Made by a program: the position numbers and the translations under genes | The notes under the pieces: model-generated | The model's input: only the letters and a program-made list of their open reading frames with translations | Told to the model about the DNA's origin: nothing | Databases searched by the model: none | Origin: a virus | Length of the DNA: 64,000 nt | Strand: one strand, 5' to 3' | IMG/VR virus record: IMGVR_UViG_3300031952_002809 | Coordinates: 1 to 64,000 of that record | Shown: one piece after another, positions 1 to 64,000 of the stretch | How the letters are laid out: each line of letters begins with the position of its first letter | Position numbering within the stretch: position 1 is the first letter of the stretch

Positions 1-10
1 TTTTCTTCAT
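1..10 (-). CDS. Start of a gene running off the left edge (partial)
   Basis: Only the first codons (Met-Lys-Lys) lie in the window. A strong Shine-Dalgarno sequence, AGGAG, lies 9 bases upstream of an ATG on the minus strand. It follows the CDF transporter in the same direction, so it is probably the next gene of that region. Nothing can be said about its product. Confidence 0.45.
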
Positions 11-150
11 AAAATTTTACTCCTATTTTTTATACATTATTTTCAAGTATTCCTTACTTGTGTTATTCACTGCTATGACATAGTATCGGCTAAAGAAAGA
101 TATGCCTTCTCCAGCTATTCTGCCGGAACAAAATATTCATTATTACTCTA

Positions 151-1041
151 TTACTTGCGGGGTGCACAATTTTCTTCAGGTTCTCCATGGACATGCACTG
201 AAGCCCTTTCGATCTTGGTACAAATTCTCCGTTCCACTTCAGCTGATATCGCATGTTCCTGTTCTACGCTCAGGGTGGGTTCAACGTGAATGCATAGATC
301 AATGAAGACATCCGCTCCCGAGTTACGCACCTTGACATCATGGAACCGTAAGACCCCCGGAACTCCCCGCACGATGTTCTCAATGACTTGAACCATTTCT
401 ATCGGGGCTTTATCGATGAGAATATCAACAGATCGCTTTCCAAGTTTAGATGAAACATATAAAATGGTAGAGGCTACCAGAAGTGCGGCAATCGCATCAA
501 CAAAAAAGAATCCGAAATTAGCAAACACCAACCCGATCAGAACAGCAGATGAGCTCCATATGTCTGTTGAAAAATGAAGGGCGTCCGCTTCGAGTACCGG
601 GCTTTTATATTTTTTTGCGGCCTTCATAAGGACCCGAGAACGGGAAAAATCAATAATGATTGAGGTCACAACTACGGCATAACTCCAATAATTTATATCA
701 ATGTGGGTATTGCCTGTTACAAGCCTGTGAATCGCCTCGTATATTACCCATGTACATATGAGAAGAAGAAGGAGGGTTTTCGAAAGGGCCGCAATATTCT
801 CAATTTTTCCATGCCCGTAGTTATGAGCTCTGTCGGCTGGTTTGTCAGAGACCCTTACCGAAAAATAAGTTATCGCAGCAGCAATAAGATCAAGTCCTGC
901 ATGAAGAGCTTCGGAAAGAATACCGAGACTGCCGGTAAACAGTCCGACAATAATTTTTGTGCTGGTAAGAAAGATAGCAGCAAAAACCGAAATAAGGGCC
1001 ACCCTTGTTTTCTCTTTGATGGAACTAATAGTGCTATCCAT
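151..1041 (-). CDS. Cation diffusion facilitator (CDF) family metal transporter
   Basis: This 296-aa membrane protein is a CDF-type efflux pump, a family that exports Zn2+, Mn2+, Fe2+ or similar ions in exchange for protons. Visible features are about six hydrophobic segments in the first 200 residues, the paired metal-site motifs HxxxD (in SEALHAGLD and in ADALHFSTD), the YGHGKIE signature and a C-terminal cytoplasmic domain. The start was set at MDSTIS because AGGAG lies about 8 bases upstream; the longer reading of the frame has no ribosome site. Base composition looks richer in G+C than the neighbouring phage genes, which suggests capture from a bacterium. It lies directly behind a copy of the candidate late promoter motif, so it appears to be expressed as a phage gene. 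The substrate metal cannot be deduced. Confidence 0.88.
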   Translation of the reverse strand: MDSTISSIKEKTRVALISVFAAIFLTSTKIIVGLFTGSLGILSEALHAGLDLIAAAITYFSVRVSDKPADRAHNYGHGKIENIAALSKTLLLLLICTWVIYEAIHRLVTGNTHIDINYWSYAVVVTSIIIDFSRSRVLMKAAKKYKSPVLEADALHFSTDIWSSSAVLIGLVFANFGFFFVDAIAALLVASTILYVSSKLGKRSVDILIDKAPIEMVQVIENIVRGVPGVLRFHDVKVRNSGADVFIDLCIHVEPTLSVEQEHAISAEVERRICTKIERASVHVHGEPEENCAPRK

Positions 1042-1150
1042 AAAAAATACTCCTATCCTCAAAGATAGGCGCATGCCCATCCAATTTAAGGTTATTAATG
1101 TGGGCTATGCGTATATTGGCTATTCTTTCAGGATCGTGGATTAATTTCAT
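1034..1150 (-). CDS. Possible 38-aa leader ORF overlapping the CDF start
   Basis: A short frame encodes a 38-residue peptide beginning MKLIHDPERI and ends 8 bases inside the CDF gene. No good Shine-Dalgarno site precedes its ATG, and the candidate late promoter of the CDF gene lies within it, so it would only be translated from upstream transcription. It may be a relic or a coupling peptide. It could equally be chance. Confidence 0.2.
   Translation of the reverse strand: MKLIHDPERIANIRIAHINNLKLDGHAPIFEDRSIFYG
1061..1088 (-). promoter_or_regulatory. Candidate late promoter for the CDF gene
   Basis: On the minus strand the sequence reads TAAA, 17 bases, TATCTTT. This has the same geometry as copies before other late genes (TAAA-N17-TATWTTT). 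The start codon is 20 bases downstream, so the transcript would begin close to the Shine-Dalgarno site. An inverted repeat CCTATC/GATAGG overlaps the -10 element and the ribosome site. Assignment is by motif recurrence only. Confidence 0.5.
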
Positions 1151-1213
1151 AGGAGGTATCTCTGAATTAGTATCGACAGGTGTGCATCAGTAGAAAGAGA
1201 GAATCAATCGTTT

Positions 1214-1357
1214 TTAGATATCTTTCTGTTTCCGTTTGCGGGGTTCTTTCCAAGCATAGCTCTTACATTTAGGGCAGACTTTTGGTTCTTCCGCTGATCG
1301 AGGAAACCAGGTATAATTACATTTTTTACAGGTTAGTTCAGATATTGTTAGTTTCAT
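1214..1357 (-). CDS. Mini zinc-ribbon protein (47 aa)
   Basis: This 47-residue protein carries CKKC and CPKC pairs about 15 residues apart, a typical four-cysteine zinc ribbon, followed by a basic tail. AGGGGA lies 4 bases before the ATG and overlaps the end of the upstream homing endonuclease gene, so the two may be translated from one message. Small zinc ribbons of this kind are common in phages and have no defined function. The short length and clear ribosome site make it likely to be real. Confidence 0.65.
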   Translation of the reverse strand: MKLTISELTCKKCNYTWFPRSAEEPKVCPKCKSYAWKEPRKRKQKDI

Positions 1358-1365
1358 ACATTCCC

Positions 1366-3324
1366 CTAATAGGTTTTTACCATTTTTAAGTTACCAGCAT
1401 CGAATATTCTGAGATACCCATTATTTAACATATTTTCATATTCTGAAAGAACAGGATCAAATATTTTCAGCTTATCTTTTAGTTTGTGCTTTTGAAATTT
1501 GACTCTACTCCATAAGGTAAGAGTTTTGTCTTTATCTTTGAAATAAAAATAGTTAGGCTGGGTTAAGTCTGTGTTAATAAAATTTTTATAACTGTTCCCT
1601 GTAAAATAGCGAACATCAACAAAACTGATTATTTTCTTGGGGGTATACTCAATTTCAAAATGCTTCAATATTCTTTCGAACCCTCCGATAACGGCATGCC
1701 CTAATTTTCCAGCAAATCTAATAATTTCATAAGCATCTTCATTTTTGTATCTAAATTTTCCAAATGCTCCAAGACAAACAAGTTCTTCGTTGTAATAGAG
1801 ACCTATGCGTATTCCGGCAGAAGAGGATGATTGCAAATGATTTTGTTCAAGAAACTTTGTGCTATTGACTGGATCAACTTCTCTGACACTACATTTTCGA
1901 GCAAATATTTTAATATTCACCCCAAGCTTATTCAATAAAATAGATTTAACGATACTTTCTTTATTAACCCACTCATTTTCAAATATTTGAATAAGTTGTA
2001 TGCTCTTTTCCTTAAAGTACTTATACTTATTCTGATGGTAGCTCCTACTTCGATAAAGATCGCTATGCCAGTATATTCCATTGAAATCTATTCCAAGATT
2101 ATAATCGGGTAAGTAGATATCTATTTCAAATTTAAGTTTTCCATTTTCATAATACTTTTCATTTGGTTTTATATTCGTAATTCCTTGTGCTTGCAGCCAT
2201 GTAATTATATCATCCTCAAAGTAAGAACGATGCTTCCCGCACTCACAAAATATTTGATGAGGGTTTATTTTGTCGCTTTCTATTATTTTTTTGCATCGCT
2301 GGCATTCAAAGCTTTTTATTTGCCTAAGTGGGCTGTCAATGTATTCTTTTTTATCAAAGCAAGGTTTTATGTATCTTTTCGATAGAACTTCTAAAAAGGT
2401 ATCCCAGTATTGGTTCCGTAAAGTTTTTCTTGCTTTCACTTTAGCTTCAGGTATTTGCTGCGCAGAAGAAACCCCATACTTTGATAAAAAAGTCTTTCTT
2501 GCTTTTTCCTTAAATTCAGGTATTTGTGTAGTGTACTCAACCCCGTACTTTTCTTTTACTTTCTTTTTAATAGATTCTTTTATTTCTTCTGATTGAAAAC
2601 TATTCTTAGTTCCGTAGCGAAGCACTGTCGTCTCTTCAGCACGTTTCTTTATTTCGTCATTTTGATGAACGTTTTCAAAACCGTATCTCTCAAGATTAGT
2701 CTGCTCTATTTTTTCCTGTATTTCTTTATTCTTAGAAGGAACGCGCACACCATAGTTTTTTTCTAGGGTATCCTCTGCTTGTCTCTTTATATCTTTATTT
2801 TTTAGAGGGTTATCTTCTCCATATTTCTCGATACATGTTTTTTTAAACTTTTCTTTAGTAGTATCAAGCTGTGCAACATTACTTACACCGTATTTTTCTA
2901 AAGTGGACTGTTTCCTAACTTCAGCTATTTTCTTAAAATGAATATCTTTACAAGCGGGGCAGCAGGGGTATGTATTACCATTCTTTAGTTTCAGGATATC
3001 TGTTGACCCACAATAGATACACTTTCTGTTTTCAAGTAAACGATACTCCTTTATAATTCGCAAAGCCCCCTTTTGTCCTATGCCAGAAGCGCACTTAGAC
3101 GCATGCGTAGAACCGGTTCGCTCAAACTCTTTTATGAATATTCCTATTTTTTCTTGAGATATGCGTTCTGGTTTCTTGACTTCTATGCCATTTCTTTGTA
3201 ATATCTTTTTAACAAGATGTTTATTAATCCCAACAGATTTTCCTATTCCATCTAGGGATTTTCCAGTTCTATACAAATTTAATATAGTATCTATTTGCAC
3301 ATTGTTTAATTCTATTGCCTTCAT
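1366..3324 (-). CDS. Free-standing homing endonuclease, Vsr-like (EDxHD) type, with seven tandem motifs
   Basis: The 652-aa protein has an N-terminal helix-turn-helix-like stretch (residues about 7-45), a CxxC...CxxC zinc knuckle (about 102-125), seven tandem copies of a repeat of roughly 23 residues resembling EKYGVxNxxQxxExKEK (about 138-305), a second cysteine cluster (about 345-365) and a nuclease core. The core, with FEDDI, FEIDIYLP and LGIDFNGIYWHSD, matches the Vsr-like EDxHD homing endonucleases known from phages. The repeats probably read DNA in modular fashion. The gene has its own promoter and is isolated from the capsid gene by a terminator, as expected for an inserted selfish gene. 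No Shine-Dalgarno site is present. The nuclease class is well supported; the target site is unknown. Confidence 0.8.
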   Translation of the reverse strand: MKAIELNNVQIDTILNLYRTGKSLDGIGKSVGINKHLVKKILQRNGIEVKKPERISQEKIGIFIKEFERTGSTHASKCASGIGQKGALRIIKEYRLLENRKCIYCGSTDILKLKNGNTYPCCPACKDIHFKKIAEVRKQSTLEKYGVSNVAQLDTTKEKFKKTCIEKYGEDNPLKNKDIKRQAEDTLEKNYGVRVPSKNKEIQEKIEQTNLERYGFENVHQNDEIKKRAEETTVLRYGTKNSFQSEEIKESIKKKVKEKYGVEYTTQIPEFKEKARKTFLSKYGVSSAQQIPEAKVKARKTLRNQYWDTFLEVLSKRYIKPCFDKKEYIDSPLRQIKSFECQRCKKIIESDKINPHQIFCECGKHRSYFEDDIITWLQAQGITNIKPNEKYYENGKLKFEIDIYLPDYNLGIDFNGIYWHSDLYRSRSYHQNKYKYFKEKSIQLIQIFENEWVNKESIVKSILLNKLGVNIKIFARKCSVREVDPVNSTKFLEQNHLQSSSSAGIRIGLYYNEELVCLGAFGKFRYKNEDAYEIIRFAGKLGHAVIGGFERILKHFEIEYTPKKIISFVDVRYFTGNSYKNFINTDLTQPNYFYFKDKDKTLTLWSRVKFQKHKLKDKLKIFDPVLSEYENMLNNGYLRIFDAGNLKMVKTY

Positions 3325-3330
3325 ACATAT

Positions 3331-3359
3331 AATATAATACGTATAGGTGTAAAAGTCAA
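3331..3359 (-). promoter_or_regulatory. Early-type promoter of the homing endonuclease
   Basis: The minus strand reads TTGACT, 17 bases, TATATT. The predicted transcription start falls at or within a base or two of the ATG, implying a leaderless message, which agrees with the absence of a Shine-Dalgarno site. The -35 and following bases (TTGACTT-TACACC) match the promoter at 8145-8173 closely. Confidence 0.75.
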
Positions 3360-3364
3360 CAAAT

Positions 3365-3397
3365 AAAAAACCCCCAAGAAAAGTTCTTGGGGGTTTT
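3365..3397 (-). terminator. Rho-independent terminator after the capsid gene
   Basis: A perfect 10-bp stem (CCCCCAAGAA / TTCTTGGGGG) with a 3-base loop is extended by A-T pairs. On the minus strand it is followed by six T residues. It lies 33 bases after the capsid stop codon and ends the capsid operon. The symmetric flanks could allow weak function on the other strand too. Confidence 0.9.
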
Positions 3398-3429
3398 CAA
3401 AGTAAAGTTCAATACTATTACTTACTTGC

Positions 3430-4575
3430 TCACGCCATCCAGGATGGTATTGTAGCACCAGTTTTAACTCCACAGGCAACCGCCCTGGGATTCAGGATGG
3501 CCATTCCAATCATCTCCCCGAAGAGGTAGCCGTACTGGAATTTCCCAAACACGAAAGCGTCCGCTGGGAGCATGGTAAGGCTTATCCTTACTGGCATCGC
3601 CCCAAGATATCGGCCCTCTGTTACTGCGAATACAACGCCTTCAGGAACAGAAACGTTCTGGAGACCTTGCTCATCAACACCAGCAGATACGAATATGTTA
3701 ACGCCCCATATAGATGCGAAGATACCTGTGAGAAGTACATCGCGAGATGTGACAGGATCATAATCGATTGCGTTGATGTTCTTTTTAAGATCGCCGAGCT
3801 CAGCACGATTGATAATGAATTTATCAACCAACAGACGGTGCCTTTCAACTTCGAGTTGCATAGTTTCAAGAACCGTTTTGTTGATGCTTGAGCTGATGGT
3901 AATCTGGTTGTTCTCAAGAGTAGATGCTGCATACAGTTCAGCAAGACCAGCACGGTCCTCTTGTAACATGATCTGAAAAGTTGCCTTGTCGTGTGTACGA
4001 TCAACGATATCATACTGACGACGAGCAATTTCAGACATGTTGATTTTCGGAAACGCAGTGACCCAGAATTCAGGAGGGAATACGCGGTTTCCTTTTACAA
4101 CTGTTTCGATTGTCTGTCCGTCTTCTTGAATGACAAGAGCCGTGACATTGATATCCTTTTCATAGGATATAATTTGGCCTTGTGCAACTTCATGTGTCTT
4201 GAACACCTGACGGATAAAACCTTCATAGTCCAGTCTATCAAGGATAAGAGGAATCATCTCTGCGCCGAATCTCATCCGCTCAGCTTCGTTACCATTGAAA
4301 ACAGACTCAACTATGCGCTGTTTTTCTTCAGGAGAATAAAAGTTCGTAGAGGCTTTCCTCTGATACTTGTCACGAACTTCAGAGAATTTTTGCTGCTGGG
4401 TAATCACATCTTTGTGATTCCATGCATTCATTTGGCCTTTAGAATCAAACATATCTTCTTTTGATTCTTTGGCGCGACCTGCGGAGTTAGTTCCACCGTA
4501 GGCTTTAGGATTTAAGAGCTTCTCATCATTATAAGGAGAAGCGATTTTTTTCTTTTCCATTCCGTTAGACCACAT
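3430..4575 (-). CDS. Probable major capsid protein
   Basis: The 381-aa product has the size and position of a phage major capsid protein. It is the last gene of the head cluster, preceded by a charged scaffold-like protein and a small structural protein and followed by a strong terminator. The C-terminal half contains the stretch YGYLFGEMIGMAILNP ending in a short hydrophobic tail, a pattern I associate with HK97-fold capsid proteins of large phages. AAGGAGG lies 7 bases before the ATG, one of the strongest ribosome sites in the window, consistent with very high expression. The N-terminal 60 residues are polar and could be cleaved or flexible. The fold was not verified by alignment. Confidence 0.72.
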   Translation of the reverse strand: MWSNGMEKKKIASPYNDEKLLNPKAYGGTNSAGRAKESKEDMFDSKGQMNAWNHKDVITQQQKFSEVRDKYQRKASTNFYSPEEKQRIVESVFNGNEAERMRFGAEMIPLILDRLDYEGFIRQVFKTHEVAQGQIISYEKDINVTALVIQEDGQTIETVVKGNRVFPPEFWVTAFPKINMSEIARRQYDIVDRTHDKATFQIMLQEDRAGLAELYAASTLENNQITISSSINKTVLETMQLEVERHRLLVDKFIINRAELGDLKKNINAIDYDPVTSRDVLLTGIFASIWGVNIFVSAGVDEQGLQNVSVPEGVVFAVTEGRYLGAMPVRISLTMLPADAFVFGKFQYGYLFGEMIGMAILNPRAVACGVKTGATIPSWMA

Positions 4576-4587
4576 ATTGCTTCCTCC

Positions 4588-5271
4588 TTATATTGTCCAT
4601 TTAAAATGAAGTTCTGGATTATCAGCCGATGGAACTTTGGTAACTTTACCAACAACAACTGTTCCTGAACTTGTAAGATAACCTGATGCGTTAACATACA
4701 GATTTCCCATGAGAGTATACGCTGCACTTGTATTATATACGAGAGTTGCTGCTTCACCGCGATCTTCCAGTGTTGCGGCCATACCAGAACCGAGAGTCTG
4801 ATCGAGACCAGTCAGAGTCGGATCTTCGTACAGATACGTAATTTTCCAGGTTCCAGTACCAGTAGAACCTTTTGTAATATAACCGTTTACTTCGGTCAGA
4901 GTCCATCCGCCAACTACTGCAAGACCGCCGCTTGTAATAAGAACGGAACCGGTTTTTACATTTGCATGATTCAAATAGAGAATCGTGCTGGTATTCGGTG
5001 ATGTACTGAAAGTTTGTTCTTCATCCACTATCGGGCGATAGAAATTGGTAGTCTTGTGGCAGTAGAAAAGACCGATGATTGATGTATCGGAATTATTTGC
5101 TACTGTCAGAACAGGATTACCGTTGCTATCTGCCTCAAGGTTTGCAACCATTCCAGCGATGAACGTTTCCGCAGGGGAAACTGCTCTGTAGCCAGGATTA
5201 TTGAAACCGTTGAGCCGACGGATGGAGTTCACGAGGCCATTGCGCCCTAAATCAGGAAGTATGGTGCTCAT
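4588..5271 (-). CDS. Structural protein next to capsid (possible head decoration protein)
   Basis: The 227-aa product is rich in Gly, Thr, Ser and Val with few charges and no membrane segment, as in beta-rich virion surface proteins. It sits between the scaffold-like protein and the major capsid protein, with a strong AAGGAG site and only 12 bases to the next gene, so all three are on one transcript. Position and composition suggest a head decoration or fibre-like protein. No family motif was recognised, so the role is inferred from context. Confidence 0.5.
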   Translation of the reverse strand: MSTILPDLGRNGLVNSIRRLNGFNNPGYRAVSPAETFIAGMVANLEADSNGNPVLTVANNSDTSIIGLFYCHKTTNFYRPIVDEEQTFSTSPNTSTILYLNHANVKTGSVLITSGGLAVVGGWTLTEVNGYITKGSTGTGTWKITYLYEDPTLTGLDQTLGSGMAATLEDRGEAATLVYNTSAAYTLMGNLYVNASGYLTSSGTVVVGKVTKVPSADNPELHFKWTI

Positions 5272-5292
5272 AGGTCACTCCTTAGTTTAAAT

Positions 5293-7473
5293 TTAGAATC
5301 CACGCCTATTGCGATGGACATCTTGCCAGTATTTCTTGTACTCATCTCCACTACCATCTACACTAGAACCACGAAGTGGAGCGTTCACACTGGCTGTTTT
5401 CTCACGGGTTTCTTCATCTGCTACAGATGCTAGAACGTCTTCTCTACCAACATAATCTTTTGTAAATTTCGCTACTTTGACGAAATCATCATACGGTTTA
5501 GTCATAAACGTTTCGAAGGCTTCTTTTATAATGATTTTCTGAGCTGCTTCGAACCCATCGATAAATGCATTATGTGCAATATCTTTTGCTGCAGCTTCAT
5601 GAATACCAGCTTCTACCATATTTTTAACCATGGCTTCTTTGAGTGGATTATCAATGAGACCGCGTAATTGCTGTGTTGATGCGAGTTCGACAGACAAACG
5701 AGCCTTATCGAAAACATTCTGAATCGCATCAGCCGATGCTGCTTTCTTACCAGGCATGCTAACATTAGTTTCTGATGTAGCTTTGCCTTCCTGTTTTACA
5801 GGAATTGTTGCATAAGACAGCGGAGCATTGTTGATCGTCGGGCCATTTTTATCTGATGCCGGTTCTGAGCCGATATCTTTGATATTTCCGCCTTCAACAT
5901 TGATCTTATCAAGATTTTCAACTGGACCCTGCAATTCTTTGAACGGATAAAGATTCGCTTCTTTTTCCTCACGGAATTTAGCGAGACGAGCTTTAACCTT
6001 TTGTATCAGATCATCGCTTGCATCTTCATTTGCTTTCTTATCTTTTTCTTCATCTTTTTTCTTCTTGTCGTCTTTCTTCTTGTCGTCATCTTTCTTCTTG
6101 TCATCATCTTTCTTGGCAGAGGATTTTCCCATAGTCATGCTCATGGCATCTTTAGAACCTTTGCCACCTTTGCCTTTTTTCTTATCTTTTTTCTCGTCAA
6201 GTTTTTTAATATCAAATTTTGCAGTTTTGATAACTTCACGAGCTTTGGCCATTATATCCACACCTTTTCCGATCATACTATCTGCTGTATCGAATCCTTC
6301 AGGAGACATGTCTGCTCCAGGAGCTCCCATTTCGGACTCAACACCCTTGATAGCATCTTTGATTTGCTGAACGGCACCTTCAAGTGCGTCAATACCGGCA
6401 AGAAGATCTTCTTTGTTGAGGTCTTCGGAACCTTCATCTTCTTCGCCAAATTCATCATCAGCTTCCATATCATCGCCTTTGTCTTCACCAAGATCGATGT
6501 CTTCGCCTTCATCTTCGTCTTCTTTTTCGTCTTCAGCTGCGAACTTGAGAGCAAGAACTCCAGCATAGCGAAGTTTCTCCTCCTCAACAGTAGTCATGGC
6601 ACTTTTTGCGTTTCTGATTGCGAGTACGAGCTTATTGAGTACTTCTGTGCTATTGTCAGAAACCTTTTCGAGAGTGCCTTCTTTTGTAACAATGACTTTT
6701 TCTTTCATTACAGCCTCTCTCATGTTATTGTTTTTAATTTTCAGACCTACGTCTGCTAAACTTGCCTTTACTGATTCTTTTGCAAGTGCCGGAGGAGGAG
6801 GCGGAGTTGGACCACCAGTAGGCGCTGCTGGTAAAGCTGGTGTTGCTCCCATAGCTGGCGTACTAGGTGGCGGTGTTATCAATCCCGTATCCTCTTCAGG
6901 ATGCATTTTTGATTTTAAAAATTCATTTGCCCCTGCTTCTCCAGAGGACTTTATTTTTTCGACTAGCGTCTTAAAAAATTCTTTTGGTTCAAGGTTTGTT
7001 CTTGTGATAAGACTTTTTAGAACTTTTTCAGTCCATCCGAGATCGAGTAGATGATTGACAAGTTGTTCTAATTTTTTATCTGATATTTCTGCATAATGAA
7101 CGCTAGCAGCTATATTCATAGCTTCTTCAATAGCAGCTCCGCCATCGTCTGAATCTTCTTCAGAAAGAAGACCAGAACTCTCATCAAGAACTTTAGAAAG
7201 ATTATTTATTAAGGTAGGACCAGCTCTTTCTGCTAATGCATCGGCTTGTTGTTCCTCGGGTGATTTTGGTGCTGGAGCTACAGGACCTCCTTTTGAAGGT
7301 GCTCCTGGTGCACCTGCAGCGTCTACTCCAGGTCCGCCGCCCAAAGGTGTGCCTGCGCCCAAGTTTTTACCAGGGGTAGGTGGAGTTTTGCTACCCGGTC
7401 CTGTGGGTACGCCTTCTCCTGCTAAAGGTGGAATTACTCCACCGATGTTAGAATCGATTGTTGGTTCGGCCAT
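5293..7473 (-). CDS. Highly charged scaffold-like (prohead core) protein
   Basis: The 726-aa product starts with a Pro/Gly/Ala-rich segment (residues 1-75), then a helical region, another Pro-rich stretch (about 200-235), a very acidic stretch (about 315-355), a Lys/Asp low-complexity stretch (about 440-490) and a helical C-terminal domain (about 590-700). Such charged, low-complexity proteins just upstream of the major capsid gene are typical of internal scaffolds removed by the prohead protease, but I saw no family match. The DNA for the Lys/Asp stretch is a short tandem repeat. No Shine-Dalgarno site precedes the ATG; an 18-bp palindrome lies there instead. A candidate late promoter lies 37 bases upstream. 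The name rests on context. Confidence 0.45.
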   Translation of the reverse strand: MAEPTIDSNIGGVIPPLAGEGVPTGPGSKTPPTPGKNLGAGTPLGGGPGVDAAGAPGAPSKGGPVAPAPKSPEEQQADALAERAGPTLINNLSKVLDESSGLLSEEDSDDGGAAIEEAMNIAASVHYAEISDKKLEQLVNHLLDLGWTEKVLKSLITRTNLEPKEFFKTLVEKIKSSGEAGANEFLKSKMHPEEDTGLITPPPSTPAMGATPALPAAPTGGPTPPPPPALAKESVKASLADVGLKIKNNNMREAVMKEKVIVTKEGTLEKVSDNSTEVLNKLVLAIRNAKSAMTTVEEEKLRYAGVLALKFAAEDEKEDEDEGEDIDLGEDKGDDMEADDEFGEEDEGSEDLNKEDLLAGIDALEGAVQQIKDAIKGVESEMGAPGADMSPEGFDTADSMIGKGVDIMAKAREVIKTAKFDIKKLDEKKDKKKGKGGKGSKDAMSMTMGKSSAKKDDDKKKDDDKKKDDKKKKDEEKDKKANEDASDDLIQKVKARLAKFREEKEANLYPFKELQGPVENLDKINVEGGNIKDIGSEPASDKNGPTINNAPLSYATIPVKQEGKATSETNVSMPGKKAASADAIQNVFDKARLSVELASTQQLRGLIDNPLKEAMVKNMVEAGIHEAAAKDIAHNAFIDGFEAAQKIIIKEAFETFMTKPYDDFVKVAKFTKDYVGREDVLASVADEETREKTASVNAPLRGSSVDGSGDEYKKYWQDVHRNRRGF
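6049..6115. repeat. Short tandem repeat encoding a Lys/Asp-rich tract
   Basis: An imperfect tandem repeat of 15-18 bases (plus-strand core TCTTTCTTCTTGTCGTCA) occurs about four times within the scaffold-like gene and encodes repeated KKDDDK units. Such arrays expand and contract by slippage, so length may vary between isolates. Confidence 0.75.
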
Positions 7474-7491
7474 ATAATTTCATGAAATTAT
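7474..7491. repeat. Perfect 18-bp palindrome at the start codon
   Basis: ATAATTTCATGAAATTAT is its own reverse complement and touches the ATG of the scaffold-like gene, in the place where a Shine-Dalgarno site would be expected. It could be a protein-binding site or form a small hairpin in the leader. Function is unknown. Confidence 0.6.
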
Positions 7492-7509
7492 GAATTGGTT
7501 TCGAAAATC

Positions 7510-7537
7510 AAATATACACGCCATACTTGAAACTTTA
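7510..7537 (-). promoter_or_regulatory. Candidate late promoter for the scaffold-capsid operon
   Basis: The minus strand reads TAAA, 17 bases, TATATTT, identical in its fixed positions to the copies before 27510 and 62229. It lies in one of the few gene-free gaps of the late region, 37 bases before the start codon of the scaffold-like gene. Confidence 0.65.
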
Positions 7538-7582
7538 AGGATGTTTGTTCAGTTTTTTTAAAGTACTTGATGATACTTCGTG

Positions 7583-8056
7583 TTATACTAATGGTGCTGG
7601 TGGTGCTCCTACTGGCGATGCTCCTGGTAAAGGAGGAGGTGTTCCCCCCGCAGGAGGTGCTGGTAGTATTCCTTCTGTTGGTAGAGTAGGCACGTTTTCT
7701 TCGTCAGGTTCATTCAAAGAATCCAGAAGTGTTTTCTTTGCTTCTTCTTGCTTCGGCGATGCAGTTGTATCAATTCCGGTTGCAATTTCTTCTTTAGCTT
7801 TTTCAAGTGGACCTTCTCCTGCTACAGCTGAAGGTGCTTTTGATGTTAATTCTTGCAATTCCTCAGCAGTCATTGAAATAGCAAGTTTTTGACCAAAAGC
7901 AGCATAAACGTCTTTGTTTATAGAACTCCACAAGGGTATAGCTTTATCAAATGCTAATTTTTTATCAGCAGCCCATGAAAGAAAAATATCTTCTATATCG
8001 GCGGGACCGCCAACGGATGCAGCATGTTTCCAAAACTCTTTCTTTAAAGCTTCCAT
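7583..8056 (-). CDS. Unrecognised late protein with Pro-rich tail
   Basis: This 157-aa product has a helical N-terminal half and a Pro/Gly/Ala tail resembling the N-terminus of the following scaffold-like protein, so the two may be related or interact. The start is the ATG at MEALKKEF, with AAAGGAG 9 bases upstream; the reading with an earlier TTG lacks support. It lies between an opposite-strand gene and the late promoter at 7510-7537. A weak version of the late motif (TAAA-N17-TAATCTT) lies upstream at about 8088-8115. No function can be assigned. Confidence 0.65.
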   Translation of the reverse strand: MEALKKEFWKHAASVGGPADIEDIFLSWAADKKLAFDKAIPLWSSINKDVYAAFGQKLAISMTAEELQELTSKAPSAVAGEGPLEKAKEEIATGIDTTASPKQEEAKKTLLDSLNEPDEENVPTLPTEGILPAPPAGGTPPPLPGASPVGAPPAPLV

Positions 8057-8144
8057 TAACAAAAACTCCTTTGGTTAGGTTAATCAGAAGATTACAGAAT
8101 TACGTATTTTTTTTAAGTCTTTTAGAAATTTTTATCAAAAACTC

Positions 8145-8173
8145 TTGACTTATACACCACATAGGTGTATATT
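8145..8173 (+). promoter_or_regulatory. Early promoter with embedded operator
   Basis: TTGACT and TATATT are separated by exactly 17 bases. Between and overlapping them lies a perfect inverted repeat, TATACACC / GGTGTATA with a 5-base spacer (8151-8171), placed where a bound repressor would block RNA polymerase. The outer part, TATACA-N9-TGTATA, recurs at the promoter near 55102. Confidence 0.85.
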
Positions 8174-8222
8174 CATATTAGTTATGGAGAATGACAAACT
8201 TATGCATAGATGGAGGAGTATC

Positions 8223-8852
8223 ATGGGTAAAGTACTGGATTTGCGAAAAAAGTTAGATTTCTACACACGACCCACACACGGTGGCGAACAAGTACTCCCG
8301 AAAGTACGTGATGCTGCTGGTTCTTTGTATTTTCTTCCTACTCTTGCTGACGGAGATAAAATAACTCGAGCTCCAGGAGACTGGAGTACTCTTATTCAAT
8401 ATGGCCATGTAAAGTTTGATCCACACTATGTAGGCATGGAAGAATGCACTCTCGATGATACTTTCTATGATAGTGTATTTACTAAAAGGACAGAAGAAGA
8501 AGGTGAGAAAGCTTCTATAGAAATATTCGATTTTATTAAAGAGCGTATGCTTAAAAGAAACTGGCATCTCTTGCAAAAAGGAATGTCAGGGTTTCCTCAG
8601 AATCATATCAGAACAAAAGAAGATATAACTAAGAATTCAGCAATTATAGGTTTCTATTATTTGAAAGACGGTGTCTATGAAAGATACTTTGTAAAGAATG
8701 TAAGCAAAGTTCTTAAATACCGTGAACATCCAGAAAAACTCAAAAAATATATATTCGACGCATCAAGTATGCCAATCCAGAATAAAACAATACTCAGTAT
8801 GCTGGATTATTTCAAAAATAAAAAGTCGAATGTAGTTGCGCTAGCTCGTTAA
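8223..8852 (+). CDS. Unrecognised early gene inserted against the late cluster
   Basis: The 209-aa product (MGKVLDLRKK...) is mixed in composition, rich in Lys and Asp, without membrane segments or recognisable motifs. The start was placed at the ATG preceded by GGAGGAG with a 4-base spacing; the earlier part of the frame overlaps the promoter itself. The gene stands alone on the plus strand within about 27 kb of minus-strand genes, with its own repressible promoter, and its stop is 2 bases from the stop of the convergent neighbour. This arrangement resembles a moron or an early host-takeover gene. Confidence 0.75.
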   Translation: MGKVLDLRKKLDFYTRPTHGGEQVLPKVRDAAGSLYFLPTLADGDKITRAPGDWSTLIQYGHVKFDPHYVGMEECTLDDTFYDSVFTKRTEEEGEKASIEIFDFIKERMLKRNWHLLQKGMSGFPQNHIRTKEDITKNSAIIGFYYLKDGVYERYFVKNVSKVLKYREHPEKLKKYIFDASSMPIQNKTILSMLDYFKNKKSNVVALAR

Positions 8853-8854
8853 CT

Positions 8855-10510
8855 TTATTGTTCTGCAACTTGTTCACGCAGATCTGGACTAAAGCTAATA
8901 ATAGCTCCTCCAGAATGTACTAATTCATACGTTTCAGGAACAGAATGAACCGCTTTTTCAAGTTCTTCCTGCATCTTGCCAGCATCTTCCTCAGATGTGA
9001 ATCCAAGAATACTTTTTTCGAGTTCTTTTTCTATTCTAATTGCTTTAGAGCTAATAACATTTTTTCCATAAATTTCTGGTCCGGTTGCTTTTACTATGGG
9101 TCTTGGTACTATACCATACATAAACGCTACATAACCTTCAAAATGTGATACATTTTTGGCATCAGCTATCTCAATATAAAAAATAGCATCTCCTGTAACA
9201 ACAGCAGTTCTATCTTCAAATATTGTAGTTACTTCATTGCAAATTGTAGCGTAAATTAATCTTGTAGTATCGATATCAATATTTTGTGAATTTATCCATT
9301 CTTCAAACAGCACATCTAGTGCCGCCGTTTTTTGAGTATCTTTAACATATTTCCAAAATGCTTTTATGCTTATTTCAACGGTAGGATTCATTGAAGTAGG
9401 ATTAACTGCTGTAGTACTAATTGAATCTGATTTATCCATAGCGTCTTGCTCCATTTCTTTAATTGCTTTTTCTACTGCTTTCCCATGAAACGTTTCAGGA
9501 AGCATCTGAACGATATCTGGTATGCTGTCCCCAAATGTTTCCTTGAGCGCTTGCGCTGCTTCATACTTAGCTTCAGCTTCAGGCGCCTTTGATACAACTC
9601 CGATAACTTTTGCGACAGCTTCTTCTAAAGAAGCTGCCCTCCCCATACTCTCTGCAAGAATTCCTTTATCCTGTGCAGATCCTATTTCCATTAAAGTTAC
9701 TTTCTGAAGTGCTGTTGCTATATCAGGAGTTACATCTATACCACTCGATTGCTTAATGGTTTCAACATTACCAGACGTAACAACATTTTTTATTTGGTTA
9801 GCTATGAGTGCTCTGTCCAATGTCTTTCCTGCCATCTTTTCCCAGTCTTTGAGTTTTTTCTTAACAAGGGACATCCAATGCTTTATACCATTGTATAATT
9901 CATCGACTGGCTTTTGAACATTACTTTGCGTGTATTCAACAAGCTTTGCTATCATTTGATTTGCTACCGTTTGCTCAGTTACGTCAGCATCGCCTTCTGC
10001 TCCTCCAGCTGGGGGTGTCTCAGGAAGAAAATCAACACTACCCTGCTCAACTGAAGTATCTGCTGCCCATCTGCGTACAGGAAGGGTTGGATCTTTCAAA
10101 CGGTTCAATAAATTTTCTATAGTTGATGCTTTTTTAAGAAGGATTTGATCGATAGCTTGCATAGCTGTTTCTCCTCGTTCTGGTGTTACTGTTTCTTTAG
10201 ATTTAAGTTCTTGTTCAGTATCTTTAAGTGGTGTTTCGCCCCGTTCTTCTTTTGTTTTGTATGTTACATGCTGTTGCGATTCAATTTCAAAGGATCTCAT
10301 AGTATTGTATTTTCCTTTGTATTCATCCAGTATTTGCTTAACATCTTTTTTTGTTTTGGCATCAATACTTTGAATCTTAACACCGTTTTCGTATATATCA
10401 ACATAGTAGCCTACACCCACTGCTGGCCCAGGTTTGCGCTTACGTACAAAGATATCAGCACCAACTCCGGTAGGCTCCTCATCCTCTTTTAAATATTCAA
10501 AATCACCCAT
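8855..10510 (-). CDS. Unrecognised virion-cluster protein (551 aa)
   Basis: The product is mostly helical by composition with a Pro-rich hinge near residues 165-175. It has no membrane segment, cysteine cluster or catalytic motif that I can name. AAAGGA lies 9 bases before the ATG. It is the last gene of a four-gene run (13239 to 8855) and probably encodes an internal head or neck component. That role is a guess from position only. Confidence 0.6.
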   Translation of the reverse strand: MGDFEYLKEDEEPTGVGADIFVRKRKPGPAVGVGYYVDIYENGVKIQSIDAKTKKDVKQILDEYKGKYNTMRSFEIESQQHVTYKTKEERGETPLKDTEQELKSKETVTPERGETAMQAIDQILLKKASTIENLLNRLKDPTLPVRRWAADTSVEQGSVDFLPETPPAGGAEGDADVTEQTVANQMIAKLVEYTQSNVQKPVDELYNGIKHWMSLVKKKLKDWEKMAGKTLDRALIANQIKNVVTSGNVETIKQSSGIDVTPDIATALQKVTLMEIGSAQDKGILAESMGRAASLEEAVAKVIGVVSKAPEAEAKYEAAQALKETFGDSIPDIVQMLPETFHGKAVEKAIKEMEQDAMDKSDSISTTAVNPTSMNPTVEISIKAFWKYVKDTQKTAALDVLFEEWINSQNIDIDTTRLIYATICNEVTTIFEDRTAVVTGDAIFYIEIADAKNVSHFEGYVAFMYGIVPRPIVKATGPEIYGKNVISSKAIRIEKELEKSILGFTSEEDAGKMQEELEKAVHSVPETYELVHSGGAIISFSPDLREQVAEQ

Positions 10511-10528
10511 TACTGATTCCTTTAGAGT

Positions 10529-11887
10529 TTATTTTGGCTCATAATAACTTCGAATATCTCCTAAATCAGTTTTAGCATACGCTGCTTTTAAAGCAGCAGT
10601 ATCTATTCCAGAAACGACAGTTTTTTTATAAACCAGGTTAAATTCGTTTTTAGTTCTAACTGCTTCAACATCTGCTGGAAGGTCTGCCACGCTTCGTCCT
10701 GATTGAACAAAAGGTAGTTTTCCAAAAAGATCTGTAGTATTATCATTGAGCGTCTGTTGTATTTCTGCAAGTCCGGTATTTTTATCAATAAAATCGAATA
10801 GAGTAAATCCTGCACCAGCCATATCAACAGTAACTTCGTTAATATCTTTTTCTCCTGCCAGTATATACACTACTTTTGTTTTTGAAACTCCGTTCTTTTT
10901 AAAATCGATGTAATATCCATTTTGATAGTATTGTATCTCCGATATTGCTTCTGGTTCTTTTTCTATCATTTCTGGCTGAACTTCCGGTTGTGCATCAGTC
11001 AATTCTTCTGCTGGCTCATTTGAGACATCTGCTCCTTTTCGAAGAACTACATAGCGGGATGACATCTTTGTTATAACTGGCTTTTGATTTTTTGCATACT
11101 TTTTCTCAATATCGTTTTTAACAGCTTCATCCAATATTTTTTCATATTCTTGCAGAACATTGGCATCGAGCACACCCTCGAATGTATCAAAGCTAACGCG
11201 AGCATTTAGTTGCTCTGGAGGGGCGAGCATATCAATGATGTTTGTTGACATACTTCCTTGTTTTTCAGCAATACTTATAGCCTCGTGAGAAGATATACCT
11301 TTAACGAAACCACCTGTACAGTTTATCCACAGCTGCTTTGCATTAGTACTAATATCGTTAACTATATTGATATCATCTATAATTGCAGATGCATACTCTA
11401 TATATCGTATTGGATCATTCGGCTTGTTAATTAGTTTTATTGCTGCATTTGGAGATATTGATTTTCCCTGAAGACAATCTATAACTACCTGAGCATCCTT
11501 AAAATAACTAGGCATTTCCTGCTGCAAATCTCGTTGATACGGTATTCTTCTCTGGTCAATTGGTTTCCCTGGAATTGCTTCAGTTGCACCTATTTCGTCT
11601 TTAATTCCCGAACCGGCTTTTTCAGAATTGAGTATCGAATACAGTTTTGAAGATTTATCCATTAAAACATATAGAGTACCTGAATAGTCTCTCATGTATC
11701 TATAAATGCCCACAAAAGGGTTATTGGCGATGGTGTCATTTAAAAATTTCTCAAATACTTTAGAATTAAAGTCAGAAATGGGAACCCATCCAAATGAATC
11801 CATCGATGCGTTTCCAAGATACCGCATATTGAGAGTTGCAAGACCTCTCCCTGGTACTTTCTTTTTATGCTGCATTCCCTTTGCCAT
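10529..11887 (-). CDS. Unrecognised virion-cluster protein (452 aa)
   Basis: The N-terminus is strongly basic (MAKGMQHKKKVPGRG) and is followed by a mixed alpha/beta sequence. Residues about 255-350 contain an acidic low-complexity linker (EEPAEELTDAQPEVQPEMIE-like). GAGG is found upstream of the ATG. It lies directly after the probable prohead protease and before another unknown, with gaps of 9-18 bases, so all are co-transcribed. No family was recognised. Confidence 0.6.
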   Translation of the reverse strand: MAKGMQHKKKVPGRGLATLNMRYLGNASMDSFGWVPISDFNSKVFEKFLNDTIANNPFVGIYRYMRDYSGTLYVLMDKSSKLYSILNSEKAGSGIKDEIGATEAIPGKPIDQRRIPYQRDLQQEMPSYFKDAQVVIDCLQGKSISPNAAIKLINKPNDPIRYIEYASAIIDDINIVNDISTNAKQLWINCTGGFVKGISSHEAISIAEKQGSMSTNIIDMLAPPEQLNARVSFDTFEGVLDANVLQEYEKILDEAVKNDIEKKYAKNQKPVITKMSSRYVVLRKGADVSNEPAEELTDAQPEVQPEMIEKEPEAISEIQYYQNGYYIDFKKNGVSKTKVVYILAGEKDINEVTVDMAGAGFTLFDFIDKNTGLAEIQQTLNDNTTDLFGKLPFVQSGRSVADLPADVEAVRTKNEFNLVYKKTVVSGIDTAALKAAYAKTDLGDIRSYYEPK

Positions 11888-11896
11888 TGTATAACC

Positions 11897-12808
11897 TCAA
11901 GCAACTGATATCATATTTTCAAGTTTATTAATAAGTGCATCTAATTGATTAGCCAATCGTTTCTTTTCTTGAACAGAGCTGGCTAATTTAATTGATTGGT
12001 GAATATTTGCCATAATACGAAGAACTAAGTTTGCATCTTCCCCAAGTTCAGAAGCGACTTTTAGAATTCTACCAGGTATCATTTCGGATACAGCATCGAG
12101 AACTCCTGCATTAGGGCAAGCTGGTGTTGTTACAATTGATTGCTCGTAGAAAGCCATCTTCTGGAGCAGTTCAGCTACCTTTCGTCCTTTTATTCTATTT
12201 CCCCGATGATGCCGCAGGCATTCACAGAAATCTGCATCTTTCTTTATTTGTTTACTGCAGACAGTACACATACTGCTTTTAATAGAACATCCCATACTTG
12301 TATAAAGCCTAGTTGGATATGTTTCAAGAGTTCGTGCAATATTTGCTGCTTTCATTCTGTCTACACCGAAAAGAATAACAATGTTGGTATCACCATATTT
12401 ATCCATGACTGGTGTTGCATCAAAAACTAATCCTATACTAAGCTGGGGGTCATGGCTGTTGTGGTTGACGTGCATCGCGGCATTTCTGAAAGTAAGATAT
12501 CGTGGATTACCTTTTTCGTCATGATCCATTATTTCATCATAGTTGAACAAATCCGCGTTTCTGTTAGTGGCCCATTCCCAATCAGATTGCCCATTCTTGA
12601 ATATATTTTTTCCCATGGTTCCCCAATAATCCCCAAAATCTAGGGCTCGGGTTGTTCCATAAACAAAACCATGGATGGTTGGTGCAAGCCAGTGTTCTTT
12701 ATGTTTTATCTCAATGAGTTCAGCTATTTTCTCTTTAGTGCCTTTGGTAAGTTCAGTTACCTGACCAGGATTATTTACTGAATTAATATGTCTGAGATAG
12801 TCTGCCAT
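11897..12808 (-). CDS. Probable prohead (capsid maturation) protease
   Basis: The 303-aa product contains NHNSHDPQLSIG (residues about 115-126), a later TSMGCSI segment and a cysteine-rich CTVCSKQ...CECLRHH element followed by EQSIVTTPACPNAG. A conserved His and a Ser in a beta-rich N-terminal domain, with the remark that this gene lies in the head cluster upstream of scaffold and capsid genes, fits a phage serine-type prohead protease that cleaves scaffold and capsid during maturation. I chose the ATG at MADYLRH, with AGAGGA 4 bases upstream; the longer frame overlaps the preceding gene. Catalytic residues are proposed, not proven. A zinc-dependent structural role is the alternative. Confidence 0.5.
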   Translation of the reverse strand: MADYLRHINSVNNPGQVTELTKGTKEKIAELIEIKHKEHWLAPTIHGFVYGTTRALDFGDYWGTMGKNIFKNGQSDWEWATNRNADLFNYDEIMDHDEKGNPRYLTFRNAAMHVNHNSHDPQLSIGLVFDATPVMDKYGDTNIVILFGVDRMKAANIARTLETYPTRLYTSMGCSIKSSMCTVCSKQIKKDADFCECLRHHRGNRIKGRKVAELLQKMAFYEQSIVTTPACPNAGVLDAVSEMIPGRILKVASELGEDANLVLRIMANIHQSIKLASSVQEKKRLANQLDALINKLENMISVA

Positions 12809-12822
12809 GATATCCTCTCTTT

Positions 12823-13239
12823 TTAAGAAATATATGCGGTTACTTCGTATTTTCCTGACGGCATCTTTGTCCAATTTATAACAAGCATAGCATTAGTTAC
12901 CGGCTTAAAAAAACCGTTTGTATCTACACTGTGTTTAACACCCAGTTCAATATTTGCTCTACCTTCCTCACCAAAAAGGCCACCGCTCCAATAAGTATTG
13001 TCTTCTTGCAGAGGAACATATCCATGCGCCTCAAGAGCTTCAAAAAAACTATCAAGGGGCACTGCTTTAAAATATGTATTATTCGATTCTGAACCGGTTG
13101 TATAGGGTGCTATTGCGTTATTTAACTTTTTTCTTACTTCTGGTTTCATTGTTGTAGGCATTTCAAGATCACTTGCCTCAAAACCCTCACCAGCATTTTT
13201 TAAAAGTTCATCTATATTAGTTATTCCTGCAAAGTGCAT
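12823..13239 (-). CDS. Unrecognised small late protein (138 aa)
   Basis: The product has an acidic helical N-terminus and a C-terminal half with beta-type segments ending in KYEVTAYIS. AGGGG precedes the ATG. It is the first gene after a candidate late promoter and is followed by the probable prohead protease 14 bases later. No function could be assigned. Confidence 0.6.
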   Translation of the reverse strand: MHFAGITNIDELLKNAGEGFEASDLEMPTTMKPEVRKKLNNAIAPYTTGSESNNTYFKAVPLDSFFEALEAHGYVPLQEDNTYWSGGLFGEEGRANIELGVKHSVDTNGFFKPVTNAMLVINWTKMPSGKYEVTAYIS

Positions 13240-13270
13240 AGTAACCCCTCATGAAATTTCAATTAATTCT

Positions 13271-13298
13271 AAAAATAACGATACGCTGGCTTATTTTA
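13271..13298 (-). promoter_or_regulatory. Candidate late promoter (second late operon)
   Basis: The minus strand reads TAAA, 17 bases, TATTTTT, differing by one base from the copies at 7510 and 27572. It lies in the 76-base gap upstream of the 138-aa gene, 32 bases from its start codon. Confidence 0.55.
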
Positions 13299-13315
13299 AG
13301 TACATTTTTTGAAAA

Positions 13316-13771
13316 TTAGATGATGCTACGACTTTTTAGAAGAGTTCCAACGACTATTTTTATTTGATTCTGTACTTCAGGATCGGTGGTATATTGATTG
13401 AGGGTTTCTTCTGGAGCATCACCCATCAAAACATCAGTCATGTCGGTAATAATTGATGGTTTGAGATCAACAACACGCGTTAATGTTTTATCAAGGTCAT
13501 CAACCATCTCTTCTTCTTGAGGACTCAGACCATCTGGATAGGCTTCATAGAATATATTTTCTGCATCTTGTTCAGATAGATTGAATTTATCCATTGCGGC
13601 TTCAGTAATTTGATCTTTATCCTTATTCTGCTGAAGCCACATCCAAACTATGATTTCTTTTCTTTTAATATCAGAAAAAAACGAAACACGGCTTCTGCCG
13701 AGTTTCGTTCTTATGATATTTTTTTTCTCAAGAAGATATGCTATTCTTCGTTTAATGAATGATTTATACAT
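13316..13771 (-). CDS. Unrecognised late protein (151 aa)
   Basis: The N-terminal 35 residues are strongly basic (MYKSFIKRRIAYLLEKKNIIR). The rest is acidic and helical. There is no Shine-Dalgarno site; the ATG is 5 bases from the stop of the preceding gene, suggesting translational coupling. It is the last gene of the operon that begins at 27510. Function unknown. Confidence 0.6.
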   Translation of the reverse strand: MYKSFIKRRIAYLLEKKNIIRTKLGRSRVSFFSDIKRKEIIVWMWLQQNKDKDQITEAAMDKFNLSEQDAENIFYEAYPDGLSPQEEEMVDDLDKTLTRVVDLKPSIITDMTDVLMGDAPEETLNQYTTDPEVQNQIKIVVGTLLKSRSII

Positions 13772-13776
13772 TTACA

Positions 13777-14223
13777 TTATTGATTCGTTTGTTGTGAAAA
13801 TTGTTGTTGATCCGCTGCCAATTGTTCATCTAATCCTTGAACTACTGAATCAAAATTAATTTTTTGTTCACTCGTTGCTCCTGGAGTTCCGGCAGGAGCC
13901 TGTTCTTGTCCAGGTTGAGCAGGAGTTCCAGTTGCGCTGGTTAATGCTGGATTAGCAGCAGGTTGTCCAGGAACTTGCCCTGCTGCAGGTTGTCCTGTTG
14001 CAGGTTGACCTTGCTGCGCTTGTTGTGCCTGCAGTGCTGGATCTAGCTGTCCATCTGCAGCTAGTTTGAAACCAACTACACCTTTATCAGGCATGAGTTG
14101 GATTTGAACTGATTCAACATCTTTGATGCCGTTTACAGCAGCAACTTTCATAATGACTTCTTCTATCTTCTGAAAATCAGAGGATTCTTTTGTAAGGCTG
14201 ATAGTATTGCTATTAATTTTCAT
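13777..14223 (-). CDS. Module protein A: MKINSN domain with Gln/Pro/Ala-rich tail
   Basis: Residues 1-55 form a module starting MKINSNTISLTKESS and ending in a G-V-V-G-F strand; the remaining 90 residues are a flexible tail rich in Gln, Ala, Pro and Gly. The same module closes the next protein upstream (about three quarters identical) and occurs in a more divergent form in the one before. GGGAGA lies 6 bases before the ATG. Three neighbouring copies point to tandem duplication in a virion protein set. Function unknown. Confidence 0.65.
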   Translation of the reverse strand: MKINSNTISLTKESSDFQKIEEVIMKVAAVNGIKDVESVQIQLMPDKGVVGFKLAADGQLDPALQAQQAQQGQPATGQPAAGQVPGQPAANPALTSATGTPAQPGQEQAPAGTPGATSEQKINFDSVVQGLDEQLAADQQQFSQQTNQ

Positions 14224-14240
14224 ACAATTTCTCCCATACT

Positions 14241-14591
14241 TTATTGTGCTAGTTGTGTTGTTGTTCCTGTTGAACCCGTTGCTGGTGGTACAACAGGTTT
14301 TCCAGTAGCTGGATCTATTTGAGGTTGCTGTCCTGTAGAACTTTGTCCTGCAGAAGCTGCTTCAGCAGCAGCCTGCTCATAGTTTTTCTGATTTTGTGCT
14401 TGTGCCCATTCCTGAGCTTGATCATACGCTGTTTTAAATCCGACAATTCCTTTGTCAGCAGTAAGTTGGATTTGTACAGATTCAACATCTTTTATTCCAT
14501 TGACTGCAGCTATTTTCATAATAATGTCTTCGATTTTACTAAATTCTGAAGATTCTTTTGTAAGACTGATAGTATTGCTATTAATTTTCAT
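14241..14591 (-). CDS. Possible internally started 116-aa module product
   Basis: This nested frame begins at the in-frame ATG of the MKINSN module of module protein B. AAAGGA followed by 6 bases precedes it, as good as the site of the outer gene. The resulting protein would match the architecture of module protein A (domain plus Gln/Pro tail) over its whole length. Use of this start is inferred. Confidence 0.4.
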   Translation of the reverse strand: MKINSNTISLTKESSEFSKIEDIIMKIAAVNGIKDVESVQIQLTADKGIVGFKTAYDQAQEWAQAQNQKNYEQAAAEAASAGQSSTGQQPQIDPATGKPVVPPATGSTGTTTQLAQ

Positions 14592-15278
14592 AATATTTCC
14601 TTTCGTTACTTTGCTAAATTTCTCATCAGAAATTTCTTCTATTCTCTCAAAACCAACATTCTGCCACAGCCACTCTGAAACTTTATCGACAACTTCATCG
14701 GGAACTTCACCTTGGTGATAATCAACTTCCATTCCATATCCAGCCATATCAGCATTAATATATAAATGTAATTGATACTCATAGAATTCAGGATATGTTC
14801 CTGATAAATCCTCTATGATAGCTTCAATCCCTTGATCAGGAGACATCTTTTCGTCACGTTCTTTATCTGTTATATAAGAGATACCTTTGCCATTCATTTC
14901 AATAGGACCTTTGTGAAAAATAACATAATTTCTATTTGATGCTTTTTTATCTTTCATAGTAATCTCCCGTGCTTGTTTAGATTCAGTAGATTCCATTGTA
15001 TCAGATGTATTCGATTCCTCAATAGGAACCGCTTCCATACGCTCCAATTCTTTTTTTCGTTTGTCTCGCGCTTTCTCCCACTCTGAGCAAATATCTTCAT
15101 ACTGCCTGGTTGCCATTTGATATTGTGAATGGGGTTTAGTACTGTAAAAATTATTGATACGCTTCGACAATCGTATTAAATCTTCCTCAGGTACTTCTTC
15201 ACCAGAACGTATTCTTTGGTAAAGTTTTCTCATATAGTTAATCAAACTTGACATTCTTCCCGCTTGTTTATACCACAT
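14241..15278 (-). CDS. Module protein B: 345 aa, MKINSN domain near its C-terminus
   Basis: The start was placed at MWYKQAGRM, with GAGGA 9 bases upstream. The N-terminal 230 residues are unique: a basic helical region followed by an alpha/beta part. The repeated module occupies the next 55 residues and a Gln/Ala/Pro-rich tail ends the protein. The module begins with its own in-frame ATG preceded by AAAGGA at good spacing, so the ribosome may also make a separate 116-aa product. The gene could be a fusion of two formerly separate genes. Confidence 0.65.
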   Translation of the reverse strand: MWYKQAGRMSSLINYMRKLYQRIRSGEEVPEEDLIRLSKRINNFYSTKPHSQYQMATRQYEDICSEWEKARDKRKKELERMEAVPIEESNTSDTMESTESKQAREITMKDKKASNRNYVIFHKGPIEMNGKGISYITDKERDEKMSPDQGIEAIIEDLSGTYPEFYEYQLHLYINADMAGYGMEVDYHQGEVPDEVVDKVSEWLWQNVGFERIEEISDEKFSKVTKGNIMKINSNTISLTKESSEFSKIEDIIMKIAAVNGIKDVESVQIQLTADKGIVGFKTAYDQAQEWAQAQNQKNYEQAAAEAASAGQSSTGQQPQIDPATGKPVVPPATGSTGTTTQLAQ

Positions 15279-15300
15279 AGAAATGATCCTCGTACGAAAT

Positions 15301-15867
15301 TTATTGCATTCCACCGTTAAATTGAGAGAGCATTCCAACAACTCGTTTCCAGATCATACTTTCAGGAACATTTGGATATTTTTCTTTTAAGGTATCAAAT
15401 AGCTGTTGTATCGCTGGATCAGATGTAGCACCAGACATTGCTTCTTGATTCATAGCTTCATTTTTCTTTTTATCATCGCTTCCTGTCAGTAATCCCCAAG
15501 CAAGTGCCCCTACGCCGCCAGCGATAAGTTGCGCAGCCATGCCACCACCCATATATTTTGCAATGGCTTGCCCCATAGGAAACCCCATATTAGTTAAACC
15601 CCCCAAAAGTGATTTTACTCCTGTTTCTCCCCATGATTCTTTTCCACCGTACCTGCTTGCAAGACCTGACGCTAAACCTGCCATAAGATCAATCTCTGCT
15701 ACTCGTTGATTGAAATGAACTATGCTTCCTTCTTTTGATATTTCAATATCTATGCTGGAGACATTATCTATGCTATGGTTGGTTGCTATTCGTTTCATAG
15801 CATCTTCAATTTCTTTGTATGCTGCATCAGCAGCTGTGATAACTAAAACATTAGAATTTACTTTCAT
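15301..15867 (-). CDS. Possible internally started 188-aa module product
   Basis: This nested frame uses the in-frame ATG of the divergent module in module protein C. GAGAGGA with a 5-base spacer precedes it. The shorter product would carry the module and the Gly-rich hydrophobic segment without the helical N-terminus. Not proven. Confidence 0.35.
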   Translation of the reverse strand: MKVNSNVLVITAADAAYKEIEDAMKRIATNHSIDNVSSIDIEISKEGSIVHFNQRVAEIDLMAGLASGLASRYGGKESWGETGVKSLLGGLTNMGFPMGQAIAKYMGGGMAAQLIAGGVGALAWGLLTGSDDKKKNEAMNQEAMSGATSDPAIQQLFDTLKEKYPNVPESMIWKRVVGMLSQFNGGMQ

Positions 15868-16440
15868 AACATTCCTCTCAAAACTTACTTTATAATCTTC
15901 AGGACCCAGATTTATATTCTGCCCCGAGGTTTCTTCAGGAGTTTCTTCATGATGGCCTTTAATATTAGATACTATAGACTCTATTGACATTAATACATTA
16001 TTTATTTCTTTTAGAACTTCCGGTATGGAATCTTTAACTGATTCTAAATTATTCCTATCAACACCAAGTTTTACAAGGATTGTTCCAAGTATTCTTCCGA
16101 AAGAACCATTCATAAAATTCTCAATAGCTTCAACATTATCTGCACTTGATATTGTTCTCAGACCATCTACAAACTCACCCGCAAATTCGGCAGAGCTGTG
16201 TAGAAGGCTCATCGCTTTATTTTTTATGAAATTAGGCAATGCTGCTTCTTTAGTAAATACGGCATACTCTGTTGCAGAAATAGTAGTTTCTTGTTTATTC
16301 TTTACTGATTGTAAAAGAATTGATAAGATTTCTAATATAGTTGGTCCATACGCTACAGCTTTTTCAAGTATCCATTCTATTATAGTTCCAATAGCAATAG
16401 CTTGTTTTTCTCGAAATACATTTAGTTCTGTTGTATTCAT
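15301..16440 (-). CDS. Module protein C: 379 aa with divergent module and Gly-rich hydrophobic region
   Basis: The N-terminal 190 residues are helical. A divergent copy of the module (MKVNSNVLVITAADA...) follows, then a Gly/Ala-rich hydrophobic stretch (about 250-320, with AAQLIAGGVGALAWGLLTG) that could insert in a membrane, and a polar C-terminus. CGGAGA lies upstream of the ATG. As in module protein B, the module starts with an in-frame ATG preceded by GAGAGGA. It lies immediately after the portal gene. Function unknown; an ejected or neck protein is conceivable. Confidence 0.6.
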   Translation of the reverse strand: MNTTELNVFREKQAIAIGTIIEWILEKAVAYGPTILEILSILLQSVKNKQETTISATEYAVFTKEAALPNFIKNKAMSLLHSSAEFAGEFVDGLRTISSADNVEAIENFMNGSFGRILGTILVKLGVDRNNLESVKDSIPEVLKEINNVLMSIESIVSNIKGHHEETPEETSGQNINLGPEDYKVSFERNVMKVNSNVLVITAADAAYKEIEDAMKRIATNHSIDNVSSIDIEISKEGSIVHFNQRVAEIDLMAGLASGLASRYGGKESWGETGVKSLLGGLTNMGFPMGQAIAKYMGGGMAAQLIAGGVGALAWGLLTGSDDKKKNEAMNQEAMSGATSDPAIQQLFDTLKEKYPNVPESMIWKRVVGMLSQFNGGMQ

Positions 16441-16457
16441 TTCGAATCTCCGAACAA

Positions 16458-19400
16458 TTAAATATTTTCAAACCATGTCTTTATCGTTGCATTTAGTTTA
16501 TTCGGATAATCAATCCAAAGACGAATATTATCTTCAAATAGTTGTCGTGGCTCTCGTGTATATGATGATGCACATTTCCCGGTTGAATCCCAATTCTTTC
16601 CAAATACAACCTTCTCGTCAACACCATCAACTTTGTTAATACCTTCGATTGCCCGCCAGCCCATTATTTCTTCATTACCATCGTAAAGTGGCTGAATGTA
16701 TCCAAATATTCTATATGTATTTAATTCATCTTTTGTTAAGTCGTTGCTCGCTGTTTTAAATACTTTCTCAACATTCTTGTATAAAGATTCATCTGTAACT
16801 GGCAGGTACTTCAGAAGATTTTCAGTTATTGGTGTATCTTCCATGCCTATCCAATTACTGATGTACATTGTTTTTCCATGCTTATAAGCAGGAACTTTAC
16901 CGATCTTACTAAACTTATCTTGAGATAATCTATTTAACAGCACATACTGTTTAACTTCTGCTTTGATATCTCTTAGTTCAGCTTCGATTCGTTTCGTTTG
17001 TTCTTCTTCCCACGCTGGTAAATTAATGACATCTGAAACAAATACTACATTATCGTATTCCTTTTTTAAGTATTTGCCAAACTTATTTATGTATCTTTCT
17101 AAGAAAGGACCGAACTCAACTGGGCAGTTCTTGACTTGAATTCCTGCAAGATAGCTATCCTTATATCGTTTGATATTAGGATCAACGCTGTTTCCAAAAT
17201 CTTCATCATCAAAGCCTTCAATGCAGGGTGAGAACATAACGATTTCTCCCATAGGGGATACAATCGATGATAGATTCTTGCCTTTCTTATTGAGTTCTCC
17301 GACAGTATAGCGCAGCCCATCCATAGATTCTGAATTGCTAACTTTTACATTGTATATTCCTTGTTCCTGAAATCCTTTGAGTTGACCATAGCAAAAGCAG
17401 GTATTTGACAAATCCCTGACATGTTTATATAATTTGTCTTTATCCATGGCCATTTTAGAAAGATCAAATATCCACTCTTCAAATTCATTCGAAAGAACGA
17501 TATCTGAATAGTCACGCAGATCATCTCCTTGAGCATAGTGTTGCCGATATATCGGTAGAAAGTTCGTCCAATTATAAGCTGCAAGCTTGCCTTGCACATA
17601 AATATCAACAAGAGATTTAAGAAGGTCTTTCGAGTTCTCAGCAATGCCTTCTTTAAAATTACCATTATACTTTTTCTGAAATGATCTGAGCTTGTTATCA
17701 TATGATGTCATAGCAAAGATAACTTCGGGGGGTACATTGGGGGAACTGATATTTTTGTTCCAGGCATCGGCATTAACAGGAATTATATTATTAGTAAGAT
17801 CAATATCGCTATTCTCTTCTTGAAGAAGAGCAGCGCTTTTTTCCATGAGTTTCTTTTCTTTATCAGCATGCCCTACAAACTCTCTATCTATTGATTCATC
17901 TGGTTTTGGTGCTTCCTCTTCTTTTTCCTTCTTACCAAATTTCAATTTATCTTTGAGTTTTGCCATAGCTCCCATTCCTCCGGGAGGAGGTGTTGCCGGT
18001 CCAGTAACGGCAGGAGTTTGAATATACTCTCCAATCATATCCTCGAATTCTTTTTGGCGACTCTTGTTTCTTAATTCCGATTCAACATCTAAGCCCATCC
18101 CCATCAAAAGTGTTATAGCAGAGATAGGACCTTTTCCTTGGGCATAAACATTGTTGAGGAAGGTTAAGAATTGCTGATCATCACGCATCATAAGTTTCTT
18201 ATGCCACATCATTTTAGGCATAATTAATCTTTGGCGTTTTTCTTCAGCTGAGCGTGTTACTCGATAATGTCCCAGTATTTCCCGAGCGTCACGTTTATAC
18301 CATTCATTCTTTTCAGCCATGATTCTAAAGAATTTGTCCATCATCCAGCGAACTTCGAATAAATCACGCTTTGCTCTGTAGCGAGCTAATTGCATTTGCA
18401 AACCAACGTTAGCTGAATTAAATGTTCCTATGTTTCTTGTTAAGTAGCTATGTGTGTTTTCAACAGTTAAGTTATATACTTTTTTAGTATTCTTAATCGT
18501 TTCTACAGAACGAATCATAGTATATACGTAGTTGTCATCAATCCACGCCTTTTGGCTATTGAATTCTTTTGTAGAGTCAACATTGAATCGAGCGGCATCT
18601 CCCCAAATTATACTCTCAAGGTCGCATGCAAATTTTCCATAAATATCTAACCTATACGTTTTCTTACGCTTGTACTTACTGGTTAAATTTCTTATAGTAT
18701 TGGTTTGAACTACCCAATTAACAGGAAATCCTAATTGAGCAAGGATAAGTTCAACTTGATTAGCTAGTACTTCTGATGTAGTTGTATAGCTTAGTGTATG
18801 CTGACCGGTACGCTTTCTAACTTGATGACAACCATCCCCCTTGAACATACCTTTGATAAGTTCTTTCTTTAACTCTACGGGCCAGCGCATGGCTTCTTCA
18901 GATAGTTTTTTCTGGTGAGAATATTCTCCTGCGTTCTCCTTAAACCAAAGAACAATATCTTTAAATTCTTCCCTATTAGCTGATCTTAATCGCAGTGATC
19001 CTGTTTTTTCTTCAATTTGAATTATAGGTATGCCAATCTTTTCACAGAGTTCCTTCGCTTCTTTTACCAGAGTATCCCTTTCTGTTACATTAAATGTTAA
19101 ATTAATTCCGGTTAATTCTTTTGTTCGAGCATGCTTCGAATAATTACCTTCAGCAAGAAAATATCCAAGCAGCCTAGCTTTGTCAGCAGTTACGTTAGCT
19201 TGTATTTCATTGAACTTTCGTGGGATCATTAAAAAATCCCATGCTTTTATATTCTCAGCGGTTAGTTCCATAATTGGATTATATTCGATAGGAACTCCCA
19301 CTTGATGCTTACGATTTATAGTAGCTCTGTTACAATCTAGTTGTTTCAATAAAGGTCGTTGTACAGGTTGACCGATAGAATGAGCATATGCTTTTCCTGC

Positions 19401-20801
19401 TTTTATTTCTTTACCACAACCACAAGCACATGTTCTTGGCCATGCCCACACAGGCCATTTATGGTTAGTTGTGCATGTTATTTCTTTGTTTCCCCATAAT
19501 TTTATTTTAGTTATGTTTTCTGGTATTCCTTCACACCAGTTATCCGTAACTTTTTGAGACAAACCGTCTTTATCCAATACGAAGTCCCCTTTAGAGACAT
19601 TCTCAATGTTTTTTATACCGCTTGGTGTAGTTATTTGCGTTCCTTCAGTGAAACAGGCGTACGTAGAGGCTCCGGTCAACATCTCTTTCGAAACGCCAAG
19701 GGCTATCATTTTCTTTTCGCTTATTTCTTGCCATTCTTTATCGAGACGCATGACTTTGTCAGCAACAGTCATGTATTCTACTTGAAGTCCGTAGTGATAG
19801 ATAAGGCTGAAATTTGGGTCGAAATTAGCATTTTGAAGCATTTGGGCCAGGGCTCTCTGATGAGATTCATCAGGAATCCATCCCTTTTGTGGGTCACCGA
19901 GTTTGAATATTTTTAATGGATAAATGAAGTTGTCAGCTATTGTGATTTGGGCTTCGCGGAGCTTGTCTTCATACATCAATAATCTGAACAAGCGATTCAG
20001 TAGTGATGTTCCACGAATATCGTAAGGATTGCTTCGACGAGCAATATGAGTCACTTCTCGTGAATCCAACATTATATTCTTTCCGGTAAGAACCCGGCGA
20101 ACGACTTCTTTCGGTAAACGTTTCTTAAGTTGCTGGTCTTCTGGTTTCGTCGAATGAACTATTTTTCTTAATTCATCGTCAGGTCTGAGTTCGATAACTG
20201 ATTCAGAATCAGCAAACGGGGTTGTTCTTACCTCAACAAAGTCGGGGTTGTGTATGATAATGTGACTCCACATTCCCTTAGACTCATCCCAGGGAGTGTG
20301 AATAAACACTTCTCCAATCTTCATGAACTCAAGGTCAATTGCAGGCAACATTGAGAAGAAATTTGTTTTATCCAAACAATCCTCAATATGTCTTTTAATC
20401 ATGGTATCATCAACGATGATTTCTGCTCGAGAATAGGGTAACTCAGCATGAAGTTCAAGAACTGCACCAACGAATTCATCATGATCGAAGAACCACCGGC
20501 ACCATCTATTCTTTTGACGAATATTTCTAGGTAAGTAGATTGCTGTTGTAGTTATTTCAGGATCATAGAAACGGCGTGATGGGTTACGCAATACATTATT
20601 TGAACCCATTCCACCCATTCCAGCCATCATCATCTGATTAAACCCGTAGCCAGTTCCTCCAGTAAACCCAGTAAAGGTTGCTCCCTTCTTATCCATAAGT
20701 TCAGGGTCTGCTTCAGCAAATATGGATCGGGGAACCATATCCTGAAAGTTTTTCATCATATCTGACTGATCGGATTTGATCGGGTTGTCTTTTGTTGTCA
20801 T
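16458..20801 (-). CDS. Portal protein precursor with intein
   Basis: The 1447-aa precursor contains a portal-like N-terminal extein (residues 1-382, with YDIRGTSLLNRLFRLLMYEDKLREAQ and LGVSKEMLTG), a 413-residue intein and a long C-terminal extein. GVSKEMLTG...NVGLQMQ-type sequence is typical of portal proteins, which form the dodecameric DNA channel at one head vertex. Splicing would leave about 1034 residues, long for a portal, so the last 500 residues may be an extra domain fused to it. A hydrophilic, Pro/Gly-rich linker lies near residues 930-990. GGTGA precedes the ATG. It lies within the head cluster as expected. Confidence 0.75.
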   Translation of the reverse strand: MTTKDNPIKSDQSDMMKNFQDMVPRSIFAEADPELMDKKGATFTGFTGGTGYGFNQMMMAGMGGMGSNNVLRNPSRRFYDPEITTTAIYLPRNIRQKNRWCRWFFDHDEFVGAVLELHAELPYSRAEIIVDDTMIKRHIEDCLDKTNFFSMLPAIDLEFMKIGEVFIHTPWDESKGMWSHIIIHNPDFVEVRTTPFADSESVIELRPDDELRKIVHSTKPEDQQLKKRLPKEVVRRVLTGKNIMLDSREVTHIARRSNPYDIRGTSLLNRLFRLLMYEDKLREAQITIADNFIYPLKIFKLGDPQKGWIPDESHQRALAQMLQNANFDPNFSLIYHYGLQVEYMTVADKVMRLDKEWQEISEKKMIALGVSKEMLTGASTYACFTEGTQITTPSGIKNIENVSKGDFVLDKDGLSQKVTDNWCEGIPENITKIKLWGNKEITCTTNHKWPVWAWPRTCACGCGKEIKAGKAYAHSIGQPVQRPLLKQLDCNRATINRKHQVGVPIEYNPIMELTAENIKAWDFLMIPRKFNEIQANVTADKARLLGYFLAEGNYSKHARTKELTGINLTFNVTERDTLVKEAKELCEKIGIPIIQIEEKTGSLRLRSANREEFKDIVLWFKENAGEYSHQKKLSEEAMRWPVELKKELIKGMFKGDGCHQVRKRTGQHTLSYTTTSEVLANQVELILAQLGFPVNWVVQTNTIRNLTSKYKRKKTYRLDIYGKFACDLESIIWGDAARFNVDSTKEFNSQKAWIDDNYVYTMIRSVETIKNTKKVYNLTVENTHSYLTRNIGTFNSANVGLQMQLARYRAKRDLFEVRWMMDKFFRIMAEKNEWYKRDAREILGHYRVTRSAEEKRQRLIMPKMMWHKKLMMRDDQQFLTFLNNVYAQGKGPISAITLLMGMGLDVESELRNKSRQKEFEDMIGEYIQTPAVTGPATPPPGGMGAMAKLKDKLKFGKKEKEEEAPKPDESIDREFVGHADKEKKLMEKSAALLQEENSDIDLTNNIIPVNADAWNKNISSPNVPPEVIFAMTSYDNKLRSFQKKYNGNFKEGIAENSKDLLKSLVDIYVQGKLAAYNWTNFLPIYRQHYAQGDDLRDYSDIVLSNEFEEWIFDLSKMAMDKDKLYKHVRDLSNTCFCYGQLKGFQEQGIYNVKVSNSESMDGLRYTVGELNKKGKNLSSIVSPMGEIVMFSPCIEGFDDEDFGNSVDPNIKRYKDSYLAGIQVKNCPVEFGPFLERYINKFGKYLKKEYDNVVFVSDVINLPAWEEEQTKRIEAELRDIKAEVKQYVLLNRLSQDKFSKIGKVPAYKHGKTMYISNWIGMEDTPITENLLKYLPVTDESLYKNVEKVFKTASNDLTKDELNTYRIFGYIQPLYDGNEEIMGWRAIEGINKVDGVDEKVVFGKNWDSTGKCASSYTREPRQLFEDNIRLWIDYPNKLNATIKTWFENI
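18417..19655 (-). mobile_element. Portal intein with LAGLIDADG endonuclease
   Basis: The element is 413 codons long. It starts at Cys383 (CFTEGTQITTPSG, block A), contains a TTNHKW block B, two LAGLIDADG-like motifs (LLGYFLAEGNYS and LIKGMFKGDGCHQ) and ends GTFN before Ser. The last residue is the required Asn and the +1 residue Ser, but the penultimate residue is Phe instead of the usual His. A zinc-like CACGCG cluster lies after block B. The exteins join as STYA-SANVG. Confidence 0.85.
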
Positions 20802-20821
20802 TTATTCACCGCGCTGCTGTG

Positions 20822-23800
20822 TTATTTCTTGATGTATCTACCTAATTCTTCTCTTAAAACGAGAATGGCATTACGTATCTTATCATCTTTAATAGTTTCG
20901 GCAGGAATATCTAAAACACGCTCAAGTAAACTTGAAGATGAGGTAATAGACTCTGAGCCGCCCTCATATTTTTCTAGAAGTGCTACAGCATCTTGATATT
21001 CTGAATCTTCTTGAAGTGTTTGCAGATGATCTTTATATTTCTGAAGTTGTGCTTCTTGATAATCGCTAAGGGATTCCCCTGTTTTTTCAGAATATATACT
21101 TTCTATGTTGGACTCAGCTGCTTTAATTTTAGCTTCGTGCTCGCTTACATAATGTCGAGCTTCATTGATAGTATTAATACGAGATTGAGTTTTATCCATA
21201 TTGGAGTAGTCAGTAAGCCATTCATTAATCAGCTGTAGTGTTTTCTTTTTTCCCTCAATTTTATCTTTTGTTGTCTCAAGATAGTTCTTATACTTATCCA
21301 ATGCAGCTTTAGAAGAACCAAGAAGTTTTTCTTCTTTTTTCGAATGCATCGATTCTCCTGAAGTTCTTCCGTAGGATTGAGTGAGAGATTTAGAATATGC
21401 TTTGCCGGATTCCTTTTCGATAAGTTTAACTTCTTTTTCGATAGAAGATATTTCAGATGAACTTAATTTTGGATCATACTTTAATCTGAAAATAAGATAA
21501 TTAAGCTCATCTCGCTCATTTAATAGAGTTTTTTTGTCTTCATCGTTTAAATACTTTCCAGTAACTTGCGCTTTATCAAGAATACCTTGAATGTATCCAA
21601 CCTTTGTTGATAGCGCTCTTAGGTTAACTGTGCGATCAGAAATACCTGTGTCATAGTCAGACCATTTAGAATTTAATTTTTTAACCAGTGCTTTCTCATC
21701 TTTGGTTTTTTCTTCATTCTTTGGAACTTTGGCAAGAATAGATTCAAGTTTTTCTAAATAGGATTCTTTATCCGCAATAGCAGTTTCTATATCTTTCTTT
21801 TCAGTAGCATCAAAGGTCTCATCGGATTTTTGTACCAATTCTTGCAGCTCTGCGTGCACCATGTTAATTTCATTTCTAAGCGAACCTTCTCCAACTGCTG
21901 TATAAGCCGGTGTGGGGTTATTTGGACGCGCTGCATATTTATGAGATTCGCTTGCTGCAGCATTGAGAATGCTTGAGGATGCTTGCTGAGTTAATGTCTT
22001 CCACACACTAAGAGTGCTGTACCAATTTCTATTCTTAGAATCGACTGCTCCAGGAGATACAGAAACGTCTCGAGTTGTGTAAATACCTCGTAGCACATCC
22101 TCCCCTGATCTGCCTTCTTCATAGTCTTCATATGCAGGTTTTCTTATATCACCAAGATATACAATAGATTGTTTCTTTTGTGGATATAATATTGAATCTG
22201 CAAAATTGTGCATACGCAGGTCACGCATATCAGCTCTTTTTGTAAGCTCTGTCAATCTAGTTCTAAGCGTGTTTCGCTTTGAATTTTCAACTTTGAGAGA
22301 GTCCTTTAGCTTAGCTAAGACAGTATCTATCGTAGTTTTATCGCGCACTGCTTTTGCATAGACAGAAGCCTTATATTCTGCATCAGGATCAGTAGCTTTT
22401 ATTTTTCCAGTAAGAGATATACCATTTTGTTTTAATTGTTCATCAATGATTTCTTTATTTCTGCTCAATTCATCTATTGTAGCTTGTATGTTGGGTATAG
22501 TCGATGTTACTAGTGTATTAAGAGTATTGGCTGTTTCAAGTATATCTTTATTCTTTCCAGCACCAACACCAATTAATGCTGTAGAAGCTTCGTCAGCTTT
22601 TGTTTTTGAATCTTTTGTTGCATTGAATAATACGCTCTTTAGATTATTTACTTGAGAGAGTATATCTTTCTTTATTGTTTTTTTTATAAGAGAATCGTTT
22701 TCAAGTGATCCCAATAACATATTTTTCTTATATTGCTGCACAGCTTGTTCAGCTAAAACTTCTTTCAATACTGCTGATTTTCCAGCATCAGCAAATACTT
22801 CTTTAAGCTTCGCAGAATCAACAATATTTTCTCCGAGTATTGAGTTTATTGAACGGTATAGTATATTCATACTGCCAGTGAGATCCTGCAAATGTCTTTC
22901 ACTCACTAAAGTAAGTGAATGTCCTGCTTTTTCGAGTATCTTCGCAAAATCTTCTGTGGATGTAGCTCCGATAGATCCTACTGTGGCAGATGCTTGTTCC
23001 TCTTTTGGTATTTCTTTTAAGGCAGCAGCAAGTTTTACTACATTACCAGTACCATAAATATTATCTTTATTTCCTTTTCCAAAATTCAATAGATCATTCA
23101 CAGATTGACGCAGAAGATCAACTGTTACTCCATGTTTCTCCAATGTAGTTTTTACTGTTGCTGATTCTTCTGGATTTGTAGAGATAAAATCTATAAGTTT
23201 TATTAGCGGATCAATCGCAGTTCTCGACGCAGATATAGCATTATTGATTTTTATATCAGCAACACCGCCCATACCATATGCAGAAGAAGCTTCTCCTGTA
23301 AGTATCTGATGCCGCCGTTCGGGGTTTTTTAGCATTGTTCTAAACTTTTCAGCAGTATCTTCTCTATCAGAATATCTTTTTGTTACCATTCCGAATTCTT
23401 CTGGGTACTCTAACAATTTAGATGATTCTTTGCTTAGCTCAACCATATTATTTTTTACTTCAGATTTGCTGGCAAGGTATGCATCTTTTGTTTTTGCAAG
23501 TTCAGCTTTCATGAAGTCGAGCATATTTTTATTTATCACACGTATATTTTCTTGATTCTGATCGTAAGCTGATAAACCTGCGATAAGCGTATCCTTCAAT
23601 CGCAATATAGCGCTCTCAGACATAGCATTTTCTCCATCTTCCTCTATGTCTGTAGCAAGTTCTATCTCTGCTTCAGAAATTTCAGGGATGCGGATTTGTT
23701 CTCCTTTTGGCAGAATCGTATTTAATTTAGTTAACCTTTTTACTATCTCATCTCCAGATAACTGATCGGGGTTTTCTTCTCCAAGAGCATCGAAAATAAT

Positions 23801-25381
23801 TTTATATTTCTCTAATTTCTTTTCTGCGGACTTAAGCATACCTTTGTATGCTTGAATTTGCTTTTCATATGAATTTAGTATATTTATCTCTTCTGCATGC
23901 CCTGATGCTTTTTTTGATTCAATGCCATGCGAGATTAAATCTTCTAGGACTTTAAGTCTATGTTCATTTTCTGCAAATTGAACATCATATGCTTTTCCTG
24001 ACAATGTTCCTTGTAGTTGACTATATAGGCCGGAATCCTCTTGAATTTTTTGTATAAGTTGCTGTGCGTAGCTGACTTCTTTTGAAGAACTCACTTGTGC
24101 TTCTTCATCTGTGAGTTGAGTACCACTTATTATCTTATTAGCGATAGATACATAATTCGGATCAATTGAAGAAAGCTTATCTCGAGAATCTTTTATAAGA
24201 GCAAGAAGATCATTCAGCTGCTGTGACACAGCAGCTTCTTTTTTAGCAAAGCCTTCAATTTTTTTATTTTTCTTAATGAGCTGTTCACGCTCATAAACAT
24301 TTTTTTGTAAATCTTCGGCTTCGGTAAAAACATTACTTTTGAGTGATCTCAAGTAGGTATAATATGTATTGTATCCTTGTTCTGCTTGTGCTAGCATATT
24401 CTCAAGACTTGCTATAGCTTGTCGTGGTCGTTTCGGTATACCTTTGCGTTCTGGATCTTCCTGGTATATTTCAGATACTTCTTCTTTTTCTCCTCCAGGA
24501 AAATACTCAGATGGTATATTCTCATGCAAACCATCTGGAAATTGATCAGGGTTAATATATTTTTGAGGTAAATTGTCCTTAAATTCCGTAGTAATTTGGC
24601 GAGAATAACCTCGTACTACTTCAGAAAGTTTTTCAATATTATTTTGAATCAGTGTGATAACTGAGTTATATGCAGCTCGGGCAGATTCGATTCTATCTTC
24701 TTTTACTGCCTTCTCTGCTTCTCGAGCTTTGCTTGAGTATGATGCCTGCTCATTTTCAGAAGCTTTAGCTACTGCCTTACTCATATCATATTTATCTACT
24801 GGTGTTTCCGCGTATCGATAGATAGTTTGAGGATTGTCTTTTGTTCCAATCTGCTCTTTGACAATTCCCATGTAAGGTGAATACGTATCTATGAACTTTT
24901 GAACTCCTTCTCTATCATTTGAATTAACTGCAGTTTCAAATGTTGCTATATCGTTTTTTATAGTTTTACTTGTTTCTTCTGATTTCTTTATAACATTCTC
25001 TTCAAAAGATTTAACAAATGTTTCCAACTGCTTTATATAAGTATCTCCTTCTTCAAAGAGAATACCTGTATGCATAAGTTTTTTTGGCTGGAGCTGGTCT
25101 GGTTTTTTTCCTTGCTTTCCAACTTCTCCAAACCAGAAGGTTATCCAGTCGTTTAGAGAAAAAGGATCTCGAGATTCCGAGACAGCATGCTTAACACGAT
25201 AATCGTCTTGCATAGCTTCAATAATAACTTCCAATAAGGTATCACTTGCATCTGCACCGGCATATTTTCTGAGTTCACCAGCAATAAATTCAGCAGTTGC
25301 TTCAATCTCTATATAAGCCAGCGCATGCTTAAGCTCTTCCTCAGAGAGAGTATTCATAAATTGATCTAAATAAGAACTCAT
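20822..25381 (-). CDS. Very large coiled-coil virion-cluster protein (1519 aa)
   Basis: The product is Glu/Lys/Ser-rich and almost entirely helical, with many heptad-like stretches and no extended hydrophobic segment. Size and helicity are reminiscent of tape-measure or large internal head proteins, but tape measures normally carry hydrophobic segments and lie among tail genes; here the neighbour is the portal. An injected or neck-associated protein is equally possible. AGAGG lies 6 bases before the ATG. No domain was recognised. Confidence 0.6.
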   Translation of the reverse strand: MSSYLDQFMNTLSEEELKHALAYIEIEATAEFIAGELRKYAGADASDTLLEVIIEAMQDDYRVKHAVSESRDPFSLNDWITFWFGEVGKQGKKPDQLQPKKLMHTGILFEEGDTYIKQLETFVKSFEENVIKKSEETSKTIKNDIATFETAVNSNDREGVQKFIDTYSPYMGIVKEQIGTKDNPQTIYRYAETPVDKYDMSKAVAKASENEQASYSSKAREAEKAVKEDRIESARAAYNSVITLIQNNIEKLSEVVRGYSRQITTEFKDNLPQKYINPDQFPDGLHENIPSEYFPGGEKEEVSEIYQEDPERKGIPKRPRQAIASLENMLAQAEQGYNTYYTYLRSLKSNVFTEAEDLQKNVYEREQLIKKNKKIEGFAKKEAAVSQQLNDLLALIKDSRDKLSSIDPNYVSIANKIISGTQLTDEEAQVSSSKEVSYAQQLIQKIQEDSGLYSQLQGTLSGKAYDVQFAENEHRLKVLEDLISHGIESKKASGHAEEINILNSYEKQIQAYKGMLKSAEKKLEKYKIIFDALGEENPDQLSGDEIVKRLTKLNTILPKGEQIRIPEISEAEIELATDIEEDGENAMSESAILRLKDTLIAGLSAYDQNQENIRVINKNMLDFMKAELAKTKDAYLASKSEVKNNMVELSKESSKLLEYPEEFGMVTKRYSDREDTAEKFRTMLKNPERRHQILTGEASSAYGMGGVADIKINNAISASRTAIDPLIKLIDFISTNPEESATVKTTLEKHGVTVDLLRQSVNDLLNFGKGNKDNIYGTGNVVKLAAALKEIPKEEQASATVGSIGATSTEDFAKILEKAGHSLTLVSERHLQDLTGSMNILYRSINSILGENIVDSAKLKEVFADAGKSAVLKEVLAEQAVQQYKKNMLLGSLENDSLIKKTIKKDILSQVNNLKSVLFNATKDSKTKADEASTALIGVGAGKNKDILETANTLNTLVTSTIPNIQATIDELSRNKEIIDEQLKQNGISLTGKIKATDPDAEYKASVYAKAVRDKTTIDTVLAKLKDSLKVENSKRNTLRTRLTELTKRADMRDLRMHNFADSILYPQKKQSIVYLGDIRKPAYEDYEEGRSGEDVLRGIYTTRDVSVSPGAVDSKNRNWYSTLSVWKTLTQQASSSILNAAASESHKYAARPNNPTPAYTAVGEGSLRNEINMVHAELQELVQKSDETFDATEKKDIETAIADKESYLEKLESILAKVPKNEEKTKDEKALVKKLNSKWSDYDTGISDRTVNLRALSTKVGYIQGILDKAQVTGKYLNDEDKKTLLNERDELNYLIFRLKYDPKLSSSEISSIEKEVKLIEKESGKAYSKSLTQSYGRTSGESMHSKKEEKLLGSSKAALDKYKNYLETTKDKIEGKKKTLQLINEWLTDYSNMDKTQSRINTINEARHYVSEHEAKIKAAESNIESIYSEKTGESLSDYQEAQLQKYKDHLQTLQEDSEYQDAVALLEKYEGGSESITSSSSLLERVLDIPAETIKDDKIRNAILVLREELGRYIKK

Positions 25382-25392
25382 CTGATGCCTCT

Positions 25393-26865
25393 TTATAACA
25401 TAATGCCAAGTATTTGTGCTACTTTTACAATTTGTTCTTTTGTAAATGCTTCGTTAACGATAAGTCCAGTATCTTTAAACTCAGCGACTTCTGGACTATC
25501 TTCAGTAACCGCTTTAAGTTCGCCGCCAACATTGATAAGAAAAACATCCTTATTATCGGGAGTTTGCTGTTTAGTAACGTTAATAGTTTCACCGGTTACT
25601 TGATCTAATATAGTTTTTTCCTCCCCGGTAGGAATTTCAGCGAGGGTATCGGCCATTTTTTTAGTAAATCCAAACTTTAATAGTCCATCATAATTAAACA
25701 CAAGAGCTCCTGCAAAAGGATCGCTTGGATCTTCTATATATTCCTGAACAAGTTTTCTATCTACGTCCTTAACCTTTTTCCATTTTTTGTATAAGTCTTT
25801 ATCAATTCTATCTTTTGCTACTAACCAAGACCAATATGCTGTAGAATCGATATCATTTTTTGCAAGATACTTATCAGTTGTTTTCCGTTTAGCATCTTGT
25901 GTAATAGGAGCTTTCTTCTCCCGCTCGTACTTGGCGAAAGCAGCACTAATCCATTTCTGAAAATCATAGTATGCCTTCTCATTAAAATTAGGATTCGTAA
26001 TTGCTTTATCATACAGTTTGTATGCTCTTTCATCAAACCCAGGAGTTTTTTGTACTTCGACAAATCTCCTTATTTTTGGAAGAGCATCATGGAACCCAGC
26101 CGGATCGAGATCTCTTTTTTTCAGTTTCTTAATTCGCTCGGCAACACCATCAGTAGAATCTTCTTCACCAGAATCCGCGTCTGACAAAGACTCTTCGTCT
26201 TCTAAGAACAGAGGTTCATCCTCCCGTGAGAGAGAAGTTGCGTATGGTTCATCGGTCTTGGGTTTTTGACGTTTTGTAACACGAAAGTCTTTGTTCAATT
26301 CGTCTGGTGAAACTTTTATTTCATTCCCGTCAGCATCTTTTAATACATATACATCCTGGCCTGACTTTGTTTTTTCTTTTCTGATTACGAGATATACATC
26401 TTCTGTAGATTTAGAAACTGCGAAAATAATATCCTTGTTTCGAAGTTTTTCGAGCTCAAGCTGTCTTCTCTCGATTGCTTTTTCTTCTTCTGGAGATAGT
26501 TCTTGATTATAAGCAGGTGTGGGTGACACAAGTTCTCTTTCTTGTCGTTCTGTTAGACCTTCTTCTCTACGAAAGCGTGCTGAAGCTTCTTCTGGTGTTT
26601 CTTCGTGCTGCTGCGTTTCCTCATATTCAGCAGGAGCAGTCAGATCCCGCTTTTTAAGAAGCAACTGTTGCTGCTCTGCTGCATATTTTATAAAATCTAT
26701 ATCAAAATTAAGTACCACACCATTAGAAGTAGCATAATGGCTTTTAACATTACCTTCTTGCTGAAGCAATGCTACTATCTGATTTACGTACTGTAGTGGA
26801 TTTACTGAAATATCGTGGGATGTTTCTATAACAGCAGTTCTTGAATTGACAAAATAACCCAGCAT
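25393..26865 (-). CDS. Unrecognised late protein (490 aa)
   Basis: The start was moved to MLGYFVNSR because AAGGAG lies 6 bases upstream. The N-terminal 70 residues look like a small alpha/beta domain ending NGVVLNFDIDF, loosely similar in plan to the modules further down the operon. A Glu/Arg-rich helical region and an acidic linker (about 210-260) follow, then a helical domain. No family was recognised. Confidence 0.6.
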   Translation of the reverse strand: MLGYFVNSRTAVIETSHDISVNPLQYVNQIVALLQQEGNVKSHYATSNGVVLNFDIDFIKYAAEQQQLLLKKRDLTAPAEYEETQQHEETPEEASARFRREEGLTERQERELVSPTPAYNQELSPEEEKAIERRQLELEKLRNKDIIFAVSKSTEDVYLVIRKEKTKSGQDVYVLKDADGNEIKVSPDELNKDFRVTKRQKPKTDEPYATSLSREDEPLFLEDEESLSDADSGEEDSTDGVAERIKKLKKRDLDPAGFHDALPKIRRFVEVQKTPGFDERAYKLYDKAITNPNFNEKAYYDFQKWISAAFAKYEREKKAPITQDAKRKTTDKYLAKNDIDSTAYWSWLVAKDRIDKDLYKKWKKVKDVDRKLVQEYIEDPSDPFAGALVFNYDGLLKFGFTKKMADTLAEIPTGEEKTILDQVTGETINVTKQQTPDNKDVFLINVGGELKAVTEDSPEVAEFKDTGLIVNEAFTKEQIVKVAQILGIML

Positions 26866-26910
26866 AAGTGTCTCCTTGGTAAGTAGTATAGTGTGCAACG
26901 GCTGGAACTA

Positions 26911-27510
26911 TTATTCAGCATCATCATCTGATGAATCGATATCCTTAGCAAGTTTATCTGCTAGTTTGTCCAAAGAAGTTGTATTTATAAACGCCATCTT
27001 GAGATCATTCAGAAACACGGTAGCATTATCTGTACCCAGCTCTGAGAATATCTGGCGTTTTTCTTCATCAGAAAGTTTTTGAATATTTTCCTCAAGGAAA
27101 TCGATAGGGAGAGACAAACCTGACCCTTTTTTCGATTTTTCAAGTTTCGCCTCATTAAATGTTTTGGTTGCTTCAGTCTCTTTGGCTTTGACATCACCCG
27201 TGAGCGTAAGTTTGGTGGGGTGTTTTTTATAATATCCATCAGAAACATCCTGAGCAATACGTAAAACGACATCAATACTGCCGTCAGCACGCAGAAAACA
27301 TTTTTCGGCTATCTTTACTTGAATTGATGGGAATTTTTCTTTGTAAGCAGTGGCTGCCGCTTTTTCAATTGGCTGCACTGCGATGAAATCTCTATTACCC
27401 ACACCTTTAGAATCAGCACGAATCCATTTTGTGAGATCGAGATCGATAAGTTCCTCTTGTGAAAAAGAAACTAATCCTTTACCTGAGTTTATCTTTACTA
27501 CGTTAGCCAT
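26911..27510 (-). CDS. First gene of the main late operon (199 aa, unrecognised)
   Basis: The product is an acidic-tailed alpha/beta protein (N-terminus MANVVKINSGKGLVSFS, C-terminus DIDSSDDDAE). GAGGAG precedes the ATG and a candidate late promoter lies 62 bases upstream. A first position and strong ribosome site suggest high expression, perhaps a structural protein. No function can be assigned. Confidence 0.65.
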   Translation of the reverse strand: MANVVKINSGKGLVSFSQEELIDLDLTKWIRADSKGVGNRDFIAVQPIEKAAATAYKEKFPSIQVKIAEKCFLRADGSIDVVLRIAQDVSDGYYKKHPTKLTLTGDVKAKETEATKTFNEAKLEKSKKGSGLSLPIDFLEENIQKLSDEEKRQIFSELGTDNATVFLNDLKMAFINTTSLDKLADKLAKDIDSSDDDAE

Positions 27511-27571
27511 TTTTCTATTCTCCTCAGTTCTATAACTAATATATTATTGCTTCACCTTCCCGGCTGATTGT

Positions 27572-27599
27572 AAATATAACCTGAATTTATGTTTTTTTA
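27572..27599 (-). promoter_or_regulatory. Candidate late promoter of the main late operon
   Basis: The minus strand reads TAAA, 17 bases, TATATTT, the same as before the scaffold-like gene and the amidase. It faces the run of closely packed virion genes that ends at 13316. Confidence 0.65.
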
Positions 27600-27638
27600 G
27601 GTTAATTTTTATTTTTTGCAGCCTTAAAGAATTTTTTG

Positions 27639-27666
27639 TTGACAAGGATATTCAATAGCTTTTAAT
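27639..27666 (+). promoter_or_regulatory. Candidate early promoter facing the replication genes
   Basis: TTGACA is followed after 16 bases by TTTAAT (five of six matches to the consensus). It would give a leader of about 540 bases before the initiator gene. Confidence 0.5.
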
Positions 27667-27861
27667 CCTGGGTGTTGCTTCTTGGAGAAAGTCTCATTTT
27701 TTATAAATTAGCCTCAATCGAGAAGCGACATAAGCAAATAATACGTTCATTACTCTAATATTTAGAAAAACAGTATCAGTTATCAAAGCTGGCATTGCAT
27801 ATATTCTTTTATCTAAATAATATCGTTTTTACCCTGTAGAGGATGTGTTTTAGTTGATGTG

Positions 27862-27884
27862 TGTATCATGTATACCTGTATACA
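27862..27884. promoter_or_regulatory. Operator-like palindrome with TGTATA repeats
   Basis: TGTATAC-CT-GTATACA is a perfect 7+7 inverted repeat; a further TGTATC lies 7 bases before it. The half-site TGTATA/TATACA is the same as in the operators at 8151 and 55109. A weak -35 (TTGATG) just upstream suggests it may overlap a promoter. Confidence 0.5.
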
Positions 27885-28105
27885 ATCCGATTCTTTTTTG
27901 AATCATCCAGCACATTCCTACTACCTTTTCAAGAAATAATATTTTCTATGGTTCATAGTAGACATCTGGTAGAGAAAACAAAAATAGTAATCAGATTCAT
28001 AGGAAGTGAGGTTGGAGTACTGGAAGGTAAAAATGTGCAAAATAATTCCAACGAGTTATCTCTTTAAAAATTATCTTCTTTCCAACAACAATCTATCCCT
28101 AACAC

Positions 28106-28138
28106 CGCGATATACACCATATCGCGTATTATTTTTTT
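28106..28138 (+). terminator. Hairpin with U-run in the early leader
   Basis: An 8-bp stem CGCGATAT / ATATCGCG with loop ACACC is followed by TATTATTTTTTTA. It has the form of an intrinsic terminator for rightward transcription and lies about 80 bases before the initiator gene, so it could act as an attenuator or end a small RNA. Confidence 0.6.
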
Positions 28139-28208
28139 ATTACACAGTGAGGTTCTATGTCTAAGCATGCCCACAGGATATCCCATTCAGTTTTTTATAG
28201 GAGGACAT

Positions 28209-29942
28209 ATGATTACATATGATGATTTTGTAGCCTTTGAAGAAAATTCATATAAATGTATCAAATTAAATCCACAATATGTAGATATAACCGGTGATGT
28301 ACTCGCTGGATTATTACTATCTCAAATAGTTTATTGGAACCTGCCCTCAAAAAAGAACGGTTCAAAACGATGTGGAGACTATTTAATAAAAAAACGAGAA
28401 GATTGGTATGATGAGATCCGGCTGACACCTCGACAAATAGATAGAGTTATGAAAATACTCATAGCAAAAGGAATTGTTGATGTAAAAGTGCAAAAGTCAG
28501 TAATATACAATGGAACACCAGTCCATCATATTCGACTTAATATCGATATCCTAGTAGAATTAATAAATAAGCACCTCCATAGTAGTATGGTAGTTTCAAC
28601 TTCACCAAACGGTGAAGTCGGTATTTCAACGTCACCAAACGGTGAAATCAGCCTTTCGACTTCACCAAACGGTGACGTGACTTCACCAAACGGTGAAGTC
28701 GACTTCACCAAACGGGGAAATCTCTTAATACAGAGATTACCTTCAGAAACTATTACAGAAATTACCCAACCAATCCAACTGGTTGGAACCGGGGGGAACC
28801 CGGTCGTCGATTCAACAAAAGCAGCTGAGGTAATAGCCATACAGGAAGAGAGGCATTCGTTCAGCAATAAAGATAAGTACCTCCCTGGCGACTGCTCTTC
28901 TGTAGCGCAAAACTCTTCTATATCGCATGATATACTTGATTCGATAGAACCCGCATGTTCTGCGTATTTTGGTTCATATTACCCAACAGCTCGATCTTTC
29001 TTTGAGAGCATGACTATAACTTCAGCTGACCATGCAACGAAGTTAGCAACATTACAAAAAACTGTTTTTGAGAAGTATCCCGTAGATATCGTTAAGGTTG
29101 TCATTGCTACAATTCGTCAGTGGGAAAGTCATGGTGACCTGGAATATTATAACCCGGTTTATTTCTTACGTGCCTTGGAGGAGGAAAACGAAATGCAATA
29201 TGTTTACACAAAATTCAAACAATTCTGTATGGAGTATTTTAGTACCAGTGAGGATGCCTTAGAAGTCTACCATTTTTATATTACTGTGTTGAAGAGCAAA
29301 GAAGATATGCGTTCTGCTCATGCAAAAGAAGGAGTTCCACTGCACGAGCGTCGCATAAATAATGTGAAAGCCCTTGTAGAAAAGCAAGGTCTCATTGAAT
29401 TTATAAATATGATACGGCATTATTCTCAGGAATATAAATTAGGAAAACTTCGATGTGCACCTTCGATAGCACGCTTCTCAAATTACTTTGAAACTTATAT
29501 AAAAAACAAATCTAATAAATCAAAACAAAAAACTGCCTCTGCTCCTATTTCTAATAGTGTACCAGAAACTACAATACGAAAAATAGCAGCTACGCCGTAC
29601 GAACGTATTGGATCAAAGTACAATTCAGAAAAATGGGAGTACTGTAATTGGTCATACCAATGCGAATGTGGCGAGATATTTGAATATTGGACAGAAGTGT
29701 GCCCCTCTTGCAGTACTTCTATCAGCCAAGCAGCTTCTAGAGATAAGTTCTTCTCTATGTTTCGTATATGCACTTGTGGCAAAATATTACATGAAACAGA
29801 TAAAACATGTCCACAGTGCAAAATGGAGTTCATTATTGAAACTGCGATAGTTAGACTTGAAAAAAAATTAAAAAATAATGAGAGGGAAAGTAAAGATGAA
29901 CATGGAGCTACTGCACGAGTATGTCAAGACGCGGAGCATTGA
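28209..29942 (+). CDS. Replication initiator (lambda O / replisome-organizer-like) containing the origin
   Basis: The 577-aa product starts with a winged-helix domain typical of phage replisome organizers (LAGLLLSQIVYW..., TPRQIDRVMKILIAKGIVDV, residues about 30-115). A linker follows with four TSPNG(E/D) repeats whose DNA forms the iterons described separately. The middle is helical and may bind the helicase or its loader. The C-terminus has two zinc ribbons (CECG...CPSC and CTCG...CPQC). AGGAGG lies 6 bases before the ATG. It opens the early operon. Role by domain and by analogy with lambda O, which also carries its origin inside the gene. Confidence 0.75.
   Translation: MITYDDFVAFEENSYKCIKLNPQYVDITGDVLAGLLLSQIVYWNLPSKKNGSKRCGDYLIKKREDWYDEIRLTPRQIDRVMKILIAKGIVDVKVQKSVIYNGTPVHHIRLNIDILVELINKHLHSSMVVSTSPNGEVGISTSPNGEISLSTSPNGDVTSPNGEVDFTKRGNLLIQRLPSETITEITQPIQLVGTGGNPVVDSTKAAEVIAIQEERHSFSNKDKYLPGDCSSVAQNSSISHDILDSIEPACSAYFGSYYPTARSFFESMTITSADHATKLATLQKTVFEKYPVDIVKVVIATIRQWESHGDLEYYNPVYFLRALEEENEMQYVYTKFKQFCMEYFSTSEDALEVYHFYITVLKSKEDMRSAHAKEGVPLHERRINNVKALVEKQGLIEFINMIRHYSQEYKLGKLRCAPSIARFSNYFETYIKNKSNKSKQKTASAPISNSVPETTIRKIAATPYERIGSKYNSEKWEYCNWSYQCECGEIFEYWTEVCPSCSTSISQAASRDKFFSMFRICTCGKILHETDKTCPQCKMEFIIETAIVRLEKKLKNNERESKDEHGATARVCQDAEH
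28599..28719. repeat. Five origin iterons within the initiator gene
   Basis: The 16-base unit TTCACCAAACGGTGAA, itself an inverted repeat, occurs at 28601, 28631, 28661, 28682 and 28704. Copies 1 and 4 are perfect; copies 2, 3 and 5 have one change each. Spacings are 30, 30, 21 and 22 bases, close to whole helical turns. The last copy is in a different reading frame from the other four. This is the layout of an iteron-type replication origin. Confidence 0.75.
28766..28804. repeat. Two adjacent stem-loops next to the iterons
   Basis: CCAACCA/TGGTTGG (7-base loop) is followed directly by ACCGGG/CCCGGT (5-base loop). They lie about 50 bases from the last iteron inside the initiator gene and could be part of the origin, for example a primer or loading site, or be accidental. 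Confidence 0.4.
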
Positions 29943-30399
29943 AGTACGCAACAAGATTGTTGAGGAAAATATTCCGCTTGTTAAGTTTGTTGTAACGAAG
30001 GTATACCACAAAGGATTTGGGGAATACGAATACAACGATTTAGTAAATTACGGTGTATTCGGATTAATTAAAGCTGTTGAGCGCTATGATATAACAATGG
30101 GTCTTAAGTTTTCAACATATGCGTATCAAAAAATTTACTATAGTATTATTGATGAATTAAGAAAAGTTGATTGGGTGCCTCGATCAATTCGATACAAAAT
30201 TAAACTGATACAGCAGGATGCTAAAGTTCTAGAATCAACATTTGGTTATGAAGTTGATATTTCATCTTTGGCAAAAGACCATGGTTTGAGTTATCGAGAT
30301 ATGTTTGTCATGGAAGGAACGTATATGACTTCGACAGATTTACCAATTTATTATGCAATAGATAACCGGGAGGAAAAATATGATTATGTTCTTTGCTGA
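29896..30399 (+). CDS. FliA/WhiG-like sigma factor lacking region 4
   Basis: The 167-aa product contains sigma region 2 (NIPLVKFVVTKVY..., YNDLVNYGVFGLIKAVERYD, FSTYAYQKIYYSIIDELRKVDWVPRSIR) and a region-3-like helix pair (about 97-140), both closest in pattern to the flagellar/sporulation FliA-WhiG group. It then stops without the region 4 helix-turn-helix that binds the -35 element. T4 gp55 is a known phage late sigma with the same omission. The start at MNMELLHEY has AGGGA 8 bases upstream and lies inside the initiator gene. It probably binds host RNA polymerase and directs middle or late transcription. Confidence 0.8.
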   Translation: MNMELLHEYVKTRSIEVRNKIVEENIPLVKFVVTKVYHKGFGEYEYNDLVNYGVFGLIKAVERYDITMGLKFSTYAYQKIYYSIIDELRKVDWVPRSIRYKIKLIQQDAKVLESTFGYEVDISSLAKDHGLSYRDMFVMEGTYMTSTDLPIYYAIDNREEKYDYVLC

Positions 30400-31513
30400 C
30401 GTGCATCTTGGTCATAGGCTATATCAGACACTTACTGAAGATAATATAACTGAATCTGAGCAAGATACAAGAAATGCTTTAGAAGCATTGTACGACCGTA
30501 TGTGCAAGCCTGATATTGAACTTATAATCTGTGGGGGTGACTTTTTTAATGCAGCACGGCCATCAACTGAAAGTATTCGATGGGCTATTGTGTGGTTTAA
30601 GAAAGTTGATGCTATCGGAAAACCATTTTATATTATACCAGGTAATCATGACATCTCTGCTCATTCTAATTCTTTAGTATTTTTAAAATCATTAAAGACA
30701 CAGAATATATTTCTTTTGGATAAATCCATTTCTAAAATTTCTTGGAATAACTGGAATATTTATTTTGCACCTTTCTTGAGTCCAGAATCTTCTAAAAATA
30801 AGTATAAAACAACTCTTGAAGCAATGTCTGTAACAATGCATTCACTTAATCCCAATGAAAATAATATTGTGATTACACACATACAAGAGTCGGAAGCTAA
30901 ACTTGGTGCAGAAAGAATGTTGTTAACTCAGTCTGGAGACATAATGGATCTTAATTTTCCAATAGCGCATACGAATACATTAATTCTTACGGGACATATG
31001 CATATGCCACAAGCATATCAAAAAGAAAACGGTATTCGTGTTATATATCCAGGATCAACATGCTTTATGGAATATCCTGATTGTGGTCAAAAGAAGGGAT
31101 TTATAACATTAGATGAACAAGGTACGATTGATTTTGAACCAATACCTGGTATACGCATTTTTAAAAAGTACACATTACCTGTTGGAAAAGATCCGCAAGA
31201 ATTCTTTTCATCAATTCGTATGTCACCTAATGAAGTTGTTTTTTTGGAATTACAAGATGATACTATTGCTGACGAGAGCTTCCTCAGAGAATATTTAAAA
31301 ACACGAAATTGTTTTTTGGCTAAGATACTTTCAAAAGTTGAAGAAACAGCTGCAGTTACTGTAGATACTACTTCTAAACACCCGATACTTATATTGCAAG
31401 ACTATCTCGCTAACAAGTTTTCTGTAGAAAATCCTGATTTCGATTGGAAAAATACAATATTACCATTAGGAAAGGAGATACTAGCCAATGAAACTGAACT
31501 CAGCGGAGATTAA
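30380..31513 (+). CDS. SbcD/Mre11-like nuclease subunit (T4 gp47-like)
   Basis: The 377-aa product has the calcineurin-type metallophosphoesterase motifs in order: DVHLGH (residues 7-12), GGDFF, GNHD, THIQES and GHMHMP, with all metal ligands present. With the next gene it forms an SbcCD/Mre11-Rad50 complex that processes DNA ends for recombination-dependent replication. GGGAGG precedes the ATG; the gene overlaps the sigma gene by 20 bases and the next gene by 26, showing translational coupling. Confidence 0.88.
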   Translation: MIMFFADVHLGHRLYQTLTEDNITESEQDTRNALEALYDRMCKPDIELIICGGDFFNAARPSTESIRWAIVWFKKVDAIGKPFYIIPGNHDISAHSNSLVFLKSLKTQNIFLLDKSISKISWNNWNIYFAPFLSPESSKNKYKTTLEAMSVTMHSLNPNENNIVITHIQESEAKLGAERMLLTQSGDIMDLNFPIAHTNTLILTGHMHMPQAYQKENGIRVIYPGSTCFMEYPDCGQKKGFITLDEQGTIDFEPIPGIRIFKKYTLPVGKDPQEFFSSIRMSPNEVVFLELQDDTIADESFLREYLKTRNCFLAKILSKVEETAAVTVDTTSKHPILILQDYLANKFSVENPDFDWKNTILPLGKEILANETELSGD

Positions 31514-33581
31514 AGGATTCGCATCCTTTAAAGATCATATTAAAATAAATATTCCTTTAGGTATAACCGGCATTTCTGGAAGTATCGAAGCTATTGAAGG
31601 GAGAAGTAATGGGAGTGGAAAATCTAGTCTTCTTATGAGTTTGCCTTTTGCATTATTTGGTACAGGAACATTTGATCGAATGGAAGAAGTATGGAACGAT
31701 AAACTCACTCCTTCTGATGATGCTTTTGTTCGCTGGAACTTCGATCTTATGGGAAATAATTATATTGTTGAACGTGGTAGAAAAAAGAAAGCATCGTATC
31801 TTGATGTTTCAGAAAATGGTAAACGAGTAAAAGAAGGTAATACTGAGTCTCAAGAATTCATTTGCGAACTTCTTGGTATGGAAAGCAAAATGTTTTTATC
31901 ATCTGCTTTTACTGCACAAAAAGATTTGGCTGCGTTTATTGAAACAGATCCTAGTGTTCGTAAATCGTATATGGATGTTGTTACTGATCTTGGGCTATGG
32001 AGATCCGCAAGCAAGAGATCGAGTACCATAGCCAAAGAAACTAAAAGTTCTTTTGAAACAATTCTTGGAGAAACAAAAGAGCTTGATAAGCTTATTACTG
32101 AACGCGATGCAGTGATTCGTTCGTTAGAATGCGAATTGCAAAATATAAATACAGTCAAACACAAAAGAGATGAGAAAGCTACCAAAGTAGCTGCTTTGCA
32201 GAATGTTAAAAATATACGAGTTACTCTGGTTGAGTATGAATCCTTAAAAACTAAAGGAATTCAGGAAGTAGCTAATCTCACTTCTAAAAAAACTGAAACA
32301 GAGAATTCTTTAAAAAAAATAGCATCAGATTTTACTAAAATAAAAGAAGAATTCGCTTCATTCGAAAACTTCGATAGTTCTTCTGTTCAGTCTTCCCTCG
32401 ATGTGCTCGCTCGTACACTTGATACGGTATCCATGCAAATGTCTTATGCGAATAAACAAATACAAGTTACTGTTGAAGAAATAGCATATAATAATGCTGA
32501 ACTTAGCTTACTAGAGAAAAATAAAACAAATCTATCTGAAGGAATTTGTAATCAGTGTAAACAACCTGTGACGAAGGAACATATTGAAAAACTTTTAGCT
32601 GATACTTCAGAGAAAAGTGTTCAATTACTTCAGATTAAGGAAACTCTTGAAAAAACAAGAAATACTATTCAAAAAGAAATAGATTTCTATTCAGCTGAAG
32701 TTATGCAGACTCAAGAAGAGATTAAGTCTAATAAAGATAAACTAGATAAATATGTAGAATTGCACACTAAAATGGAAATTGCAGAAGAAACATATAAAAA
32801 GCTCAATGATGACCTGATTCTTGCTCTAAAAAATATTAATACTCAGATTTTAAATGCACAAGTGGGCATTGAAGAGTACGATACTAAAATAAATGATCTT
32901 AAGAAGCAAATACCTGAAAATGTACATATTGATATTAATGTGTTAAGTCAAGAACTGGATGCTTTGAATAGAACTGTAGAGGATTTGATACGAAAACAGG
33001 GAAAATTGCAAGAACTTGAGGAAAGTACGGAAATTCAAAAAAATGTTCTGAAGGATAAGAAAAATAAACTTAAAAAACTGCAGGAAAATCTATATTATTT
33101 GGAAGTACTGGGTGAGGCATTCAGAGATATTCCCGCCGAGCTTTTTAAGGAATCTGTAATTGATGTAGAGAACTATGCCAATGAGATAATTAGAGCAATA
33201 TATCATAAATTCAAAATAAAGATTTATGAAGATGAGACTAAGAAAAATCGTCCGCTCATGATTGCGTTTGAAGTCGATGGAAAATACAGAAATTACAAAC
33301 TTCTTAGCGGCGGCCAGCAAAGCATTTGCGCTATTGGACTGAGGATGGGATTTAACAGAATTTTATCCCAACGTTCGAAAGTTTCTCTTAATTTTTTGAT
33401 CCTGGACGAGATTTTTGGTTCCTTGGACAAATTCAACAGGGAAGAGGTTTTGCGCATGCTTAACGGCCTTACTAAATTCTTCCCTCAGATTTTGGTTATA
33501 ACCCATACAGAGGAAGACCATATATTTCCTAAGCTGATAAAGGTCAGAATGGATAGTATGGGAAACAGTTCGATAACATGA
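31488..33581 (+). CDS. SbcC/Rad50-like ATPase (T4 gp46-like)
   Basis: The 697-aa product has the Walker A motif GRSNGSGKSS near the N-terminus, two long coiled-coil arms with a zinc hook CNQC at residues 354-357, the ABC signature LLSGGQQS and the Walker B stretch NFLILDEIFGSLD. This is the complete SMC-like plan of Rad50. It partners the preceding nuclease and its length matches phage gp46 proteins. AAGGAGAT lies upstream of the start. Confidence 0.9.
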   Translation: MKLNSAEIKGFASFKDHIKINIPLGITGISGSIEAIEGRSNGSGKSSLLMSLPFALFGTGTFDRMEEVWNDKLTPSDDAFVRWNFDLMGNNYIVERGRKKKASYLDVSENGKRVKEGNTESQEFICELLGMESKMFLSSAFTAQKDLAAFIETDPSVRKSYMDVVTDLGLWRSASKRSSTIAKETKSSFETILGETKELDKLITERDAVIRSLECELQNINTVKHKRDEKATKVAALQNVKNIRVTLVEYESLKTKGIQEVANLTSKKTETENSLKKIASDFTKIKEEFASFENFDSSSVQSSLDVLARTLDTVSMQMSYANKQIQVTVEEIAYNNAELSLLEKNKTNLSEGICNQCKQPVTKEHIEKLLADTSEKSVQLLQIKETLEKTRNTIQKEIDFYSAEVMQTQEEIKSNKDKLDKYVELHTKMEIAEETYKKLNDDLILALKNINTQILNAQVGIEEYDTKINDLKKQIPENVHIDINVLSQELDALNRTVEDLIRKQGKLQELEESTEIQKNVLKDKKNKLKKLQENLYYLEVLGEAFRDIPAELFKESVIDVENYANEIIRAIYHKFKIKIYEDETKKNRPLMIAFEVDGKYRNYKLLSGGQQSICAIGLRMGFNRILSQRSKVSLNFLILDEIFGSLDKFNREEVLRMLNGLTKFFPQILVITHTEEDHIFPKLIKVRMDSMGNSSIT

Positions 33582-33611
33582 GATAATATAAAATGAACTA
33601 GGAGATGCACA

Positions 33612-35060
33612 ATGCTATTAGAAAAAGTATATGATGATTTTATCAGACACACAGGATTAGTTGATTCTGTTTATAAGACTGTGTTCATTAACATTTCTAA
33701 TATTCTTACAAAGATACAATCGATATCTTGGGATTACTTAAAGTATTCTACAGATACGGATGAAACATTGTATAAATTTGATGAGGTGACTAAAGTTCCT
33801 AGGTATGTGGTCGAACTTCTTCAAAATGTTTTTAAAAACTATTATACACTTCCATCAAATGCAATAATAGAAATCGGTGTTTCTATTGGGACAGATTCGT
33901 ATAAAATATTAAATTCTGAATCTGGTACAAAGATACCAACTGAGCTGGAATTTATCGATAAGTATGAATTATACAATATGTTCATTTTGGATAAACCAGT
34001 ATACGATTTATTTGGAGCATTTGATGATGAATTTAGATTTACTCGAGCGTTTCAAACAAGCATTAAAGATATTTTTCATCCTTTAAAAAAGAAATTTGAA
34101 CAATCCGATACAACTTCTTATATTATTGAGAACAATGTATCACAAAACACAGTAGCAACTGCGCAATTGCATGTTACTACACTACAAAGTAAAATACAGG
34201 AAATTCTTGTTGAGTTAGAAGCTCAAAGAAATAAAACAAGTATTCTTATGGATTCCCGAAATAAAATATTTTCTGGTGTTAATTCTCGTGAATCTTTAAT
34301 TATGGATAAAGAGAAGTATACTATCGAATATACTACTCTTAAAATTACTAAAGACGGTCATGATGAGAAACGTGATAAATTAAAAGCTATACTTACCGAT
34401 ATAAATGCTGAATTAAGCGATCTTGCAGCTAAAAAAGCTTCAGAAGAGCTTGTAGAGTTTCTTGTGCGAAAGAAAGCAACCTTCGAAAAAGAACTTACTT
34501 CAGTTGAATCATTAATATATGACTTTACTTCTTTTCTAGAGGATCTCGCAAATAAAATTAGAGATATTACTACCCATTTGTCTCAGATAGACACATACAC
34601 AACAAATGATATAACAGCTCTTGATGCACAAATACAAGCTTCAAATGAACGTCAGGATGATTTATACGGTGTTCTTGTTGGGCTTGAGACAGAATTGAAA
34701 CATCAGAATAAAATATCAGAAGAGATTGCTTTGAAAAATGAAAAGGCAAGTTCTTATGGTGATATCACAATCCAAAATATAGAAAACAGTGCAATTGTCA
34801 GCCATTTGGCAACATCACTAAATCCTTCATCTGTTATTACTGTTCTTAATTATCTTCGGTATTACTTTGCATACTATTCAACACAAATTGCGAATGATCT
34901 TATTACAGCTAATTCTGAGTTAGATTCTACTATTGCGCATGCTGTCGCTGCTAAATTATTTCTCGTTCGCTGCTTCGGTTTATATTTTAATCAAATGTTC
35001 TCTGCTGTAGATTTTGCTGATAATAGAATAGTTAAAGTAATATCGATAGTTAAGGATTAA
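33612..35060 (+). CDS. Unrecognised coiled-coil protein (482 aa)
   Basis: The N-terminal 160 residues look globular. Residues about 175-380 are coiled coil, and the C-terminal 90 residues contain a moderately hydrophobic helical region (SVITVLNYLRYYFAYYST). TAGGAG precedes the ATG. It follows the SbcC-like gene by 30 bases and probably belongs to the same operon; whether it works with it is unknown. Confidence 0.65.
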   Translation: MLLEKVYDDFIRHTGLVDSVYKTVFINISNILTKIQSISWDYLKYSTDTDETLYKFDEVTKVPRYVVELLQNVFKNYYTLPSNAIIEIGVSIGTDSYKILNSESGTKIPTELEFIDKYELYNMFILDKPVYDLFGAFDDEFRFTRAFQTSIKDIFHPLKKKFEQSDTTSYIIENNVSQNTVATAQLHVTTLQSKIQEILVELEAQRNKTSILMDSRNKIFSGVNSRESLIMDKEKYTIEYTTLKITKDGHDEKRDKLKAILTDINAELSDLAAKKASEELVEFLVRKKATFEKELTSVESLIYDFTSFLEDLANKIRDITTHLSQIDTYTTNDITALDAQIQASNERQDDLYGVLVGLETELKHQNKISEEIALKNEKASSYGDITIQNIENSAIVSHLATSLNPSSVITVLNYLRYYFAYYSTQIANDLITANSELDSTIAHAVAAKLFLVRCFGLYFNQMFSAVDFADNRIVKVISIVKD

Positions 35061-35063
35061 AAG

Positions 35064-35468
35064 ATGTTACCATTGCTTGAAAGACTATTTGTTTCTCAAG
35101 GAAAGAAGGCAGCTAAAACATTTGATGATACTAGAAAAATGACTGTTATACAAAATGCAATTTCGAAACATAGAAAGGAGTTAGATGAAGTTGAATATGG
35201 AATGCTTCTTGAAAAGAAGAATGAAGTATTTATATCTCTAAAAGATTTTCTTGATTTAATTGAATTAGAAGATCTATCGATGGATATCATCTTAAAGAAA
35301 TGCAAGCATATATCCGAGATAGACACAAAGTCATCCGTTGTTGAAATGTATTCTATTGTGGAAAATAATCATGTTGTTCTTTGTCCAGATGCTAAAAAGT
35401 GCGAAATACATAAATCAAGTCCAATGACTAAAATACGAATTGCTACTATTCGAGGGGTGCGCGAATGA
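35064..35468 (+). CDS. Unrecognised small protein (134 aa)
   Basis: The product is basic at its N-terminus and contains two cysteines near the C-terminus (CPDAKKCEIH). AAGGA lies 7 bases upstream of the ATG and the gene overlaps the next by 4 bases. No family was recognised. Confidence 0.6.
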   Translation: MLPLLERLFVSQGKKAAKTFDDTRKMTVIQNAISKHRKELDEVEYGMLLEKKNEVFISLKDFLDLIELEDLSMDIILKKCKHISEIDTKSSVVEMYSIVENNHVVLCPDAKKCEIHKSSPMTKIRIATIRGVRE

Positions 35469-36247
35469 GTAATGATACCAGTCTTGCTGTAGTCAATAAT
35501 GCAGTTATTGTTTCTGAAGCCTTGGAAACATCATTTGGAAAGTATGTAAAGAAGAGCAGAATATGCAATATATGCATTAGAAATGACGCTATGGAGATAA
35601 ACCAGCTTCGAGCTCGAGATCACATGTCATACCACGACATATCAGCTCAGAAGCAAGTAACCATTGACGCGCTTACCGTTCATTTCAAAAATCATTTCAT
35701 TATATCTAAGAACAATCAACAACTCATCGATCTCCGAGAAAACTCAAGTCAAGAATCTAATGAAATCGTTCAGAGAATATTAGAAGGAGAGATTGATTTC
35801 TTTGGTGGGGCTCAAAGCGTCTTATTATCAAAGATACAACGGTTAAGTCCCATACAGAATCGTCTCAATCATCTTTCAGACCAGCAAGAAATCGATAACT
35901 TAGATGATATCGAAAAGCAAGAGTACATACTGCTTAACAAACTTGCTGAAGGTATTGAAAATTCTATAATGACCGTCCATCAAATTATGGATAAGAAGTT
36001 ATTTCCTTCAAACAAAGAGGAATTAGTAAAAGCAACGTTATCATACAAACTCAGTGTTCTTTCTAAATTTGTCGATGACATTGTCACCGTTCTTATTGAA
36101 TTTGAAAAGAACCCTGAGTATCAGGAATTGGTACATCAGATACGACAGGCTTTGTCACAGCGTGTATCTGCCATCGAAACAATAATACTAAAATCAGGTG
36201 GTGAACTTCGAGCAATAGATATAGTAGAAGGAGGTACGAGTGAGTAG
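35465..36247 (+). CDS. DNA-binding-like protein with CxxC and helix-turn-helix (260 aa)
   Basis: Residues about 32-75 combine a CNIC pair with a helix-turn-helix-like stretch (YHDISAQKQVTIDALTVHFKNHF). The rest is helical with an oligomerisation-like C-terminus. This plan (N-terminal HTH, helical body) is seen in phage small terminase subunits and in some regulators, but the early position and missing large terminase leave the role open. The start overlaps the previous stop (ATGA). Confidence 0.55.
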   Translation: MSNDTSLAVVNNAVIVSEALETSFGKYVKKSRICNICIRNDAMEINQLRARDHMSYHDISAQKQVTIDALTVHFKNHFIISKNNQQLIDLRENSSQESNEIVQRILEGEIDFFGGAQSVLLSKIQRLSPIQNRLNHLSDQQEIDNLDDIEKQEYILLNKLAEGIENSIMTVHQIMDKKLFPSNKEELVKATLSYKLSVLSKFVDDIVTVLIEFEKNPEYQELVHQIRQALSQRVSAIETIILKSGGELRAIDIVEGGTSE

Positions 36248-36283
36248 AAATTTTTAAAATATACTTTTTTAGGAGAAATAATA

Positions 36284-38767
36284 ATGGCGATACAAGAGGG
36301 AAATCCGTTTGTGCAGCGCTTACCCCAGCAAGTTTGGATGGAGAATTATAAATGGGAGACCGATGAAACTGTATGGGATACATTTAGGCGGGTTGCAAAA
36401 TATGTTGCGTCAGTGGAGAAAGATAAAAAATATTGGGAAGAAAGATATTACAAATTGTTATCAGAGTTTAAATATATTCCTGGTGGAAGAATATTATCCA
36501 ATGCTGGAACAAATTTAAAAGGAACGTCACTTTTGAATTGTTACGTATCGGGATTCCGTGGTAAGAATCAAGATAGTATTTCAAGTATCTACGAGGAATT
36601 GGCGCGGCAGGCAAAGATTTTAGCATCTGAGGGAGGGTACGGCTGTAATTTTGACGTGTTGCGCCCACGGGGCTCCTTTGTTACGGGTATTGGTGTAGAA
36701 ACATCAGGAACAATTCAATTTATGGAATTATGGGACACATCTTCTACAGCACTAACTAAAGGAAGTGGCGGTTTTAAAAAAGATAACAAGGGTAAGAATA
36801 AAATAAGAAAGGGTGCTATGATGGCGTGCATGTCCTGCTGGAATCCGGGAATAGAAGAATTCATTACAGCGAAAAGAAATCCGGGGGCATTAACTAAATT
36901 TAATCTAAGCGTTCTTATAACAAAAGAATTTATTTCTTGTGTAAAGAAAAACTTACCGTGGAGTTTGGAGTTTCCTGATACCACTTTTGAGAAATACGAT
37001 GATGAGTGGGATGGTAATTTACGAAAGTGGAAGGAAAAGGAATATCCTGTTCGCACATGGAAAACTTTTGAGAGTGCTTGTGAACTTTGGGACTTGATCA
37101 TAACCTCGACCTATACAAGGAGTGAGCCGGGTGTTATTTTTATTGATAGGATTAATGAACTAAATAATTTATATTACTGTGAAGATATAACAGCTGTTAA
37201 TCCTTGCGCTGAAGAGCCATTGCCTATTGACGGATCTTGTAATCTCGGTTCAATTAACATAATTCAATATATAAATGAAAAGGGGGATGGAGTAGACTTT
37301 TCTAAGCTAAAAGAAGACATACCTGCCATTGTTAGATTTCAGGATGCAATTATTGATTTAACAAATTATCCTTTGGCGGGACAAAAAGAAGAAGGAATTA
37401 AAAAGAGACGGGTTGGGATAGGTTATACTGGATATGGATCTATGCTGTATTTGTTAAAAATTCCATATGCCTCAGAGGAAGCATTGAAATTTACAGAAAA
37501 AATGGTTAAGTTTATTACTAATCAAATATATCAAGCTTCTTCTGATCTAGCGCAGGAGAAGGGGTGTTTTCCTTCTTTCGATTCTGAGAAATACTTAAAA
37601 TCTAAATTTATAAAGCAAGCGCTTACTGAAGCTACTGTTGAGAAAATAAGACAGCATGGTATTAGAAATAGTCATTTGACAACTATAGCTCCCACAGGGA
37701 ACACTTCGATATTTGCTAATAATTGTTCAGGCGGTCTAGAGCCTGTCGTATCGGCAAAATATACTCGCACAATCATAGAATCTAACCCTCCAGAAGATTT
37801 AATACAACCTATTAATATTGATTGGGATTTACACACATATGAGGTAGAAAATGGTTGGGAATGGATTATGGAGGGGGATGAGTGGATACTTAGTAAAACA
37901 TTCAATGGCATAGTATATAAGATAGATAGAAACAGAGGACTCACCAGAGAAGAAGAAGTTTCTGATTATGCTGTATTACAGATGGGGAAAGATTTCGATG
38001 ATAAAGCTGAATATGCTAAAAATATATTTAATTTGAAAGTAGAAGAACATATAGAAACTATGAAAGTATTTGCTAGATATATTGATGCATCTATCTCAAA
38101 AACGATAAATGTTCCTAACAACTATGCGTATGAAGATTTCAAAAATGTTTATATGCAAGCATATGATTCTGGATATATCAAAGGCATTACCACATACAGA
38201 GAAGGAACGATGGCGAATGTTTTGTCTGTGAAAGGATCAGAGGCTAAGTACGATTGTGCGGAAAAAGAAACCCCCGAACGACCTAAGTCAGTACCTTGTC
38301 ACATTCATAGGATTACTGTCAAAGGGGAAAAATGGTTGGTGTTTGTAGGATTAGACGAAGGTCGTCCTTTTGAGGTTTTTGCTGGTAAGGTAGATTTGGT
38401 AGATGTACCTTCATCCATTACAGAGGGGAGCATTATAAGACTAAAAAGTGGAGTCTACCAATTAGAGTATGATGGTGAAATTATTATAAAAGATATTGGA
38501 AAGATATTTGATTCGAGTGCTGAGGAAGCTATTACAAGGTTAATTTCTCTACATTTAAAACGTAGAACGCCTATTTATGATCTTATTGATCAACTCAGTA
38601 AATCCTATGGAACGATTATTGATTTTAATAAATCTATAACGAGAGCACTTAAAAAGTATATTAAGGATCGAGAAACTACAGACAAGTGTCCGACTTGTGG
38701 GGCTAATCTTGTATATCAGGAAGGGTGTTTATCTTGCAGAAGTTGTGGAATGGCAAAGTGTGGATAA
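36284..38767 (+). CDS. nrdJ: Class II (adenosylcobalamin-dependent) ribonucleotide reductase
   Basis: The 827-aa enzyme reduces ribonucleotides to deoxyribonucleotides for phage DNA synthesis. Diagnostic features are the reducible cysteine in TSLLNCYVSG (Cys86), the radical-site motif NPCAEEP (Asn306, Cys308, Glu310), TTIAPTGNTSIFANNCSGGLEP and a C-terminal cysteine cluster (CPTCG...CLSCRSCGMAKCG). Only one subunit gene is present and no radical-generating small subunit or activase follows, as expected for class II. TAGGAG precedes the ATG. The dUTPase lies downstream. Confidence 0.88.
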   Translation: MAIQEGNPFVQRLPQQVWMENYKWETDETVWDTFRRVAKYVASVEKDKKYWEERYYKLLSEFKYIPGGRILSNAGTNLKGTSLLNCYVSGFRGKNQDSISSIYEELARQAKILASEGGYGCNFDVLRPRGSFVTGIGVETSGTIQFMELWDTSSTALTKGSGGFKKDNKGKNKIRKGAMMACMSCWNPGIEEFITAKRNPGALTKFNLSVLITKEFISCVKKNLPWSLEFPDTTFEKYDDEWDGNLRKWKEKEYPVRTWKTFESACELWDLIITSTYTRSEPGVIFIDRINELNNLYYCEDITAVNPCAEEPLPIDGSCNLGSINIIQYINEKGDGVDFSKLKEDIPAIVRFQDAIIDLTNYPLAGQKEEGIKKRRVGIGYTGYGSMLYLLKIPYASEEALKFTEKMVKFITNQIYQASSDLAQEKGCFPSFDSEKYLKSKFIKQALTEATVEKIRQHGIRNSHLTTIAPTGNTSIFANNCSGGLEPVVSAKYTRTIIESNPPEDLIQPINIDWDLHTYEVENGWEWIMEGDEWILSKTFNGIVYKIDRNRGLTREEEVSDYAVLQMGKDFDDKAEYAKNIFNLKVEEHIETMKVFARYIDASISKTINVPNNYAYEDFKNVYMQAYDSGYIKGITTYREGTMANVLSVKGSEAKYDCAEKETPERPKSVPCHIHRITVKGEKWLVFVGLDEGRPFEVFAGKVDLVDVPSSITEGSIIRLKSGVYQLEYDGEIIIKDIGKIFDSSAEEAITRLISLHLKRRTPIYDLIDQLSKSYGTIIDFNKSITRALKKYIKDRETTDKCPTCGANLVYQEGCLSCRSCGMAKCG

Positions 38768-38792
38768 AAAAATTTAATGAGAGGTATTTTTT

Positions 38793-38978
38793 ATGGAATG
38801 TGTAGTAATAACAGGAACAAGCGCAGCAGATCTTCAAACGAATATTAATGCATGGCTCGCTGCACCGGAATTTGAGATGACAGTTAAGTTTGTGTCTTTG
38901 TCTGAGGGAACTGTGGGAGCAGCTGTATTAAAGGCAATAATTTTCTATGAAAAAGCAACACATTCGGTTCGTAGCTAA
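38793..38978 (+). CDS. Unrecognised small protein (61 aa)
   Basis: The product has a compact alpha/beta look (MECVVITGTSAADLQTNINAW...). GAGAGG precedes the ATG, and the gene lies between the ribonucleotide reductase and dUTPase with short gaps. It may be a small accessory of nucleotide metabolism; this is only positional. Confidence 0.55.
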   Translation: MECVVITGTSAADLQTNINAWLAAPEFEMTVKFVSLSEGTVGAAVLKAIIFYEKATHSVRS

Positions 38979-38990
38979 GGGGTAGTTACC

Positions 38991-39476
38991 ATGCATACCA
39001 AGATAGATGAAAGTAATTTAATATATACGTATGAAAATGAAATTCCTATTGATATCGTACTTGATCCAGATTCGACAATACCTTCTTACGCTCATGTAGG
39101 GGACGCTGGTATGGATTTGGTAGCAAGTCAAGATACAACTCTTGCTGCATTTACTGCTCAAGCAGTTTCAACAGGAATAAAAATATCTATTCCTATGGGA
39201 TATGAAGGGCAAGTTCGTCCTCGTAGTGGGTTGTCTTTGAAAGGTGTTACTGTATATAACTCGCCAGGCACTATCGACGCAATTTTTCGGGGGGAAGTTA
39301 AGGTTATCCTTATGTACATACCACCATCTTCAGATAATATGGCATATGAAATAAAAAAGGGTGACAGAATTGCTCAATTGGTTATAGCTAAATGTTATCG
39401 TGCTCAATTGAATCCGGCACTGTTTCTTGTTGAAACTACAAGAGGTGCTGGGGGGCTTGGGTCAAGTGGGATATAG
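38991..39476 (+). CDS. dut: dUTPase (deoxyuridine 5'-triphosphate nucleotidohydrolase)
   Basis: The 161-aa trimeric dUTPase hydrolyses dUTP to dUMP and pyrophosphate, lowering uracil incorporation. All five family motifs are visible: AGMDL, RPRSGLS, GTIDAIFRGEV, GDRIAQLV and the C-terminal RGAGGLGSSG. AGGGG precedes the ATG. It fits functionally with the uracil-DNA glycosylase domain on the phage polymerase. Confidence 0.93.
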   Translation: MHTKIDESNLIYTYENEIPIDIVLDPDSTIPSYAHVGDAGMDLVASQDTTLAAFTAQAVSTGIKISIPMGYEGQVRPRSGLSLKGVTVYNSPGTIDAIFRGEVKVILMYIPPSSDNMAYEIKKGDRIAQLVIAKCYRAQLNPALFLVETTRGAGGLGSSGI

Positions 39477-39486
39477 GGAGGTAATC

Positions 39487-40170
39487 ATGGATTTGGTAAT
39501 GGATTTAACCGCATTAAAAACAGACAGGATTATTATTGTGGGTGAACTTCTTGGGGAATATGACAAACTCATTGGTTTGTTGTATCAACAAAAATTTTGC
39601 TTTAACGATACTCTTATCTTTACTGGAAATTTTATTGATGCTGATAAAGCTCTTGAACCCACAAATGAAAAGCAAATGAATGCTATAACCTTTGTACGGA
39701 ATACGATTAACACATATTCTGTTAAGGGTAAGAACGAATTTTCTTTTCTTAGAAAACTCGAAGATTCTGGAGATCCTCAATGGCTTTCTACCAACTCCAA
39801 AAGGGATGAAATCGTAAAATTTATTGATGAATTGCCCTTAATAATTAAGATTTCAGATTATATTTACATAGTGAATGCGGGAGTTCAACCTAATAAACCG
39901 CTCACTGAGCAAGATCCAGAGGTGTTTTACTCAATAAGTGAATATGATCCTGATAGTAGATTCTATCAGTTTGAGAATCCCTCTCATAAATCATGGTATG
40001 ATTTTGATATGTATGAGGGGGAAAGACTTCTTAAATTTTGCTTTGGTGGATCGGATTTGAATCAGATTGAGGTTCCTGCTGGGTATTGCCTTGGAAGAAC
40101 GGCAGGCAACCAATTGAAGGTTTTGGTATTTCGAAAGAATTATCCAAATCCTATTATACTGCAAGCTTAG
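39487..40170 (+). CDS. Degenerate PPP-type phosphatase (probable pseudo-enzyme)
   Basis: The 227-aa protein has the plan of lambda-type PPP phosphatases: an IIIVGELLG start, TGNFID, KGKNEF, DELPLIIKI and IVNAGV blocks in the right order. Every metal-binding residue of the family motifs is replaced: GDLHG became GELLG, GDLVD became GNFID, GNHE became GKNE and CHA became VNA. It should therefore be catalytically dead and may bind a nucleotide or phosphoprotein instead. The start at MDLVMDL has GGGAGG upstream; the frame is open further but overlaps dut. Confidence 0.7.
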   Translation: MDLVMDLTALKTDRIIIVGELLGEYDKLIGLLYQQKFCFNDTLIFTGNFIDADKALEPTNEKQMNAITFVRNTINTYSVKGKNEFSFLRKLEDSGDPQWLSTNSKRDEIVKFIDELPLIIKISDYIYIVNAGVQPNKPLTEQDPEVFYSISEYDPDSRFYQFENPSHKSWYDFDMYEGERLLKFCFGGSDLNQIEVPAGYCLGRTAGNQLKVLVFRKNYPNPIILQA

Positions 40171-40180
40171 GAGAAAAGTA

Positions 40181-40612
40181 ATGATGAGACAAATTCACCG
40201 CCATTCTATGAAAGAAGATGAGTACATTAATGAACTGTACCAACTGCTACGAAGAGGATCAGATGATTCTTCTATATCGGATTGGGTAGCTTCAAGAGGA
40301 CTTCGTCATTCAAATCAGATGCTTAAAAATACTTTTAAGTACGCTGGAAGAGAGGATTTGATTGAGTACCTTATCAAAGAGGAAGATATTGCTATAGGTG
40401 ATCCTATTCGCTCCCGATTTACTGGAAGATTCGGAAAAGTTACTGGCCTTCATAAAGATGGGTCTACCATTGAAGTTCTTTGGGAAGCTGGTGGCAGACA
40501 GCTTCTTAGCAAAGAATCTGTCTTTAAAATGAAAGAGAAGAATATTGATAGCGTGAAAGATCTGACCAAAGTGAAGTCAGTATATGATAATTACGGCGAC
40601 ATTGAGAAATAA
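40181..40612 (+). CDS. Unrecognised protein with SH3-like C-terminal half (143 aa)
   Basis: The N-terminal half is helical (MKEDEYINELYQLLRRG...). The C-terminal half (IGDPIRSRFTGRFGKVTGLHKDGSTI...) looks like a small SH3-type barrel of the sort seen in nucleic-acid or ribosome-binding proteins. TAGGAG precedes the ATG, and the stop overlaps the next start. Function unknown. Confidence 0.55.
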   Translation: MMRQIHRHSMKEDEYINELYQLLRRGSDDSSISDWVASRGLRHSNQMLKNTFKYAGREDLIEYLIKEEDIAIGDPIRSRFTGRFGKVTGLHKDGSTIEVLWEAGGRQLLSKESVFKMKEKNIDSVKDLTKVKSVYDNYGDIEK

Positions 40613-40923
40613 TGTATAGCCAAGAAGTTTATGATATCATTGAACGTTTGAAGGAACGTGTCAAAGATGATTTATTAGCAGATGATCTTAATATGCTTTC
40701 TCTTTATTCAGAAATGAGATCTAACGCATTATATGAATTGGAGAAGCATAATAAATCGCACATGCGCAATATTCAATCGCTTATGGAAAATTTAGATTCT
40801 GCTGAAGCTGCTTTTGATAATATGGAGATGAGTAATAAAACGCTTAAGGGTTTACTTCTTCGAGCTACAACAGATGCTGCAGCTGGAAAGAAACGGCCTA
40901 GCTCAGATGATGGTGAGGATTAG
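40612..40923 (+). CDS. Unrecognised helical protein (103 aa)
   Basis: The product is acidic and helical with a coiled-coil-like centre and a charged tail (GKKRPSSDDGED). The ATG overlaps the previous stop (TAATG), so it is translationally coupled. No family was recognised. Confidence 0.55.
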   Translation: MYSQEVYDIIERLKERVKDDLLADDLNMLSLYSEMRSNALYELEKHNKSHMRNIQSLMENLDSAEAAFDNMEMSNKTLKGLLLRATTDAAAGKKRPSSDDGED

Positions 40924-40928
40924 TACTA

Positions 40929-42221
40929 ATGCAGAATAAGTATAGTGCATTCTCTCCTAAAGATATTGCAGAGTATGTTTCGAATCTCTATGAAAAATTA
41001 AGTCATGGTCTTGATCTTACATTTAAAGAAGAGGATTTTCTTGTTGAGCTTCCAGATGATTTTCTTGAGGATGTGGATGAACTTAAACAATTCAAAACTC
41101 CTCTTGAAGAACAACCCACACAGCCCCGAGTAAAGCGTGTTAAACAAAAAAAGCCAACAGATAAAAAATTAACTACAGAAGAGGCTGATGAGCTATTAGC
41201 AGCATCTCCTGAAATGACAGTTCTTAATCAGTTCTTTCCCCAGGTATTTGATAATGATATTTTCTTTGCTGAAGAAGACCCCAGTGATATCGATGCATCA
41301 ATAAACACATTTATCTATTTACGGGACCTTGGTTATAAAACAGGTATGTGGGTTATTGGTCCTGAACATAAAGCAGACCATTGCCATCCCACTGAAAGAA
41401 GTGGCGGATTACCTATTTGTGATTATCTTAATTCCGCTTCGATTAATTTAGATGATATAATAACACAGGCACAGTCGTATGCAGACGCACATTCATTTTT
41501 TCCTCCGAAAGCCCTTATCGCACAGAGTCATCCTGGTTGCAGGTGCCACCTGGTATGCTTCCAGCCCAACTCACCAGAGGAAATACCAGATACAGCACCA
41601 GGCCTTCCTACGTTCGGCGAGCCGGAAGAAATACTGAGTTATAAGAAGCAAATATTTGAGAAACTTCAGACATTCCCTGTTGACCGGTGGACAATGCTGT
41701 CACCACTTATCTATATGGAAGTTAATCAAGCCGATGCACATATTGTTGATGAAGGTGATGTGTATCAGACGACGCCATATGTTAAAGAACAAAAATTATA
41801 TAAACAGAAATATAAGTCATCCTTATTTGATGAAGAACGTTTGATACATAGTGCCTCTGATTGGATAGATGAGATACAACCAATAAAAATATCAAAGAGT
41901 TATTTATTCAAATCTAGTATGGGTCCAGTACGGCCAATACCAAACACATATGTTGGATTTCAGCTTAGTGTAACTGATACGCACGCCATGGTATTTCTTG
42001 GCGATATCTCCAGAACAATACTTGCTCCCCGAGATTGTGTTGAAGCTATTGATCTCCATCCAGTATCTTTAGAAGAGATGGATTCTAACTCTTTTATGAG
42101 AATAGATGATTCGTACGGTCTGGTAATCCGAGTACTTGAAGACGGCAAAGCACAATGCTACTTACCAGATTTTGATGAAATTGTTTCCGTATACCCCGAA
42201 TCAGCATTTAACGTATTATAA
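40929..42221 (+). CDS. Protein with Mu gpF / SPP1 gp7-like cysteine motif (430 aa)
   Basis: Residues about 140-210 carry ADHCHP...LPICDYL...HPGCRCHLV, resembling the C-terminal zinc-like motif of phage head morphogenesis proteins of the Mu gpF / SPP1 gp7 type. An acidic and then Lys-rich linker precedes it, and about 220 residues of alpha/beta sequence follow. It is out of place among early genes, so it may instead be an enzyme using the same metal-binding fold. GAGGA precedes the ATG. Confidence 0.45.
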   Translation: MQNKYSAFSPKDIAEYVSNLYEKLSHGLDLTFKEEDFLVELPDDFLEDVDELKQFKTPLEEQPTQPRVKRVKQKKPTDKKLTTEEADELLAASPEMTVLNQFFPQVFDNDIFFAEEDPSDIDASINTFIYLRDLGYKTGMWVIGPEHKADHCHPTERSGGLPICDYLNSASINLDDIITQAQSYADAHSFFPPKALIAQSHPGCRCHLVCFQPNSPEEIPDTAPGLPTFGEPEEILSYKKQIFEKLQTFPVDRWTMLSPLIYMEVNQADAHIVDEGDVYQTTPYVKEQKLYKQKYKSSLFDEERLIHSASDWIDEIQPIKISKSYLFKSSMGPVRPIPNTYVGFQLSVTDTHAMVFLGDISRTILAPRDCVEAIDLHPVSLEEMDSNSFMRIDDSYGLVIRVLEDGKAQCYLPDFDEIVSVYPESAFNVL

Positions 42222-42256
42222 AATTGGATAAAAATCTATTTTATTTTAAAAAATAT

Positions 42257-42274
42257 TTGACATATAATTATGTC
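42257..42274 (+). promoter_or_regulatory. Promoter and operator of the RHH gene
   Basis: A perfect TATAAT lies inside an inverted repeat GACATA-TAAT-TATGTC, which is preceded by TT so that TTGACA overlaps it. A repressor bound here would cover the -10 element. The next gene encodes a ribbon-helix-helix protein, suggesting autoregulation. Confidence 0.5.
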
Positions 42275-42305
42275 TCGATAAAACGTAGGGTAGTTACGGG
42301 GGTAT

Positions 42306-42494
42306 GTGGTGCGGTATAAACTAAGTGACGAGAAAAGGAGCATGCCTGTTCCTATTTCTCTCAGACCAAAACATATTGAAATGCTCAAAGAACTTGAAAT
42401 TGCAAAACGAGCAAATCGATCCTCTGTAATACAAAATCTTATTGAAGCAGAGTACAAAGCATATATAAATTCACTCGTTGTGGAAAAGGATTAA
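42306..42494 (+). CDS. Ribbon-helix-helix (CopG/Arc-like) regulator
   Basis: The 62-aa product contains MPVPISLRPKHIEMLKEL...NRSSVIQNLIEAEY, the strand-helix-helix pattern of small dimeric repressors. The start is probably GTG (one of two adjacent), since GGGGG lies upstream; an internal ATG has its GGAG too close. A palindromic operator and a promoter lie just upstream. Confidence 0.7.
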   Translation: MVRYKLSDEKRSMPVPISLRPKHIEMLKELEIAKRANRSSVIQNLIEAEYKAYINSLVVEKD

Positions 42495-42496
42495 CT

Positions 42497-42973
42497 ATGG
42501 CTGAAGGATCTTTTAACATTGACTTGAAAGAATATAATGATAAAGTAGAATATGATGCATACATATCTAAATCTGTAGCATTTGATCCGGCCTGCCTTAC
42601 GTTAGAAAATGTTCATGATATTCAAACAATCATGCAGGAAATAAATGCATTGTCGTACAAATTATATTTTTATGGATATCTTTGTGACATGCAGGCACGG
42701 GTACTTCAAGAGATTGAAGATGAGTTTAGCAAATGGATGGCTCAAAAGTATTTTGTAGAGAGTGTTGATGATAAACAATTTAAAACAGAGAAATCAAAAG
42801 AACGTCACATTTATATGACATACATGGTAGAATATCAAAAATATGAGAAAGCAATCGCAAATGAGAAATACAAACTCTCTCTTCTTCAGAGAGTAGTAAA
42901 AAGTCTTGAAAATTATGGATATAAATTACATGATCTAAAAGACTACAATATGACCATCAGTCGTAACATGTAA
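42497..42973 (+). CDS. Unrecognised helical protein (158 aa)
   Basis: The product is helical and rich in Tyr and Lys with a coiled-coil-like second half (EYQKYEKAIANEKYKLSLLQRVV). AAAGGA precedes the ATG. It lies between the RHH regulator and the SSB-like gene; in many phages a recombination accessory occupies such a place, but no motif supports that. Confidence 0.55.
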   Translation: MAEGSFNIDLKEYNDKVEYDAYISKSVAFDPACLTLENVHDIQTIMQEINALSYKLYFYGYLCDMQARVLQEIEDEFSKWMAQKYFVESVDDKQFKTEKSKERHIYMTYMVEYQKYEKAIANEKYKLSLLQRVVKSLENYGYKLHDLKDYNMTISRNM

Positions 42974-42978
42974 CACCC

Positions 42979-43007
42979 TTGAATATTTTTACCCTTTGGG
43001 GTAATAT
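42979..43007 (+). promoter_or_regulatory. Promoter of the SSB-like gene with internal inverted repeat
   Basis: TTGAAT and TAATAT are separated by 17 bases. A TACCC-TTTG-GGGTA inverted repeat (42990-43003) overlaps the spacer and the first bases of the -10 element and could be an operator. The message leader would be about 60 bases. Confidence 0.65.
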
Positions 43008-43071
43008 AGAAAGTCCTTATGGGGACATAAACATTGCTCAATATGAGCGCAAAAAAACAAGGAGTAGCTTT

Positions 43072-44223
43072 ATGGACAATCAACAAGATCGTTTTGCTGA
43101 TGAAACTAATCGTATTAACGATGACTCTGGTGGGGAGAAAGAATACCCTGCTGAGATTAAGACCCCCTCGGGAACCTCAAATGTACTTCGTCTTCTTGAC
43201 GGATCACAATCTTTCAGAAAATATTCAATTAGTTGGTGCTTGTGTGATGATGATCAGATACGTCCTTTTATTGTTGAGAACGAGACTCAAGGAAAAGGTG
43301 TACTTGCTCGTATGCTAGGTGATGCTGATAATTTCTTTAAAGGCGGCTACCTTGAGTCTCGGAAGGGACAGTTTGGTAAAGCATACGTTCACCAACAAAA
43401 AGATCCCGAACTCTTTAAAAGAATAACAGAATACTGGAATCCTGGATATAATGGTACAGGTACCGCCAGACCAAAGAAAGAATATGTTTTCAATGCTATC
43501 CATCGCAATCCTGAGACAGTTGATGGAAGAACATTTAACTGGTGTGCTGAAAACAAACATACGAAACTGATTCGTCTTGGCCAGAGAGCTATGAAATCTT
43601 TAAAAATGGTTCGAGACAATAGCGGTGAATTTACTGTGTATGATATTGTTTTTTCTAAACAAGGATCTGGAGCAGATACTATTTTTGGTTTTATGAAGGG
43701 CGATATTGGTACACAATATAATGTTGTCGGACCTCTTACTGAAGCTGAATTGCAATATGAAAGGTATGACCTTGATTATATAGCCTCTCTTGCAAGTGCC
43801 GGATATGTTCTTAAAAATCTACGAAATTCTATTGAACGTATAAGTGCTGTTATGAGTGTTGGTTGGGTAGCTGAACTTGAAAAACAACAAGCTATTGAAC
43901 AAGCTGCATATGAGGCAGCTAAAAATGGTCAAGTGGATCAACAAGTTCCTCCTATTGTAACAACACCTCCGGCTGCTTCTATGGCTGCCCCCGCAGCACC
44001 AGCAGCTTTTGTACGACAGCCTGCAGTACGTGTAGCTTCTCCTCATGTTGAAGGAATACCACTTCAGCCGTGTGGGCATTGTCAGCAACCTATACCAGAA
44101 GGATCAATTACGTGTCCACGTTGTGCTGGCGTTCTTTTGTCAGATTGCGATATCTGCCACAAACCATTCTCGGTATTTTCTACAAAATGCCCTTTTTGTC
44201 TGACAGAATATAAAACGGTATAA
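43072..44223 (+). CDS. Single-stranded DNA-binding protein-like, with C-terminal zinc ribbons
   Basis: The start was placed at MDNQQDRF, with AAGGAG 8 bases upstream; the longer frame runs through the promoter. Residues about 30-260 resemble phage OB-fold ssDNA-binding proteins (VLRLLDG, KKEYVFNAIHRNPE, KLIRLGQRAMKSLKM, GEFTVYDIVFSKQGSGADTIF). A Pro/Ala-rich linker leads to four CxxC-type pairs forming two zinc ribbons, in place of the acidic tail usual in SSBs. Location next to RuvC and DNA polymerase fits. The SSB call is by pattern and context. Confidence 0.55.
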   Translation: MDNQQDRFADETNRINDDSGGEKEYPAEIKTPSGTSNVLRLLDGSQSFRKYSISWCLCDDDQIRPFIVENETQGKGVLARMLGDADNFFKGGYLESRKGQFGKAYVHQQKDPELFKRITEYWNPGYNGTGTARPKKEYVFNAIHRNPETVDGRTFNWCAENKHTKLIRLGQRAMKSLKMVRDNSGEFTVYDIVFSKQGSGADTIFGFMKGDIGTQYNVVGPLTEAELQYERYDLDYIASLASAGYVLKNLRNSIERISAVMSVGWVAELEKQQAIEQAAYEAAKNGQVDQQVPPIVTTPPAASMAAPAAPAAFVRQPAVRVASPHVEGIPLQPCGHCQQPIPEGSITCPRCAGVLLSDCDICHKPFSVFSTKCPFCLTEYKTV

Positions 44224-44236
44224 GAATATACATGGT

Positions 44237-44803
44237 TTGAAAAAAAACAATGTAATCTTCCTTGGCATCGATCCAAGCTTGACAGGTACGGGGCTTGTTT
44301 TAATTAATGAAGATTATAGCATCTTAGACATGATTAAACTCTTTACCCCCGCAATGAGGGTAGAGAGACTTTTTCACTTACAAAATAAGCTTCTTGAAGT
44401 ACTGAACAAATATACTACCATACGACAAATATGTGTAGAAGGGCCAGCTTTGCGTGAAACAGGTAAAATATTCGATTTGGGGCAGTGGGCAGGAATACTT
44501 TATCTGGAATTATATAAACACGGATTGACCCCTACTATTGTTGCTCCTATGCAATTAAAGAAATATGTTTCCGGTTTAGGAAAAAACCAGGGAAAGCCAG
44601 TTGTTATGCTTGATGTCTTTAAGAACTTTGGGGAAGAGATTAGAGACAATGACCTTGCAGATGCATATGTTTTAGCACGAATAGCTCATGATTTTTATGG
44701 ATTGTGTAATGAAGCTGAACTACCAAATATAAAAAAGTATCAGCTGGAAGTTCTTAATAAATTGTTTGAAGCCAAGAAAGATAAAAGCGGGACGTTACTA
44801 TGA
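44237..44803 (+). CDS. RuvC-like Holliday junction resolvase
   Basis: The 188-aa product has the RNase H-fold motifs of RuvC: GIDPSLTGTG at the N-terminus, VEGP in the middle and NDLADAYVLA at the C-terminus, giving the acidic catalytic set. It cuts four-way junctions formed during recombination. The apparent start is TTG without a clear ribosome site, 13 bases after the previous stop. It overlaps the polymerase start (ATGA). Confidence 0.82.
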   Translation: MKKNNVIFLGIDPSLTGTGLVLINEDYSILDMIKLFTPAMRVERLFHLQNKLLEVLNKYTTIRQICVEGPALRETGKIFDLGQWAGILYLELYKHGLTPTIVAPMQLKKYVSGLGKNQGKPVVMLDVFKNFGEEIRDNDLADAYVLARIAHDFYGLCNEAELPNIKKYQLEVLNKLFEAKKDKSGTLL

Positions 44804-47800
44804 CCAGTTCTACAAAAAATGTGTTTTGTAAGAAATGTAGATTACATGAAGCTGCAAAGCATCCTATGCTTCTTGGAAGGGGGAACCCCTCCGCATCTGT
44901 GTTGCTGTTAGGTGAGGCGCCTGGAAAATCAGAGGATGAGCAAGGACAAGTATTCATAGGTAAGTCAGGCCAACTTCTACAGAACAAAGTAAATCTCGTT
45001 GAACTTGACTGCTTTGTGTCAAATTCAGTGTTGTGCCGTCCATCTGACAAAGCTGGAGGAAATGCTACACCGACAACGACCCAGATAGAGTGTTGCAAAC
45101 CGACAACAATTGATCTTATTCTTACTATGAAACCTCGAGTTGTTGTAGCTCTTGGTGCAATAGCCATGCAGCAATTACTTGATTTTAACCTCAATATGGA
45201 AATTGCTCGAGGCAAGGAATTTTATCATACTGTGTTGGATACGACTATAATACCAACGTATCATCCGGCATATCTTCTTCGAACGAATGATGCTCGATTT
45301 ATGAAAGAATTCACGGATGATCTGGCACTTGCAAAAAGAGTTTCAAACAAGCCCCGCTCTCGTAGAATAGCCTCAGTGCCTGTATCGCATAAGGACAGAT
45401 TTGAAATAGAGAAGTACTTTAATGAACTTAAGCAGTCGGAGTCGCTCTCAGTGGACTTAGAGACAACCTCGCTCAATCCTAAAAAGGGAAGGATAACTGA
45501 CATTTCTTTTTGTAATTCTGCGGGTAAGGGTGTCCATATAGAATGGAAATATCTTACAGAGAGACCTGACCTTTTAAGTTCACTTAAGGAAGTATTGGAA
45601 TCCCCTGCTGAGAAAGTATTTCACAATGCTGACTTTGATATTCGTTTCTTACGCTCAGTTGGGTTCACTGTTCCCGGTAAAATATTTGATACGATGCTTG
45701 CTTATCATACTATGACTATGAGCTATGAGGGGGGAAAGTCGGCATCATTATACAAATTAAAGACAATGGCCTGGTACATGACACAGGAGGGTGGCTATGA
45801 AGATGTCCTTGATGAGCATGGTGGAATTGTTGGAATACAAAAAGAGGACAAGAAAAAAAAGAATGATGTTGAGCAAGGATCGTTGTTTGATTCTGCTGAA
45901 TTAGATACTGTCGCTGGTTTCGATCCAGAGTACAATGCAAGATTAGTATATTGTTCTACATATATTAAAGATACAAAAGAGGCACGGCTCAAAGCACTGG
46001 GACTCGATCGTAAGGCATTTTATTCCGCCATGGACGCCGATGTTACTTTTAGAATCTATAAGTATTTGAAGCAAACTATTGATACATTATATAATTATTC
46101 CTTTTACAATATTACAATGCCTCTGTGTAAGGTTCTTATTAGAATACATGAGAATGGAATTATGGTAGATGTTCCCTACATTGATAAAATGATTGAAGAA
46201 AACAATATTATAGCAGAGTCAGTCAAGACTGACTTTTTCAAAGAAGCTAAATATGAATTTAATCTCAACTCAGTAGATCAGCTACGTGAGTTTATGTATA
46301 CGAAACTAAAACTTCAGGTTAATAATAAATATATTACAACAAAGGGGAAGCGACCTTCTACAGACGAGGAAGCAATTACATTTTTTTCAGAAAAGAAACC
46401 AATCCTAAAAAAGATATTGGAGTATCGTGGTGTTAATAAACAGACATCAACATACTTTGAGGGGTATAAGAAACTTGCGGATGAAATAGGTAGAGTTTAT
46501 CCGAGTTATCTTCAAATAGGAACAGCAACTTCCCGATTATCCGCCCGAGATCCAAACCTTCAAAATATTCCAAAGGACAATCGAGTACGAAATATTATTA
46601 TAGCTTCACCAGGACATAAGATTGTGTTGGCTGACCTTTGCTTGGCTGAGGGAACTTTAATAACAACTCGACGAGGGAATATTCCAATTGAGCAGGTGAC
46701 TACTGACGATTCTGTTAGACAGGAGGATGGCTCCTTTAAGAAAGTAACGAATGTCTTTTTTCGTGGGGTAAAAGAGGTGGTGACACTTACTACAGAATTA
46801 GGATACTCTATAGAGTTAACAAAACATCATAGATTAAGAGTTATCGATGCAGATGGGAATTATGTATGGAAAAGAGTAGGTGAACTTTCTGAATTAGATT
46901 ATGTGGCCATACAACCACACGTAATAAGAAGTAATAAAAGAATAAAATTAAATAGTATTGAATATACTCACTTTAGCAATAAAAAAATAAACAATATTCC
47001 TAAATATATGACTGAAGACTTTTGTGAGTTTTTGGGTTTTATGTGTGGTAATGGGACATTTGGTGTGCCTTACATGGCATTACGTTGGGCTGTTTGCGAT
47101 AAAGATAAAGATACCAATGATTACTTAAAAATACTGTTTAAAAGAATATTTAATGAACGGATAAGAGAATCCACACAATATAGAGGAATATTTGATTCTA
47201 GATTTTGTTCTAAACCGCTAATTAAGTATCTTTTAAATATTGGATTATCTAAAGAAAGGGTTCCTAAATTTTTATTTGAAGCCGATTCTAAATTGATTTG
47301 TGCGTGGCTTAGAGGTTTTTTTGAGTCTGATGGTAGTGTGGGGGATAGAGTATCTTGTTCCTCTTCAAGAAGAACTTTAATAGAGGATATTCAAAAGCTA
47401 CTCTTATCTGTTGGAATAATTTCAAATATATGGCAGTATAAATATGAAAAGCAGGGTAAGCAATTTGAGGCTGATCTTCTTAGTATAAAATCTTATTGGA
47501 CAGATGTTTTTTATAAAAAAATAGGATTCATAGGTAAAAGAAAAAATTCAATCTTAAAAGTATTAGTTGGAAAAACTAAAAAAAACCCAACGTATGGAAG
47601 ACATCCTAATTTAGGAAAAAAATCTAAAAAATATACTTATATAGATGAATTAAAGAATACCCGAAACAGGGGTGGTTTTGTTTCAATAAAAACAGCAAAA
47701 GAATTAAAAATAAAATATCCAGATGTTTATACAGAACTTGGTTTGAATAAGATCACTGATTGGGGGCAGATATATGTTAAATGCAATATAGATGAAAAAA

Positions 47801-48564
47801 TATCGGTTAAAGTTAAGACATATGATATTGAAGTAGAGGAAACTCATTCTTTTATAGCAAATGGTTTTGTTAGCCATAATTCACAGGTCGAGCTACGTAT
47901 TCTGGCAATGATATCTGGTGACACTAATATGATTAATGCCTTTAAATCGGGGCATGACTTTCATACATACACAGCGTGTTCAATGTTTGGTATACCTTTG
48001 GATCAGTTTGATAAGAAAATACCAGAACATGCTAACAAGCGCGATGCGGCAAAAACTATCAACTTCGGAATTGTGTACCAGATGCGGGCAGAGTCTCTCG
48101 CAGAGTCATTAGGTATTTCTTTAGACAAAGCTAAAGCGTTTATGAGGAGTTTTTTTGATGCTTATCCAAGAGTATCAGAATGGGTTACCTACATAAAAGC
48201 ATTTGCTCGGGCGAATGGGTATGTCGAAACTATATATGGGAGAAGAAGGTATTTACCGGATATAAGAAGCAGTGATGATTTTGTTCGGGAGTCTGCCGAG
48301 AGAAGAGCTGTGAACTCACCGATCCAATCGAGCTCGGGGGATGTGTGTTTTACAGGACTTATCCGTTTTCAAGACTGGCTTGATACGAATAATAAGAAAA
48401 CTCGTATCATAGGAACTGTTCACGATAGTATTTTGACAGAAGCTCCTGATGAAGAAGTTGAGGAGATATCTATAATGTTGCCAAAAATAATGACAACAGA
48501 TATTCCTCGAATTACTATCGACATCAAGGCTGACGTTGATATACTCCAGAAATGGAAAAAATAG
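44800..48564 (+). CDS. DNA polymerase (family A) fused to uracil-DNA glycosylase, with intein
   Basis: The 1254-aa precursor has three parts. Residues 1-175 are a family-4-type uracil-DNA glycosylase with CKKC, GEAPGKSEDEQG, NSVLCRP and PTYHPAYLLR. Residues about 205-430 are a 3'-5' exonuclease (DLETTSLNP, Asp219/Glu221). The rest is a PolA-type polymerase with motif A (ADL-SQVELRILA) split by the intein, motif B (KRDAAKTINFGIVY) and motif C (GTVHDSIL, Asp1209). No 5'-3' exonuclease domain is present. The ligated enzyme would have 840 residues. I recall glycosylase-linked polymerases from SPO1-like phages, not checked here. This is the replicative polymerase. Confidence 0.9.
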   Translation: MTSSTKNVFCKKCRLHEAAKHPMLLGRGNPSASVLLLGEAPGKSEDEQGQVFIGKSGQLLQNKVNLVELDCFVSNSVLCRPSDKAGGNATPTTTQIECCKPTTIDLILTMKPRVVVALGAIAMQQLLDFNLNMEIARGKEFYHTVLDTTIIPTYHPAYLLRTNDARFMKEFTDDLALAKRVSNKPRSRRIASVPVSHKDRFEIEKYFNELKQSESLSVDLETTSLNPKKGRITDISFCNSAGKGVHIEWKYLTERPDLLSSLKEVLESPAEKVFHNADFDIRFLRSVGFTVPGKIFDTMLAYHTMTMSYEGGKSASLYKLKTMAWYMTQEGGYEDVLDEHGGIVGIQKEDKKKKNDVEQGSLFDSAELDTVAGFDPEYNARLVYCSTYIKDTKEARLKALGLDRKAFYSAMDADVTFRIYKYLKQTIDTLYNYSFYNITMPLCKVLIRIHENGIMVDVPYIDKMIEENNIIAESVKTDFFKEAKYEFNLNSVDQLREFMYTKLKLQVNNKYITTKGKRPSTDEEAITFFSEKKPILKKILEYRGVNKQTSTYFEGYKKLADEIGRVYPSYLQIGTATSRLSARDPNLQNIPKDNRVRNIIIASPGHKIVLADLCLAEGTLITTRRGNIPIEQVTTDDSVRQEDGSFKKVTNVFFRGVKEVVTLTTELGYSIELTKHHRLRVIDADGNYVWKRVGELSELDYVAIQPHVIRSNKRIKLNSIEYTHFSNKKINNIPKYMTEDFCEFLGFMCGNGTFGVPYMALRWAVCDKDKDTNDYLKILFKRIFNERIRESTQYRGIFDSRFCSKPLIKYLLNIGLSKERVPKFLFEADSKLICAWLRGFFESDGSVGDRVSCSSSRRTLIEDIQKLLLSVGIISNIWQYKYEKQGKQFEADLLSIKSYWTDVFYKKIGFIGKRKNSILKVLVGKTKKNPTYGRHPNLGKKSKKYTYIDELKNTRNRGGFVSIKTAKELKIKYPDVYTELGLNKITDWGQIYVKCNIDEKISVKVKTYDIEVEETHSFIANGFVSHNSQVELRILAMISGDTNMINAFKSGHDFHTYTACSMFGIPLDQFDKKIPEHANKRDAAKTINFGIVYQMRAESLAESLGISLDKAKAFMRSFFDAYPRVSEWVTYIKAFARANGYVETIYGRRRYLPDIRSSDDFVRESAERRAVNSPIQSSSGDVCFTGLIRFQDWLDTNNKKTRIIGTVHDSILTEAPDEEVEEISIMLPKIMTTDIPRITIDIKADVDILQKWKK
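46639..47880 (+). mobile_element. DNA polymerase intein with LAGLIDADG endonuclease
   Basis: This 414-codon element (residues 614-1027) starts with Cys (CLAEGTLITTRRG), carries the TKHHRLRV block B, LAGLIDADG-like motifs FLGFMCGNGTFG and LRGFFESDGSVG, and ends FVSHN before Ser. It interrupts polymerase motif A two residues after the catalytic Asp, so the enzyme is inactive until spliced. Confidence 0.93.
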
Positions 48565-48581
48565 TTTGGAGGTTGGGGACC

Positions 48582-48941
48582 ATGCTATCAATATTGATTT
48601 ATGTTATTATTTTCTCGGTTCTTGCAGGAATAACTTATTTGTATTACAGAGAGATAAAAAAACCTCTGCGTGATAAAATAGAGGTTGGGACTGTTCTAGG
48701 TATTTTATTTCTCGTTGGTTTATTAACAGCAATAAATATCTATGTATATAAACCGCCTTTGCAAAAAATAAGAAAGGATGCCGGAGGAGATCCATTTGAA
48801 TCAGTTGAGAGAATTATTGTGGATAAAGTTCCTGATGATAGAACACAGATTACAATTGTTTCTGCTGTGGCTGATTCATCGTATACGGTTATCATATCAA
48901 AAGAAGATGCCAAACGACTAAGGGCAGCTTTAAAGGAATAG
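48582..48941 (+). CDS. Small membrane protein (119 aa)
   Basis: Two hydrophobic segments (about residues 2-19 and 40-57) are followed by a soluble 60-residue tail. The start at MLSILIYV has TTGGAGG 9 bases upstream; the longer frame overlaps the polymerase gene. It is the first of three consecutive small membrane proteins between polymerase and clamp genes. Function unknown; holin is possible but the early position argues against it. Confidence 0.65.
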   Translation: MLSILIYVIIFSVLAGITYLYYREIKKPLRDKIEVGTVLGILFLVGLLTAINIYVYKPPLQKIRKDAGGDPFESVERIIVDKVPDDRTQITIVSAVADSSYTVIISKEDAKRLRAALKE

Positions 48942-48950
48942 AGTAATATT

Positions 48951-49208
48951 ATGCCTTTTGAGATAAAATTAACATTGTTTCAAATAATACTCTGCTGGCT
49001 CGCTTTGGGGTTCGTCGGATCATTAGTTTTATTGTTTGAGAAGTGGTATTCAGAAAAAGTTGTAACAGCGAGTGATGTAGTGATAGCTAGTATGTCTATG
49101 ATCTTTGGGATAATATTACTTGGATTATCAGTTATAGCTCTTTTCTTAAAATTTTTATCAAAGGGAGATCCTATTATTATACACGGTAAAAAAGAGATAG
49201 AGGAATAA
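48951..49208 (+). CDS. Small membrane protein (85 aa)
   Basis: Two long hydrophobic segments (about 8-28 and 43-68) are followed by a short charged tail (GKKEIEE). It lies 9 bases after the preceding membrane gene. No family was recognised. Confidence 0.6.
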   Translation: MPFEIKLTLFQIILCWLALGFVGSLVLLFEKWYSEKVVTASDVVIASMSMIFGIILLGLSVIALFLKFLSKGDPIIIHGKKEIEE

Positions 49209-49232
49209 TTTATAGTATGGGGGAAAGATATA

Positions 49233-49448
49233 ATGTGCCTACTGATCGGATTTGCAGTTCTCTGTGTAATATTTTTTATATTTCAGCATTGGTCAGTGTT
49301 ACCAACACCACATTTACACGATTGGAGTTTGTACGAGTCTGAAGTAGAAATACATAAGAATAAACAATATTCTTATACAATCAAAAAATGTACTGTGTGT
49401 GGTACTACGTCAATGGAAATAAATAGTCAACAGTATAAAGTGAGTTAG
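49233..49448 (+). CDS. Small membrane-anchored protein with CxxC (71 aa)
   Basis: An N-terminal hydrophobic helix (CLLIGFAVLCVIFFIF) anchors a short soluble part with HLHDW and a single CTVC pair. GGGGGAAAG precedes the ATG. The His and Cys residues could bind a metal. Function unknown. Confidence 0.55.
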   Translation: MCLLIGFAVLCVIFFIFQHWSVLPTPHLHDWSLYESEVEIHKNKQYSYTIKKCTVCGTTSMEINSQQYKVS

Positions 49449-49450
49449 GA

Positions 49451-50533
49451 ATGCAAGTACAGATATCGGCAAGAGAGCTGGAGGACTGCCTTATTTATAT
49501 ACGGAAGGCTGTCGTACGAACTAAGTCAGTGATATCATCATCTATTGGAATTCAATTCCTTTTTAAAGATGGTATTCTTCGTCTGTATAGTTCAAATGGA
49601 GTTCAACCTTGCGAAGTTACATTTGGTGCTATTGCTTGTTCCAACTTTAATTGCGTGTTGGAGTTTTCCGTTTTATATAAAATAGTATCTCTTTCAGAAT
49701 CAGGTATGCTTGAGTTAACATTTGAATCTGATTCACTTTCTATTGTTTCAGGTAAAAATGAATATAATTTGGTGTACCTGACTGAAAGAGATTACTCTTT
49801 GCTTATTAATGATATCAGAGTAGAGGATACACCAATTGTTGAAATTCCAATAGCAGAGTTACGGAAAGCCGTTTTATTTCTATCTATATGTATACCGTCT
49901 TCTGCAATGTATTCTCGTTTCAGAGGAGTAAATTTTGATGGAAATCTGGTAGCAACAAATACGCATGGATTTGCTTACTATACAATGAATTTGACTATTG
50001 CTGAACCACTATTTATTTCAATAGAAAGTTTTAATTTGCTGGCTGGTATGGAAATTGCTGATGGTACTATTCTCTTGCATAAGAATGGAAATTGTGTTAT
50101 CGCTTCAGTTGGAAGAGCTCGGTACCTTATATCACTTATGGCAAATGCATTTCCTAAATATGATAGGATTGTGCAACGATTGAATAAGCATACACATACA
50201 GTTAGCATACCGAAAGATTTGTTTCTAAAAGCTTGCAAAAAGCTATCCTCATTCGTAGATGCTGATAGAAAGAATGCTGTATTTATTACTATTACTTCGG
50301 AAGAGATGTCATTGGCTGCTCGAGCAGAAACGAGAAAAGGTAAAGAAGTAATCGCAGTAGAAACTGAAAATATTTCAAATGAAGTGTCATTCTCTGTAAA
50401 TCTTGTGGATATTCTTGGATATGCTACTCGAGTTTCAGATACTACTGTACGGTTATCTTTTAATGGTACTATTGATGACTACGCCATTCGGGATGGTGGA
50501 GCCTGGTATATAGACAGAACATTAACAATATGA
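49451..50533 (+). CDS. DNA sliding clamp (beta-clamp, DnaN-like)
   Basis: The 360-aa product has the length and three-fold repeated layout of bacterial beta clamps, with recognisable elements such as MYSRFRGVNFDG, VATNTHGFAYY and FPKYDRIV (compare FPDY(ER)xVIP in DnaN). The clamp tethers the polymerase to DNA. The ATG follows the previous stop by 2 bases. A phage-encoded DnaN-type clamp, instead of a gp45-type, goes with a PolA-type polymerase here. Confidence 0.78.
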   Translation: MQVQISARELEDCLIYIRKAVVRTKSVISSSIGIQFLFKDGILRLYSSNGVQPCEVTFGAIACSNFNCVLEFSVLYKIVSLSESGMLELTFESDSLSIVSGKNEYNLVYLTERDYSLLINDIRVEDTPIVEIPIAELRKAVLFLSICIPSSAMYSRFRGVNFDGNLVATNTHGFAYYTMNLTIAEPLFISIESFNLLAGMEIADGTILLHKNGNCVIASVGRARYLISLMANAFPKYDRIVQRLNKHTHTVSIPKDLFLKACKKLSSFVDADRKNAVFITITSEEMSLAARAETRKGKEVIAVETENISNEVSFSVNLVDILGYATRVSDTTVRLSFNGTIDDYAIRDGGAWYIDRTLTI

Positions 50534-50543
50534 GAGGTTATAC

Positions 50544-52751
50544 ATGGATCTTCCTGATATCGTGAATGAGATAAATAAAAAGAAAAAGACTACTAAAATA
50601 ACAACATTAGATTTAGCTAAATCTTTCAGATTGAAGAGATTTTTTTCAGGATCATTTGGTACGGACTATATTACGGGTGGTGGGTTTGCTTACCGTAGAA
50701 TACAACTATTGTTTGGTGCAAAAAGCTGTATCGATGGGGATTCTTTTTTATGGTATGAGATTTGGAAAAACAATAAGAGGGCTAACAGTAAGGGCGGTAC
50801 TATACGAAATTTGTATAAAAGATTTACTGATGTAACCAAGACAGGTAGAAAACCTATGAGTAACGACTTGGCTACATACTATGTAAAATCAGTTGATGAT
50901 GAAGGATATGTAGTTAGGAATGAGATACTAAATGTGGTAAAAACAGGCAAGAAGAAATGTTTTGAGGTTTCTGTTTCTTCAGGAGAACAGCTTACGTCTA
51001 CAATGGAGCATAAATATTTAACTCCATCTGGATATAAAGAATTAAAGGATTTGAAAGTTGGAGATATTGTTTATGTGAATAGAAATAACAGAGTTAAAGG
51101 CAGGAAAAAGCATACTTCTCGACCAGCTATTTGTGTTAAATATCATCCTTATTTTCCTGTAAAGATAGTTAAGGATAAATATAAAGGGGTTGAAAAAGAT
51201 TACCCCTACTATAGAGGTCAGCAATCAAGAATAGTATATGAAGCGTGCTTAAATGACATGACGTATGATCAATATGTTTCTATACTCAATACTGCATCAA
51301 AGGAAGAAATCAATAAATTAAAATTCTTACCTGTAGATATACATGTTCACCATAAAGATGAAAATTTTTTAAATAATGATATATCAAACCTTGAGCTTAT
51401 TGATCCATCAGAGCATGGGAAATTGCATATGTTGGATAGGCTAAAGAATCTAATGATCATTGTAGATGAGGCTACGATACTGTCGATAGAGCCTGTTGGT
51501 GAAAGGGAAACTTTTGATATTCAATGCGCGTATCCATATAATAACTACATTGCAAATGGAATTGTTGTTCATAATTCAGGTAAGAATGCTTTGCTTAATC
51601 AAACTACAGCATACTTGCAAAGACAATGCAGGTGTTGTCACGGCGTTCACCCTGATTTCTTTAGTGGAGCTCAAGCAAAAGATCAATGGGCATTTATTTT
51701 GCACAGTGTTATGGGTTATGGAATTTGCAAATGTGAGGCACCTCAGCCAAAAAAAGTATTCATTCTTGATTTTGAACGCGCCCTGGCAATCGAAGAGACT
51801 CGCTCTATAAAGATATTGAATATTACCAACAATATAACCGGTGATGATATAGATGAGCTTGATTATAATGATGCTATTGCAACTATGGCTGAATTGCAGG
51901 TATCATCTATTCTTACACCTGAACAAAAAATAGAAATCAAAAAATGTGAAGATTTTATAAAGAATTGTTCTATCAAAGAACAAACTATAAATCAGATAGC
52001 CATAACCGATTATCTTAAAAAATGTGGTGTTGATATAAACCAACTTCTTGTTGCAGATCCTGAAGATACTGAAGAAGGTATTGAGCTTGTTCGAGATATG
52101 ATCCGTGCGAAAGAAGTGGATGCTATTATTTGGGATTCCCTTCAGGCAGCAATACCACGCTATGTAAAAGACCGTGCTGCTGATCAAGCAACAATGGGCG
52201 TTGAGGCTAAGCAAAATGGTTTGCTCATGCGGCATGTTTGTAGTGCTTTCGCTGCTGCAAATCTTTTAGATGAGAGTGAGGCGTATAAGCCAGCATTATT
52301 CATAACAAGTCAGGTTCGTGCTAGTTTGGGTGGGTTTGTTTCTACACCTGATACGTATTCTGGTGGTAACGCTATTCAACACCACATCTCATTAGCTCTT
52401 GAAGTTAAGCGTGAGAAGTTTCTCAAAGAAGACGGAACTGATGCTGAGTTCAAAGATGATTTTTATGGTCAAAGAGTGCGCCTTCGTGCTGATAAAAATA
52501 AACTGAGTTCTCCTGGAGATATGTATGAGTATGAATATTTCTTTAGAGAGGGAGAAAATTTCCCTGTAGGTATTGATTCAGTTGGCGAACTTATCAATCT
52601 TGGTGTAAAGGTTGGATTAATAGATAGAGCTGGTCCATACTACTCAGTAGGAGATAAGAAATTTCAAGGAATGAAAGCGCTGAAGGATGCTTTTAGAGGT
52701 GATAGTAAATTCGCTCAGGAAATTTATATACAATTAATACAGAAGTTATGA
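50544..52751 (+). CDS. RecA/UvsX-like recombinase with intein
   Basis: The 735-aa precursor contains a RecA-family ATPase whose Walker A motif GAKS-SGKN is interrupted by the intein. The C-extein carries KVFILDFERALA, DAIIWDSLQAAIPRY (Walker B), ITSQVRASLGGFVSTPDTYSGGNAIQHHISLALEVKR (L2-like region) and a C-terminal domain. The ligated protein has 452 residues, longer than bacterial RecA. A CRCCHG...CKCE insertion near the Walker A could bind zinc. It performs strand exchange with the SbcCD, SSB and UvsW-like proteins encoded nearby. Confidence 0.88.
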   Translation: MDLPDIVNEINKKKKTTKITTLDLAKSFRLKRFFSGSFGTDYITGGGFAYRRIQLLFGAKSCIDGDSFLWYEIWKNNKRANSKGGTIRNLYKRFTDVTKTGRKPMSNDLATYYVKSVDDEGYVVRNEILNVVKTGKKKCFEVSVSSGEQLTSTMEHKYLTPSGYKELKDLKVGDIVYVNRNNRVKGRKKHTSRPAICVKYHPYFPVKIVKDKYKGVEKDYPYYRGQQSRIVYEACLNDMTYDQYVSILNTASKEEINKLKFLPVDIHVHHKDENFLNNDISNLELIDPSEHGKLHMLDRLKNLMIIVDEATILSIEPVGERETFDIQCAYPYNNYIANGIVVHNSGKNALLNQTTAYLQRQCRCCHGVHPDFFSGAQAKDQWAFILHSVMGYGICKCEAPQPKKVFILDFERALAIEETRSIKILNITNNITGDDIDELDYNDAIATMAELQVSSILTPEQKIEIKKCEDFIKNCSIKEQTINQIAITDYLKKCGVDINQLLVADPEDTEEGIELVRDMIRAKEVDAIIWDSLQAAIPRYVKDRAADQATMGVEAKQNGLLMRHVCSAFAAANLLDESEAYKPALFITSQVRASLGGFVSTPDTYSGGNAIQHHISLALEVKREKFLKEDGTDAEFKDDFYGQRVRLRADKNKLSSPGDMYEYEYFFREGENFPVGIDSVGELINLGVKVGLIDRAGPYYSVGDKKFQGMKALKDAFRGDSKFAQEIYIQLIQKL
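50727..51575 (+). mobile_element. RecA intein with HNH endonuclease
   Basis: This 283-codon element (residues 62-344) starts with Cys (CIDGDSFLWYEIW), has a STMEHKYLTPSG block B, an HNH-type centre (IHVHHKDENFLNNDISNLELI...EHGKLH) and ends IVVHN before Ser. It splits the P-loop between two serines, abolishing ATP binding until spliced. Its HNH nuclease differs from the LAGLIDADG type in the other three inteins. Confidence 0.92.
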
Positions 52752-53248
52752 AAAAGATAAAGTTCTCACGAAAACGGGAAAATGATATAGCTGATGACAC
52801 TGGAGGGAAGAGACACGCTCGTAGTGGTGGATTGTGGTGGAAGAAGGGTGATGCTAGTACTGTAGATTTTCTATTTGAGGATAAATTTACAGAGAAGGAA
52901 CATTATTCTGTAACAGCATTAGTACTTCAGAAGATTGAAAAGGAAGCAATGACTATAGGAAAACTTCCTATTTTTCGTATAGGATTCATTTCAAGATATG
53001 GCAATGCTGACTACGCTATTCTTCGATTCAAAGATTGCAAGATTGATCCTATTGAATATACGAAAATACCTCTAGAGATATCAAAGAATAAAAGCATACG
53101 TCTATCTTCTGATAGATTGCGGGGATTGCAGATTACAGGAGATAAATTTGTAATGCGTTTTTGGCTCATTGAAAAGGAATATATAATCATGAATTGGTAT
53201 TTTTTTGTTTCGATAAAGCATAAAATAATAGTAGGAGAACAATTATGA
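52748..53248 (+). CDS. Possible PD-(D/E)XK nuclease / junction resolvase-like protein
   Basis: The 166-aa product contains ENDIADDTGGKRHARSGGLWWKKGD followed by DFLFEDK, giving an acid...Asp...Glu-X-Lys set (Glu11, Asp35 or 40, Glu44, Lys46) of the kind found in Hjc-type and other small PD-(D/E)XK nucleases. Location between RecA and the helicase loader supports a recombination role. Its start overlaps the recA stop (ATGA). The motif spacing is short, so this is a proposal. Confidence 0.5.
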   Translation: MKKIKFSRKRENDIADDTGGKRHARSGGLWWKKGDASTVDFLFEDKFTEKEHYSVTALVLQKIEKEAMTIGKLPIFRIGFISRYGNADYAILRFKDCKIDPIEYTKIPLEISKNKSIRLSSDRLRGLQITGDKFVMRFWLIEKEYIIMNWYFFVSIKHKIIVGEQL

Positions 53249-53946
53249 GTCGTTGTCTGGTATGTCATGGGAGTGGGTGGGCCATACGCTATAATGAAAA
53301 GAATAAACAAGATGAATCAGAGCCTTGTGAATGTCGTCGTGAACGGGATGAAAGAGATGCTTTTCGAACTAAATTGGTTAAAGCGTGCATACCTCCAGAA
53401 TATTGGGAGTATACATTGGAGAATTATTTAACTTTGCCTCTTGGGGACTCTATTGTAAATAAGGCGAATGCTCTCAGTGTTTACGAATTGAGAAAATATA
53501 TGACTGATCCATTACTATTTTTAAATAGCTACAATGTATTGTGGATATGGGGAAGAAAACCAAATGCTGGTCATACTTCTCTTGCAGTAATATTTGCTGT
53601 AGAACTATTGAAAAACAAATATAAAGTTCGTTTCATGCGCATGCAAGATTTAGTATCAGCGTTTACGGATTTCGAATCTAAAAAAGATTTCTTTACGTAT
53701 CTTGAAAAATTTGATGTATACTTACTTGATGATGCATTTGATGCGAATAGGTGTATTGTACCAGGAGATTATACAAATATTCATTTATTTAATTGGATGA
53801 GCGCTGCTATGTCAAACAAGAAGCATTTTATTTGTACATCGAAAGTAGATATAGTGCAGATAAGCGATAAGTTTGAACAATCGAAGCATCTTCTATTGAA
53901 GTCAAGGCTATCCTTGGAATTTCATGGGACGTTAAAGAGAGACTAA
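53245..53946 (+). CDS. DnaC-like helicase loader with altered Walker A
   Basis: The 233-aa product has an N-terminal zinc element (CLVCHG...CECRR) and an AAA+-like domain of the DnaC/DnaI type (LWIWGRKPNAGHTSLAVIFAVELL; VYLLDDAF as Walker B; CTSK as sensor-like). The invariant Walker A lysine is replaced by histidine (GxxxxGHT), so ATP binding is doubtful. It overlaps the previous gene by 4 bases and lies in a group with primase; the DnaB-type helicase follows downstream. Confidence 0.68.
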   Translation: MSRCLVCHGSGWAIRYNEKNKQDESEPCECRRERDERDAFRTKLVKACIPPEYWEYTLENYLTLPLGDSIVNKANALSVYELRKYMTDPLLFLNSYNVLWIWGRKPNAGHTSLAVIFAVELLKNKYKVRFMRMQDLVSAFTDFESKKDFFTYLEKFDVYLLDDAFDANRCIVPGDYTNIHLFNWMSAAMSNKKHFICTSKVDIVQISDKFEQSKHLLLKSRLSLEFHGTLKRD

Positions 53947-53948
53947 TA

Positions 53949-54164
53949 ATGGCGAAGTTACTTACATATAAATGTGCTGGCATTGAATTTGATTTTTACG
54001 ATACAGAAAGAGTTCCGGTTATCAAGTCAGACGTAAAATATTTTATGACACCGGGGCGGCTGAAGGAAGTGTGCGAATGGATGAAGATTCGTACTGTTAC
54101 TTCAGTGACTACTTCTGATCACATGGAAGAATTGATTGCTATAGGATTACTTGGGGAATACTAA
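53949..54164 (+). CDS. Unrecognised small protein (71 aa)
   Basis: The product ends in a helical part that might be a small DNA-binding fold (GRLKEVCEWMKIRTVTSVTTS). Both flanking junctions are tight (2 bases before, a 1-base overlap after), placing it in the loader-primase operon. No family was recognised. Confidence 0.55.
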   Translation: MAKLLTYKCAGIEFDFYDTERVPVIKSDVKYFMTPGRLKEVCEWMKIRTVTSVTTSDHMEELIAIGLLGEY

Positions 54165-55105
54165 TGATCGATGTCGAAAAGATTCTGACTACCCTGGGTA
54201 TTGAATATCGTGGGGGCGGGACAAACAATTTTAAAATATTTTGCATAAATCCTGCACACCAGGAAAAGAAACCATCGATGTATATACATAAAGACAATGG
54301 TCAAATACATTGTTTTGGGTGTAATTATACTGGTTCTTTGTTTACTCTTCTTCGAGTAAGCAAAGGTGTTTATGGATTAGAAGCATTACTCTACCTTCAA
54401 AAGTTTGCTGTCGGTGGTCAGACTGAGAGTGAGGTACGAAAATCTTTGGAGGAGATAATACAATCACGCTCAGCTGAAAAATCCATTATTCGATACGCGT
54501 CTGTCGAGTTACCTGAGCATAGACTGCTTACAAACCATTTGTATCTCGATAAGCGCGGTATTACTTCTGCTGAGATACAAAATTGGGGAATGGCTGTTAT
54601 TACTGGTGGAAGAAACATTGGTTGGATTCTAATTCCCATCTACCAAGATGGTATCCTTCGAAATTATTTTATGCGAAATAGTTTTGGAGAAGGAAAATTG
54701 TATGGAAACTATCCAAGAAAAGACTTGTTGGCGGGATTAGATTATGCTTTAGACCTATCTCAGCCACTTTATATTTCTGAGGGTATTTTTGATTCTCTTG
54801 CTATTGGACGTACGGGTGTTCAATCAGTCGCTTGCCTGTCAAATAGACTATTACCCGAACAACTCGAGCGGTTAAAGCTATACAAAAAAATAGTTATTGT
54901 TCCTGATACCGACTCACGAGGCATCGATCTCGTTGAGAGTGCTGGCCCACTTATACATAATAGAGAAGTCGTTGTTTGTAAATTACCATCACATAAGAAG
55001 GATGCTGCAGAGTGTACCCATACTGAAGTAAAGCAGGCTTTACTTGAAGAAATACCATGGAATATCTATATGATTGAGAAGAAAATTATTTCAAAATTTA
55101 ATTGA
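54164..55105 (+). CDS. DNA primase (DnaG-type, zinc finger plus TOPRIM)
   Basis: The 313-aa product has a CHC2-type zinc finger (CINPAHQEKKPSM...HCFGC, residues about 27-55) and a TOPRIM domain (YISEGIFDSLAI and VIVPDTDSRGID). It is shorter than bacterial DnaG and lacks the C-terminal helicase-binding domain. It makes RNA primers with the phage DnaB-type helicase. GGGGA precedes the ATG. Confidence 0.85.
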   Translation: MIDVEKILTTLGIEYRGGGTNNFKIFCINPAHQEKKPSMYIHKDNGQIHCFGCNYTGSLFTLLRVSKGVYGLEALLYLQKFAVGGQTESEVRKSLEEIIQSRSAEKSIIRYASVELPEHRLLTNHLYLDKRGITSAEIQNWGMAVITGGRNIGWILIPIYQDGILRNYFMRNSFGEGKLYGNYPRKDLLAGLDYALDLSQPLYISEGIFDSLAIGRTGVQSVACLSNRLLPEQLERLKLYKKIVIVPDTDSRGIDLVESAGPLIHNREVVVCKLPSHKKDAAECTHTEVKQALLEEIPWNIYMIEKKIISKFN

Positions 55106-55131
55106 CTTTATACATCGAGTGAATGTATATG
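55102..55131 (+). promoter_or_regulatory. Early promoter with operator before the KTSC gene
   Basis: TTGACT is followed after 18 bases by TATATG. An inverted repeat TATACAT / ATGTATA (7-base spacer) lies between and over the -10, in the same place as in the promoter at 8145. Both contain TATACA-N9-TGTATA. Confidence 0.65.
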
Positions 55132-55151
55132 ATTTTTAAGGAGACATATTT

Positions 55152-55391
55152 ATGGAATTAAAAAATGTTGTTTCTTCTAATATTGCCCAGGTTGGGCACG
55201 ACCCGAATCAGAATGTATTGATTGTTAGATTTAAGAATGGGGTATACTATCGTTATGATAATGTATCGGAACAGGTATATAATAATTTTATTACTGCTCA
55301 ATCAATTGGAAAATATTTTCAATCATACATTCGTAACGCCTATCCATTTAAAAAAATTGAGGTTAATGAAGGAGTTGAGATACGTCTATGA
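55152..55391 (+). CDS. KTSC-domain protein (79 aa)
   Basis: The sequence MELKNVVSSNIAQVGHDPNQ...LIVRFKNGVYYRYDNVSEQVYNNF...SIGKYFQSYIR matches the small KTSC domain, found in phages and bacteria and sometimes attached to lysyl-tRNA synthetase-like or nucleic-acid enzymes. AAGGAG precedes the ATG. It is the first gene after an early promoter. Molecular role unknown. Confidence 0.75.
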   Translation: MELKNVVSSNIAQVGHDPNQNVLIVRFKNGVYYRYDNVSEQVYNNFITAQSIGKYFQSYIRNAYPFKKIEVNEGVEIRL

Positions 55392-55543
55392 ATAGAAGAC
55401 AAATTTATCTTACGGATTATGAGGTCGAGGAAATTAAAAAATATGCATTTGAGCTAGGGATATCAATGTCTGAGTACATTCGAAGGGTAATAGATGACCA
55501 TCTTGAAAAAAAGAAGAAGAAGGTAGCCACTGCTGGGATATAA
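55388..55543 (+). CDS. Ribbon-helix-helix protein (51 aa)
   Basis: The 51-residue product RRQIYLTDYEVEEIKKYAFELG...SMSEYIRRVIDDHLEKK has the strand-helix-helix pattern of CopG/MetJ-type DNA-binding proteins and a basic tail. It overlaps the KTSC gene by 4 bases (ATGA), so the two are coupled. It may regulate the promoter upstream. Confidence 0.75.
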   Translation: MNRRQIYLTDYEVEEIKKYAFELGISMSEYIRRVIDDHLEKKKKKVATAGI

Positions 55544-55549
55544 ATATAC

Positions 55550-55966
55550 ATGAATGTTACTATAGATATCAACAAGATAGGTGAGAGTATAAGTAGTTTA
55601 ATTAAAAAAAAATTGAAAACTAAGAATCTACCTGAATGTCTTGGAAATATGGCACCACCTGTTACAAGAACTACACTTACTATAGAAGATACTATTTTTA
55701 AAATAAGACACAGCATTCCAAAGGAAAATGTTGTGGCGGATGATGTAAGAAGTATTGTGGTATATCAAAAATATGATACAGATCTTATGTATGATAAATT
55801 TGTTTTGGATATTAACGGAAAGAGCGTTATCGAGGCAATAAAAGAAGAAGCGGCAACTTCCTATGTTGATCACGTTAGCGCATGTGCTCTATGCAAACAT
55901 GTTGATGTGTGTGATAAACTTACCACTCACTATTTGCAAACCATTAAATTATTGGAGGATAAATAA
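55550..55966 (+). CDS. Unrecognised protein with cysteine pair motif (138 aa)
   Basis: The C-terminal part contains ACALCKHVDVCDK, which could bind zinc; the N-terminal part starts with a short helical segment. The ribosome site is weak. The stop overlaps the tubulin-like gene start (TAATG). No family was recognised. Confidence 0.55.
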   Translation: MNVTIDINKIGESISSLIKKKLKTKNLPECLGNMAPPVTRTTLTIEDTIFKIRHSIPKENVVADDVRSIVVYQKYDTDLMYDKFVLDINGKSVIEAIKEEAATSYVDHVSACALCKHVDVCDKLTTHYLQTIKLLEDK

Positions 55967-57045
55967 TGTTAGAAATGTTTAACATAATTGCATTAGGACA
56001 ATGCGGCTGTCGTATTGCAAAAGAGTTTAACAGAATTGGATTTAAAGCATGCTATATAAATTCTGATGCTGTTGATATGAGGGACTTTAACGTTCCTTCA
56101 GATAAAATACTTATGTTAGGCACTACTGGTAGCGGTAGGAGTCCTCATAAAGGAAGACAAATACTCGAAAAAAGTTTCGATAAATTTGCAAAATTTATGG
56201 ATGCTAATATCGATAAAGACAATATGAATGTATTCATAATTGGTCTTGGTGGAGGCACTGGCGGGGGTATGATTCTTCCTGCTATCGAATATGCAAAAAG
56301 TAAAGATGTGAAGGTTGGTGTTATTGCAACACTTCCTCCAAAAATGGCAGGCATGCTTGATATGGACAATGCTATGCGTGGCCTTAAAGAATTAAAGAAT
56401 CTTACTTTAAATATGTTTATTCTTGCTGATAACGATTATCTAATAGAGAAAGTTGGTCTGAGTACTGATTGGTGGCAGAAGATTAATTATCATATTCTCA
56501 CAAAAGTTGCAACTGCGTTTGATTTACTCAGAGAAAATAAATCTAGTCAGAGTGGTGTAGGTTCAATTGATAAAGGTGAGCTTGCCCGTATACTCCAGTA
56601 TGGAAAAGGTCTTCTTGATATCAGAGATGTATATTTCAATCTTCCTGAAGATTTATCTCTTCCTGATGATGAAATTAAAAAGAAATTATTTGAACCTGCC
56701 TTGGTTTCTGGTTATACATATAAGGATACACTGTTCTACCTTATTAGCGTGGATACACCCAAAAAATCTGGGTATACCGAGTTTGCTTCAAAGATATTTA
56801 ATATTACAAAGAATACATATGGTAGTTCTTTGGCCAGGGTGGGAATGTTTAATGATCCTGTATTGGATAGAGTCCTTCGTGTTACTATGATATCAGCAGG
56901 ACTTAAACTTCCAAAAGTTCTGCGATCTAAGATAAATAATCTCAAACGGGATTCTGACAGGCATGAAGTTAAGAAAAACAAAGAAGAGAGTACTGACTTT
57001 TCACCCATGAATGATATAAAGATAGATGATGACTTTGATATTTAA
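55966..57045 (+). CDS. Tubulin/FtsZ-superfamily GTPase (phage tubulin)
   Basis: The 359-aa product has the tubulin signature GLGGGTGGGM (residues 93-102), ALGQCGCRIAKEF at the nucleotide-binding N-terminus, and an acidic pair in the T7-loop position (IDKGEL, Asp202 and Glu205), so GTP hydrolysis on polymerisation should be possible. The C-terminal tail is charged and ends IDDDFDI. Phage tubulins (PhuZ, TubZ) move or centre DNA or the phage nucleus in the cell. GGAGG precedes the ATG. Sequence plan is closer to FtsZ/TubZ than to host FtsZ; role here is inferred. Confidence 0.82.
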   Translation: MLEMFNIIALGQCGCRIAKEFNRIGFKACYINSDAVDMRDFNVPSDKILMLGTTGSGRSPHKGRQILEKSFDKFAKFMDANIDKDNMNVFIIGLGGGTGGGMILPAIEYAKSKDVKVGVIATLPPKMAGMLDMDNAMRGLKELKNLTLNMFILADNDYLIEKVGLSTDWWQKINYHILTKVATAFDLLRENKSSQSGVGSIDKGELARILQYGKGLLDIRDVYFNLPEDLSLPDDEIKKKLFEPALVSGYTYKDTLFYLISVDTPKKSGYTEFASKIFNITKNTYGSSLARVGMFNDPVLDRVLRVTMISAGLKLPKVLRSKINNLKRDSDRHEVKKNKEESTDFSPMNDIKIDDDFDI

Positions 57046-57279
57046 ATGACAAAACAGAAACATATATACGTAAAAGACGAGACTGAGTTTGATGAACTAC
57101 AAACAGAGATAAAGATTCTCTGGTATCAGAAATATGGAGAGTCTTTATCAAATTCTGCTATACTCGTCAAAGCATATGAGAATTTAAGAGATAGCTTATC
57201 TGGCAGGGGCGACAGAACAGCATATGATATTAAGAGACAAAATATATATAAATACTGCAGAACTGGGATACAAGATTAG
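57046..57279 (+). CDS. Small basic protein coupled to the tubulin gene (77 aa)
   Basis: Its ATG directly follows the tubulin stop. The N-terminus HIYVKDETEFDELQTEIKILWYQKYGESLSNSAILVKAYENL resembles a ribbon-helix-helix DNA-binding protein. In plasmid TubZ systems a small DNA-binding adaptor (TubR) is encoded beside TubZ; by analogy this could link DNA to the filament, but no homology to TubR is visible. It overlaps the next gene. Confidence 0.5.
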   Translation: MTKQKHIYVKDETEFDELQTEIKILWYQKYGESLSNSAILVKAYENLRDSLSGRGDRTAYDIKRQNIYKYCRTGIQD

Positions 57280-59680
57280 CAATTTATGCGAACTATTTAC
57301 ATATAAGAATCCAGAGATTTTTCATAAAAAGCGACTCAAATTATCTATTCGTAATGTACCACCATACTTGTATCACTATAAATTAGCGGATACAGATGGT
57401 AAGAAAATTCTGCAGATACCTCGCGGTGGATTACCGCGTGTTATAGCTTTCTACAAACAGAATAATCTTCCCTTTAGACTTATCGATCAGCGCATCGAAT
57501 GTTTATCTATAGATGTGCATCTTATTGATACTACACTGGATAAGCACCAAGAACGAGTGGTTAATGTTCTCCTTCAAAACGATGGGGGTCTTATTGAAGT
57601 AAGCCCAGGCGGAGGTAAGACCATAAGTATGCTCGGTTTGATATCCATACTCAAACAGCCCACACTTATTGTTACACATGAACATCGCTTGAGTGCTCAA
57701 TGGATGACTGAGATACGTAATCGGTTGGGTGGTACTTATACTCTTGGGAAGTACGATGGTGATGTCAAAGAGGATGGGGATATCGTTGTTGGAATCATAA
57801 ATAGTTTATACAATCTCTATCAAGAAAACCCAGGTTTCTTTGACAAATTTGGTACTATAATAGTGGATGAGTGTCTTGATCCAGATACTGTTATAACTGT
57901 TCCTACAGGAATAAAGAAGCTTCGTGATATTAAAGTTGGAGATACTGTTATAACCCCAACCGGAGCAGCTTTGGTAAAAAGAATTTGGACTACAACAAAA
58001 GAAGCTTTTAAATATAAAATGACTAATGGTAATTATTTAATAACATCTAAAGAACACATAGTGCATACTTATAGAGATTTTAATACTGGGTACGCAAGGG
58101 GTACTGAGAACAAACAAATACAAAATTGTAGCGGTCTCTTGTTTTTAAAAGATATTCCCAAAGAGCGAATAATATCTGAATTTGATCTTATTAACTATTT
58201 GTACGGTTGGTTTATTGGGGATGGTACATGTGATAATAGCTATATAAACTTTTCTTTTAGAAAGAAAGAAAAAATAGAATGCTTTGAAAATGCTTTTTCT
58301 GGCTATGATATGTTTAATAAATTTGGTAATTCACGGGGGGACTCTGTTTATCGTCTAAAATCTGTTTATGAGGAGCAATTACACGACCGGTTTGATATTT
58401 ACCACGGAAGAAAATCTGTGGATATGCGGCTTCCTGACTTTATTTATGCTACAACAGATATTTCTTTTATTCGTGGTTTATTTGAAGCTGATGGCTGTCG
58501 GCATGCTGATACTGGTACACAAAAACAAAATTCTATAGAACTCTCTCTTATATTAAAAAATGTAATTTATCAAGTTGCAGATATGCTAAGGGGGATGGGT
58601 ATCTATAATACAGTTACAGGGCTCACACACAGTAACTCCCAAGCAAGTTTAGTGTACAGAGTATCTATTCCTTCTTTCTATATAAATACCTTTAATGAAA
58701 AAATAGGATGGTTTGGTTATAAAAATATAATTATGAATCCTCGAAAAATAAATAGAACTCCTTTCACTGCTCTTTCTATAAAATCAGTAGAACCTATGGG
58801 TAATCGTGATCTAATAGATATTGAATTAGAGGATGAAAATAAGCTATTTATAGCAAATGGTATAATTGTGCATAATTGCCATCATTTACCTGCTGAAATG
58901 TTTTTATCTGTTTTGAACAACATGCCAGCCAAATATAGAATTGGGGTAACAGGAACGGTTAAACGAAAGGATCAGAAGGAATTACTTACTTTTGATGTTT
59001 TGGGAAAAATACTTATAAAATTTGATGCTTCTGATTTGAAACATCGAATAACAACCTTTGATTATCGTATAGTAAACACCAATATTCGTATGGAAATACC
59101 AACTATTTTTCGTTGGACCGGACAAAAAAGAGAAGATGTCCTTAATATGACAGAATTGCTAACTAAACTTGTCGAAAATAATGATAGGAACGCTATTATA
59201 CTCAAGGAGGCGATTGACCTTATTCAGACTGGATACTTCCCATTGATACTGAGTGATCGAGTGCAGCATAATGAATATTTGCATGAACAACTTACTGCTT
59301 TGGGTATTAAAACTGTTCTGATGATTGGTAAAACTCGAAAGAAAACAAACTGGGATGTGACTAGAAATGATCAAACAATTCAATGTATTGTAGCCAATTC
59401 CAAAATAGCATCTGAAGGATTGGATCTTCCCAGATTATCTGCGTTAATATTAACATGCCCATCTACAAATGTGCATAAGTTGAAACAGCAGATAGGAAGG
59501 ATTCGAAGAGTTTGTGAGGGTAAACCTCTGCCAATGGTCGTAGATATCTGTGATAATTTAGCGTGTACTCGTTCTGAGGATGATCCTAATTATTTATTAC
59601 GGCATACCGCTAGAACGAGAATAAGATTTTATGAGAAATTAAAAAATGAATATGACGATGTTGAGGATACCGATTCGTAA
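57224..59680 (+). CDS. UvsW-like superfamily 2 helicase with intein
   Basis: The 818-aa precursor has Walker A SPGGGKT (Lys132), IVTHEHRLSAQW, a DECH box split by the intein after Glu216, GVTGTVKRKD (motif III), and a C-terminal helicase lobe with ASEGLDLPRLSALI and QQIGRIRR. The ligated protein has 483 residues, the size of T4 UvsW. Such helicases unwind R-loops and branched DNA. The ATG lies inside the preceding small gene and has a poor ribosome site. Confidence 0.85.
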   Translation: MILRDKIYINTAELGYKISNLCELFTYKNPEIFHKKRLKLSIRNVPPYLYHYKLADTDGKKILQIPRGGLPRVIAFYKQNNLPFRLIDQRIECLSIDVHLIDTTLDKHQERVVNVLLQNDGGLIEVSPGGGKTISMLGLISILKQPTLIVTHEHRLSAQWMTEIRNRLGGTYTLGKYDGDVKEDGDIVVGIINSLYNLYQENPGFFDKFGTIIVDECLDPDTVITVPTGIKKLRDIKVGDTVITPTGAALVKRIWTTTKEAFKYKMTNGNYLITSKEHIVHTYRDFNTGYARGTENKQIQNCSGLLFLKDIPKERIISEFDLINYLYGWFIGDGTCDNSYINFSFRKKEKIECFENAFSGYDMFNKFGNSRGDSVYRLKSVYEEQLHDRFDIYHGRKSVDMRLPDFIYATTDISFIRGLFEADGCRHADTGTQKQNSIELSLILKNVIYQVADMLRGMGIYNTVTGLTHSNSQASLVYRVSIPSFYINTFNEKIGWFGYKNIIMNPRKINRTPFTALSIKSVEPMGNRDLIDIELEDENKLFIANGIIVHNCHHLPAEMFLSVLNNMPAKYRIGVTGTVKRKDQKELLTFDVLGKILIKFDASDLKHRITTFDYRIVNTNIRMEIPTIFRWTGQKREDVLNMTELLTKLVENNDRNAIILKEAIDLIQTGYFPLILSDRVQHNEYLHEQLTALGIKTVLMIGKTRKKTNWDVTRNDQTIQCIVANSKIASEGLDLPRLSALILTCPSTNVHKLKQQIGRIRRVCEGKPLPMVVDICDNLACTRSEDDPNYLLRHTARTRIRFYEKLKNEYDDVEDTDS
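57872..58876 (+). mobile_element. Helicase intein with LAGLIDADG endonuclease
   Basis: This 335-codon element (residues 217-551) starts CLDPDTVITVPTG, has a TSKEHIVHT block B, LAGLIDADG-like motifs LYGWFIGDGTCD and IRGLFEADGCRH, and ends IIVHN before Cys. It lies between Glu and Cys of the DECH box, so the ATPase is inactive until spliced. Confidence 0.93.
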
Positions 59681-59703
59681 AATACAGTTCTCCAAACCTT
59701 CGT

Positions 59704-60483
59704 ATGAGGGGATTTGCAAAATATGGAATCCCTATGGAAGAGCAAGCGTGCTACAAAGAAGGAATGAGTATAAGCCGTAATTTCGAACATCGGGAAGAAA
59801 AAGAAACACGGAAATTATACGATATTATTAAAAGAGCCATTGTTCTCATTCAGGAGGGATCTCCCTATGAACGAGAGAAGGCTACTTATTTTTTAACTGA
59901 ATTATTTGAACCATACATACGAAAGATTTCTAACAAATTATATAGAAATCTACATGGGGCTCAGGATTACGCAGATATATTGCAGGAAACATATACGATG
60001 TTTCTTACATTATTAAATAAATATAATCCAAAAGTATCTGCTTTCAGTTATTATATAGGAATTATGTTGCCTCAGCACATGAATAGATGGGCTGAAAAGG
60101 AAATAGTATATACTAGTGTTAATACTCCCATTGACATTGAAGAATATTCCTTAGTAGATCCATCATTTAAAAATGCTAATGTTGTATCTGATTATTTGAA
60201 TGCATACGTTCTTACTCGAGAATACCAGGAATTTATAAAAAAAAGAGCTGAGCGTCAATCTCGTAGTGGAACAGTGAGTCAGGTTTGTTATAGATACTTT
60301 TTGGGTAGCGATACGTGCTCGGAGATTGCTCGAGACTTAGGAATCTCATACCACGCAGTCTATGAAATTATTGGAAAGATAAAAAAGGAATTGCAGCAAT
60401 TCTTCTATACTAGTGCTTTTTCTGGATGTGTTATTTCAAGTACAGGAATAGTTCAGAAGGATGTAACGTATGGACAGTATTAA
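59704..60483 (+). CDS. Second sigma-70-family factor (regions 2 and 4)
   Basis: The 259-aa product has a region-2-like part (PYIRKISNKLYRNLHGAQDYADILQETYTMFLTLLNKYNP...FSYYIGIMLPQHMNRWAEKE) and a region-4-like helix-turn-helix (CSEIARDLGISYHAVYEIIGKIKKEL). It resembles ECF or SigI-type factors. Together with the region-4-less factor it makes two phage sigma-like genes. Start is uncertain: three in-frame ATGs occur at 59704, 59734 and 59764, the second having a weak GGA. Confidence 0.7.
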   Translation: MRGFAKYGIPMEEQACYKEGMSISRNFEHREEKETRKLYDIIKRAIVLIQEGSPYEREKATYFLTELFEPYIRKISNKLYRNLHGAQDYADILQETYTMFLTLLNKYNPKVSAFSYYIGIMLPQHMNRWAEKEIVYTSVNTPIDIEEYSLVDPSFKNANVVSDYLNAYVLTREYQEFIKKRAERQSRSGTVSQVCYRYFLGSDTCSEIARDLGISYHAVYEIIGKIKKELQQFFYTSAFSGCVISSTGIVQKDVTYGQY

Positions 60484-60685
60484 ACATATACATGTTGCAA
60501 TACCAGAGCATGTGTATTTTCATTTTAAACATAAATGTTCTTTTTTTGAATTGTCTCGCTCGGATGTTTTAGTAACATTGATTGAGAAATTTATTGATGG
60601 CGATTTTGATACAGATTTCGGCTTAGAGGTGTTTTTACATGCGGGACATCGGGATACTGACGCATCCAATAGACAAAGAAAATGA
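60470..60685 (+). CDS. Small ribbon-helix-helix-like protein (71 aa)
   Basis: The sequence IKHIHVAIPEHVYFHFKHKC...LSRSDVLVTLIEKFIDGDF has the strand-helix-helix plan. AAGGATG lies upstream and the gene overlaps both neighbours, which shows tight coupling to the sigma factor and helicase genes. Probably DNA-binding; target unknown. Confidence 0.55.
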   Translation: MDSIKHIHVAIPEHVYFHFKHKCSFFELSRSDVLVTLIEKFIDGDFDTDFGLEVFLHAGHRDTDASNRQRK

Positions 60686-62111
60686 ATGTCTTGTTATTGC
60701 CAATGCTTTAAAAAATGCTGAAAACAGGGAAATCTTTGTTCGAAGAGTTGCGTATAATCTATTCAGACTAAAGGAATACCAAACACTCGCCTGGGGAATT
60801 CTTGAAGTAAGCAAATCTGGAATAGAATTTAATCCTGACGCAGTTCGACTTAAATCACAGGCATGCCCAGTTCGCTATACGGTTGATCTTCCATTTATTC
60901 AGAATCTGATAACTAACTATCCTGATATTCCTGTATCAAACTTCATCGAACATGTTGAAAAGCTGACTGTTGACAGTGTTAAGCAAAGCATGATCGATTA
61001 CATGACAACAACTATATTTCCTGCATGCACCAATCCAACAATAACTTTGGCTGAATTAGATCAAAGATTTCTATATGGTAAAACTATTATTGAGCGAGGC
61101 TACTCATCTTCAAAGATGGGATTTAAAACACTTTCTGAGGTTGCTGCAGAATACGATATAATGAAAGCTACCGGTACAAGTAAGCGTCCAACCGGATTTA
61201 TCCAACTCGATCGTTATCTTACTGAAGGATTTAAAGATGGTCAAATAACTACTGTCGCAGCCCTCGCATCTCACGGAAAATCTAGTTTATGTCTCTCCAT
61301 GATGAAGAATCTTAGTCAATTGGAACAACCTGTTCCTGTAGCACAATTTGCTTTGGAGATGAATAACACATCTCTATTCACAAAACTTCTTGCATTTCGA
61401 ACACATTTACCTATATCTACTATTGTAAAAAAACCGGAAGATTTATCCTCTGACGAATTAAGTATATATGAGCATGAAAAGCAACAGCTCGCATTGAACA
61501 GGCATATTTTTTTGAATGATAAGCCTTCTCAAAATATAGCCAGCGTTCGAGAACAGATTCTTCTATTACAGGATCATATTAAACAACAATATATGGTTGT
61601 TGTTATAGATCTTTTTGGTAAACTCAGCGACCTGCAATCAAGTGATAATTTTGCTCGAGATTATGAAAAGAAATTAAATGAGATTCAAGTTATGGTGAGA
61701 GAGCTTGGTGTACACATGATTCTTGTTGCACAGCTTAATAGAGAGGTTGGAAAGAAGAACAGACGACCTACTATGAATGATCTTAAAAACTCCCATGCTC
61801 TTACTGAAGTGAGTGATATAATATTTGGGATACATCGTCCTTATTATGATCCAGAAAAAACATTCAAACAATATCTTACCTATGGCATGCCTCAAGATAC
61901 AGACGATGAATATGAAGATGATAGTAAGATAATAGAGACAGATCCTAACCAGAACGTTGCTGAGGTTATTATTCTTAAACAACGAATGGGTCCAAAGGAT
62001 GTTCTCATAAATTTTACATTTGATCCTGTAACTACTTGTTTTTCTCCTGTTACTGAAATGTACCAGCAACAACTAAATATTCGTAAAATTGAAGAAGAAG
62101 ACGAAGAATAG
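60639..62111 (+). CDS. Replicative DNA helicase (DnaB-like)
   Basis: The 490-aa product has the RecA-type core of DnaB: GFIQLDRYLTEGFKDGQITTVAALASHGKSSL (Walker A), FALEMNNTSL, VVVIDLFGKL (Walker B), VAQLNREVGKK and SHALTEVSDIIFGI. The N-terminal 170 residues are the less conserved scaffold domain. GAGGT precedes the ATG. It unwinds the fork 5' to 3' and works with the phage primase and loader. Confidence 0.85.
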   Translation: MRDIGILTHPIDKENECLVIANALKNAENREIFVRRVAYNLFRLKEYQTLAWGILEVSKSGIEFNPDAVRLKSQACPVRYTVDLPFIQNLITNYPDIPVSNFIEHVEKLTVDSVKQSMIDYMTTTIFPACTNPTITLAELDQRFLYGKTIIERGYSSSKMGFKTLSEVAAEYDIMKATGTSKRPTGFIQLDRYLTEGFKDGQITTVAALASHGKSSLCLSMMKNLSQLEQPVPVAQFALEMNNTSLFTKLLAFRTHLPISTIVKKPEDLSSDELSIYEHEKQQLALNRHIFLNDKPSQNIASVREQILLLQDHIKQQYMVVVIDLFGKLSDLQSSDNFARDYEKKLNEIQVMVRELGVHMILVAQLNREVGKKNRRPTMNDLKNSHALTEVSDIIFGIHRPYYDPEKTFKQYLTYGMPQDTDDEYEDDSKIIETDPNQNVAEVIILKQRMGPKDVLINFTFDPVTTCFSPVTEMYQQQLNIRKIEEEDEE

Positions 62112-62137
62112 ACTTAAAAAAGTCCCAAAAATATACT

Positions 62138-62165
62138 TAAAAAATAACTCTTTCCACCTATATTT
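62138..62165 (+). promoter_or_regulatory. Candidate late promoter for lysis and fibre genes
   Basis: The plus strand reads TAAA, 17 bases, TATATTT, matching the minus-strand copies before the virion operons. It lies in the 117-base gap after the last early gene, 64 bases from the amidase start. Confidence 0.65.
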
Positions 62166-62228
62166 CCCCATTAGATAACACTCTTCACCCATCTGTATAC
62201 ACTGTACCTACTATGCTTGGAGGAATCA

Positions 62229-62897
62229 ATGAGCATTATAAGCAATATTAAGAATATATATAGTAAGAAATCCATTCAAATAGAGCCTCCCGAAACAATA
62301 AGTGTCCAGCCTTTAGTAGAAAGAAAAACCGTAGATATCATCATTGATCGCCAAATAAGAACTAAATATCAAGCTGGGTGGATAGACAAAATAAGAACTA
62401 ATCCGATAACTGAAATTGTTTTGCATGGAACAGCAGGCGGTACAACTGCCGAAGGACTTCTTTTGTGGATGCTTAGTGGGGAACGAGCAAAGGAGTATTA
62501 CAAAGGAATAGCGTTATTTCATTATGCAATAGATCGAGATGAGCCACATATTGTGGAAATAATCGACCCTTCATATTGGGTATACCATTCAAGTTCGGGA
62601 AGTCATGACAAAGAAACTATTGGTATTGAACTAGTAAATCCCTCTAAAACAAATAGAGCCGAGTATACAGATAATCAATATGAAATGGTTTTTAATTTAG
62701 TGTTCAAACATCTTCTTCCAACATACCCTTCTATAAATAAAATAGTTTCTCACGATTACAATATGAAAACATTTTCTGGATTACCTCCGAAGGGATGCCC
62801 TGGAACTGGTTTTGATTGGACTCTCCTTGAAAAAAAATTAACTAGCAATAACAAGAAATTTACTAAGATCGAAACTGGTTCATACCAGTTAGCTTAG
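62229..62897 (+). CDS. N-acetylmuramoyl-L-alanine amidase (endolysin)
   Basis: The 222-aa product has the Amidase_2 zinc-enzyme plan: EIVLHGTA (first His ligand), a middle HYAIDRD/HSSSGSHDKETIGIELVN region, VSHDYN (second His) and KGCPGTGFDW (Cys ligand). It cleaves the bond between muramic acid and the first alanine of peptidoglycan. No signal peptide is present, so a holin would be needed for release. The ATG at MSIISN has TTGGAGG 4-5 bases upstream, and is preferred to an earlier TTG. Confidence 0.85.
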   Translation: MSIISNIKNIYSKKSIQIEPPETISVQPLVERKTVDIIIDRQIRTKYQAGWIDKIRTNPITEIVLHGTAGGTTAEGLLLWMLSGERAKEYYKGIALFHYAIDRDEPHIVEIIDPSYWVYHSSSGSHDKETIGIELVNPSKTNRAEYTDNQYEMVFNLVFKHLLPTYPSINKIVSHDYNMKTFSGLPPKGCPGTGFDWTLLEKKLTSNNKKFTKIETGSYQLA

Positions 62898-62950
62898 TAT
62901 ATTCTGGTAGGATTTTTTGAAAAAGAAGTTATCACACAATAGGATACGTA

Positions 62951-64000
62951 ATGGCTACTAGTGGTTATATGGTAGGACCCGTAGGGCCGGTAGGACCAAA
63001 AGGAGTTCCCGGCCCCCAAGGACCCGTTGGGCCAGGAGGTCCTCCTGGATCTCGAGGACTCCAAGGACCATCTGGAGGACCTCCTGGTCCGCAAGGACTC
63101 CAAGGCATAAAGGGTGCCACTGGATCTCAAGGACCATCTGGACCTCAAGGTCCTCGTGGATTAGTAGGATATTCTGGAGCTCCTGGGCCTCCAGGAGTAC
63201 CAGGTCCTGCTGGTCTGCAGGGTGTTCAGGGAGAAAAAGGAGACACTGGTCCAGCAGGAGCTGATGGTGCCCCTCTTATATGGAAAGGATCTTTTTCGAC
63301 AGCGCCTCTTTCTCCACAATTAAACTGGGCATATTATAACACAACTGATAAGAAATCCTATGTTTGGAATGGGACTAGTTGGAATATTGTTGCTCAGGAT
63401 GGTCAAACGGGTGCTGAAGGTCCACAGGGGGATGCTGGTATATCTTTGCTGTGGCAAGGTTCTTTTGATACCCCTCCACCTGATCCTTTGCTTAACTGGG
63501 CTTATTATAATACTATCGATAAGAAATCGTATATTTGGAACTCTTCTGTCTGGACTCTCGTTGCACAAGATGGCGATACAGGCCCACAAGGTGTTCAAGG
63601 TCCTCCTGGGGTAGATGGTATTTCTATATTTTGGAAAGGTTCTCTTTCGGCACCGCCATCTGATCCTTTGCTTAACTGGGCTTATTACAGTATACCAGAT
63701 AAAAAATCATACATATGGGATTCTGTAAGTTGGACTATGCTTGTTCAAGACGGTGCGCAGGGGTCGCAGGGAGAACAAGGTATTCAGGGTATTCCAGGCC
63801 CCCCTGGGCATGGAAATGTAGATGGCCCTGGTTCAGCCATCGTAGGTCATATAGCAACTTTTGCTACTAGCAGCGGTGAATACTTAGCAGATAGCGGTTT
63901 TTTTGCACAGGATGCCACAACCTTCGATAAAGGCTTTGTTCAACTTTCTAATAACTATCTGGGAACTTCAGAAAGCCTTGCTGTGACTGAGCTTGCTCTG
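62951..64000 (+). CDS. Collagen-like tail fibre/appendage protein (partial, runs off the right edge)
   Basis: The frame is open from the ATG to the window end (350 codons). It starts with about 35 Gly-X-Y triplets (residues about 9-105), then alternates short collagen stretches with three copies of a module of about 47 residues (core [17 protein letters not shown]...QDG), a likely beta-type sugar-binding or spacer module. After residue 300 a fibre-like region begins ([17 protein letters not shown]...). AGGAT precedes the ATG. Such proteins are common as phage fibres or head decorations that touch the host surface. Confidence 0.85.
63269..63758 (+). repeat. Three tandem modules inside the fibre gene
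   Basis: Three copies of the aromatic-rich module ([22 protein letters not shown] pattern) are separated by short collagen stretches. Copies two and three share 28 identical bases in a row (ending CTTAACTGGGCTTATTA), a sign of recent duplication or recombination. Confidence 0.7.

Follow-up and report, generated by a model that had tools for sequence, protein, structure and literature searches.

A probable iteron-type replication origin inside the initiator gene of an uncultured phage

The 28.60–28.77-kb stretch of the window is very probably a theta-type replication origin carried inside the initiator gene of the phage. The window is the whole stretch of DNA analysed, the first 64,000 nucleotides of a 121,553-bp contig (IMG/VR virus record IMGVR_UViG_3300031952_002809). 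For this uncultured 120-kb phage, the sequence by itself gives a likely origin at single-base resolution. The repeats within the gene are strongly supported as DNA-level sites that the initiator would bind. The initiator ORF contains five plus-strand copies of the palindromic 16-mer TTCACCAAACGGTGAA with zero to one mismatch each. Copies 1 (28601–28616) and 4 (28682–28697) are exact, and copies 2 (28631–28646), 3 (28661–28676) and 5 (28704–28719) have one mismatch. Each copy is a dyad whose 6-bp arms flank a spacer of 4 bases (TTCACC-AAAC-GGTGAA), and the arms of copy 4 reach 9 bp (GACTTCACC-AAAC-GGTGAAGTC, 28679–28700). The positions and the spacings of 30, 30, 21 and 22 bp agree with the preliminary description. 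At up to three mismatches, 0.52 matches to the 16-mer are expected by chance in the window, and five copies were obtained in none of 100 shuffles. A search of the whole contig at the same threshold showed no sixth copy.

The initiator gene (28209–29942, plus strand) encodes 577 residues from a likely start at ATG 28209, preceded by the ribosome-binding site GGAGG at 28200–28204; the reading frame is open from 28167. It is the first plus-strand gene beside a divergent strand switch (27.5/28.2 kb). Its 3' end is overlapped by about 65 bp by a gene for a small sigma-70 region-2-like protein (29878–30399, plus strand), an overlap that may link replication and late transcription. The protein consists of a winged helix, a disordered linker, a helical region and a C-terminal Cys-rich, zinc-ribbon-like part. 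Profile searches matched PHROGs 6493 (DnaD-like helicase loader, E 1.4e-11), 9773 (O-like initiator, 7e-10) and 428 (4e-6) and, weakly, 270; no Pfam family matched the protein or its domain. The winged-helix DNA-binding domain (28212–28580, plus strand) is predicted by AlphaFold2 with a pLDDT of 90.2 and a pTM of 0.85. Comparison of this model with PDB folds showed generic winged helices as the closest, all of them weak and none below E 1e-3, with the weak resemblances including the DnaD N-terminal domain (2v79) and RepA_N initiators (4pql/5kbj/4pt7). The predicted recognition helix TPRQIDRVMKILI (28425–28463, plus strand) corresponds to helix H73-85 of the model, in which R (28431), D (28440) and R (28443) are the presumed specificity positions. 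In the full-length model, numbered from 28200, residues 142–240 have very low confidence, with a pLDDT below 50 in the linker, and the C-terminal part, which has no Pfam match, is helical and Cys-rich at low confidence. The iterons span codons 134–174 in this numbering and therefore encode the start of the disordered linker. As modelled, the DNA-binding domain thus lies upstream of the repeats and the linker lies over them.

Translation confirmed the reported reading of the repeats: copies 1, 2 and 4 are read as TSPNGE and copy 3 as TSPNGD, whereas a one-base shift puts copy 5 into another frame, where it reads FTKRGN. Four copies share one frame, as the spacings of 30, 30 and 21 bp between them are divisible by three. 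This shared frame would also be expected if selection acted on the repeated peptide TSPNG(E/D) and the DNA repeat arose secondarily, from codon conservation or recent duplication, and the 30-bp units 1–3 do resemble diverged tandem duplicates. Since the other four share a frame, only copy 5 speaks directly against peptide selection within the window. However, comparison of the three 30-bp units showed that the differences concentrate in the flanks (15/42) rather than in the 16-bp core (4/48). The gene was further recoded synonymously 20,000 times with the codon usage of the phage, and copies were counted at one mismatch or fewer. None of the recodings had five copies and two had four; in 10 of the 20,000, the out-of-frame FTKRGN segment was no more than one mismatch away from the core.

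Relatives of the initiator carry the argument further. Single-protein searches of viral contigs found no close relatives, and further members of family A were found through an alignment with Brevibacillus and Nostoc plasmid proteins. Family A comprises 41 distinct ORFs, the window included, and occurs in phages and plasmids of Bacillota and Cyanobacteria. Related domains were found in phages of Stenotrophomonas, Staphylococcus and Exiguobacterium, in plasmids of Brevibacillus, Halobacillus, Nostoc and Calothrix, and also in contigs of genomes and viruses, among them Natroniella, Chlorogloeopsis and many Nostoc. Among 25 of its domains, PHROG 6493 was matched by all, 9773 by 24 and 428 by 20. 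A significant repeat lies behind the winged helix in 33 of the 41 ORFs; the repeat lag is 23 bp in 24 of these 33, and in 29 of them the copies are mutually out of frame. The nearest relative found (L299, with a 54% identical domain) lacks TSPNGE yet has 23-bp repeats in rotating frames, read as RIDERSK, ELPKGEN and NLPKVKT. In the large plasmids of Nostoc and Calothrix (L276 and L277), the initiator homologue, annotated as hypothetical, lies directly upstream of the dnaB helicase gene, suggesting that it is a plasmid replication initiator.

A second phage initiator family, family B, was reached from matches to the 16-mer and enlarged by protein searches; comparison of profiles relates it to family A (95% probability, E 3e-8). 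Isolated 16-mer matches in other viral contigs were mostly single chance occurrences or unrelated coding, such as a WD-repeat-like protein with 'FSPNGE', and only matches clustered in initiator-like ORFs were kept. A scan with a two-dyad pattern was discarded, as most of the contigs found were without the initiator families. When the 109 unique ORFs of family B were tested de novo for triple dyads, with codon-shuffled linkers as the null, about half of them (52/109) passed. The spacing is exactly 22+22 bp in 44 of the 52 passing ORFs, and the dyads use all three frames in 46 of them, read for example as ISPNGEM, LTKRLN and HQTV. The dyad sequence itself is variable, with about 20 different half-sites. 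Because the dyads are 21–23 bp apart and usually rotate through the frames, the peptides of the relatives differ while the DNA repeat stays, and the window is a mild case of this rotation. The preliminary description had held that the DNA and not the peptide is kept, and had proposed to look for conserved iterons at the same place with changed peptides in related phages; both families show them. The opposite pattern, a TSPNGE peptide kept and its DNA repeat lost, was not seen among the family A and B relatives examined. Thus, selection on the peptide is already largely refuted and is very unlikely to account for the array.

The half-sites of family B vary together with the protein. In 29 representatives (<90% identical) and with overall domain divergence removed, recognition-helix columns 61–66 correlate with the half-site at a partial r of 0.66 (reached in 0/5000 permutations), the highest value of all six-column windows; per-column partial correlations were not used because invariant columns give undefined values. 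Among pairs less than 60% identical, the nearest neighbour by helix recovers the half-site in 53% of cases vs. 21% for the nearest neighbour by whole domain. The helix types RQx(E/Q)(R/K), SQxET, RQIRK, KQxR(T/N/I), HQIGR and RQIEI go with half-sites CACC, CCGA, GACA, GCCC, TGCA and CACA, respectively. Nearly all half-sites with C as the first of their last four bases go with E, Q or D at position 65, and those with G there go with R; positions 62, 65 and 66, which co-vary in family B, are homologous to the three presumed specificity positions of the window helix. This co-variation is evidence, drawn from the sequences, that this helix reads these sites. The window helix TPRQIDR (RQIDR) falls in the class that predicts CACC, and its half-site is CACC, a match that is weak on its own because it is a single case in the commonest class (9/29). 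In family A the comparison is anecdotal: RQIDR (the window) and RQADR (L169) occur with CACC and RQIDG of an Exiguobacterium phage with CACC/CACG, and members with an aromatic residue in mid-helix (RQYDR, KQFDR) have other, often odd-centred dyads. A Halobacillus plasmid (L275) and Bacillus taeanensis (L295) have the helix PANYRT and a quite different dyad, TGTTGAATCAACA. These comparisons also bear on the reading of the array as a functionless recent tandem duplication or as an RNA hairpin or attenuator array. Every copy is able to form a hairpin, and minisatellite-like arrays presumably occur in linkers. However, the dyads of the relatives lie at the same place with different bases matched to the helix of the protein, and their spacing stays at two turns of DNA, a constancy for which an RNA hairpin would have no need, making this reading extremely unlikely.

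The DNA directly behind the iterons is AT-rich. The region 28720–28766 is 70% AT and G-poor and contains a putative unwinding arm of three degenerate 12–13-bp repeats (28730–28765, plus strand): ACAGAGATTAC at 28730, TCAGAAACTAT at 28743 and ACAGAAATTAC at 28755. The instability of this element is only modest, about the weakest 10–12% of 48-bp stretches. In many members of family A, tandem 12-bp repeats of ACAGAGAYTAC stand directly behind the iterons. They keep one frame in 59 of 65 matches; the window and L314 are among the few in which the frame is shifted. The Glu codons inside the element are GAG in 55 of 56 cases, compared with 425 of 1195 (36%) elsewhere in the same ORFs, a bias whose nominal p of 6e-23 is overstated because the sequences are related. 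The tandem element and the unusual GAG use were observed in L276, L275, L190, L278, L300 and L314, which include Staphylococcus phages as well as plasmids from Halobacillus and Nostoc. A comparable 12-bp repeat (CAGATAYTAA-like) occurs in family B, usually beginning 7 bp past the last dyad arm (27/44 linkers), where selection on the peptide may also act. Helicase-loading factors of the host or the phage might read the 12-bp element of both families, much as with the DnaA-trios of B. subtilis or the DnaD recognition element. TACT (TnnT) recurs every 12 bp in the elements of many relatives; since the window copies do not keep TACT, this resemblance is offered as an idea only.

The cumulative GC skew of the contig is lowest at 29061, ~0.4 kb from the iterons, and highest at 98679. 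The minimum supports a bidirectional origin without being independent proof: because the strand switch (27.5/28.2 kb) nearly coincides with it, the skew cannot separate an origin from transcription direction. The GC-skew check proposed in the preliminary description placed a minimum near the iterons, at nearly the same place as the switch in gene strand. The dyads could instead be initiator-binding sites for regulation (auto-repression, copy-number handcuffing or partition), with the origin elsewhere, and a two-turn spacing would also fit a repressor or partition array. However, the dyads lie ~400 bp inside the gene, away from the promoter, and no copy of the 16-mer occurs upstream or elsewhere in the contig. 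The AT-rich element after the dyads is conserved in relatives, and the proven origins of lambda, SPP1 and pSK41 show the same layout. A purely regulatory role with a distant origin is therefore unlikely.

For the in-gene origin, we infer an activity in which dimers of the initiator winged helix would bind the five CACC-N4-GGTG dyads, whose spacing is about two (21–22 bp) or three (30 bp) turns of the helix, and so build a nucleoprotein complex. The AT-rich 12-bp repeats next to it would melt, and the C-terminal part of the initiator would recruit the helicase, probably the DnaB-like protein of the phage at 60.6 kb, together with the primase. The gene could accommodate such sites, as their translation product is part of a disordered linker in which the exact sequence is of little consequence. 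The contig encodes its own DnaB-like replicative helicase (60639–62111, plus strand; PHROG 19, E 1e-46), primase (54164–55105, plus strand; PHROG 47, E 2.7e-36) and polymerase; the helicase is presumably the partner loaded at the origin and the primase a downstream partner. The polymerase (44800–48564, plus strand) is a DNA polymerase A fused to a 3'-5' exonuclease and, at its N-terminus, to a uracil-DNA-glycosylase-like domain; a LAGLIDADG intein (residues ~614–1027) interrupts the protein. Four inteins were observed in the 64-kb window, this one included; the others are in a RecA/UvsX-like protein with HNH (50544–52751, plus strand), a ResIII helicase with LAGLIDADG (57224–59680, plus strand) and a 1447-residue protein with Hint and LAGLIDADG domains (16458–20801, minus strand).

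Taken together, families A and B have close to an even chance of sharing one design, in which the initiator gene would store both a few residues of the recognition helix and a matching dyad, repeated in rotating frames along the disordered linker, and the fixed 12-bp element behind them would be a common landing or unwinding signal on single-stranded DNA. If so, new specificities would evolve by concerted change of the helix and of several sites within one gene. The relatives provide a testable rule by which the iteron of an initiator is predicted from its recognition helix, and origins in viral contigs may be sought as frame-rotating dyads in initiator linkers. The 12-bp element is conserved behind iterons that differ widely among these Bacillota and Cyanobacteria phages and plasmids, which raises the question of its reader. 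A search confined to the open-access literature found no description of the frame rotation, the co-variation or the 12-bp element, and nothing relevant on SPNGE or a described recognition code.

The preliminary description had likened the layout to the lambda origin, and the anatomy agrees. The lambda origin lies inside gene O with inverted-repeat iterons and a strand-asymmetric AT-rich arm (PMC4488673, PMC7466680). In the window, near-identical repeats likewise lie inside the initiator's own ORF, as dyads at about whole-turn spacing and with an adjacent AT-rich arm, the instability of which is only modest. Both genes carry their own iterons in mid-gene, as inverted repeats around an A-rich centre with the AT-rich arm after them. 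The annotated iterons of lambda are in frames 0, 2, 2 and 1; a shifted frame is therefore neither special to the window phage nor new. In contrast to the window, lambda has four 18–19-bp iterons of the type ATCCCTCAAAACGAGGGA, and its O protein belongs to PHROGs 277 and 2365. PHROG matches did not place the window protein in either, and only remote PHROGs such as 9773 and 678 are common to both. The oriL of SPP1 lies inside gene 38 with origin-binding repeats and an AT-rich unwinding element (PMC6316719), the same published layout of an origin inside the gene of its origin-binding protein. The 12-bp element of the window corresponds by position to the AT-rich arm of lambda and the unwinding element of SPP1. 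SPP1 has a second origin, oriR, ~13 kb away, whereas no second site was found in the window contig. In the RepA_N initiator of pSK41, a DnaD-like winged helix binds Rep boxes in the part of rep that encodes a dispensable linker, and RepA_N iterons are semi-palindromic with a poly-A centre (PMC5703833, PMC7145576). The window has the same plan, with iterons in the linker-coding part of the initiator gene, which raised the possibility of RepA_N membership. This was rejected: the window protein has no match to PF06970, none of 25 family A members matched RepA_N in Pfam, and PDB sequence searches gave no support. The fold similarity to RepA_N is weak (TM 0.43–0.45) and the C-terminal part differs. 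An N-terminal winged helix of DnaD type is suggested by the PHROG 6493 match common to the family A members, with a weak fold match to 2v79 (E 0.015). Proteins of PHROGs 6493, 9773 and 428 are annotated as helicase loaders or initiators, and the search output for these PHROGs held no mention of in-gene iterons. The window origin would thus be an in-gene origin of the lambda, SPP1 and RepA_N type, ordinary in kind, to which the family-wide frame rotation, the co-variation of helix and iteron and the shared 12-bp element are added.
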